Shown here piece after piece: positions 1 to 31,302 of a stretch of 31,302 nt of DNA. The notes beneath the pieces are model-generated. The model saw only the letters and a list, made by a program, of their open reading frames with translations. It had not been told where the DNA came from and ran no database searches. The stretch covers positions 1 to 31,302 of the forward strand of contig CBDUXP010000047.1 of the NCBI GenBank assembly GCA_965371225.1. Direction: 5' to 3'. A program made the translations under genes and the position numbers. Origin of the DNA: CBDUXP01 sp965371225 [NCBI: uncultured bacterium] (GTDB taxonomy: Bacteria > Abyssobacteria > SURF-5 > CBDUXP01). The stretch's first letter is position 1. Each line of letters begins with the position of its first letter.

Positions 1-2
1 GC

Positions 3-74
3 ATCCGCGTCGGCGCCTTCGGGGAGCGGTCGTTTCAGGAACGGCTCATCAACAGCATCCAGTCTCGCCTCTGA
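3..74 (+). CDS. C-terminal end of an unidentified protein (partial)
   Basis: The third forward frame is open from the window edge to a TGA at 72-74 and gives 23 residues beginning IRVGAFGERS and ending SIQSRL. The other two forward frames are also open here, so the frame choice rests on the protein-like composition and on ending just before the convergent mutS gene. The phrase VGAF with charged residues after it faintly recalls the end of a SPOR-type repeat, but this is too short to assign. The gene converges on mutS with about 36 bases between the two stops. Confidence 0.4.
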   Translation: MRVGAFGERSFQERLINSIQSRL

Positions 75-110
75 CCCGCGAAGCCGGTGCGGGTTCCCGG
101 CGGAGGAATG

Positions 111-2726
111 CTACGCGCCGGGCGGTTCGTCCTCCAGTGTCCGCTTCAGCGCGAATAACACGTCTAACGCCTCGCGGGGGCTGAGGGCGTCGGGATCGAT
201 CCGGCGGAGCGCCTCAAGCGTCTCCGAACGCGGCGCCGCCGCGGAGAACAATTGCATTTGCCCGTCGCTCTCCTCCGGCGACCGGGCGCCACTCTGCTGT
301 TCCAGGCGCTCCATCACCGCCCGTGCCCGGGCGATGACGGCTCGGGGCAGGCCCGCGAGTTGCGCCACGTGAATGCCATAACTGTGGTCGGCGCTCCCGT
401 CGACGATCTGGTACAGGAACACCACTTGCCCGCTCCACTCGCGCACGGCAACCGTGAGGTTGAAGACGCGCTCGAAGCGGTCGGCGAGGTCGGCGAGCTC
501 GTGGTAGTGCGTCGCGAATAGCGTGAGCGCACCGATGCGGTCGTGGAGGAACTCGACCACGGCCCACGCGATGCTGATCCCGTCGTAGGTGCTGGTCCCG
601 CGGCCAATCTCGTCCAGCACGATGAGGCTGCGGTCCGTCGCGTGCGTGAGGATGTTCGCCGCTTCGATCATCTCCGCCATGAACGTGCTCTCGCCGCGCA
701 CCAGGTTGTCGCTTGCGCCCACGCGCGTGAAGATCCGGTCGACCACCCCCACGCTCGCCCGCTCGGCAGGCACGAAGCTGCCGATCTGCGCCAGCAGCAC
801 GATCAGGGCGACCTGGCGCAGGTAAGTGGATTTTCCCGCCATGTTCGGCCCGGTAATCAGCGCGATCGCGCGCTCGCCCCCGAGCTGCGCATCGTTCGGT
901 ACGAACCCGCGGTCCGCCAGCATGGTTTCCACGACGGGGTGGCGGCCGCCCACGATGTGCAGGCCGGGCGCCTCGCGGAGCGCCGGGCGCGCGTACCCCT
1001 CGCGCACCGCCACGTCCGCCAGGCTGAGCAGCGCGTCGAGCGCGCCCACCGCGCCGGCCGTCCGGTGAATCGGGGCAATGTGCGCACACACCTCCTCGCG
1101 CAGGCGCTGGAACAAGTTGTGTTCCACCGATACCATCCGCTCCTGGGCGTCGAGGATGTCCTCCTCCTGCGCCTTCAGTTCCGGCGTGACGTACCGTTCG
1201 GCATTCACCAGGGTCTGCTTGCGCTGATACTCCTCGGGCACGAGATGCGCGTTCGGTTTCGTGACTTCGATGAAGTAGCCGAACACCCTATTGAAGCCGA
1301 CCTTCAGACTGGAGATACCGGTGCGGTCCGCCTCCGAACGTTGCAATTGCGCGATCCACGCCCGCCCGTTCCCTACCAGGCCGCGCAGACGATCCAACTC
1401 CTCGTCGAAGCCGCCGCGGATGTAGTTGCCGTCCGTCATGGTCGCCGGCGGGTCGTCAACGAGGCCCCCCGTCAGCGTTGCGTGCAATTCCGGCAGCGGA
1501 TCCAGAGTCCCGTGCAGTTCCACCAGCAGCGGCGCAGCGCAGCCATCCAGCAGGCGCTTCAGGTCCGGCACGGCGCCAAGGGAACGGCGGAGCGCCGCCA
1601 TGTCCCGGGCCGTGCCCGTGCCGCCGGCCAGCCGGGCGAGTAGTCGCTCCAGGTCGCCCACGTCCTTCAACGCAGTGCGGAGTGCGTCCCGCCGCTCGTG
1701 ATCCTGGACGAGCCCATCCACCGCCGCCAGCCGGGCCTCGATCGCCGCCACCTGCGTCAGCGGCCGCCGCACCCAGTCCCGAAGCGTGCGCGCGCCGAGT
1801 GCGGTGACTGTGCGGTTGAGCACGCCCCAAAGTGACCCGGCGGTCTGCTTGTCGCGCAACGTCTCGAACAGTTCCAGGTTCCGGACCGTGGCGGAATCGA
1901 GCAGCATGCCATCGTGGCTGAAGTAGGGGCGGATGCTCTTGAGGTGCGGCAGGGCCTGCCGCTGCGTCTCCTGCACGAACGCCAGCACGGCGCCGGCGGC
2001 GCGCACCGCCTGCGGATGATCGTCCAGGCCGAGGCCGGCGGTGGTCTGCAACTGGAAGTGGCCGGCGATCGCGGCCGTCGCGGTGTCGAGTGCAAATTGC
2101 CAATCCTGGCGCGCGCGCCAGATCATGCCGTCGGCCCGCCGCGTCCATGAAGGCGGATCAGCGTCCACATCCGCCGCGGCGAACAACACCTCCACCGCCC
2201 CCCTGGATTCCAATTCCTCCAGCGCGGCGCCGACTGGGTCGTCATCCGTCAGCTCCGTTACGAGGAAGTCGCCGGTCGAGATATCGATGAAGGCCACCCC
2301 GGCGCGCTCCGCCTCGACGACCACGGCGGCCAGGAAGTTGTGGGTGGGGGCGTTCAGCATCGCGGCTTCGACCACGGTGCCCGGGGTGATTACGCGCAAC
2401 ACGTCGCGCTTGACCAGGCCCTTGGCCGTCTTCGGGTCCTCCACCTGTTCGCAAATGGCCACGGAGAGACCGGCTTTCAGCAACCGGGCCAGGTACGTCT
2501 CCGCCGCATGATGGGGCACGCCACACATGGGGATGGGCGCCTGCCCCTTGCCCGGGCGGCGGGCGGTGAGCGCCACCTCCATAATCGGCGCGGCGCGCTC
2601 GGCGTCCTCGAAGAACATTTCGTAGAAGTCGCCCATCCGGTAGAACAGGACGGCGTCCGGATGTTCGGCTTTGATGGCGCGGTACTGCCGCACCATGGGG
2701 GTCGCTGCGTCCGTCGCGGAGGACAC
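111..2726 (-). CDS. mutS: DNA mismatch repair protein MutS
   Basis: MutS recognises mismatches and starts methyl-independent or methyl-directed repair with MutL. The 871-residue product is close to the E. coli length (853). The mismatch-reading motif GDFYEMF has its Phe-Tyr-Glu at residues 34-36. The clamp and lever regions follow, then the ABC ATPase: Walker A GPNMAGKS at about 626-633, the signature region around NLVRGESTFMAEM at about 674-686, Walker B LIVLDEIGRG at about 701-710, and the ATHYHEL switch. QMQLF near 823-827 resembles a beta-clamp binding peptide. I chose the GTG at 2724-2726 because it gives an N-terminus (ATPMVRQY) that aligns with the E. coli HTPMMQQY. An ATG at 2694-2696 is the alternative. 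The frame stays open upstream into miaB, but that part is not MutS. miaB ends 8 bases upstream, so the two are probably co-transcribed. Confidence 0.97.
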   Translation of the reverse strand: MSSATDAATPMVRQYRAIKAEHPDAVLFYRMGDFYEMFFEDAERAAPIMEVALTARRPGKGQAPIPMCGVPHHAAETYLARLLKAGLSVAICEQVEDPKTAKGLVKRDVLRVITPGTVVEAAMLNAPTHNFLAAVVVEAERAGVAFIDISTGDFLVTELTDDDPVGAALEELESRGAVEVLFAAADVDADPPSWTRRADGMIWRARQDWQFALDTATAAIAGHFQLQTTAGLGLDDHPQAVRAAGAVLAFVQETQRQALPHLKSIRPYFSHDGMLLDSATVRNLELFETLRDKQTAGSLWGVLNRTVTALGARTLRDWVRRPLTQVAAIEARLAAVDGLVQDHERRDALRTALKDVGDLERLLARLAGGTGTARDMAALRRSLGAVPDLKRLLDGCAAPLLVELHGTLDPLPELHATLTGGLVDDPPATMTDGNYIRGGFDEELDRLRGLVGNGRAWIAQLQRSEADRTGISSLKVGFNRVFGYFIEVTKPNAHLVPEEYQRKQTLVNAERYVTPELKAQEEDILDAQERMVSVEHNLFQRLREEVCAHIAPIHRTAGAVGALDALLSLADVAVREGYARPALREAPGLHIVGGRHPVVETMLADRGFVPNDAQLGGERAIALITGPNMAGKSTYLRQVALIVLLAQIGSFVPAERASVGVVDRIFTRVGASDNLVRGESTFMAEMIEAANILTHATDRSLIVLDEIGRGTSTYDGISIAWAVVEFLHDRIGALTLFATHYHELADLADRFERVFNLTVAVREWSGQVVFLYQIVDGSADHSYGIHVAQLAGLPRAVIARARAVMERLEQQSGARSPEESDGQMQLFSAAAPRSETLEALRRIDPDALSPREALDVLFALKRTLEDEPPGA

Positions 2727-2734
2727 GCGCGCCG

Positions 2735-4069
2735 TCAGAACGCGGCGGCCGCCGCCAGGGGTGCGCCGATCAGCGTGTACGCGGTGGTCGCCGCGACGCG
2801 GATGGGCACCAGTTTGCCCATGAGCGCGGAGTCGCCCGGCACGAGCGCCGTCTTCATACCGCGCGTCTTGCCCATCATGTGTCCGGGCTCCCGCGCGGGA
2901 TCCGTGACCAACACTTCCTGCGTGGTGCCCCGCAGACGCTGGACCTTCGCCCGGCTGAGCCCCTTTTGGTGCGCGAGCAGGTCTCCGTGCCGCCGGGCAA
3001 TTTCTTCCTCCGGCAGCCACTGCGCTTCGCGGCCCGCGGCCGCCGTGCCGGGGCGTGGGGAGAACTTGAAGATGAACGCCGCGTCGAACGCCACGGTATC
3101 CATGAGGGCGCGGGTCGCTTCGAAATTCGCTTCGGTTTCTCCGGGGAACCCGACGATGATGTCGGTGGTGAGCGCCAGGTTCGGGATCGCCCGCCGCAAG
3201 CGCTCCACTAGGTCGAGGTAGTACGCGCGCCGATAGTTGCGCCGCATTGCCTGCAAGACCCGGTCGCTCCCCGATTGCACGGGCAAGTGCACATGCTCGC
3301 AGACACTCGGCGCCTCCGCCATTGCCGCGATGATGGCGGGGGTCATATCCCGCGGATGCGAGGTGGTGAACCGCACCCGCTCCACGCCGGGAACCCGGTC
3401 CACGGCACGCAAGAGGTCGGCAAAGGAGAGGCCGGTGTCCAGGTCCTTGCCCCACGCGTTGACGTTCTGCCCGAGCAGCATGATCTCCCGCGCCCCGGCG
3501 TCCACCAGTTGCGCCACTTCGGCCAGCACATCGCCGAGGCGCTTGCTGCGCTGCGGGCCGCGCACAGCAGGGACGATACAGAACGCGCACGCCTTGTCGC
3601 AGCCGCGCATGACGCTCACCTGCGCCTGCGGGCCCACGACCGAGCGGGCGGCCTCCCGGTCGCGACGGAGATCGTACCCGTCGGCCGGCAAGCAGAGCAC
3701 GGGATCGGCCCCCCCGACTTGGTCCAGCAGGGCGACGACCTGATGCACGGCGCTCGTACCCCAGGCAAGATCGACAAAGGGCAGGGTGTCGAAAAGGGCC
3801 TCCCGCTGCCGCTCGACCATACATCCCCCGACACCGATGATGAGATCAGGGTGCGCCGCCTTGCGTTGCCTCAGCTGGGTGATGGCGCCACGGGCGCGCA
3901 GTTCACTCTGCTCACGAACGGAACACGTGTTGAATAGCACCACGTCCGCCGCGTCGATGGATTCCACGAGGGCATAGCCGGCCTCGCCGAGCTGGCGCGC
4001 GATCTGGTCCGAGTCGTGCACGTTCATCTGACAGCCGTACGTAACGATGTGAACGCGGCGGCAGGTCAT
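2735..4069 (-). CDS. miaB: tRNA-2-methylthio-N6-isopentenyladenosine37 synthase MiaB
   Basis: MiaB is a radical SAM methylthiotransferase that adds the 2-methylthio group to i6A37 of tRNAs reading UNN codons. The 444-residue protein has the N-terminal UPF0004 domain with the three auxiliary-cluster cysteines C13 (YGCQMNVHDS), C49 (NTCSVRE) and C83 (GGCMVER). The radical SAM CxxxCxxC motif is C157/C161/C164 in RGCDKACAFCIVP. A C-terminal TRAM-like region ends near IGAPLAAAAAF. The cysteine pattern and RGPQRSKR context favour MiaB over MtaB or RimO. The ATG is at 4067-4069, with no strong Shine-Dalgarno sequence. It lies 18 bases after the DUF3102-like gene and just before mutS, a common pairing. 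Confidence 0.95.
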   Translation of the reverse strand: MTCRRVHIVTYGCQMNVHDSDQIARQLGEAGYALVESIDAADVVLFNTCSVREQSELRARGAITQLRQRKAAHPDLIIGVGGCMVERQREALFDTLPFVDLAWGTSAVHQVVALLDQVGGADPVLCLPADGYDLRRDREAARSVVGPQAQVSVMRGCDKACAFCIVPAVRGPQRSKRLGDVLAEVAQLVDAGAREIMLLGQNVNAWGKDLDTGLSFADLLRAVDRVPGVERVRFTTSHPRDMTPAIIAAMAEAPSVCEHVHLPVQSGSDRVLQAMRRNYRRAYYLDLVERLRRAIPNLALTTDIIVGFPGETEANFEATRALMDTVAFDAAFIFKFSPRPGTAAAGREAQWLPEEEIARRHGDLLAHQKGLSRAKVQRLRGTTQEVLVTDPAREPGHMMGKTRGMKTALVPGDSALMGKLVPIRVAATTAYTLIGAPLAAAAAF

Positions 4070-4087
4070 AACGGGCGCGGGAGGAAG

Positions 4088-4711
4088 TCAGGGCAGTTGG
4101 CCGGCGATCCGGACGGCGAGTTCCGGGGTCGCCCCGGTCGACCGGTGAAAGCGTACGCGGGCGGCCTCGTCCCCGTTATTCAACTGGTCCACGATGCGGT
4201 TCAGTTCCTCGCGCAGGTGCAGGTACCGCTGCACGAGGTCGCGGCGCATGGGCCGGCGCGCCGGCCGGCCGGGCGAGAGGGCCTGGACCGCGCCGCGCAG
4301 TTCGCGCGTGGACATGGCCAAGAGCGTCTTGGCGGTCTGGTCGGGCGGCACGGGCAACTTGGACTCCGGGGTCAACGATTCCACGTTCTCTAACGAACGC
4401 AGGAGATAGAGCTTCTCGACCCCCAAGGGCTCCAGCACGTCGATATTGCGGAGTTCGGCGGCGCGCATGTATTTGGTGGCGGTGGACCGCGTCATGGTGG
4501 CCACGTCCGCCAGCCACGTCACGAAGGAGCCATGACCGAGCAGCTCTTTCACCGCCTTCAGCACGTGCCCGAGTTCGGCCACGTGGTCGGCCGCTACGGG
4601 TTTCAGCTTCAGGATCCGTTCGGTCAGCGCGTCGAGTTGGGCACTGTCGGCCCCGGCCTGACCGCGAGTGGGTTCGTTCAGGGCCGCCAGTTGGTCCAGA
4701 ATTTTCGACAT
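4088..4711 (-). CDS. DUF3102-like protein
   Basis: A 207-residue soluble, charged protein. Residues about 40-90 (VAELGHVLKAVKELLGHG, then SFVTWL and TATKYMRAAE) match the pattern of DUF3102 proteins: an alpha-helical stretch with a HG-F-WL motif followed by a helix that resembles a helix-turn-helix recognition segment. The family is found in phages, plasmids and chromosomes, and its function is poorly defined; DNA binding is plausible from the S-T-A-T-K-Y-M-R helix but not shown. The C-terminal third is helical and Arg-rich (residues about 140-185). The gene starts at ATG 4709-4711, lies 60 bases after the membrane protein gene and 18 bases before miaB, so it looks like part of the same transcript. 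Assignment to DUF3102 is by motif memory and is moderate. Confidence 0.6.
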   Translation of the reverse strand: MSKILDQLAALNEPTRGQAGADSAQLDALTERILKLKPVAADHVAELGHVLKAVKELLGHGSFVTWLADVATMTRSTATKYMRAAELRNIDVLEPLGVEKLYLLRSLENVESLTPESKLPVPPDQTAKTLLAMSTRELRGAVQALSPGRPARRPMRRDLVQRYLHLREELNRIVDQLNNGDEAARVRFHRSTGATPELAVRIAGQLP

Positions 4712-4771
4712 GGGAAAGGCGCTAGCCTACCACAGGGGCGCCGCGCGGCACGGGGCACCGGCGGCGGCGCT

Positions 4772-5413
4772 CTAGTTCCGGGGTAACCATGCTTTCATCG
4801 CCGCTTGGACCTCGCGCGGCACGGAGGGACGGCCCAACCCGTCGCGCGCGGCCAAGCCCCGGTGTAGCAAGCCGTCTATGGTGCGCTGATCGGCGCCGAA
4901 GACGTGTAACGGATGTGATGTGAAGAAGCCGGGATCGGAGGCGAGCTTCTCCAAGACGGCGAATTCCACGTCATTCAAGTCAGCCAGGGATGCCCCGGGA
5001 TCCTCTGAGACCGGCGACGCCGGTGGCACCGGCGCGCGGACGCGGTCTGCGGGGGGCCCAGACGATGCCCGATCCCCCGGCGCGCGCGTCTGCACTTCGG
5101 TCGGTTCCAGGACCTGGCCCGCAAGAGAGTGCCCATCGCTGCGGGGGGCAGGCCGCAACTGCAGCGCGCGCGCAAGGAACGTCTGATGATCCTCCGCGAT
5201 GCGCTGGTGCAGCCGCACGGTCTCGACGTAGGTCCGATGCGATTGCCACAGGGCAAAGCTGGACACCACGAGGAGGCAGACACTCAGCAGCACCGCGACG
5301 ACCAACAGCGTCTGCATGGGGAGCGCCGCGGACGCTTCGGCCTGCGCCCATGCCGGGGCCACCACGGTCGAGGTGAGCAGACCCCCCAGGCCAATCCGCA
5401 CGAATGTCGTCAC
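4772..5413 (-). CDS. Predicted membrane protein, unknown function
   Basis: I do not recognise the family. The 213-residue reading begins at GTG 5411-5413 behind a purine-rich GGCGAGGGGG ribosome site. The frame is open further upstream to 5596, but that stretch runs through the promoter and is basic and low in structure, so I exclude it. Residues about 1-23 look like a signal sequence ending APAWA. A strong membrane segment follows (LLVVAVLLSVCLLVVSSFALW). Next comes a short helical region (VRLHQRIAEDHQTFL) that may be a coiled coil, then a Pro/Arg-rich linker. The C-terminal domain of about 70 residues (LNDVEFAVLEKLASDPGFF onward) looks like a small winged-helix or capping fold. It is the first gene behind the promoter at 5447-5475. 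Confidence 0.7.
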   Translation of the reverse strand: MTTFVRIGLGGLLTSTVVAPAWAQAEASAALPMQTLLVVAVLLSVCLLVVSSFALWQSHRTYVETVRLHQRIAEDHQTFLARALQLRPAPRSDGHSLAGQVLEPTEVQTRAPGDRASSGPPADRVRAPVPPASPVSEDPGASLADLNDVEFAVLEKLASDPGFFTSHPLHVFGADQRTIDGLLHRGLAARDGLGRPSVPREVQAAMKAWLPRN

Positions 5414-5446
5414 GAAACCCCCTCGCCTCGGTCGATGATCTGGCGA

Positions 5447-5475
5447 AGTATAACTGCCATAACTCCTTGAGTCAA
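5447..5475 (-). promoter_or_regulatory. Sigma70-type promoter for the 5413-to-111 gene group
   Basis: Read on the minus strand, TTGACT (5475-5470) is followed after exactly 17 bases by TATACT (5452-5447). Transcription would start near 5440, leaving a leader of about 27 bases to the GTG at 5413. Both hexamers are close to the sigma70 consensus, which stands out in such GC-rich DNA. An inverted repeat is centred on the -35 box (see 5460-5483). Confidence 0.7.
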
Positions 5476-5483
5476 CGGAGTTA
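5460..5483. repeat. Inverted repeat overlapping the -35 box, candidate operator
   Basis: TAACTCC at 5460-5466 is repeated inverted as GGAGTTA at 5477-5483. Between them lies TTGAGTCAA, itself a palindrome with one central base. The dyad covers the -35 hexamer of the minus-strand promoter, as expected for a repressor or activator site. The regulator is unknown and none of the flanking genes is an obvious candidate except possibly the helix-turn-helix-like DUF3102 protein. Confidence 0.5.
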
Positions 5484-5561
5484 CGGGGATGTCGCGGCGC
5501 CAACCGGTCGAGCGTGGTAGACTCCCGGCGCCGGTGACGATGCGGCGGAAGGGGGGCGGAA

Positions 5562-5804
5562 ATGGCGCTGGACAGAGGCTCGAAGGGAGCGATCATCTGG
5601 CGGTGGATGGGTATCCTCGCCGGGGTGGGCTTGGTCGGGGCCGCCGGCTATGGGGCGTGGGAATTTCTACAGCAACAAGGCGGCACAAGCGCCAATCCTC
5701 TTGCCATGGTCAAAGCCGCGGCGCGCGTGGGGGTGATGGGCGCGGCGGGCGGCGCCGGGGTCGGCTTGGTGTGGGGCGCGCTCGTAGCGCTAATTCGCGG
5801 TTAG
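5562..5804 (+). CDS. Small glycine-rich membrane protein
   Basis: An 80-residue hypothetical protein with two predicted membrane segments: residues about 12-33 (IIWRWMGILAGVGLVGAAGYG) and about 55-77 (VGVMGAAGGAGVGLVWGALVAL). Gly/Ala-xxx-Gly spacing in both suggests tight helix packing. An ATG at 5562 follows GGGGGGCGGAA, a plausible ribosome site. It runs divergently from the 5413 gene, about 150 bases away. No family is recognised. The ribosome site and clear hydrophobic pattern make it likely real. Confidence 0.6.
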   Translation: MALDRGSKGAIIWRWMGILAGVGLVGAAGYGAWEFLQQQGGTSANPLAMVKAAARVGVMGAAGGAGVGLVWGALVALIRG

Positions 5805-5825
5805 GGCCGGCGCACCCGGGGCAGG

Positions 5826-6029
5826 CTAAGTCCCCTGGACCTCTGCCTCCACGTCCCGCAGGCGACACTCTTCCGTCTTCTGCTCGCAGCCGTTGTTCTC
5901 CTTGAAATTGCAGTACACGCTGTTATCGGGCCGCTGATAGATCAGCACGGTCTGGCCGACGTATCCGCAGATGCGGGCCGAGCGCATGACGCGATCCACG
6001 GGGACCTCGGGATATTCTTGTGGAGTCAG
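5826..6029 (-). CDS. Four-cysteine mini-protein with a probable CTG start
   Basis: The minus strand encodes 67 residues ending at TAG 5826-5828. The product has an ordered, soluble look: VPVDRVMRSARICGYVG, then TVLIYQRPDNSVYCNF, then NNGCEQKTEECRLRDVE. Its four cysteines sit in the contexts RICG, VYCN, NGCE and EECR and could bind a metal or form disulfides. There is no ATG, GTG or TTG at a sensible position near the 5' end. GGAGG followed by six bases and CTG (6029-6027) fits a non-standard CTG start. A GTG at 5999-5997 would give a 57-residue form. The same frame meets TGA about 75 bases further upstream. It lies 101 bases downstream of the GST gene on the same strand. The family is unknown to me. 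Confidence 0.6.
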   Translation of the reverse strand: MTPQEYPEVPVDRVMRSARICGYVGQTVLIYQRPDNSVYCNFKENNGCEQKTEECRLRDVEAEVQGT

Positions 6030-6130
6030 ACTGCGCCTCCGTTTCGATCGAGTAGCCTGCCCTGGCGGCCCCAGCTTACCATCGACCGGCGGGCGGCGTC
6101 ACGCCCGTGGCGTACTCGTGCGACGCGGGG

Positions 6131-6742
6131 TTACGTGCGCGCGTGCACGGCGAGCAGCGCCGTGTCCAGCCGCGTGGCCTGGTAACTGGGGCGCGCGAGC
6201 AGCCGGTCTACCCACCCGCGCAGGAGTTCGCATCCCGCCGGCATCTGAAAGGCGAAGGCCTCCTCCAGCCACGCCAAGCGGGCGAGCCAGGGCATGAAAG
6301 CGATGTCCGCCAACGAGAAGGTCCCGCACAAGTATTCGCGTCCGTCCAGCTCCCCCGTGAGGGTCTCCAGATGGGCGCCTAGGTCCGTATGCCCGCGCTC
6401 GGGATCCCGGTTTCGGTAGATGCGACCGGCCGCCACGGCCACGCGCGTGTTGCAGAAGTCGGCCCAAATGCGCGCCCGCGCGCGACCGGCCGGGGTCTCC
6501 GGCATGAGCGGCGGTTCCGGATACGTTTCGTCCAGGTATTCGTTGATGACCGCCGATTCGTAGACGACCGTCTCCCCATCCACGATGACGGGAACCTTGC
6601 CGTAGGGATTCACCTCGTAGAGTTCTTCCGGGCGGTTCTGCAGATCGACCTCGCGCACGGTATAGGGCACGCCCTTTTCCTCGAGCAGGATACGCGTCCG
6701 ATGGGCGAACGGGCAGCGCGCCGCTGAATAGATGTAGATCAT
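6131..6742 (-). CDS. Glutathione S-transferase family protein
   Basis: A 203-residue cytosolic GST. The N-terminal thioredoxin-like domain starts MIYIYSAARCPFAHRTR, with a single CPFA cysteine where omega/beta-type and SspA-like GSTs have their catalytic or structural residue. It continues with VNPYGKVPVIVDG (the cis-Pro loop) and YESAVINEYLDE (the glutathione gamma-Glu site). The helical C-terminal domain includes FSLADIAFMPWLARL. The frame is open upstream to 6961, but the ATG at 6740-6742 begins exactly at the first beta strand and has GAGG seven bases upstream, so I take it as the start. It is divergent from the SRPBCC gene. The substrate is not predictable. Confidence 0.9.
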   Translation of the reverse strand: MIYIYSAARCPFAHRTRILLEEKGVPYTVREVDLQNRPEELYEVNPYGKVPVIVDGETVVYESAVINEYLDETYPEPPLMPETPAGRARARIWADFCNTRVAVAAGRIYRNRDPERGHTDLGAHLETLTGELDGREYLCGTFSLADIAFMPWLARLAWLEEAFAFQMPAGCELLRGWVDRLLARPSYQATRLDTALLAVHART

Positions 6743-6935
6743 GTGGTACCTCGCGCGGGCAGCCGGGCCGGCCGCCGCGACCGGGAGTGGGTCTCTGGAA
6801 TCGCCGCGCGTCGCGGCAGCGCTCCGGACCCCATGGTATCCGATGCGCGGTTCGGGAGTGCGGCCGACGATGACGCACCGCGGCGTGCGGCTCTGCCCGG
6901 CGGTCCGTTCCTTGACCGCTCTGGAGACGCGTGGG

Positions 6936-7511
6936 ATGATGACTGGGCGTGGCGCTGACATTCGCGCGCTGAGGGAGAGTGTGCGGCAAGTTACGGAAGC
7001 CGCCGACGTGCCAGTCGCGCCGGAGGCCGTCTTTCAAATCTTCTGTACCCCGGACGCGTTCGTCGCGTGCCGGCCGGGGATTAGCCGGTTCGTGCAGCTG
7101 ACGGGTGCGGAGTGGAAAGAGGGCGCCAAATTCGAAGTGCGCGGCGAGTTCGGGGGCGAGCGGTTCCGCGCGGAGGGGAAGGTTCGGCTGCTCAGCCCGC
7201 CCTGCAATTTCGCGTTCGTGATTCCCGCGGGGCTGGGGCCGCTGAAGGATTACCAGGAGACGTACCGCATGACCTTCGCGGGGGAGAGTTTCACCATCAT
7301 CGTCAATGGACAGTACGTGCTGCCCAAGGGGCTGACGGTCGGGATGATGGACCGCTTCCTGTTCCATCGCCGCCTGCAGGGTGAGTTGCGTACCGTCCTG
7401 GCGAATGTGTCCGCGATGGCGGTGAAGCACGCACGGGCGGTGGCGCACAAGCGCCGCGGGGCCAGCGCACCGGAGCCGACCCCGGGCACGCCCCCCACGC
7501 ACGATCGGTAA
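6936..7511 (+). CDS. SRPBCC (START/Bet v 1-like) family protein
   Basis: About 191 residues. The core resembles the SRPBCC helix-grip fold: VTEAADVPVAPEAVFQIF begins the first strand and helix, followed by the usual alternating strands (FEVRGEFGGERFRAEG, NFAFVIPAGLG, YRMTFAGESFTIIVNGQY) and a long C-terminal helix (FLFHRRLQGELRTVLANVS). Such proteins bind hydrophobic ligands in a deep pocket. The tail after about residue 170 is Pro-rich and probably disordered. The start is uncertain: tandem ATGs at 6936 and 6939 have GGAG nine bases upstream of the first. A GTG at 6981 lies directly before the conserved core. The frame is open back to 6741, but that region is the divergent promoter space. 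Confidence 0.75.
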   Translation: MMTGRGADIRALRESVRQVTEAADVPVAPEAVFQIFCTPDAFVACRPGISRFVQLTGAEWKEGAKFEVRGEFGGERFRAEGKVRLLSPPCNFAFVIPAGLGPLKDYQETYRMTFAGESFTIIVNGQYVLPKGLTVGMMDRFLFHRRLQGELRTVLANVSAMAVKHARAVAHKRRGASAPEPTPGTPPTHDR

Positions 7512-7523
7512 AACGCGCGGCGC

Positions 7524-7817
7524 TCAGTGGGAGGGGTCGTTTGGAATCGGCCCGTCCCGCTCTTCGTACTTCTTCACGTTCTCCTCGAGCGCGCGCAGCA
7601 GACTCTTCACGTTCACGGGGCTCATGACGATGCGGCGCTTCAGCGCCACCGTGTTCCGTTCGGGCAAGTGCTGGCCGAAGTCGAGGAAGAAGTCCCCGGG
7701 CATGTGGGAGATGCGCGCGAAATTCGCATAATCCCCCATGAGGGCGGGCGGAATGTCGGCCTCGCTCCCGGGCTGCTGTGGCGGCGGCTCGGGAGGGCGC
7801 GGCGGCGGATCGGCCAT
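7524..7817 (-). CDS. DUF3467 domain protein
   Basis: A 97-residue protein that matches the DUF3467 pattern: YANFARISHMPGDFFLDFGQ, then ALKRRIVMSPVNVKSLLRAL, then ENVKKYEERDGPIP. Members are small beta-rich cytosolic proteins of unknown function found in many bacteria and archaea. The first about 22 residues are Pro-rich and likely disordered. The start ATG is at 7815-7817 without an obvious Shine-Dalgarno sequence. It converges with the SRPBCC gene, 12 bases away, and lies 47 bases downstream of the sigma-factor group on the same strand. Confidence 0.85.
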   Translation of the reverse strand: MADPPPRPPEPPPQQPGSEADIPPALMGDYANFARISHMPGDFFLDFGQHLPERNTVALKRRIVMSPVNVKSLLRALEENVKKYEERDGPIPNDPSH

Positions 7818-7864
7818 GCGCGCAGTCTATCGCAGGGGGCGATCCGCCCGCAGCGCCGCGGCGA

Positions 7865-8368
7865 TCAGAAGGTGGCGGAGATGGCGAAAATGAGCCGACC
7901 CGGCCCGTACGGATATCCGCCGACGATGAATGTGCCGCCACGCACCAGCCGGCCGCTGACCCGCGTGGGCCGCGCATCGCGTTTCAGGATTTCCACGTCC
8001 ACGTGCAGGTATCCCTTCGCGATCGCCGTGGGACGAAGCGTGATCTTCCGGTTGCCCGGCGCCAGCACCACCTTCGTGGTTCCGAGGGGCACGGTATTGC
8101 GCACGGTGGAGATGAGGCGCCAGGTGCTGAAGCCGAGGCTGCCGCCCATGCGTTTATAAATGTGGCGGATGGCGGGGTCGACGCCCCCCGGCCCATTGCT
8201 CGCTTCGATGATGATGACCTTGATCTCGGGCGCCGGCTGCGCGCGTGCCGCGGCGGCCGGCACCACCACCCAGGCGAGCACCGCCACGACCAGCCCCACC
8301 CACACCGGCACGCCCCTCCGGCGCGGCCGGCAATCCACGGGGCGCATGCGGTCCGCTGGCGGGGGCAT
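7865..8368 (-). CDS. Secreted/periplasmic protein of the ECF sigma operon
   Basis: A 167-residue protein, not assigned to a named family. After a basic N-terminus (CRPRRRGVPVW) a hydrophobic segment VGLVVAVLAWVVVPAAAARA looks like a signal peptide with a cleavage site near AARA-QPAP. The mature part is beta-rich: PEIKVIIIEASN, STWRLISTVRNTVPLG, TTKVVLAPGNRKITLRPTAI, YLHVDVEIL, GGTFIVGGYPYGPGRLIFAISATF. This last pattern suggests a small beta sandwich similar to domains of envelope proteins. The ATG at 8366-8368 overlaps the anti-sigma stop by one base (TAATG), which points to translational coupling. Its job is probably tied to the sigma/anti-sigma pair, for example as a sensor or output of envelope state. 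That is inference. Confidence 0.75.
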   Translation of the reverse strand: MPPPADRMRPVDCRPRRRGVPVWVGLVVAVLAWVVVPAAAARAQPAPEIKVIIIEASNGPGGVDPAIRHIYKRMGGSLGFSTWRLISTVRNTVPLGTTKVVLAPGNRKITLRPTAIAKGYLHVDVEILKRDARPTRVSGRLVRGGTFIVGGYPYGPGRLIFAISATF

Positions 8369-8952
8369 TACAACGCGACCTGGTCCCCGGCGGCGCCCGG
8401 CGGCTCTTCCGCATCGATGATCCAGATGATCGTCATGTCGGTCGCTTCGGTTTCGTAGACGAGCACCCCGCCGTCCCCGGTTTCGATGTGATCGATGGTA
8501 AAGGTGTCCTTGGCCACGTTCACGTCCTGCGGATCCTGCGGCTGCGCGACGAGGGCGACCGTGAACAGCACGGCGGCGGTCCCCATGGCCAGGGCGGGGC
8601 GGGCCCACATCCGCCAGGCGCGCTGCGCCTGTTGCGTCGCCAGGTGTGCGGATCCCAGCTTCTGCGTGGCGAAGCGGTCCAGCTCTGCCGACACGCGGGA
8701 CCACATGACGTCGGCCGGATGGTCTGCCAGTTCGGCATCCACCGGACCGCGGAGGACGCTGCGCAAGGCGGCTAGCCCCGCGCGCTCGGCTGCACAGTCC
8801 TCGCACGTGCTCAGATGGCGCGTGACGAATTCCTGCGGGCCGGCCGCCAGGGCGTCGTCGTGGTAGCGGTCCAACAGCGGGCGGACGCGGGCGCACACAC
8901 CGGTGGGCAGGGAGGGATCGGCATTGCGGGGGGGCATGTCTGCGTCCTTCAT
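8368..8952 (-). CDS. Zinc-finger anti-sigma factor
   Basis: A 194-residue membrane protein that would hold the neighbouring ECF sigma factor inactive. The N-terminal zinc-finger anti-sigma signature is H46-x3-C50-x2-C53 (RHLSTCEDC) with the preceding helix VRPLLDRYHDDAL. A single membrane segment at about residues 120-137 (PALAMGTAAVLFTVALVA) separates this cytoplasmic domain from a short periplasmic domain with an acidic beta pattern (FTIDHIETGDGGVLVYETEATDM given here in part). The start ATG at 8950-8952 lies one base after the sigma stop, giving tight coupling. The next gene overlaps by one base. The frame is open upstream inside the sigma gene, but that part is not homologous. Confidence 0.9.
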   Translation of the reverse strand: MKDADMPPRNADPSLPTGVCARVRPLLDRYHDDALAAGPQEFVTRHLSTCEDCAAERAGLAALRSVLRGPVDAELADHPADVMWSRVSAELDRFATQKLGSAHLATQQAQRAWRMWARPALAMGTAAVLFTVALVAQPQDPQDVNVAKDTFTIDHIETGDGGVLVYETEATDMTIIWIIDAEEPPGAAGDQVAL

Positions 8953-8953
8953 T

Positions 8954-9526
8954 CTACAAGTACGGTTCCAGGTCGTGCTGAAGCCGCTTCCGCCCGTAGT
9001 GCAGGCGCGACATGACCGTCCCGGTTGAGCACTCGCAAATCTCCGCGATCTCCTGGTAGGAGAGCTGTTCGATCTCGCGGAGGACGACCACCTGGCGCTG
9101 CGCCTCGGGGAGTTGAGCGATGGCATGCTCGATCAGCGCCCCCAACTCTTTGTTGGCGAGCGTCCGCACCGGGTTGGCCGGCTGGGCCACCACGTCGGCG
9201 CCCACAGCCTCGGCGGGCGGCGCCAGCGTCTCGTCGAACTCGACGGTCGGCCGGCGGACGCGCTTGCGCTGCAGGTCGATGGCCGCGTTCATGCAGATGC
9301 GGTAGAGCCACGTAAAGAGCGCCGACTCGCACTTGAAACCTTCCAGGGCCCGATGCATTTTGATGAACGTTTCCTGCACAGCGTCCAGTGCATCTTCCCG
9401 GTTATGCAGTACTCCATAAGCCACCGCATACAGCCGGTGCTGATACCGCTCCACGATGGTGCGGAAGGCGGCCTGGTCGCCGAGCTGTGCGCGCCGGATG
9501 AGGGCGGCGTCGCCGGTCTCAGCCAC
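8954..9526 (-). CDS. ECF (RpoE-like) RNA polymerase sigma factor
   Basis: A 190-residue ECF sigma factor. Region 2 is seen as AFRTIVERYQHRLYAVAYG, the DALDAVQETFIKMHRAL core that binds the beta-prime coiled coil, and FTWLYRICMNAAIDLQRK, which recognises the -10 element. An acidic, Ala/Pro-rich linker follows at about residues 90-120. Region 4 contains LPEAQRQVVVLREIEQLSY and the helix-turn-helix YQEIAEICECSTGTVMSRL with GRKRL at its end. It starts at a GTG (9524-9526) with AGG six bases upstream. It is the first gene of a three-gene unit with its anti-sigma factor and a secreted protein. An inverted repeat and ECF-like promoter lie just upstream, so autoregulation is likely. Confidence 0.93.
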   Translation of the reverse strand: MAETGDAALIRRAQLGDQAAFRTIVERYQHRLYAVAYGVLHNREDALDAVQETFIKMHRALEGFKCESALFTWLYRICMNAAIDLQRKRVRRPTVEFDETLAPPAEAVGADVVAQPANPVRTLANKELGALIEHAIAQLPEAQRQVVVLREIEQLSYQEIAEICECSTGTVMSRLHYGRKRLQHDLEPYL

Positions 9527-9553
9527 CGCGAACCTGGCTGTATGTCGATAGAT

Positions 9554-9581
9554 TAGACGGGCGGGAGCTGGGATTATTCAA
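9554..9581 (-). promoter_or_regulatory. Candidate autoregulated ECF promoter
   Basis: On the minus strand TTGAAT (9581-9576) is followed after 16 bases by CGTCTA (9559-9554). CGTCTA-like -10 elements are typical of ECF sigma targets, and the spacing is right. Transcription would begin near 9547, about 20 bases before the GTG start of the sigma gene. The -35 is a weaker match than the -10. Confidence 0.4.
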
Positions 9582-9597
9582 CGTCATAACACGTTGA
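9578..9597. repeat. Inverted repeat upstream of the ECF sigma gene
   Basis: TCAACGT at 9578-9584 and ACGTTGA at 9591-9597 form 7-bp arms around CATAAC. A second short palindrome, ATACGTAT, follows at about 9597-9604. The dyad touches the candidate -35 of the sigma promoter and lies 155 bases upstream of the divergent DUF3179 gene, so it could be an operator for either. The 225-base intergenic region 9527-9751 holds nothing else I can name. Confidence 0.45.
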
Positions 9598-9751
9598 TAC
9601 GTATACAGTTGCACAGGAGGTATCGGGTAGGCGCCCGGGCCGGGCCATACTAGCATGGTTCGAGCCGCCGCCTGGGGGTCCCGAGGCCTGTGCGCCGCCT
9701 TACGGACAGGAGAGGGAGGCAGCGCGATACTAGGACCCTCGGGGGACCCCC

Positions 9752-10801
9752 ATGCGACTACCCAAGGCCGTGCAAGTGCCGGCGCTCATCGGCGTCATCG
9801 CCGCCACGAGTTATTTCGGCCTGCTGGACTACTTCCGGTATGGCCTGTCGGCGGCGCATATCGACGAGATGGACCCGTTTCGGATTCGGCACGGCGCCGC
9901 ACTGACGATTCCCCCGGAGCAGATTTACCTGGGGACGACGAAGGATCGGATTCCGGCCTTGACGAATCCGGCGTTCGTGCCCGCGGCGGACGCGCCCGCC
10001 TGGCTGACGGCCGAAGACCGGGTCATCGGCATCGTGCATGACGGGGTGGCGAAGGCGTATCCGATTCTGATCCTGCAGTGGCACGAGGCGGTCAATGATG
10101 AGGTGGCGGGGAAACCATACCTGGTCACGTACTGACCGTTGAACAATGGGGCCGTCGTGTACGACCCGATCGTGAACGGGCGGCACCTCCGGTTCGGCAT
10201 TTCCGGGTTGCTCTATCAGAGCACCGCGGTGCTGTACGATCGGCGGACCGAAAGCCTCTGGTCGCAAGTCGGCTCGGCGGCCATCAGCGGTGCGTACCAG
10301 GGTCAACGCCTGCGAAAAGTCGCGGCGCGCGACACCACGTGGGGCGCCTGGCGCGGCGCGCATCCGGATTCCCTCGTCCTGAGCGAGTACACGGGCTACG
10401 ATCACAACTATGGCCTGAACATGTATGCGGCGGTGCAACTGCGCAACTCCGCCGCGAACCCCACCTATCCCGTTGCCCACGGGGACGACCGGCTGGCACC
10501 GCAGACTCAGGTGCTTGGTCTGGAGGTGAACGGCGCGAGCAAAGCGTACCCCGTTTCCGCCTTGCGCCACGCGCCCGCCCGGTTCTCGGACACGGTCGGA
10601 GGCGCAACCCTGCAGATCACGAACCATCCGCCCGGCGCCGGGCTCATCGTGCGCGACGCGGAGGGCACCGAGATCCCTGTCCAAAGTCTGTACTGGTTTG
10701 CCTGGGCGGCCTTCTTTCCCGCCACAGATATTTACGCTCTGCCCGCCGACGCAACCGGCGCACAGCCGGCCGTGGCCGCGAGTCCGCGCGCGGCACGCTA
10801 A
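9752..10801 (+). CDS. DUF3179 family selenoprotein (in-frame TGA read as Sec128)
   Basis: One 349-residue DUF3179 protein is encoded across an in-frame TGA at 10133-10135 (codon 128). Upstream it reads VIGIVHDGVAKAYPILILQW, HEAVNDEVAGKPYLVTY; then comes the TGA; then P-L-N-N-G-A-V-V-Y-D, then LRFGISGLLYQSTAVLYD and RRTESLWSQVGSAAI. In the family, this site is normally VTYCPLCN, so the TGA replaces the first cysteine of CxxC and Asn replaces the second. The frame is unchanged on both sides and there is no good start after the TGA (only TTG at 10139). A hairpin follows (10150-10167). Residues about 8-32 form a signal anchor, so the protein likely faces the periplasm. The function of DUF3179 is unknown. 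A simple nonsense mutation is the alternative, but the exact placement argues against it. Confidence 0.85.
10150..10167 (+). promoter_or_regulatory. Candidate bacterial SECIS hairpin in the DUF3179 gene
   Basis: GTCG (10154-10157) pairs with CGAC (10162-10165) around the loop TGTA. A fifth U-A pair inside it is possible. GG at 10150-10151 can pair with CC at 10166-10167 across a CC bulge. The apical loop begins 22 bases after the TGA, within the range usual for bacterial SECIS elements, and contains G and U. The stem is short, so this is plausible rather than strong. Confidence 0.5.
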
Positions 10802-10896
10802 CGCGCAGTTGGTCCTCCGCGCTCCCCGATACGGGAGGCGTGTGGTAGCATGCACGTGAGGGGTGCACCGCCGAAGCCCCTGCTTTTGCGGGACGC

Positions 10897-11652
10897 ATGG
10901 ACTACGAGCAGCGGCTGGCCCTGGAATTAAAGCGCGCGCGCGATCTGCAAGCGGCCTTTCTCCCCACGCAGCTTCCCACAGTGCCGGGTATCGAAACGGC
11001 CGTGTTGAGCGAGCCGGCGTTTGAACTGACCGGCGATTTCTTCGAGTGCATGCCGCTGGCCATGTACGAGGTGGGCCTGTTCATTGCGGATGTGCGCGGC
11101 AAGGGCATCGCGGCGGCGATCGTGCAGGGCATGCTGCGCGCGCTCTTCCACGCCGAGGCCCCCAAGCATGATTCGCCGACACCGGTCCTGCGCGCGATCA
11201 ATCGGCTCATGTTCCGCGATCTGGAGCCGGAGAGTTTTCTCACGGCCATGTACGCGGTGCTCAACCTGGAGCGGCAAGAACTCCGGCTCGTTCGCGCCGG
11301 ACACGAGCCCCTCCTCATCGCCCACCCCGGCGGGGGCGTCAGCCGGATTGAACCCGATGGCATGGGATTGGGGATGGACGCCGGGGACTTGTTCGACAGC
11401 GTCCTGGAGGAAACGACGGTCGAGGCGCCGCCGGGATCGCTGCTGGCGTTCTACACGGATGGGGTGGTGGACATGACCAATGACGCCGGGGACCCCTTCG
11501 GCGTGGAGCGCTTGACCGCGCTCCTGGACCGGCCCGGCGCGGCGGTGCAGGAGATTGGGCGGGACATCGTCGAGGCGGTGGAAACCCACCGGGGTGATGC
11601 CGAGCGGTTCGATGACATTACGATGCTTCTGGTGCGCATCACCGACGGGTAA
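10897..11652 (+). CDS. PP2C/SpoIIE-type serine phosphatase (RsbU-like)
   Basis: A 251-residue stand-alone SpoIIE domain, which would dephosphorylate Ser/Thr on an anti-sigma antagonist or related partner. Seen in order: the helix LKRARDLQAAFLPTQLPTVPG that starts RsbU-type domains, the metal motif LTGDFFECMPL, IADVRGKGIAAAIVQGMLRALF, TAMYAVLNLERQELRLVRAGHEPLL, LLAFYTDGVVDMTN and DDITMLLVRI at the end. In the first metal motif the common GGDYYD second Asp is replaced by Glu (GDFFE), which may alter metal binding. No receiver or sensor domain is fused and no STAS or anti-sigma partner is adjacent. It starts at ATG 10897, 95 bases after the DUF3179 gene on the same strand. Confidence 0.9.
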   Translation: MDYEQRLALELKRARDLQAAFLPTQLPTVPGIETAVLSEPAFELTGDFFECMPLAMYEVGLFIADVRGKGIAAAIVQGMLRALFHAEAPKHDSPTPVLRAINRLMFRDLEPESFLTAMYAVLNLERQELRLVRAGHEPLLIAHPGGGVSRIEPDGMGLGMDAGDLFDSVLEETTVEAPPGSLLAFYTDGVVDMTNDAGDPFGVERLTALLDRPGAAVQEIGRDIVEAVETHRGDAERFDDITMLLVRITDG

Positions 11653-12084
11653 GAACCGGGCACCGGCGTGAATGGGCGGAGCCGGTAGGGGCGCCGCAGG
11701 GCCGGGAAAGAACCGGGGGAGGCGCAAACCGGCGCACGGCAAGCGAATAACGGCTACACCTGCTGAAAAGCCTACAATTCCGTGTGTCCACGAACTTATC
11801 CCCAGTTCTGGATAGGCGGATGCTGTGAAACAGACGGACGCCCGATGGGGGTGCCACCGGGGAGAATTACTCCGGTCGCTAGTGTAACCCAGTTATTCTG
11901 AATAGCTTACAGGGCAGCGCAGGTTTAACCGTGTGGGTGACCACGGAGCGCACTCGGGGGTTACTCCAGCACACGTCTGCCACTCACGCCTGGCGATCCG
12001 AGGTTTACTCACAACCTATCCACACCGCGATATATATTTTCGTCTTTTATTTGTCTGTGCGCGGCGCGAGAGACCCACTGTGAT
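11653..12084. other. Non-coding, AT-rich stretch: candidate replication origin
   Basis: This is the longest gene-free stretch in the window (432 bases), between the phosphatase and the end of parB. It holds one-mismatch DnaA boxes TTATCCCCA (11796-11804) and CTATCCACA (12016-12024), and a weaker TTATTCTGA (11893-11901). Directly after the second box, from about 12029 to 12054, the DNA becomes strikingly AT-rich for this genome (ATATATATTTT, then CTTTTATTTG), like a DNA-unwinding element. TTACTC recurs at 11867, 11961 and 12005. Next to parB-parA-parS-rsmG this is a reasonable oriC candidate. dnaA and mnmG are not in the window. I see no convincing protein or structural RNA gene here. Confidence 0.45.
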
Positions 12085-13038
12085 CTATTCCTGCGTCGCC
12101 AGCCCGAACCGTTCCAACAAGCCTTCCAATTCCGCGCTCGAGTAGTACTCGATGGTGATGCGCCCGCTGGCTGGTCCTGTCCGGGTGATCTGGACCTTGG
12201 TCCCGAGCCGCTCGCGAAGGGTCCGTTCCAGTTGCGCGTAATGCGGGTCCGCGGATGCCGGCCGCTTCGCCGCGCCGCCGCCTCGCTGGGCCGGCGTCGC
12301 CTTCGCGCCGCTCGTCAGACGCTCTGCCTCACGCACTGAAAGGCCGTCGGCCACGATAGCCTTGGCCACTTTGCGTTGCGCACTTTCCGTATCGGCTGCG
12401 AGGAGCGCGCGGGCGTGCCCCATGGTGAGCTTGCCCTGCGCGAGCAGCGTTTGCAGATCGGCAGGCAGGTTGAGCAGACGCAAGGTGTTCGTCACCGTCG
12501 TCCGACTCTTTGAAACTTGCTCGGCCAGTTGTTCTTGTGTCAGGCCGCACCGCTGAATTAACTCTCGATAGGCCCTGGCCTCTTCCAACGGATTCAAATC
12601 CTGCCGTTGGATGTTCTCCACCAACGCCAGTCGCAGGCCATCCGTCGGCTCGCGCAAAGTGTGTACGAGCGCCGGGAGAACTTCCAAGCCGGCCAAGCGC
12701 GCGGCACGCCACCGGCGTTCACCGGCGATGAGCTGAAACTTCTCGCCGTGCTTCCGCACCACGATGGGCTGGATGACACCATCGCGTGTAATCGATCTCG
12801 CCAGATCCTGCAACGCTGCATCATCAATATGCTCCCGCGGCTGGTCCGGGTTCGGTTCGATGCGGGACACGGGGATCAGACCCACGCGCGGAGCTTGGGA
12901 TGCACCCGCGTCTTCTGGTGGGGGCTGCGGAGGCTGGGTTGGCGCCGGCCCCGGCGGCGATGGTGAATCCCCCACGTCTGCCGGGCGCTGGCCCAACAGC
13001 GCCGCGAGCCCCTTACCCAGTGCTTTGCGCTCGCCCAT
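12085..13038 (-). CDS. parB: Chromosome partitioning protein ParB
   Basis: A 317-residue ParB/Spo0J. Domains in order: a short N-terminal ParA-contacting peptide (GERKALGKGLAALLG); a Pro-rich linker; the ParB/sulfiredoxin-like CTPase domain starting RVGLIPVSRIEPNPDQPR, with the QLIAGERRWRAARLAGL motif; the parS-binding helix-turn-helix (LTQEQLAEQVSKSRTTVTNTL given in part, then LRLLNLP); the KLTMGHARALL motif; and a C-terminal dimerisation region ending near GLLERFG. The ATG at 13036-13038 has a good GGAGG, and the gene overlaps the end of parA by 26 bases, so the two are coupled. Two parS sites lie just upstream of parA, so the full ParABS system is present. Confidence 0.97.
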   Translation of the reverse strand: MGERKALGKGLAALLGQRPADVGDSPSPPGPAPTQPPQPPPEDAGASQAPRVGLIPVSRIEPNPDQPREHIDDAALQDLARSITRDGVIQPIVVRKHGEKFQLIAGERRWRAARLAGLEVLPALVHTLREPTDGLRLALVENIQRQDLNPLEEARAYRELIQRCGLTQEQLAEQVSKSRTTVTNTLRLLNLPADLQTLLAQGKLTMGHARALLAADTESAQRKVAKAIVADGLSVREAERLTSGAKATPAQRGGGAAKRPASADPHYAQLERTLRERLGTKVQITRTGPASGRITIEYYSSAELEGLLERFGLATQE

Positions 13039-13789
13039 GGATGACCTCCTTCGTCAGGTTGATGTACGCCTTTGCGCCGGTACTGTGGACGTCGTACAGC
13101 ACGACGGGCTTGCCGAAACTGGGGGCCTCACTGAGGCGCACGTTGCGCGGAATGATCGAGGCGTACGTCTCGTGGGTGAAGTACTGCCGCACTTCTTGCA
13201 TGACCTGCGTGGCGAGTCGCGTACGCGAATCGAACATGGTCAGGAGCACCCCTTCGATGGTGAGATCCGGATTGAGGTTCGCGCGGGCCAACTCGAGCGT
13301 TTCGAGGAGAGAAGAAATGCCCTCGAGCGCGTAGTACTCACATTGGATGGGAATGAGTACGGAGTGGGCGGCGGCAAGCGCGTTCAACGTGATGAGCCCC
13401 AGCGCCGGGGGGCAATCAATCAATAAGTAGTCGAACTGACCGTTGAGGGGTTCCAGGGCATGACGCAAGAGATACTCACGCCCCTCCACGTCCACCAATT
13501 CGATTTGCGCGCCGGCGAGCTGCATGTTCGCCGGCAGGACGGACAAACGTGCGATGCGTGTAGATTGCACCGCCTCGCGCGCCGGAATCCGCCCGATAAG
13601 CACGTCATAGACGGTGGCGGGCATGGCCTGCTTGTCCAGGCCCACGCCGCTCGTGGCATTGCCCTGGGGATCCATGTCGATGAGCAGGGTCCGCTGGTCG
13701 GCCAGCGCGAGACAGGCCGCCAAATTGACGGCGGTGGTGGTCTTCCCCACGCCGCCCTTCTGGTTGGCGATCGCGATGATGCGGCCCAT
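13013..13789 (-). CDS. parA: Chromosome partitioning ATPase ParA (Soj)
   Basis: A 258-residue ParA/MinD-type ATPase that binds DNA non-specifically in its ATP form and drives origin segregation with ParB. The deviant Walker A is KGGVGKTT at residues 11-18. Other motifs are TLLIDMDPQGNATSGVG (Walker A-prime), YLLIDCPPALGLITLNAL (Walker B) and the C-terminal IPRNVRLSEAPSFGKPV typical of chromosomal ParA. No N-terminal helix-turn-helix is present, so it is the short chromosomal type and not a plasmid P1-like one. It starts at ATG 13787-13789 without a clear Shine-Dalgarno sequence and overlaps parB. It follows rsmG on the same strand, with 236 bases between that hold parS and DnaA-box-like sites. 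Confidence 0.97.
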   Translation of the reverse strand: MGRIIAIANQKGGVGKTTTAVNLAACLALADQRTLLIDMDPQGNATSGVGLDKQAMPATVYDVLIGRIPAREAVQSTRIARLSVLPANMQLAGAQIELVDVEGREYLLRHALEPLNGQFDYLLIDCPPALGLITLNALAAAHSVLIPIQCEYYALEGISSLLETLELARANLNPDLTIEGVLLTMFDSRTRLATQVMQEVRQYFTHETYASIIPRNVRLSEAPSFGKPVVLYDVHSTGAKAYINLTKEVIHGRAQSTG

Positions 13790-13954
13790 GCGTGTGAAAC
13801 TGGTGGCCCGGCCCCAGTGGATTGCTCCATTCTATCATGTGTATCCACAAAATATGGATATCCTGTAGATAAGAACCACTAGATAGTGACACTGAGAGAC
13901 CATACACAAACAATATGAGCTATTTTTGGCTTAGGCCGGTTCGGAGTCCCCCTA
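13790..13954. other. AT-rich leader of parA with DnaA-box-like words
   Basis: This stretch upstream of parA is much less GC-rich than its surroundings. It has GTATCCACA (13841-13849) and, on the minus strand, TTATCTACA (13872-13864). Each is one mismatch from the DnaA box TTATNCACA. It also has the palindrome GGATATCC at about 13856-13863. It probably contains the parA promoter and could be part of an origin region together with 11653-12084. No -35/-10 pair is convincing. Confidence 0.4.
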
Positions 13955-13970
13955 CGTTCCACGTGGAACA
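13955..13970. promoter_or_regulatory. parS: parS site 1
   Basis: The 14-base core GTTCCACGTGGAAC at 13956-13969 is a perfect palindrome and matches the well-known chromosomal parS consensus bound by ParB. It lies between rsmG and parA, which is the classic position close to oriC. Confidence 0.95.
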
Positions 13971-14002
13971 CTCGCCCCATCTACACGGAGGCAGAGGGGG
14001 CA

Positions 14003-14018
14003 TGTTCCACGTGGAACG
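14003..14018. promoter_or_regulatory. parS: parS site 2
   Basis: A second perfect GTTCCACGTGGAAC core lies at 14004-14017, 48 bases from the first and 8 bases from the rsmG stop. Two closely spaced sites would form a strong ParB loading point. Confidence 0.95.
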
Positions 14019-14025
14019 TCCTGGC

Positions 14026-14721
14026 TTACGGACTCCGAAAGAGCGGACCCCGCCTCGCGCGCTTTATGGGACGGGGGTACTCTGGCGCACAGGCACTCTG
14101 CTTGACAATGCGCACAAGCCACGGGGTATCTGGAACAGCCTGGGCTTCGTAGACGTGAACCCCGCCGGCCCCCAGGGGGGTGAGGGCCTCGGCGCTCTGC
14201 GAAACGAGCCGCGCATCCACTTCCGAGACATAGAGCCAGACCTCCCCACCGGCGAGCACCAGGGGCAGACACCATTCACAGGCCAGAGGGGGGACCGCCG
14301 CCGCGCGGCTCAGAGCCAGGCCGAACCGCTCGCGCCATGTCGAGTCATGCCCGAGGGTCTCTGCCCGTTCGTCAACCACCCGGACATGTGACAAATTGAG
14401 TTCGCCGACGACATGCCGAAGGAAGCTCGCCTTGCGCTGGTGGGCCTCCACGAGGACAAATTCACGGTCCGGCCACAAGAACGCCAGCGGGAGGCCGGGA
14501 CTTCCCGCGCCACTCCCAACATCTACAATTGGCCCGGTATCCGGCGGGGTCAGGCCCAGGCTGAGGGGAGCCAGCGCGCCCGCCACCAAGGTCCTGGCGA
14601 ATTCCTCCTCCGAGCGGCAGCCCGTGAGGTTGACTGCCTGCCTCCACTGGCACAGCAACTCCCAGTACCGAGCACATTGCTGAACCGCCGCGTCGGTCAA
14701 CTCCACGCCACTCGACGACAT
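14026..14721 (-). CDS. rsmG: 16S rRNA (guanine527-N7)-methyltransferase RsmG (GidB)
   Basis: A 231-residue RsmG, which methylates G527 of 16S rRNA with SAM. Seen: the N-terminal helix YWELLCQWRQAVNLTGCRSEEEF typical of the family (given here in shorter pieces: YWELLCQW and AVNLTG), the SAM loop IVDVGSGAGSPGLPLAFLWP, the acidic loop FVLVEAHQRKASFLRHV, and SRAAAVPPLACEW where the family has its R-A-x-A motif. The tail ends with a basic segment (RPIKRARRG). The ATG at 14719-14721 is preferred, since the frame is open upstream to 14886 only through the DUF72 gene. It lies 19 bases after the DUF72 stop, and the rsmG-parA-parB order is common near bacterial origins. Confidence 0.93.
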   Translation of the reverse strand: MSSSGVELTDAAVQQCARYWELLCQWRQAVNLTGCRSEEEFARTLVAGALAPLSLGLTPPDTGPIVDVGSGAGSPGLPLAFLWPDREFVLVEAHQRKASFLRHVVGELNLSHVRVVDERAETLGHDSTWRERFGLALSRAAAVPPLACEWCLPLVLAGGEVWLYVSEVDARLVSQSAEALTPLGAGGVHVYEAQAVPDTPWLVRIVKQSACAPEYPRPIKRARRGPLFRSP

Positions 14722-14740
14722 GACATGTCGTAATGTGCTA

Positions 14741-15655
14741 TCAATCAAAGAGTTCGTCAATATGATCTGCGCTGGATGCGAAGGGGCTAGGGTGAGTAAT
14801 CCGCTCCAGCTGCGGGTAGGCCTGGCGGAGCACATCGGGTGCCGCCACGGATTCCCCGAGCAGGGCCGCGCGTATCTGCAGGGCATTCACCACGGCCTGG
14901 CCGCGATAATGGTTGTTCGTGATCGCAAAGGTCTCCGCCGAATCGCCGGCGATCTCGCGGATCCGGGCGATCCACGGGTCCAGCTCTTCCTCACTATATA
15001 AATAGTCATACCGCTCGAAGGTGGCGGCGTCCTCGCGAAACCAATTCTCCCGGTTCCGGCCGTGCAGCCGCACGTAGCCCACCGGCCCAGTGTGCAGGGC
15101 CTGTGGGGCGATGGAGTGTGCGAAGAGGGGCTGGTCGATCGCGACGACGCCGACGTGGTGCCGCTCCAGCCAGTCCAACACCGAGGCGCGGTTCCAGGAG
15201 TCGTGCCGGACTTCCACCACGGGGCGAAGGTCGCTGAACGCCTCGGCGACCCGCTTCAGCCAGGCCGCATTCTCCTGCGTCCGCTTGAACGACCATGGGA
15301 ACTGCACCAGAAGGGCGCCGCACTTTCCCGCTTCGGCCAGCGGCGCCACCCCCTCCAACACGCGACCCACATCGCGATCGAAGTTTTCCGCTGCACGTTC
15401 ATGAGTGAAGCGCTGCCACAGCTTCACGGTGAACGTAAAGTTGGGAAGCGCCTCAGTGCGGCGCACCCAGGAAGCGGCCGCCGCAGGCGAGGGGGGCCGG
15501 TAGAAGGTGCTGTTGATCTCAATACAATCCAAGCACGCGGCGAGATACGCCAGGGTGTCCACGGAGCGGGGGAGCGGCGCCGGATACACGGGACCGATCC
15601 AGTCCTCGTACGACCAGCCAGCCACACCGACACGGATCGCGTGGGCGGCCGGCAC
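14741..15655 (-). CDS. DUF72 (YecE-like) TIM-barrel protein
   Basis: A 304-residue DUF72 protein. The pattern is clear: IRVGVAGWSYEDWIGPVYP at the N-terminus, LDCIEINSTFYRPPS, FTVKLWQRFTHERA, LLVQFPWSFKRTQEN, PVVEVRHDSWNRASV, VGYVRLHGRNRENWF and FAITNNHYRGQAVVNALQ. The fold is a TIM barrel; the biochemical role is not established, though a link to Fe-S or nucleic acid metabolism has been suggested by context in other genomes. Translation starts at GTG 15653-15655, eight bases after the stop of the lipoprotein gene, so it is likely co-transcribed with fxsA and the lipoprotein upstream and rsmG-parAB downstream. Confidence 0.9.
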   Translation of the reverse strand: MPAAHAIRVGVAGWSYEDWIGPVYPAPLPRSVDTLAYLAACLDCIEINSTFYRPPSPAAAASWVRRTEALPNFTFTVKLWQRFTHERAAENFDRDVGRVLEGVAPLAEAGKCGALLVQFPWSFKRTQENAAWLKRVAEAFSDLRPVVEVRHDSWNRASVLDWLERHHVGVVAIDQPLFAHSIAPQALHTGPVGYVRLHGRNRENWFREDAATFERYDYLYSEEELDPWIARIREIAGDSAETFAITNNHYRGQAVVNALQIRAALLGESVAAPDVLRQAYPQLERITHPSPFASSADHIDELFD

Positions 15656-15663
15656 GCCGAGCG

Positions 15664-16455
15664 CTAGCGCTGGGGCACGACGCGCGACCGCGGGGCATCG
15701 CCGTCCGGCTCTAGCACGTCCGCATCTTCCCAGCTCTCGGGCCGATGCAGCGGCCGAACGCGGCGCGGGGCCGGTGGCGCGGTAGCGCGCTCCCTGGTGG
15801 CGGCATCCGGATCCTTAGCGACCCAGTCGGCCCCTTCCTGAAAGAGGTCCGCGGGCGCGGCCACGTCTCTGATAGCCGCGGCAAAGATGGCGCGAATCTC
15901 CTGCCCGCGCCTGCTCCGCCAGCGGTTGGCCCGCAAGAGGGTGTCGTACACGTGCGTCCGGTTGCGATTTTCCTTGATGACGAGGAACGAAAGCCGGTCG
16001 GCCAGCACCGCGTCCTTCCTCCCCGCATTGCACGGCACGTGGACTGCTTTCCCGTTCTGCCTCTCGCCGATGCATCCCCGCTGCTTCCACTCCCGAAGCG
16101 CCGCGGCACGGAGTTGGCGAGCGCGGATGGCCCCCACCACCTTCGCCGGATCGAGGCGCAACGCCTCGAGGCTGGGGATCTCATAGATCAGATCCTCGCC
16201 CCCCCCCAAGACTGCAGCCGGATCCACTTCCTCCTCCCCGAACTCCAACTCCGTGGCCACGTGCTGCACAATCTGATCTTCCGATTGCCGAGCGGCACGG
16301 GCCACGGCCGTCTCAATCTCCAGAGCGAACTGTCCCACCAGGGCAGGATCCCAGGGCTGCGGTTCGCCGCGAATGCCGATGGTCACCCGAGGCAGGCTGC
16401 CGCAGCCGGCCGCCAGGGCCAGCGCGCAGGGAGCCAGGAGACGGGGGAGCCTCAC
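15664..16455 (-). CDS. DUF1318-like lipoprotein
   Basis: A 263-residue predicted lipoprotein. The first residues RLPRLLAPCALALAAGCGS form a signal peptide with the lipobox LAAGC, so Cys would be lipidated near position 18. The middle (AKVVGAIRARQLRAAALREW, then GCIGERQNGKAV and LVIKENRNRTHVYDTLLR) resembles DUF1318/YdbL-type envelope proteins, where a G-E-x-x-x-G motif is followed by an E-N-x-x-R motif. The C-terminal 60 residues are charged, Pro/Arg-rich and probably disordered. The start is a GTG at 16453-16455 that overlaps the fxsA stop (GTGA), giving translational coupling. An alternative reading from 16533 would lie inside fxsA and spoil the signal peptide. Confidence 0.7.
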   Translation of the reverse strand: MRLPRLLAPCALALAAGCGSLPRVTIGIRGEPQPWDPALVGQFALEIETAVARAARQSEDQIVQHVATELEFGEEEVDPAAVLGGGEDLIYEIPSLEALRLDPAKVVGAIRARQLRAAALREWKQRGCIGERQNGKAVHVPCNAGRKDAVLADRLSFLVIKENRNRTHVYDTLLRANRWRSRRGQEIRAIFAAAIRDVAAPADLFQEGADWVAKDPDAATRERATAPPAPRRVRPLHRPESWEDADVLEPDGDAPRSRVVPQR

Positions 16456-16862
16456 GGCTCTCGCCACCCTTCCACAGTAATAACCGTGCCCCCGCCGGGC
16501 GGCCCGAGGCGGCGAAATCGGGCGGACAGCCACCGGCGCACAAGCGCCCGCGTAGGCGGAATGAGGAGGAACAAGCCGGCGGCATCCGTCAGGAAGCCGG
16601 GGGTCAACATCACGATGCCGGCCACCAGGATCAAGAGCCCATCCACGAGCGCGTCGGCCGGCATGCGGCCCGCGTTGAGTTCCCCCTGTACGCGCTGGAG
16701 CGCCCGGAGCCCTTCCTGCCTCGCGAGCCAGGCACCAAAGACGCCCGTGACGATCACGATCAGGAGGGTACTGGCGGCGCCAATGGCCGACCCGATTTTC
16801 ATGAGCAGGTACAGCTCCACGAAGGGCAGCAGGGTAAACAGCAGCACCAGCCGGAGCAACAT
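16452..16862 (-). CDS. fxsA: FxsA family inner-membrane protein
   Basis: A 136-residue FxsA homologue. E. coli FxsA is a membrane protein known for suppressing F-plasmid exclusion of phage T7; its normal role is unclear. Seen: RLVLLFTLLPFVELYLLMKI and the following G-S-A-I-G, LLIVIVTGVFGAWLARQEGL, ALQRVQGELNAGRMPADAL, and LLILVAGIVMLTPGFLTDAAG with LFLLIPPTR, which is the hallmark TPGFLTDxxG motif. Three membrane segments are predicted. A C-terminal cytoplasmic tail carries Gly and basic residues. It starts at ATG 16860-16862, and its TGA overlaps the GTG of the lipoprotein gene. Confidence 0.93.
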   Translation of the reverse strand: MLLRLVLLFTLLPFVELYLLMKIGSAIGAASTLLIVIVTGVFGAWLARQEGLRALQRVQGELNAGRMPADALVDGLLILVAGIVMLTPGFLTDAAGLFLLIPPTRALVRRWLSARFRRLGPPGGGTVITVEGWREP

Positions 16863-16915
16863 GGCGAGATCATAGCACGCAGCGGGACGGGTCCCGCACG
16901 CTGCATCGGCTCCGC

Positions 16916-17704
16916 TCAGCCGTCGTTCACGTATCGCGCAGGCCGTTTCTCCAGAAAGGCCGTCAACCCCTCCCGCGCCTCCTCGCCTTCGAATGTTTCA
17001 GCAAACGCATCGATGCTGACCTCGATGCACCGGCTCAAGGGGAGTTCCGCCCACGCGCGCATCAACCGCTTCTGCGCGCGCACGGCCCGCGGCCCGCAGC
17101 GCAGAATGTCCGCCACGGCGGCGTCGACCGCCGCATCGAGCTGCCCGGGTTCGACCACTTCTTCCACCAGCCCGATGCGTAGCGCTTCGTCCGCGTCGAG
17201 CATGCCGCCCCGGTAGAGCAGGTTTGCGGTCTGGCCCCAGCCCACCAGGCGAGGCAGCAGCGCCGCTTCGATGACCGATGGCAGCCCGACCCGCACCTCG
17301 GGCATTCCCCACATTGCGCCGCGCTCGCAAATGCGAATGTCGCACGCCGCGCCCACCTCCGTCCCGCCGCCGAGCGCGTAGGCGCGCACCTTGGCAATGA
17401 CCGGCACGGGCGCGTCGGTAATTGCGGCACAGAGGCCGTGGAGTTCGGTGATGAAGGTGCGGGCCGTGTCCGGCGTGAGCGTACTCATTTCCCGGATGTC
17501 CGCCCCGCCGATGAACGGTGCACCATCGGCCCCTTCAAGGACGATGCAACGAACCAGGTCACTGCGCCCGACTTCGTGCAGCGCGCGCGTGCTATCCGCG
17601 ATCGCTTCCCGGCCGAGGACGTTCAGTCGCGTCCGGCCGCGAATCCCAACCGTCGCGACTTGATCGTTGCGGGTCCACGTTACCGATGGTGTGAAATCGC
17701 CCAT
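16916..17704 (-). CDS. Enoyl-CoA hydratase/isomerase family protein
   Basis: A 262-residue crotonase-fold enzyme acting on acyl-CoA thioesters. Seen: the oxyanion-hole segment APFIGGADIREMSTL, the second oxyanion segment RAYALGGGTEVGAACDIRI with the catalytic-type Glu after GGG, and MPEVRVGLPSVIEAALLPRL, where the Glu of MPEV corresponds to the second catalytic Glu of enoyl-CoA hydratases. The C-terminal helices (RAVRAQKRLMRAWAELPL and FEGEEAREGLTAFLEKRPA) are typical. True hydratase activity is therefore likely, but the substrate is unknown. The ATG at 17702-17704 is supported by the start of homology. The frame is open for another 1.5 kb upstream, but this crosses unrelated genes. It is divergent from the HAD gene, 78 bases away. 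Confidence 0.9.
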   Translation of the reverse strand: MGDFTPSVTWTRNDQVATVGIRGRTRLNVLGREAIADSTRALHEVGRSDLVRCIVLEGADGAPFIGGADIREMSTLTPDTARTFITELHGLCAAITDAPVPVIAKVRAYALGGGTEVGAACDIRICERGAMWGMPEVRVGLPSVIEAALLPRLVGWGQTANLLYRGGMLDADEALRIGLVEEVVEPGQLDAAVDAAVADILRCGPRAVRAQKRLMRAWAELPLSRCIEVSIDAFAETFEGEEAREGLTAFLEKRPARYVNDG

Positions 17705-17782
17705 GGCTCGCTCCTGTGCGCGGGATGTGTCGGCGCGGGAGAATTCTACAGGCCCGGCGGTATCGTATGATGCCTGCCGCCC

Positions 17783-18502
17783 GTGCCCCACCCCAATCTG
17801 CCGCAGCGCATCCGCGCCGTCTCGTTCGACGCCGACGACACCCTCTGGGATTTCGAGCGAGTCATGCGCCACTCGCTGGGGCACGTGCTTGCGGCCCTGC
17901 AGACGCGGCACCCCACCGCTGCAGCTGAGGTCTCCATCGATGCGATGATCGCCATCCGCAACCAAGTGGACCTGGAGTGGGGGGACAGTGGGCGTTCCCT
18001 CGAAGACATCCGCACGGAATCCTTCCAGCGGGTCGTCGCCGGGACCGGTGTAGCGGACGCCGCCCTTGCGATGCAGCTCAACGACATCTACTTCGCGCAC
18101 CGCTTCGAGGACATCGAACTCTACGGCGACGTGCTGCCCACCTTCGAACGGCTGCGCGGCCGCTACGCGCTCGGCCTGCTGACGAACGGCAACAGCTACC
18201 CCGACCGGTGCGGGCTCGACGGCTGGTTTACGTTCGCGGTGTTCGCCGACGCGCACGGTGCACGCAAGCCGGCCCCGAGCATATTTCACGCCGCGTGCGA
18301 GCAAGCGCGCGTGCAGCCGCATGAACTGCTGCACGTGGGCGATTCCCTGCACAACGACGTCTTCGGTGCGCAGCAGGCGGGGCTGCCCACGGCGTGGTTG
18401 AATCGCGCCGGCGTAGCGAACGCATCCGGCGTACAGCCCGACTACGAATTGCGGTCGTTGCGCGATCTCCTGGAACTGCTGCCGGGCGCATCGGCGGCAT
18501 AG
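17783..18502 (+). CDS. HAD superfamily hydrolase (phosphatase)
   Basis: A 239-residue HAD hydrolase with a helical C1-type cap. Motif I is FDADDTLWD (nucleophile Asp and acid/base Asp), motif II LLTNGN, motif III the Lys of ARKPAPSIF, and motif IV HVGDSLHNDVFGA. The cap spans about residues 28-105. The DxDDTLWD start and GDSLxNDVxGA end resemble YjjG/epoxide-hydrolase-like and phosphoglycolate phosphatase-like members, so a small phosphorylated metabolite is the likely substrate. It starts at GTG 17783; the nearby ATGs at 17767 and 17770 are out of frame. Its stop is two bases from that of the convergent FAD oxidoreductase. Confidence 0.88.
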   Translation: MPHPNLPQRIRAVSFDADDTLWDFERVMRHSLGHVLAALQTRHPTAAAEVSIDAMIAIRNQVDLEWGDSGRSLEDIRTESFQRVVAGTGVADAALAMQLNDIYFAHRFEDIELYGDVLPTFERLRGRYALGLLTNGNSYPDRCGLDGWFTFAVFADAHGARKPAPSIFHAACEQARVQPHELLHVGDSLHNDVFGAQQAGLPTAWLNRAGVANASGVQPDYELRSLRDLLELLPGASAA

Positions 18503-18504
18503 GC

Positions 18505-20070
18505 TCAGCCGAAGTCCGCGAGCATGGCGTGCGCCGTATTCCGCCCCGGCGCGCCCCAGAGCCCACCGCCGGGATGGGTGCCCGGCCCCGTCAAGTACAA
18601 GCCGCGAATGGGCGTGCGGTAGTTCGCCAGGCCGGGAATCGGGCGCTGTGGACCCATTTGCCGCTCCGTCGCGTCCAGGTGCCACGCATGGGCCTGCGGC
18701 AGTCCCAAGTCGCGCTCCAGATCCTCCGGCGTCTGCACGATACGCAACTGCTCCGCCCCTTCCAAGTTCGGCGCGTACTGGTGCAGGAACGTGAAGAGCC
18801 GCTCGCCTTCCTGTTGACGCACGGAATGCCAAGACACGCCCCCATCCAATTTGTATGGAAAGTACCGCGCCTCGACGGTCAACAGGTGGAGCCCATCGCG
18901 CACTCGGTCCGGGTCGAGCGCCGTCGGCGTGTGCACCGCCATGGCCGGCCAGCGGGGACTGCGGCGCTTGCGGTAGTCGGCGAACGCCGCCTCCAAATAC
19001 TCGAGCGCGGGACACACGATGGTGACGGCTTGTGCCTGTTCCTCCGCGCTGACCTGACCGTGCGATTTCCATTCCGGCAGCCGGTCGATCACATAGTCCA
19101 CCTTGAGCCCGAAGCCGTTGGCAATTTTCACGCGCTCCATGGCCGCGCGGATCGGGGCGGGCACCGCCTGATGATCCAACAGGTGCAGGAACGTGGTCTG
19201 CGGTGCGCACGCGGCGACCACCGAGCGCGCGTCCACTTCCGCGCCATCCTCGAGCACCAGCCCGCGCACGATCCCACCCGCAACCGCGATGCGCCGCACC
19301 GCCGCGTTGGTGGACACCGTGCCCCCGTGCGCCTCAACGTGCGCGACCAGCGCGGCGGCGAGCGCGCCACTGCCCCCGCGCGCACGCTCCACGCCGGTCA
19401 GGTGCGGGATCAGGGCCAGGGGGGCCAGCATGGCGCCGCCGGCGGCATCGGGCGCGATGCCGGCGACGCGCGCGATCAGAAATGCCAACACCCCCTTGAG
19501 GTGCATGTCCTCGAAGGTCGCGTCCAGCCATTGGCGCACGGACGCCTTCCGCGCGCGCTGAATGGCGGGCACCCGCGTGAGCGCCGCCACCTTCTCGCTC
19601 ACAGTCGGCGCCATGCGCTTCACCACGGCGCGCGGGTTCGGCTCCCCGAGCAGGGCGGGCTGCGCCCAGGTGAAGATATCGCTCCACTGCCGCACGAACT
19701 TCCGGTACGCGCGCGCATCGGCCACATTGCGCGCGCCGATCCCAGCCGCCGTGCGCTCCACATCCTGCCAGAACACGAGCCCGGCGTCATTCAAGCGCGG
19801 CGCGTAGAACGCGGGATCGACCCTGAGCGTGTGCAGGCCGTGCGCCTCCAGCTCCAGTTCGGTTGGGATCGGCGTGGTGGCGAGCAGCCCCAGGTCGGTG
19901 TACCACCGATCCACCCACACCCCCGGCGCCATCTCTTCGGTGGCGGCCGCACCGCCGACAACGGCGCGCCGCTCGAACACAGCGACGCGCAATCCGGCCT
20001 GGGCCAGATAGGCGGCGGCTATAAGGCCGTTGTGGCCGGCACCGACAACGGCGACATCAAGCGGCGGCAC
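18505..20070 (-). CDS. FAD-dependent oxidoreductase, phytoene desaturase/PYROXD2-like
   Basis: A 521-residue flavoprotein. The FAD-binding dinucleotide fold is at the N-terminus (DVAVVGAGHNGLIAAAYLAQ, then VAVFERRAVVGGAA). The end has the family signature YLTGPGTHPGGGLWGAPGRN. The middle has the substrate domain with W and Y residues, and GGTVSTNAAVRRIAV followed by VLEDGAEVDARSVV, as in carotenoid isomerase and desaturase relatives. The length and WGAPGRN end suit the NAD(P)/FAD oxidoreductase group near PYROXD2/CrtI, not a classic CrtI. No carotenoid genes are adjacent, so the substrate is open. The start is ATG 20068-20070, 12 bases after the methyltransferase gene and in the same operon. 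Confidence 0.88.
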   Translation of the reverse strand: MPPLDVAVVGAGHNGLIAAAYLAQAGLRVAVFERRAVVGGAAATEEMAPGVWVDRWYTDLGLLATTPIPTELELEAHGLHTLRVDPAFYAPRLNDAGLVFWQDVERTAAGIGARNVADARAYRKFVRQWSDIFTWAQPALLGEPNPRAVVKRMAPTVSEKVAALTRVPAIQRARKASVRQWLDATFEDMHLKGVLAFLIARVAGIAPDAAGGAMLAPLALIPHLTGVERARGGSGALAAALVAHVEAHGGTVSTNAAVRRIAVAGGIVRGLVLEDGAEVDARSVVAACAPQTTFLHLLDHQAVPAPIRAAMERVKIANGFGLKVDYVIDRLPEWKSHGQVSAEEQAQAVTIVCPALEYLEAAFADYRKRRSPRWPAMAVHTPTALDPDRVRDGLHLLTVEARYFPYKLDGGVSWHSVRQQEGERLFTFLHQYAPNLEGAEQLRIVQTPEDLERDLGLPQAHAWHLDATERQMGPQRPIPGLANYRTPIRGLYLTGPGTHPGGGLWGAPGRNTAHAMLADFG

Positions 20071-20082
20071 GCGCCCACTGTG

Positions 20083-20646
20083 TCACGCGCGGGCGTGGAA
20101 CACAAAGGCGGGGGGCAGGTTCCCGAGCGTGAACCGCACAACCGTATCGGGAAACACGGCGCAGATGCTGTCTTCCAGATGGCTGGAGAAGGCGCGCGCG
20201 TGCAGGTATTGATAAGTGACGAAGTGGCCGCCGGGGCGCAGGATGCGCTGAACGCCGTCCAACACGCGGGCGCAGAAGTCGAGCGGGAGATTCGCGAACG
20301 GCAATCCGGACACCACGATGTCGGCTCCGCCGTGGGGGAACTTCGCCACATGGTTTGCGATGTATTCGGCGCTGTCCTCAATGACCCGGAGGCGCGGGAA
20401 CCGCTCCCGGAGTTGCTCGGCGAAAACGGGATCGATCTCGACGGCGAAGAAGTCCGCGTCGGGCGGCAGACGCTCGTTGATGTGCGCCGTGAAGGTGCCG
20501 ATGCCCGGTCCGAACTCCACGACCGTGTGTGCCGTTTCGAACGGCAGCTCGCCGAGCATGCTACGGGCGAGTTGGCGGCTGCTGGGCATGATCGAGCCGA
20601 CGCGGCGCGGGTTGGCGAGAAACCGCCGGAGGAAAACGCCTTTCAC
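20083..20646 (-). CDS. Phospholipid N-methyltransferase-like SAM methyltransferase
   Basis: A 187-residue class I methyltransferase. FLRRFLANPRRVGSIMPSSR at the N-terminus and the SAM loop VVEFGPGIGTFTAHI are typical of the PmtA/rRNA adenine dimethylase-related phospholipid methyltransferases. Next come FFAVEIDPVFAEQLRERFP (acidic loop), DIVVSGLPFANLPLDF (with SGLPF in place of the NLPY/NLPF of KsgA), and LRPGGHFVTYQYLHA. The Y-Q-Y segment and the short length fit PmtA, which makes phosphatidylcholine from phosphatidylethanolamine, better than KsgA. The start is a GTG at 20644-20646 overlapping the TGA of the selenoprotein gene (GTGA), so translation is coupled. Confidence in the family is high; the lipid substrate is inferred. 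Confidence 0.8.
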   Translation of the reverse strand: MKGVFLRRFLANPRRVGSIMPSSRQLARSMLGELPFETAHTVVEFGPGIGTFTAHINERLPPDADFFAVEIDPVFAEQLRERFPRLRVIEDSAEYIANHVAKFPHGGADIVVSGLPFANLPLDFCARVLDGVQRILRPGGHFVTYQYLHARAFSSHLEDSICAVFPDTVVRFTLGNLPPAFVFHARA

Positions 20647-21212
20647 GACGGTCCCTGTTCCAGGGTCACTCGCGGGAGGGGGCAGAGGTGCTGGTCGGCG
20701 ATGTCCAACGTGTGGTTGAACTTCGAGGAGAAATTTTCGAAGCCGATGAGGGCCGTCAGTTCGACGACGCCCGCGGCGCCGAACTTCGCTTGTGCCCGGG
20801 CGAAGAGCGCATCATCCACATCCTGCTCCGTGTGCGTCACGCGCTCCGCATACTCCAACGCCAGGCGTTCGGGGGCATCGAACACGTCGCTCTCGTTCCA
20901 GTGACCGACGGCGGTGAGTTTCGCATCCGAGAGGCCCTGCTCGCGGCCGACCGCCGCGTTGATGTCAATTCAGAAGTGGCACCCATTCATCTGTGCGATG
21001 CGGACATTCACGAGCGACCGGAGGGGCGGCGGTATGCGGCCCGACCGCTGGAGCATGGCCTGCATGACATTGAATCCAAAGAGAATGGGGGGGCAGTGGG
21101 CGTAGACCGTGGCCGGCGTCAGGACCTTGCCGAATTTCCTGCGGTGGGAGCGGAAGAGGAAGGCCCGCGCCCACCACGGCGCCTGCTCCTCCGGAACGCC
21201 GGGAATGCGCAT
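20643..21212 (-). CDS. CMD/AhpD-like selenoprotein (in-frame TGA read as Sec81)
   Basis: A carboxymuconolactone decarboxylase/AhpD-like protein of 189 residues encoded across an in-frame TGA at 20972-20970 (codon 81). Before it: KVLTPATVYAHCPPILFGFN and RSLVNVRIAQMNGCHF; after it: IDINAAVGREQGLSDAKLTA, VFDAPERLALEYAERVTHT and a helical end with LTALIGFENFSSKFNHTL. The family motif is NGCxxC-x-D, so the TGA replaces the second Cys and gives C78-H-F-U81. A Sec there would be the peroxide/disulfide-active residue. A 6-bp hairpin with a GG-U loop follows at the right distance. The start ATG at 21210-21212 is seven bases after the GST-like gene stop. Its own stop overlaps the methyltransferase start. 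Normal gene callers would give two truncated ORFs. Confidence 0.9.
20942..20958 (-). promoter_or_regulatory. Candidate bacterial SECIS hairpin in the CMD gene
   Basis: On the minus strand CGCGGC (20958-20953) pairs perfectly with GCCGCG (20947-20942) around the loop GGTCG. The loop begins 17 bases after the TGA. A G-G-U apical loop on a GC-rich stem at this distance is the pattern recognised by SelB in E. coli-type SECIS elements. Confidence 0.75.
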
Positions 21213-21219
21213 GGGCGCG

Positions 21220-22023
21220 TCAGGTCGCCTCGAGGTTGGGCAGTTGCTTTTGCCAAAACGTGCCGCGCCGCAAGCCGTGGGCTTCCCGCCGGTCGTCCAC
21301 GGCATTCCGCCATTGCAGGTAGGCGTCGCCCTGCGGCGGCTGGTCCACGTCCGGCATCTTCGTGAAATCAGGATCTCCGAGGAGCGCCAAGATGGGCATC
21401 TTGGGCACCCACGGCGGGAATGACTCCGGGCTGCGTTTCCCCAGCCGCATGGCGGCCACAATACAGCGGTTGAACGGTTCCGCGTGGAATATCTGGTAGT
21501 CGAGCACGCTCGGCAGCGCGCCGAAGAAGAAGGGGGAGGCGCCTTCGGCCAACTGATTGATGGCGCCGAAGATGCGCCCCTGCTCGGCCAAGATGTTCTC
21601 CAGCAAGGCGGGCATGCTGCCCTGAGGCCCAAGTTCCTGTGTGGCGACGTCGAGCAGTTGGAGATGGATCGCCCCGATGGCGTGCTCCATCAGCTCCTGC
21701 TGGGCGCGCAGGCCGGGATCGTCACTCCACCCGGAAGCGTATTGCGGCGGTGGGTAGCTGCGATCGAGCAACTCGATGATGCGCGTGGATTCCGACAGGC
21801 ACACGCGGTCACCGCCTTCGAGGGTCAGGATCACCGCGGGCATGCGGGGCTGACCCGTGAGGGCCGCGATCTCGCCGCGGTCGCGCCTCTCCATGTCCAG
21901 GTGTACGCCCTTCTCTGCCGCGTAGTCGAGGCACATGCCGCACCAGGGCGATGCCCAGTGGCCGTGCCACTCGACGCGTGCCGCGTCCTGCAGCCGAATG
22001 GTGTTCGCCGTCGCGGTCGTCAT
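21220..22023 (-). CDS. GST-like protein with a thioredoxin-type CxxC
   Basis: A 267-residue glutathione S-transferase-like protein. The N-terminal thioredoxin-fold domain reads VEWHGHWASPWCGMCLDYAA, so it has WCGMC where most GSTs have a single Ser, Tyr or Cys. It continues with PRMPAVILTLEGGDRVCLSE (the cis-Pro loop) and STRIIELLDRSYPPP. The C-terminal domain is helical (LMEHAIGAIHLQLLDVATQE, ILAEQGRIFGAINQLAEG). A WCxxC motif is more like a thiol-disulfide oxidoreductase, which suggests it may reduce or be reduced by the neighbouring CMD selenoprotein; that is inference. It starts at ATG 22021-22023, 6 bases after the nitroreductase stop, and 7 bases before the CMD gene. Confidence 0.8.
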   Translation of the reverse strand: MTTATANTIRLQDAARVEWHGHWASPWCGMCLDYAAEKGVHLDMERRDRGEIAALTGQPRMPAVILTLEGGDRVCLSESTRIIELLDRSYPPPQYASGWSDDPGLRAQQELMEHAIGAIHLQLLDVATQELGPQGSMPALLENILAEQGRIFGAINQLAEGASPFFFGALPSVLDYQIFHAEPFNRCIVAAMRLGKRSPESFPPWVPKMPILALLGDPDFTKMPDVDQPPQGDAYLQWRNAVDDRREAHGLRRGTFWQKQLPNLEAT

Positions 22024-22029
22024 GACGCG

Positions 22030-22707
22030 CTACTCTTTCGTAGCGCCCCACGCATCCCAATACGTGAGGGTGGGAGCGGGCCGGCGACTGACGGGGCCGA
22101 AATTCCCCTGGGGATACCCGATGGGCAGCAAGGCGCACAGGTCCACGTTCTCGGGCACGCCTAACTCGGCCTTGATCTCGTCTTCGAAGACTCGGTGCAA
22201 CGTGGTGAGTACCGTCCCGAGGCCCAGGGCACGGCAGGTGAGGAGCATGTTCTGCACCGCCGGATAGATGCTGGCGCCGTCCGCTGTGGCGTCGCTGCTA
22301 CTCTGCGGGTCCGAGCCGAAACTCAAGTTCCGGCGTTGCATGCACGCGAACAGCAGGACGGGGGCTTCGTGCATGTGGTCGGCGAGGTAGAAGGCTGCGT
22401 TCGCCATCCGCATCTGCGCGGGATCGGGTGGCGGCGCCTCCCCCTTGTCGGCCGCCGCCTGAGCTTCCGCCATGCGCACTTGCGCATACGCGGAAAAGGC
22501 CTTGTGGTATCGCTCTTGGACGAAGCGTTTCTTGGCTGGCTCCTTCACGACGATGAAGGACCAGCCCTGCGTGTTGCCCCCACTGGGAGCCATGGTGCCC
22601 GCCTCAACGATCTGTTCGATCAGCTCGTCCGGCACGGGGTCGGGCTTCAGGCGCCGCATGGAACGCATGGTGTACATGATCTCGAACAGGGCGGGCGAGT
22701 CTGCCAT
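22030..22707 (-). CDS. Nitroreductase family protein
   Basis: A 225-residue FMN-dependent nitroreductase-fold protein. The N-terminus has MYTMRSMRRLKPDPVPDELI, then EAGTMAPSGGNTQGWSFIVV (FMN phosphate-binding). The end has NMLLTCRALGLGTVLTTLHR and ALLPIGYPQGNFGPVSRRP. These are the usual family blocks. Such enzymes reduce nitro groups, quinones or enones with NAD(P)H. The insertion with PPPDPAQMRMANAAFYLADH is typical of a subgroup seen in actinobacteria and uncultivated lineages. The start is ATG 22705-22707 with AAGGAG six bases upstream. It is the first gene of a five-gene operon behind a sigma70-like promoter. Confidence 0.9.
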   Translation of the reverse strand: MADSPALFEIMYTMRSMRRLKPDPVPDELIEQIVEAGTMAPSGGNTQGWSFIVVKEPAKKRFVQERYHKAFSAYAQVRMAEAQAAADKGEAPPPDPAQMRMANAAFYLADHMHEAPVLLFACMQRRNLSFGSDPQSSSDATADGASIYPAVQNMLLTCRALGLGTVLTTLHRVFEDEIKAELGVPENVDLCALLPIGYPQGNFGPVSRRPAPTLTYWDAWGATKE

Positions 22708-22796
22708 CGGACACTCCTTGCGGCGGAGGCGCGTGGGCAGGCGCCCCGTGCCGCTACCGCCCAGGCGCTTGGCGGTCTCGGTCGGGAAGTCGGCCC

Positions 22797-22824
22797 AGTA
22801 TATCGGCCCAGGGGCACAGAGCAA
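22797..22824 (-). promoter_or_regulatory. Sigma70-type promoter for the nitroreductase operon
   Basis: On the minus strand TTGCTC (22824-22819), 16 bases, then TATACT (22802-22797). The start would be near 22790, giving a leader of about 83 bases before the ATG at 22707. The rest of the gene-free stretch 22708-22910 is GC-rich and shows no other feature. Confidence 0.5.
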
Positions 22825-22910
22825 TCATGCGCCGCGCCGGCGGGTCGGCCACACGCGTGGGTCGGGGTGGGGTGCGAAGACCAAGCGGGGTTGCGCCGCC
22901 GCCCTGTGGG

Positions 22911-23624
22911 CTAGCCAAGGCTCCAGTCTTCGCCGTACATGTGGGCGCCCAGATGTCTCGCGACGGCGAACGAGGCGGCGTTGTCCCAGCTCGTGCTGTA
23001 CAGGGCGATACGACCTTGCCGGCGCACGGCGGCGGCCCACGCGGCCGTCACCCGCGTCGCAAAACCTCGACAGCGAAAATCCGGCAGGGTCTCCACCCCC
23101 GCCTCCGCGGCCCGTGGATGATTCCGGGCGCTGTAGCAGATGCTCACGGCGACCCCGTCGCGGATGACGGCCCAGCACGGTTGGACTCGGGCGAGAATCA
23201 GGGCAAGCCATGGGAAGTGGTCGCGGACCAGCGACGCGCCGTTCGGTGGGACGGGCACCACGTCGTCCGGCGATGAGGGGGTCGTGCGAAAGACAAATGT
23301 GGGCCCCCGGTGCTCCTGCCGCACACGCGCGTCCGCCTGCAAGAGATGGCGCACGTGGGCGTAATGGCGGGGAGGTGCGCCAAACGCGCGGATGACGGGT
23401 TCGTCGGCAAAACACTCGTGGAGCACCGCGGCCAGCGCGTCCGGGATGTCGGCGCGCAGTCGCCAAATATTGCCGTGAGGCGTTCGGCAAAGGCAGAAGT
23501 GGGGCGGCGGTGGCCCCATCTGCAGTCGTGCGCACACCACGATGCGATGCGCCGCGTCGAGCCGATACAAGACTGCGGGGCGCAGACGCAGGAGCGTTAA
23601 TTCGCTCGGCATGCGGGCGAGCAT
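22911..23624 (-). CDS. GNAT family acetyltransferase
   Basis: About 237 residues. The C-terminal half shows the GNAT acetyl-CoA fold: WAVIRDGVAVSICYSARNHP, then AEAGVETLPDFRCRGFATRV with the Q/RxxGxG/A-like R-C-R-G-F-A loop, then WAAAVRRQGRIALYSTSWDN and ASFAVARHLGAHMYGEDWSL, typical of FR47-like or GNAT members acting on small molecules. The N-terminal about 100 residues are a variable domain. Two ATGs are possible, at 23624 and 23612; neither has a clear ribosome site, so the start is uncertain by four residues. The gene is divergent from the GT39-like gene. Confidence 0.82.
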   Translation of the reverse strand: MLARMPSELTLLRLRPAVLYRLDAAHRIVVCARLQMGPPPPHFCLCRTPHGNIWRLRADIPDALAAVLHECFADEPVIRAFGAPPRHYAHVRHLLQADARVRQEHRGPTFVFRTTPSSPDDVVPVPPNGASLVRDHFPWLALILARVQPCWAVIRDGVAVSICYSARNHPRAAEAGVETLPDFRCRGFATRVTAAWAAAVRRQGRIALYSTSWDNAASFAVARHLGAHMYGEDWSLG

Positions 23625-23720
23625 AGCGAAGGCGGCGGCCGGGGTCGAGGGCGCACAGGCGTCCGCGGCCGGCGGTCTTATACTGTGAGGGATCCCTGGG
23701 CCGCCGAGCCCGCAGGTTTC

Positions 23721-25328
23721 ATGCCCGAGCCCACGGACGCGCCCCCCAGTCCGACGCCGCCCCGCAGGCACCGCCGCATCGGCTGGATCTTGCTCTTCGC
23801 TGCCGGCGTGCGGCTGGTGATTCTCTGGCAGGCGAGCGCCCACGATCCCACGTTCGGCCGCTGGCTCCCCGCGCAGGACATGTACGCCTTCGACGCGTGG
23901 GCCCGGGCGATAGCGGAGGGCGACTGGGCATTCGATCCCCGCCCGCACATGCCGTTCTCGCCCACGTACCCGGCTCTGTTGGCCGTGATCTATCGATGCA
24001 TCGGGGCCGACATGCGCATAGTCGCGGCCGTACAGATGGGGCTGGGTCTCGTCGCGGTGTACGGCGTGTACGGGATTGGGCGGGCGCTGTTTACGGAACG
24101 GACTGCGCTCCTGGCGGCGCTTGGATATGCGGTGTACCTGCCGGCGTGCTATTACGAGACGACGCTGCTGCGTGCGGCCTGGGTCACTACGGCGGTGGCC
24201 GTGGGAGCGTGGTGGCTGCTGCTGGGCGTGGAACGCGGCGCGCGCGTGTGGTTGCTGGCGGTCGGCGCGGCATTGGGAACCGCGACCGCGCTGCGTGTCA
24301 GCAATGTCCTGTTGGTCCTCGCCGCGGCAGGCGCGGTCTTCCAGTACGCGCGCGCACCACGCGGCCGCCGGGCAGCGCTGGTCGGCTTCCTGCTGTTGGG
24401 CACAACGATCGCGTGGGCACCATGGCTGGTGTGGGACAGCGTTCGGCCTCGAACGGTTCAACCGGGTCAAACAGCGGCGCATGTCAACCTGATCGCCGGG
24501 AACACGCCGGACGCCACCGGCGTCTTTTACCACATCCCCCCCACGGCGGAACGCATCCTGGCCGAGGCGCGTGGAGACGAAGCGGTGTTGGCCCGCAGTG
24601 TGGGCGCCGCCATCGCGGCTCAGCCGGTGCGATGGTTGGGTGTGCAGCTCCGCAAGGCGCTCGTGTTCTGGCATGGCTATGAACCGACGAACAACCTCAG
24701 CATGTCCATTTCAGCGCGCTTCGTTCCGGCACTCCGGCTACCGGTGGTCCGGTACTGGCCGGTCGCCGTTGTGGCGCTCGCCGGCCTGTGCGTCACCTGG
24801 CGGCGCTCGCCGGGGACGCGCACCATCGCCGCGTTAGTCCTGGCCGTGTACGCGTCCATTGCCCCGTTCCTGCTGCTCAGCCGATACCGCCTCGCGGTTG
24901 TGCCACTGTTGTTGCCGTTCGCCGCGTGGACGTTGTTGCACGGGTGGGGCGCGCTTCGTTCACGTGGACGTTGGACACGGGCGAGCGTGTGTGCAGTGCT
25001 GGGCGCCGCGCTGATCGCAACGCATCCCGCGACGTTCCGCTTCTGGTTCGCGCCGGCTTTCGTGGCGCATTTTGAAAGTCAGGCGGCGCTCAATCTGGCA
25101 GTCATCTATGTGCAGGGGGGTCGTCCCGACGAAGCGCTCGCCGAGTACGCGCGCCTGTATGAGGACGCGCCGGCCTTCGAGCCGGCTTTTGCCCAGTATG
25201 TGTTCCTGTTGCGACAGACTGGGCGCACCGCGGAAGCCCGTCGCGTGTGTGCAGACGCGCAGCAACGGGGCCTGCTCGGCCCGGACGCTCTGGGCATCTG
25301 CGGGTCGGTCTCGGACGAGGCGTCCTGA
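23721..25328 (+). CDS. GT39/PMT-like polytopic glycosyltransferase with C-terminal TPR
   Basis: A 535-residue polytopic membrane protein. It begins with a Pro-rich cytoplasmic tail, then about 11 membrane segments (for example RIGWILLFAAGVRLVILWQ, VAAVQMGLGLVAVYGVYGIG, LLAALGYAVYLPACYYETTL). The first loop has D-x-x-x-Y-A-F-D-A-W-A-R, where GT39/ArnT-type enzymes keep acidic residues for lipid-linked sugars. HPTYPALLAVIYR-like context is seen as SPTYPALLAVIYR. The last about 75 residues (NLAVIYVQGGRPDEALAEYA, then LRQTGRTAEARRVCADAQQR) form one to two TPR units. I prefer the ATG at 23721 since a TATACT -10 element (23679-23684) would start transcription after the upstream GTG at 23685. The donor and acceptor are unknown. 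It is immediately followed by the YfhO-like gene. Confidence 0.8.
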   Translation: MPEPTDAPPSPTPPRRHRRIGWILLFAAGVRLVILWQASAHDPTFGRWLPAQDMYAFDAWARAIAEGDWAFDPRPHMPFSPTYPALLAVIYRCIGADMRIVAAVQMGLGLVAVYGVYGIGRALFTERTALLAALGYAVYLPACYYETTLLRAAWVTTAVAVGAWWLLLGVERGARVWLLAVGAALGTATALRVSNVLLVLAAAGAVFQYARAPRGRRAALVGFLLLGTTIAWAPWLVWDSVRPRTVQPGQTAAHVNLIAGNTPDATGVFYHIPPTAERILAEARGDEAVLARSVGAAIAAQPVRWLGVQLRKALVFWHGYEPTNNLSMSISARFVPALRLPVVRYWPVAVVALAGLCVTWRRSPGTRTIAALVLAVYASIAPFLLLSRYRLAVVPLLLPFAAWTLLHGWGALRSRGRWTRASVCAVLGAALIATHPATFRFWFAPAFVAHFESQAALNLAVIYVQGGRPDEALAEYARLYEDAPAFEPAFAQYVFLLRQTGRTAEARRVCADAQQRGLLGPDALGICGSVSDEAS

Positions 25329-27629
25329 GTGCGCCAGGGGAGCGTCGCGCCGCAGAGTCAGACGCGCGCGGCCTGCGTTGCGCTAGCGCTCGTGGTGACG
25401 GCCTGGTACGGCCGCTATCTGCTTGACCCGTGGCGCGTGCCGGTCGGCGACATCCTGGATAACTACTTCTACCTGTTTGCCCACTTGGGCGCGCGCTATC
25501 GCGCGGGCGGCCTCCCCCTGTGGTCCGCGCACTATTACGCCGGACATCCGTTCTTCGGCAACATGCCTTCGGTGTTCTACCCCGGGGATCTCCTGTTTGT
25601 AGCGTTGCCCACGACCCTCGCCTTCGCGGTGGACCGGTGGTGGCACCTGATCCTGGGCGCGCTCGCCATGTACGGCGTGGGTCGGCGGCTGGGCCTGGCG
25701 CCGCTCGGGGCGTTCGTGGCGGGCGTGCTCTACACATGCAGCGGCCAGCCGTGGGAGCACGTGCGCGCCGGCCACGTGTACATGGTGCGCACGGGCATGT
25801 GGTTTCCCGTGGTCATCTGGGCATGGCTCGCTCTGTGGCAGACGGAGCGTCCCGCCCGCGCCTTCGCGCTTGCGGCGCTGGCGGCGGGGTGCTTCTTTCT
25901 TTCGGGCCATCCCCAGATTTTCACGTACGGAACGGTCGCGTGGGGAGTGCTGGCGCTGGCCGCTGCCAGCGCAACCTCACGCGGTGCATGGCGCTCAACC
26001 TGGAGTCGGGTGGGAGTCAGCGTTGCGGCCGGCGCGGCCGGGCTTCTCCTCGCGGCGCCCCAGCTCCTGCCGCTCGCGGAGTTGGCGCGCCACACCTCGC
26101 GCGCCCAGGCCGACCTCGCCATTGCCGGGGGCCTCGCGTGGCCGCTGCCGGGATGGGTGCACACGCTGTGGCCCCAGGTGATGGTGACGGGAACCGCGCC
26201 GGGCCCGCCGCTCATGATGCCGCACGCGGAACATGGGGCTTTCCTGGGAGCGGTGGCGCTCTGTTTCGCCGCCGTGGGCGCCTGCTCCCGGAGTTGGCCC
26301 GGCCGGCGCCTCGCACTCGTGGCCCTCGTATTTGGCGCCTGTTACGCCCTCGGGCATCAGACGCCACTCCTGCGGTGGGTGATCGCCGTCTTGCCGCCGC
26401 TCGGCCAATTTCGTATTCCCGCACGCATGCTGTTCCTAGCGCTCTGGGGCTTCGCCCTGCTGGCGGGACGCGGGGCCGATGCGCTCACTGATCGCGGCTC
26501 CGCCCGCCGCCTTCACGCCGCCGCCGTGGGTCTGGTGAGTCTTACCGCCATCGGCGGCGGGGTGTGGGTGCTGGGCGGCGCCATGCGCACGGGACGGCTC
26601 TTCTCGGTAGAGACGGCGGGCTCCCACGCCGGCGTGAGCCTGCTGGACTCTTGGTCCGCCGCTGCGCTATGGGCGCCGGTGCTGTCCCTCGCCATCGTGC
26701 CGGGCTTCTGTCTTCTGGTTTCCCGGTGGGTGCCGCGACGCGGGGCACCCGCGATGCTAGCCGCTGGTCTGCTGCTGAATTTGGGGCTGGGGTACCGGTT
26801 GCAGTCTCCGGCCGTTTTCGAAGAGCCGCCAAACGCCGTGGCACGCGCGGCGGCGCACACGCCGCTCGGCCGGGTGTTTGAGCCCACGAGCCGGCGGGGA
26901 GCCATGTCCAGCCTCATCACGGGCGAGCGCAATCTGAACGGGAGCGGCCCGTTTCTCCTGGCAACCTTGCAGGCGTACCTGGGCCGTATTGCGGGCTGCG
27001 CTCCGGTGCGCGACACCAGCTACGCGTTCGATCCGGCCGTGGGCCAGTGTCGCAACGTGGCTCGCTACCGGCTCCTCGACATCGAGGCGACCCTGTGCAG
27101 CGGGACCGCGGGGCAGCAGATGCAGAAGCTGGACCACGCGCATGCATGGGTAGCCGGCCGGGTGCGCACGGTGCGGGACGAAGCCCAAGCGCTGGCTTCC
27201 GTTACCGCAGCGGACTTCGATCCCGCGACCACCGTGGTGCTCTTGCCGGAAGACCGGACGCGCGTACCGGACATCGCCGACGGACCCGTTGCGGCCGTGG
27301 TGGAGCTGCAGGCTGCGGACCATCACCGCCAGACCTGGCGGGTGGAGCTGGACGCTCCGGGCGTGTTCGTGCTGAGCGAACTGCACTATCCCGGATGGCA
27401 AGTGTCCGTAGACGGCGAGCGCCGCGCGGGGTTGCGCGCCAACTTTCTCTTGCGGGGGGTGGCGCTTTCCGCCGGGGCACATACGGTTACGTGGCGGTAC
27501 CAACCGTGGAGCTTTCGCGTGGGCGCCGGTGCCTGGGCGCTCGGGTGCGGCATCATTGCCTGGAGCTGGCGGCGCGGGCGATCGCGGGCCGCTGGTTCCG
27601 AACCGCCGGCCCCACCCGAAAGTGGGTGA
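25329..27629 (+). CDS. YfhO-like large membrane protein
   Basis: A 766-residue membrane protein similar to the YfhO family (GT-C fold, linked in Firmicutes to sugar transfer onto envelope polymers). It has about 12 membrane helices. The first loop has DILDNYFYLFAHLGARYRAG and LPLWSAHYYAGHPFFGNMPS, the characteristic P-L-W-x-x-x-x-x-G-x-P region. Later it has LPPLGQFRIPARMLFLALWG, the F-R-x-P-x-R signature. The last about 200 residues are soluble and beta-rich, ending FVLSELHYPGWQVSVDGERR and GAHTVTWRYQPWSF, as in many YfhO proteins. The GTG start at 25329 comes directly after the previous TGA, so the two genes are coupled. The stop is 13 bases from that of the convergent regulator. Confidence 0.88.
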   Translation: MRQGSVAPQSQTRAACVALALVVTAWYGRYLLDPWRVPVGDILDNYFYLFAHLGARYRAGGLPLWSAHYYAGHPFFGNMPSVFYPGDLLFVALPTTLAFAVDRWWHLILGALAMYGVGRRLGLAPLGAFVAGVLYTCSGQPWEHVRAGHVYMVRTGMWFPVVIWAWLALWQTERPARAFALAALAAGCFFLSGHPQIFTYGTVAWGVLALAAASATSRGAWRSTWSRVGVSVAAGAAGLLLAAPQLLPLAELARHTSRAQADLAIAGGLAWPLPGWVHTLWPQVMVTGTAPGPPLMMPHAEHGAFLGAVALCFAAVGACSRSWPGRRLALVALVFGACYALGHQTPLLRWVIAVLPPLGQFRIPARMLFLALWGFALLAGRGADALTDRGSARRLHAAAVGLVSLTAIGGGVWVLGGAMRTGRLFSVETAGSHAGVSLLDSWSAAALWAPVLSLAIVPGFCLLVSRWVPRRGAPAMLAAGLLLNLGLGYRLQSPAVFEEPPNAVARAAAHTPLGRVFEPTSRRGAMSSLITGERNLNGSGPFLLATLQAYLGRIAGCAPVRDTSYAFDPAVGQCRNVARYRLLDIEATLCSGTAGQQMQKLDHAHAWVAGRVRTVRDEAQALASVTAADFDPATTVVLLPEDRTRVPDIADGPVAAVVELQAADHHRQTWRVELDAPGVFVLSELHYPGWQVSVDGERRAGLRANFLLRGVALSAGAHTVTWRYQPWSFRVGAGAWALGCGIIAWSWRRGRSRAAGSEPPAPPESG

Positions 27630-27642
27630 CGGCGTCCGGCGC

Positions 27643-28749
27643 CTAGGAGGCCAACTGGGGCGTGATGATCCCTTCCATCTGGTTTTCCAGATGGGCGAAC
27701 TGCTGTTGAATCTCCAGGACTTGTGGCTCGCAGCGGATGAACGCTTCCACCACCATCGGATCGAAGTGGCTCCCGGCCGCTTCCACGATGGTCTGGCGGG
27801 CTTGCTCGTGGGGCCACGCTTCCTTGTACACGCGCTTGGAGCGTAGCGCGTCGTACACGTCCGCCAGCGCCATGATGCGGGCGGACAGGGGAATCTCCTC
27901 ACCCTGCAGGCCCCGGGGGTAGCCGGCCCCGTCCCACTTCTCATGGTGGCAGTACGCGATGGCCTTGCCCACTTCGAGGAAGCTCCGGCGGTTCAAACGC
28001 GCCTCGGCGGCTGCCAGCGTCGCGCCGCCGATCACCGTGTGCAGCTTCATCTCCTCGAACTCTTCGGCCGTCAAGCGGCCGGGTTTCAGGAGGATCGCGT
28101 CGCGAATGCCGACTTTCCCGATATCGTGCAAGGGCGACGAAATGTAAATCGACTGAATGTACTCGCGCGTGATGTAGCCATCGTATTCGGGAAACGCGGC
28201 CATCTCCTCGGCCAGCACCTTCGTGTAATTTTGAATACGTTCCAGGTGGCCGCCCGTCTCGGGGTCGCGCGATTCGGCCAGTTTGGCCAACGCGAAGATG
28301 GCCGCTTCCTGCGTCTTGACGAGTTCTTCGGCGTACTCTTCGGTCTGCCGCACCTGGGTGCGCAGATCCTCCATCAACCGGCGCTCGCGGATCACCCGCT
28401 GCAGCTTCGCTTCGAACTCCCCGCCGCGGAACGGCTTCACGAAAAAGTCACTCGCCCCGGCCTCGATGATCTGCGTGAAGGTGTACTCCGCCGAATACCC
28501 TGTGATCACAATCACATCAATCTGGGGATAGTTCGCGCGGACGAACTTCAGCAGCGCGATACCGTCCATGACCGGCATCTTGAGATCGGTCACGACGATA
28601 TCGAGCGGCGTGGTCTCGATAATATTGAGCGCTTCCTGGCCATTGGAGGCCGAGGCGCACCCCAGACCCAGCTTGTCCGTCACGAGCGCCTCTAGGAGGG
28701 CCAGGATGGTGGGGTCGTCTTCGACAATCAGAACGCGCGGCGTCGCCAT
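27643..28749 (-). CDS. Two-component response regulator with HD-GYP domain
   Basis: A 368-residue cytoplasmic regulator. The receiver domain spans about residues 1-120, with acidic D11/D12, phospho-acceptor D55 (TDLKMPVMDG) and K105 (VKPF). A coiled-coil-like linker (RRLMEDLRTQVRQTEEYAEE) leads to the HD-GYP domain at about 150-350, with H208-D209 in LHDIGKVGI, HHEKWDGAGYPRG at about 268-280 and IMALADVYDALRS. HD-GYP proteins hydrolyse cyclic di-GMP. The key residues and GYP motif are intact, so activity is likely. No sensor kinase is adjacent. A sigma70-type promoter lies at 28826-28854, which leaves a leader of about 70 bases. Confidence 0.95.
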   Translation of the reverse strand: MATPRVLIVEDDPTILALLEALVTDKLGLGCASASNGQEALNIIETTPLDIVVTDLKMPVMDGIALLKFVRANYPQIDVIVITGYSAEYTFTQIIEAGASDFFVKPFRGGEFEAKLQRVIRERRLMEDLRTQVRQTEEYAEELVKTQEAAIFALAKLAESRDPETGGHLERIQNYTKVLAEEMAAFPEYDGYITREYIQSIYISSPLHDIGKVGIRDAILLKPGRLTAEEFEEMKLHTVIGGATLAAAEARLNRRSFLEVGKAIAYCHHEKWDGAGYPRGLQGEEIPLSARIMALADVYDALRSKRVYKEAWPHEQARQTIVEAAGSHFDPMVVEAFIRCEPQVLEIQQQFAHLENQMEGIITPQLAS

Positions 28750-28804
28750 ACGGGGGCTGCTACTACTCCGGCGTTAGGGGGAAACCGGCAAACAACGAGC
28801 TGAT

Positions 28805-28831
28805 GCTAAATCAGCTAATTTTGCTATTTTA
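28805..28831. repeat. 9-base direct repeats in the regulator promoter
   Basis: Three units beginning GCTA occur at 28805, 28814 and 28823, exactly 9 bases apart and each AT-rich after that. In addition TGCTAAA (28804-28810) is repeated inverted as TTTAGCA (28828-28834). The array overlaps the -10 element and transcription start of the HD-GYP regulator, so it may be an operator. A further TAGC/GCTA pair lies at about 28884-28898. The gene-free stretch 28750-28978 is AT-rich and otherwise featureless. Confidence 0.4.
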
Positions 28832-28854
28832 GCAGTCTACATGGGTCGAAGCAA
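28826..28854 (-). promoter_or_regulatory. Sigma70-type promoter for the HD-GYP regulator
   Basis: On the minus strand TTGCTT (28854-28849), 17 bases, then TAAAAT (28831-28826). The predicted start is near 28819, about 70 bases before the ATG at 28749. Both boxes are close to consensus. Confidence 0.6.
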
Positions 28855-28978
28855 CCCACGATACTTACGAATATCGGACAGTTTTAGCTATTTATGCTAG
28901 TCAGGTTCGCTTCTGCCCAGAGAATCCGGACTGACGGAATCCAGAGAGGGCGCGGGGAGCCCATGGGAAGAGTGCCTG

Positions 28979-29272
28979 ATGAGCACAGGACCCGCGGGCG
29001 ACCCCGTGGCGCTTGGCTCCAACGGCAGCTACCCTAGAAGTGGCGGCCGGCGGCTGGCAGTCCCCGCGGCAACCGGTCCCACCTTCTCCATGCGGCCAAT
29101 CTTTCTCGTCTTGCTCGCGCTCTGTGTAGCGGCCATTCCCACGTTCTGGATGTGGCGCCGCATGCGCGAGGAGCGCCGCACGTCGTTGGACGACCACGTC
29201 AGGCGCGCCAAGGCACACGCCCGGACGGAATTGAATCGGTACCTCAGCGAGGAACGGTCCAAGGACGGGTAA
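28979..29272 (+). CDS. Small single-pass membrane protein
   Basis: A 97-residue hypothetical protein. An ATG at 28979 has a weak GGGAAGAG upstream. A second ATG at 29090 would give a 60-residue protein that begins right at the membrane segment RPIFLVLLALCVAAIPTFWMW. After it comes a charged helical tail (RRMREERRTSLDDHVRRAKA, then RTELNRYLSEERSKDG) predicted to be cytoplasmic. The N-terminal 37 residues before the second ATG look unstructured, so the short form may be the true gene. The codon pattern in the membrane and tail part is protein-like. Its stop is 24 bases from the convergent LLM gene. Confidence 0.5.
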   Translation: MSTGPAGDPVALGSNGSYPRSGGRRLAVPAATGPTFSMRPIFLVLLALCVAAIPTFWMWRRMREERRTSLDDHVRRAKAHARTELNRYLSEERSKDG

Positions 29273-29296
29273 CGCCGATGGTCGGCCGCGGCTGCC

Positions 29297-30211
29297 CTAT
29301 CGGAAGGCGGGCATGACCTCGGCCGCGAAGCACTCCAGATCCTCGACTTCGGTCACCCCCCCGAAGTTGAAGATGTGCACCCCCTTCTCGGCGTGGCGGC
29401 CGATCTCGTCGATGACTCGCTGCGGGTGGCCCCAGATACCGGTGGTCTCCGGATCCGCCAGGTACATTTCCGACAGCGCTTCCTGCAGGCGCGCCTTGCC
29501 GGCGGCTTCATCCTTGCCGAGCATGAGCTGCGTTTGCTGCGCCACCTTCATCTGCCCGAAGTCCCGGCCGGCCGTGTCGCAATGCCGCTGCAGGATGTCC
29601 AGCTTGTGTTCCACCTCGCCGAAGTACGTCTGGAAATTGTTCCACACGTCGGCGTGCTCGGCCACGATGCGCAGCATAACCTTTTCCCCAGCGCCGCCAA
29701 TCACCACGCGCGGATACGGCTGTTGAATCGGCTTGGGTGAGCACGCGGCATCGGTCACGGCGAAGTGCTGTCCCGCGTACGTAGCGGATTCCTCGGTCCA
29801 CATGAGCTTGCAGATGTCCAAGTATTCGCGGAACTCCTGCAGGCGCTGCTTGATGGGCGGGAACGGGTAGTTGTACATGCCGTACTCCAGCTCGAACCAG
29901 CCGCAGCCGATCGCGAAATCCAGCCGGCCCCCGCTCAGATAGTCGAGGCTCGCCGCCATCTTCGCCATCAACGCGGGATTGCGGTACCCATGGCAGAGCA
30001 CTTGGTGCCCCACGCGAATCTTCTCGGTCGCGCCGGCGATCATGCTGATGGTAGTCCAGGCTTCCAAGTGGGGCTCCGTGGGCGGGATGCTGATGAAATG
30101 ATCGTCGAACAGGATCGTGTCGATGCCCAGCCGATCCGCGGTCTGCGCAAAAGTCGCCAACTGTTCCCAATCGTGATTGTGCGACAGGGTGAATGCGAAC
30201 TCCAAAGCCAT
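29297..30211 (-). CDS. LLM class F420-dependent oxidoreductase
   Basis: A 304-residue luciferase-like monooxygenase-fold protein of the F420-dependent class. The TIM-barrel blocks are clear: LEFAFTLSHNHDWEQLATFA at the N-terminus, GIDTILFDDHFISIPPTEPH, GATEKIRVGHQVLCHGYRNP, LDYLSGGRLDFAIGCGWFE and the ALMAKMAASL and PYPRVVIGGAGEKVMLRIVA regions. It ends with HAEKGVHIFNFGGVTEVEDL. The cofactor may be F420 or FMN; the G-x-G-W-F-E-x-E-Y pattern is typical of the F420 subgroup. The start is ATG 30209-30211 with GGAG ten bases upstream. It is 44 bases after a paralogue on the same strand. Confidence 0.92.
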   Translation of the reverse strand: MALEFAFTLSHNHDWEQLATFAQTADRLGIDTILFDDHFISIPPTEPHLEAWTTISMIAGATEKIRVGHQVLCHGYRNPALMAKMAASLDYLSGGRLDFAIGCGWFELEYGMYNYPFPPIKQRLQEFREYLDICKLMWTEESATYAGQHFAVTDAACSPKPIQQPYPRVVIGGAGEKVMLRIVAEHADVWNNFQTYFGEVEHKLDILQRHCDTAGRDFGQMKVAQQTQLMLGKDEAAGKARLQEALSEMYLADPETTGIWGHPQRVIDEIGRHAEKGVHIFNFGGVTEVEDLECFAAEVMPAFR

Positions 30212-30255
30212 GGGTGGTGTCTCCTGTTCTCTGGTGGGTGTGCAGCGGGGGCGGG

Positions 30256-31197
30256 CTACCGGACGGCGGGGATGACCTCTTCAGCGAACGCCTGCACCTC
30301 GTCCGGGAAGTACGGCGCCGGGAGCATGAAGATGAAGTGCGTGACGCCGGCGTCCGTGTACTGCTCGATGCGGTCCAGGCACTCCTGCTTCCCGCCCATC
30401 ATCATCATCCCGCGGGCCGCTTCCGGGCTGGTCTCCCGCATGCCGGCGAACAGGTTCGTCCAGAATTCCTCGCGCGCGTCGACGGCGTTGTACACCAGCG
30501 GCAGCATGGCGGTCATCTCGATCTGGTCCGTATCGCGCCCCACGGTGTCGCCGTGCCGCTTGATGATCTCGATGAGGCCCTGCATCTCCTCGGAAGAGCC
30601 GCTGCCGTTCCACATGTCCGCGTACTGCGCGACGATGCGCAGGAGGATCTTCTTTCCGCTCCCCCCGATCATGATGGGGCACCCGCCTTCCTGCAGCGGC
30701 TTCGGGTCACCCATGGCGTCGGTCACGGTGTAATGCTTGCCGTGGACGGTGGTCTTCTCCTGGGTGAACATGCCCTTGATGATCTGGAGCGCTTCTTCGA
30801 GCGCTTCGAGCCTGCCCAGGACGGTCTTGAAGTCCAGGCCGAAATTCTCGTGCTCCAGCTCGAACCATCCGGCCCCGATGCCCAGGTTCAGGCGCCCACC
30901 GCTGATGTGGTCCACCGTCGCGGCCATCTTCGCGGTGACGCACGGATTGCGGTACGTGTTGCCGTTTACCAGGTGCCCGATGCGCGCGCGCGAGGTGCCG
31001 TTTGCGAGGGCGCTCAGCAGCGTCCACCCCTCGTAACAGGGGCCCTCCGGATCCACGTAGATCGGGTAAAAATGATCGAACGCCCAGAGGGTGTCGTACC
31101 CCCACGCGTCCGCCTTCTGCCACAAGTCCAGCACCTGCGGCCACTCCACGGACTGCTGCCCGGTCTGAATGCCAAAGCGAATCGGATGTGATCCCAT
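30256..31197 (-). CDS. LLM class F420-dependent oxidoreductase (paralogue)
   Basis: A 313-residue paralogue of the next gene. Seen: PIRFGIQTGQQSVEWPQVLD, WGYDTLWAFDHFYPIYVDPE, ISGGRLNLGIGAGWFELEHE, EGGCPIMIGGSGKKILLRIV and VTHFIFMLPAPYFPDEVQAF. The two proteins share the same order of blocks (A-K-M-A-A-S/T, GGRL-x-x-x-I-G-x-G-W-F-E-L-E, IGG-x-G-x-K-x-x-LRIVA), so they arose by duplication, although they are clearly diverged. A Met-rich stretch MRETSPEAARGMMMMGGKQE is unusual. The ATG at 31195-31197 has GGGAG seven bases upstream. The two genes are probably co-transcribed; the substrates are unknown. Confidence 0.92.
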   Translation of the reverse strand: MGSHPIRFGIQTGQQSVEWPQVLDLWQKADAWGYDTLWAFDHFYPIYVDPEGPCYEGWTLLSALANGTSRARIGHLVNGNTYRNPCVTAKMAATVDHISGGRLNLGIGAGWFELEHENFGLDFKTVLGRLEALEEALQIIKGMFTQEKTTVHGKHYTVTDAMGDPKPLQEGGCPIMIGGSGKKILLRIVAQYADMWNGSGSSEEMQGLIEIIKRHGDTVGRDTDQIEMTAMLPLVYNAVDAREEFWTNLFAGMRETSPEAARGMMMMGGKQECLDRIEQYTDAGVTHFIFMLPAPYFPDEVQAFAEEVIPAVR

Positions 31198-31221
31198 GCC
31201 ACGTCTCCCTTGCGTTCGTCA

Positions 31222-31260
31222 CTCCCGCCGCATGCGGACCGGGCGTCGGTCCGGCGGGAG
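31222..31260. other. Strong bulged hairpin upstream of the LLM pair
   Basis: CTCCCGCC (31222-31229) pairs with GGCGGGAG (31253-31260). Inside, GGACC (31236-31240) pairs with GGTCC (31248-31252) around GGGCGTC. The left side has a 6-base GCATGC bulge. It is 13 bp of stem in all. It lies between the stop of the partial gene at the edge and the LLM start. It lacks a T-run, so it may be a Rho-independent-like pause, an attenuator or an mRNA processing site. Confidence 0.5.
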
Positions 31261-31266
31261 CGGTAG

Positions 31267-31302
31267 TTATGCCACGGCGCCGGCGCCGAGCAGCCCCGCG
31301 AT
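31267..31302 (-). CDS. C-terminal end of an unidentified protein (partial)
   Basis: The minus strand frame enters from the window edge and reads IAGLLGAGAVA to a TAA at 31269-31267. Only 11 residues are present, so no family can be named. It lies on the same strand as the LLM genes, about 70 bases upstream, and could be part of the same unit. Confidence 0.35.
   Translation of the reverse strand: MAGLLGAGAVA

Follow-up and report, generated by a model that had tools for sequence, protein, structure and literature searches.

The locus described here raises the question of whether a TGA codon in the middle of a CMD/AhpD-like gene marks a broken gene or encodes selenocysteine (Sec). The gene lies in a stretch of 31,302 nucleotides, which we refer to as the window, and reading it with the standard code splits the gene in two at the UGA. 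Our analysis indicates that UGA codon 81 encodes Sec in a thiol-selenol oxidoreductase of the CMD/AhpD fold, a reading to which we assign a probability of about 0.95. The relevant features of the gene are:

20643–21212, minus strand: CMD/AhpD-like (YnjA-like) gene, read as a selenoprotein of 189 residues including U81
20979–20981, minus strand: codon 78, the first Cys of CxxU and the presumed resolving Cys
20970–20972, minus strand: in-frame TGA, codon 81, read as Sec; at the aligned position relatives have Cys and orthologues TGA
20942–20958, minus strand: hairpin CGCGGC-GGTCG-GCCGCG, a putative bacterial SECIS that begins 12 nt downstream of the TGA

The frame runs from an ATG at 21212–21210 to the gene's own TGA stop at 20645–20643, and the TGA of codon 81 is the only internal stop (an earlier note on this DNA named no strand, and a plus-strand reading of 20643–21212 yielded nothing). 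The run G-C-H-F-TGA-I-D-I-N described in the earlier note can be read directly from the sequence in this frame, and the claim in the same note that both halves are CMD sequence is borne out by the Pfam CMD model (PF02627), which spans the TGA (residues 49–123, 1.6e-12) and scores 47.7 bits against a gathering cut-off of 23. The protein lies just above the cut-off of the AhpD family core domain model TIGR00778 (29.4 vs 27.8 bits) and below that of the peroxidase-related enzyme model TIGR01926 (22.7 vs 81.8 bits). Its best NCBIfam match is NF053654 (GroundWater_YciW, 'YciW-related (seleno)protein'), which covers residues 2–176 with 149.2 bits against a cut-off of 310, making the window protein a relative of this family and not a member.

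A variant code that reads TGA as Trp or Gly throughout the genome would also keep the frame open, and nothing beyond the in-frame TGA itself speaks for it. We examined 23 other window genes (a few of their start positions are approximate) and found no inner stops and 134 TGG codons, with TGA ending 11 of the 23, so that TGA is not a Trp or Gly codon across the window; such a code is what the earlier note had named as fatal to its claim. The residue found at this site in relatives is likewise Cys, and neither Trp nor Gly, and we regard the chance of a variant code as negligible.

That residue was established by tblastn, in which 32 related loci gave 31 rows (L012 gave none, and L001 and L002 represent one gene). 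The second Cys of CxxC is Cys in 30 of the 31 relatives and TGA in one (L013, from genome G140), which is the TGA/Cys pairing that the earlier note had proposed to look for; a different residue here would have spoken against Sec, and the residue is Cys. An example is L001, from a Wenzhouxiangella assembly and the one relative that a search of the genome collection yielded, which has 40% identity and Cys at the position of codon 81; in the phylum of this assembly 398 genomes were searched with NF053654, with matches in 166. Genome G323 was considered as a second TGA genome and rejected, as the TGA that had been counted is an ordinary stop and the locus reads Cys, and it remains in our counts among the Cys genomes, as one that has SelB. 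An in-frame UGA opposite Cys in homologues is one of the criteria by which bacterial selenoproteins are recognised, and this is what we see in the window gene.

A second criterion is the conservation of both the UGA and the sequence following it in orthologues, and this too is found here. Among 61 genomes around G140, 34 have a near-full orthologue (identity of 70% or more across almost the entire length). One or more TGAs lie inside every one of these orthologues, and we take the second stop listed for some of them to be the natural end of the gene. The TGA is at the codon-81 site, in the motif NGCPFU, in all 30 of the G140-group orthologue loci read; G428 was read additionally as L104, and G406, G422 and G420 are counted among the 34 with the codon unread. 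None of the 31 G140-group orthologues read at this codon has gone back to Cys. The window protein is identical to the G140 protein at 51 of 100 positions after the TGA and at 25 of 62 before it, which indicates that the part following the TGA has not decayed. A class sample of 385 genomes yielded four more TGA genomes (G484, G685, G756 and G493). We found no relative of the CMD protein in the viral contig collection, and no plasmid record similar at the DNA level to window positions 15000–31302.

We also note that G417 carries, beside its G140-type orthologue, a second and diverged CMD protein with a TGA at the same place (L084:2959–3510), which has ~40% identity to the window protein, and that G409 and G421 have a Cys paralogue of the YnjA-like branch (L082 and L083) alongside the Sec form.

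These orthologues bear on the simplest alternative, that the TGA arose by recent nonsense mutation in a pseudogene or is a miscalled TGC or TGT in the assembly. Only one base separates TGA from either Cys codon and the window may be a lone metagenome contig, but all 30 orthologues read have TGA at this codon, the frame contains no other stop, and GC3 is similar on both sides of the TGA (0.86 before and 0.83 after). A further argument comes from another gene in the window:

9752–10801, plus strand: DUF3179 gene, a probable second selenoprotein, with an in-frame TGA at 10133–10135 (codon 128)

Here, the TGA lies opposite a Cys in all 30 of the relatives that align at the site (31 were offered for comparison). 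That a single 31-kb stretch should have TGA at two conserved Cys positions, both in known selenoprotein families, argues strongly against error, and we consider there to be only a slim chance that the CMD gene is a pseudogene or an assembly artefact.

The DUF3179 motif in the window is U-P-L-N, with Asn replacing the usual second Cys, and for DUF3179 selenoproteins the literature gives UxxC/T (PMC9312934, PMC13188914); the terms AhpD, CMD and DUF3179 are absent from PMC12013277. The hairpin following the DUF3179 TGA is unremarkable, with a 4-bp stem (P 0.85 by synonymous recoding). Five places in the window were picked out by a codon-score survey for read-through TGAs. One is the DUF3179 gene, three are ordinary gene junctions, and the last is a weak candidate at 2148 on the plus strand, antisense to mutS. 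It should be noted that this survey overlooked the CMD gene at the thresholds used and so is not exhaustive.

If codon 81 is read as Sec, the genomes which carry the TGA form should have the machinery to decode it. SelB was found above cut-off in 33 of the 34 genomes with TGA orthologues vs 5 of the 27 remaining genomes of the G140 surroundings, and one of these five (G424) has an end fragment of the orthologue which stops short of the site. Both SelB and tRNA-Sec are present in all four of the further TGA genomes, and in G140 itself the two are adjacent (the tRNA-Sec beside selB scores 71.2 bits in G140 and 72.6 bits in G323). SelB was also found in 9 of 25 genomes chosen for non-TGA forms (24 were read as Cys; G106 was unread and is without a stop) and in one of four further non-TGA genomes (G323). 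SelB therefore accompanies the TGA form and, as expected, occurs outside it as well. The exception is G416, which has a TGA-form CMD gene (L075) and in which SelB was not found, nor tRNA-Sec at E 1e-8; this assembly is perhaps incomplete, or its TGA-form gene may be a relic. The Cys genomes G001 and G370 have no SelB but give weak tRNA-Sec matches a little above the cut-off of 47 bits (50.8 and 49.1 bits), and for this reason we accepted only matches near 71–78 bits as tRNA-Sec. Within the 31-kb window itself there is neither a tRNA nor any Rfam match that reaches gathering scores; SelB and tRNA-Sec are presumed for the organism from which it comes.

The earlier note had also placed weight on the hairpin following the TGA, and its description of the stem, the GGTCG loop and the 17 nt from the TGA to the loop is accurate, with 11 nt separating the TGA from the stem. 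The weight was too great for the window hairpin. When the sequence was recoded synonymously, 33% of 20000 recodings gave a G-loop stem at least equally long somewhere in the range, 18% of 20000 did so with the register kept, and 11% of 4000 folded at least as well. Similarly, a 66-nt fold at this position is no better than those of shuffled sequences (z 0.37, with 126 of 200 shuffles as good). We have rejected the window hairpin as stand-alone evidence for Sec, as it is no rarer than chance in three null tests (P 0.11–0.33 in the recodings). Recoding of L013 in the same way gave P 0.065 for its hairpin.

In the orthologues the picture is different. Across 30 orthologue sequences (24 distinct) the cells of a 7-bp stem are paired in 98.2% of cases, compared to 31 to 54.2% in slid controls. 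The paired percentage, the 24 doubly changed cells and the covariation score were each matched by 0 of 500 shuffles; the number of pairs changed on both sides and the number of further pair types are unexceptional (37 and 196 of 500 shuffles as high, respectively). With five sequences added, 94.7% of cells are paired, and the five measures were reached by 0, 1, 0, 47 and 0 of 500 shuffles. As kinship alone can beat shuffles without any structure, the slid control carries most weight in the assessment of covariation. RNAalifold recovers the same stem unaided. The window hairpin resembles it with an offset of one base, and L084 has a hairpin in the window's register with two compensated pairs, though this is a comparison of only two sequences, too few for statistics, and is reached by 140 of 500 shuffles. 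The hairpin is thus evidence for Sec in the orthologues and not in the window by itself.

A phylogenetic tree was constructed from the window protein and 50 aligned loci (51 were offered, including 10 of the 30 TGA loci L052–L081), in which U was scored as C to keep the label from driving the grouping. The 15-row set into which the window protein falls is made up of TGA-bearing forms throughout and has support of 99/92 (rows L013 and L052 of this set are the same gene). L084 is on a long branch with no sure position, and a single group of all 16 Sec rows would have support of just 50/13.

Sec is the best reading of codon 81 because of the TGA/Cys pairing in relatives, the orthologues with the same TGA, the presence of SelB in 33/34 and 4/4 of the genomes concerned, the covarying hairpin and the TGA-only set in the tree. 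SelB and tRNA-Sec would decode the UGA as Sec, probably aided by the hairpin 12–28 nt downstream, with the window's own hairpin a candidate SECIS. More generally, a selenoprotein from an orphan contig can be confirmed through relatives for which there are whole genomes.

Selenoproteins of this kind are already known. CxxU AhpD-like proteins (27 sequences) and CMD-domain proteins (four sequences) were included in a 2005 report on the Sargasso Sea (PMC1088965), AhpD-like families 1 and 2 account for 299 and 70 selenoproteins in the 2008 Global Ocean Sampling data (PMC2398784), and AhpD-like (COG2128, YciW) or CMD-like (PF02627) selenoproteins are also listed in PMC9312934 and PMC13188914. As such proteins have been published since 2005, the window protein adds to a known kind. 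By description, it shares with the ocean proteins the CMD fold family, Sec as the second residue of CxxC and widespread Cys homologues; it differs, again as compared by description, in belonging to a YnjA-like branch and in scoring below the TIGR01926 and NF053654 cut-offs. Its identity to Escherichia coli YnjA and similar proteins is 44.7% over residues 23–180 (the name YnjA is taken from one plasmid record), and the related loci L014–L019, which were read at this site, have Cys where the window protein has Sec.

The window protein also shares the two-helix CxxC core fold with PA0269, an AhpD of Pseudomonas aeruginosa, and its fold match to the Mycobacterium tuberculosis AhpD is weak (E 0.28 and above). 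The latter protein uses two Cys residues and a relay of Glu118, His132 and His137 (PMC3141380). In both of these AhpD proteins the relay consists of Glu, His/Tyr and His around the two Cys residues (in the order Glu, Cys, His/Tyr, Cys, His), whereas the window protein has Ser66, Cys78, Phe80, Sec81 and Asn85, with the Glu column placed 12 residues before the first Cys (Glu36 is 12 before Cys48). Asn85 is kept in 15 of 15 Sec rows and in 27 of 35 Cys rows of the alignment, so loss of the relay probably preceded the gain of Sec or happened independently of it. Because a selenol is acidic and ionises with less help than a thiol, Sec81 is probably the residue that attacks, as a selenolate, with Cys78 the probable resolving thiol. 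The substrate may be a peroxide or a disulfide partner.

A structure model of the window protein has a modest mean pLDDT of 66.7, rising to 81–94 by blocks over residues 61–120, and its best fold match is to AhpD proteins of the PA0269 type. The debrominase Bmp8 was also matched (6ohi and 6ohj), which raises the alternative that this is the same selenoprotein with another chemistry, acting as a reductive dehalogenase-like enzyme and not as a peroxidase. Bmp8 is a CMD homologue which removes bromine (PMC7918430), it matches the window protein in sequence along most of the chain (1.2e-4, residues 20–185) as well as in fold, and the AhpD relay residues are missing from the window protein. Against this, the PA0269-type proteins outscore Bmp8 in both sequence and fold searches, the model is of modest confidence, and the neighbouring genes which we tested do not suggest a halogenation cluster. 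Peroxide or disulfide reduction appears to be the likelier chemistry, with dehalogenation a fair rival in kind which we nevertheless consider rather improbable.

We might also speculate that the window protein and its TGA-only relatives constitute a distinct selenoenzyme family within the YnjA-like branch, having CxxU without the relay, an acidic selenol in place of that relay, a substrate unlike that of AhpD (e.g. a halogenated aromatic or an organic peroxide), and Sec as the ancestral and retained state; this is a tentative proposal and we lean against it at present. Even so, a clade with only TGA forms, a strongly covarying hairpin and no usual AhpD relay offers a tractable system for determining what selenium contributes to the CMD fold.

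The immediate neighbours of the CMD gene in the window are:

20083–20646, minus strand: methyltransferase-domain gene, downstream, with a GTG start overlapping the CMD stop (GTGA)
21220–22023, minus strand: GST-like gene, upstream, with GST_N matches just under the Pfam cut-offs and ending 7 bases before the CMD start

The earlier note had described overlaps on both sides of the CMD gene as in a tight operon. The downstream junction does overlap, at GTGA, and the upstream junction is a 7-base gap without overlap. Adjoining the methyltransferase gene is a desaturase/ketolase-like flavoprotein gene (18505–20070, minus strand), which scores 281 bits with the CrtO model against a cut-off of 1000. 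Four window neighbour genes had no match in any of 139 loci, most of which span ~1.5 kb per side. The genes neighbouring the G140 orthologue (loci around L049), which we take to be serA-like and transporter-receptor-like, have relatives in 21 and 29 of the 139 loci. The G140 group has its own gene neighbourhood, unlike that of the window.
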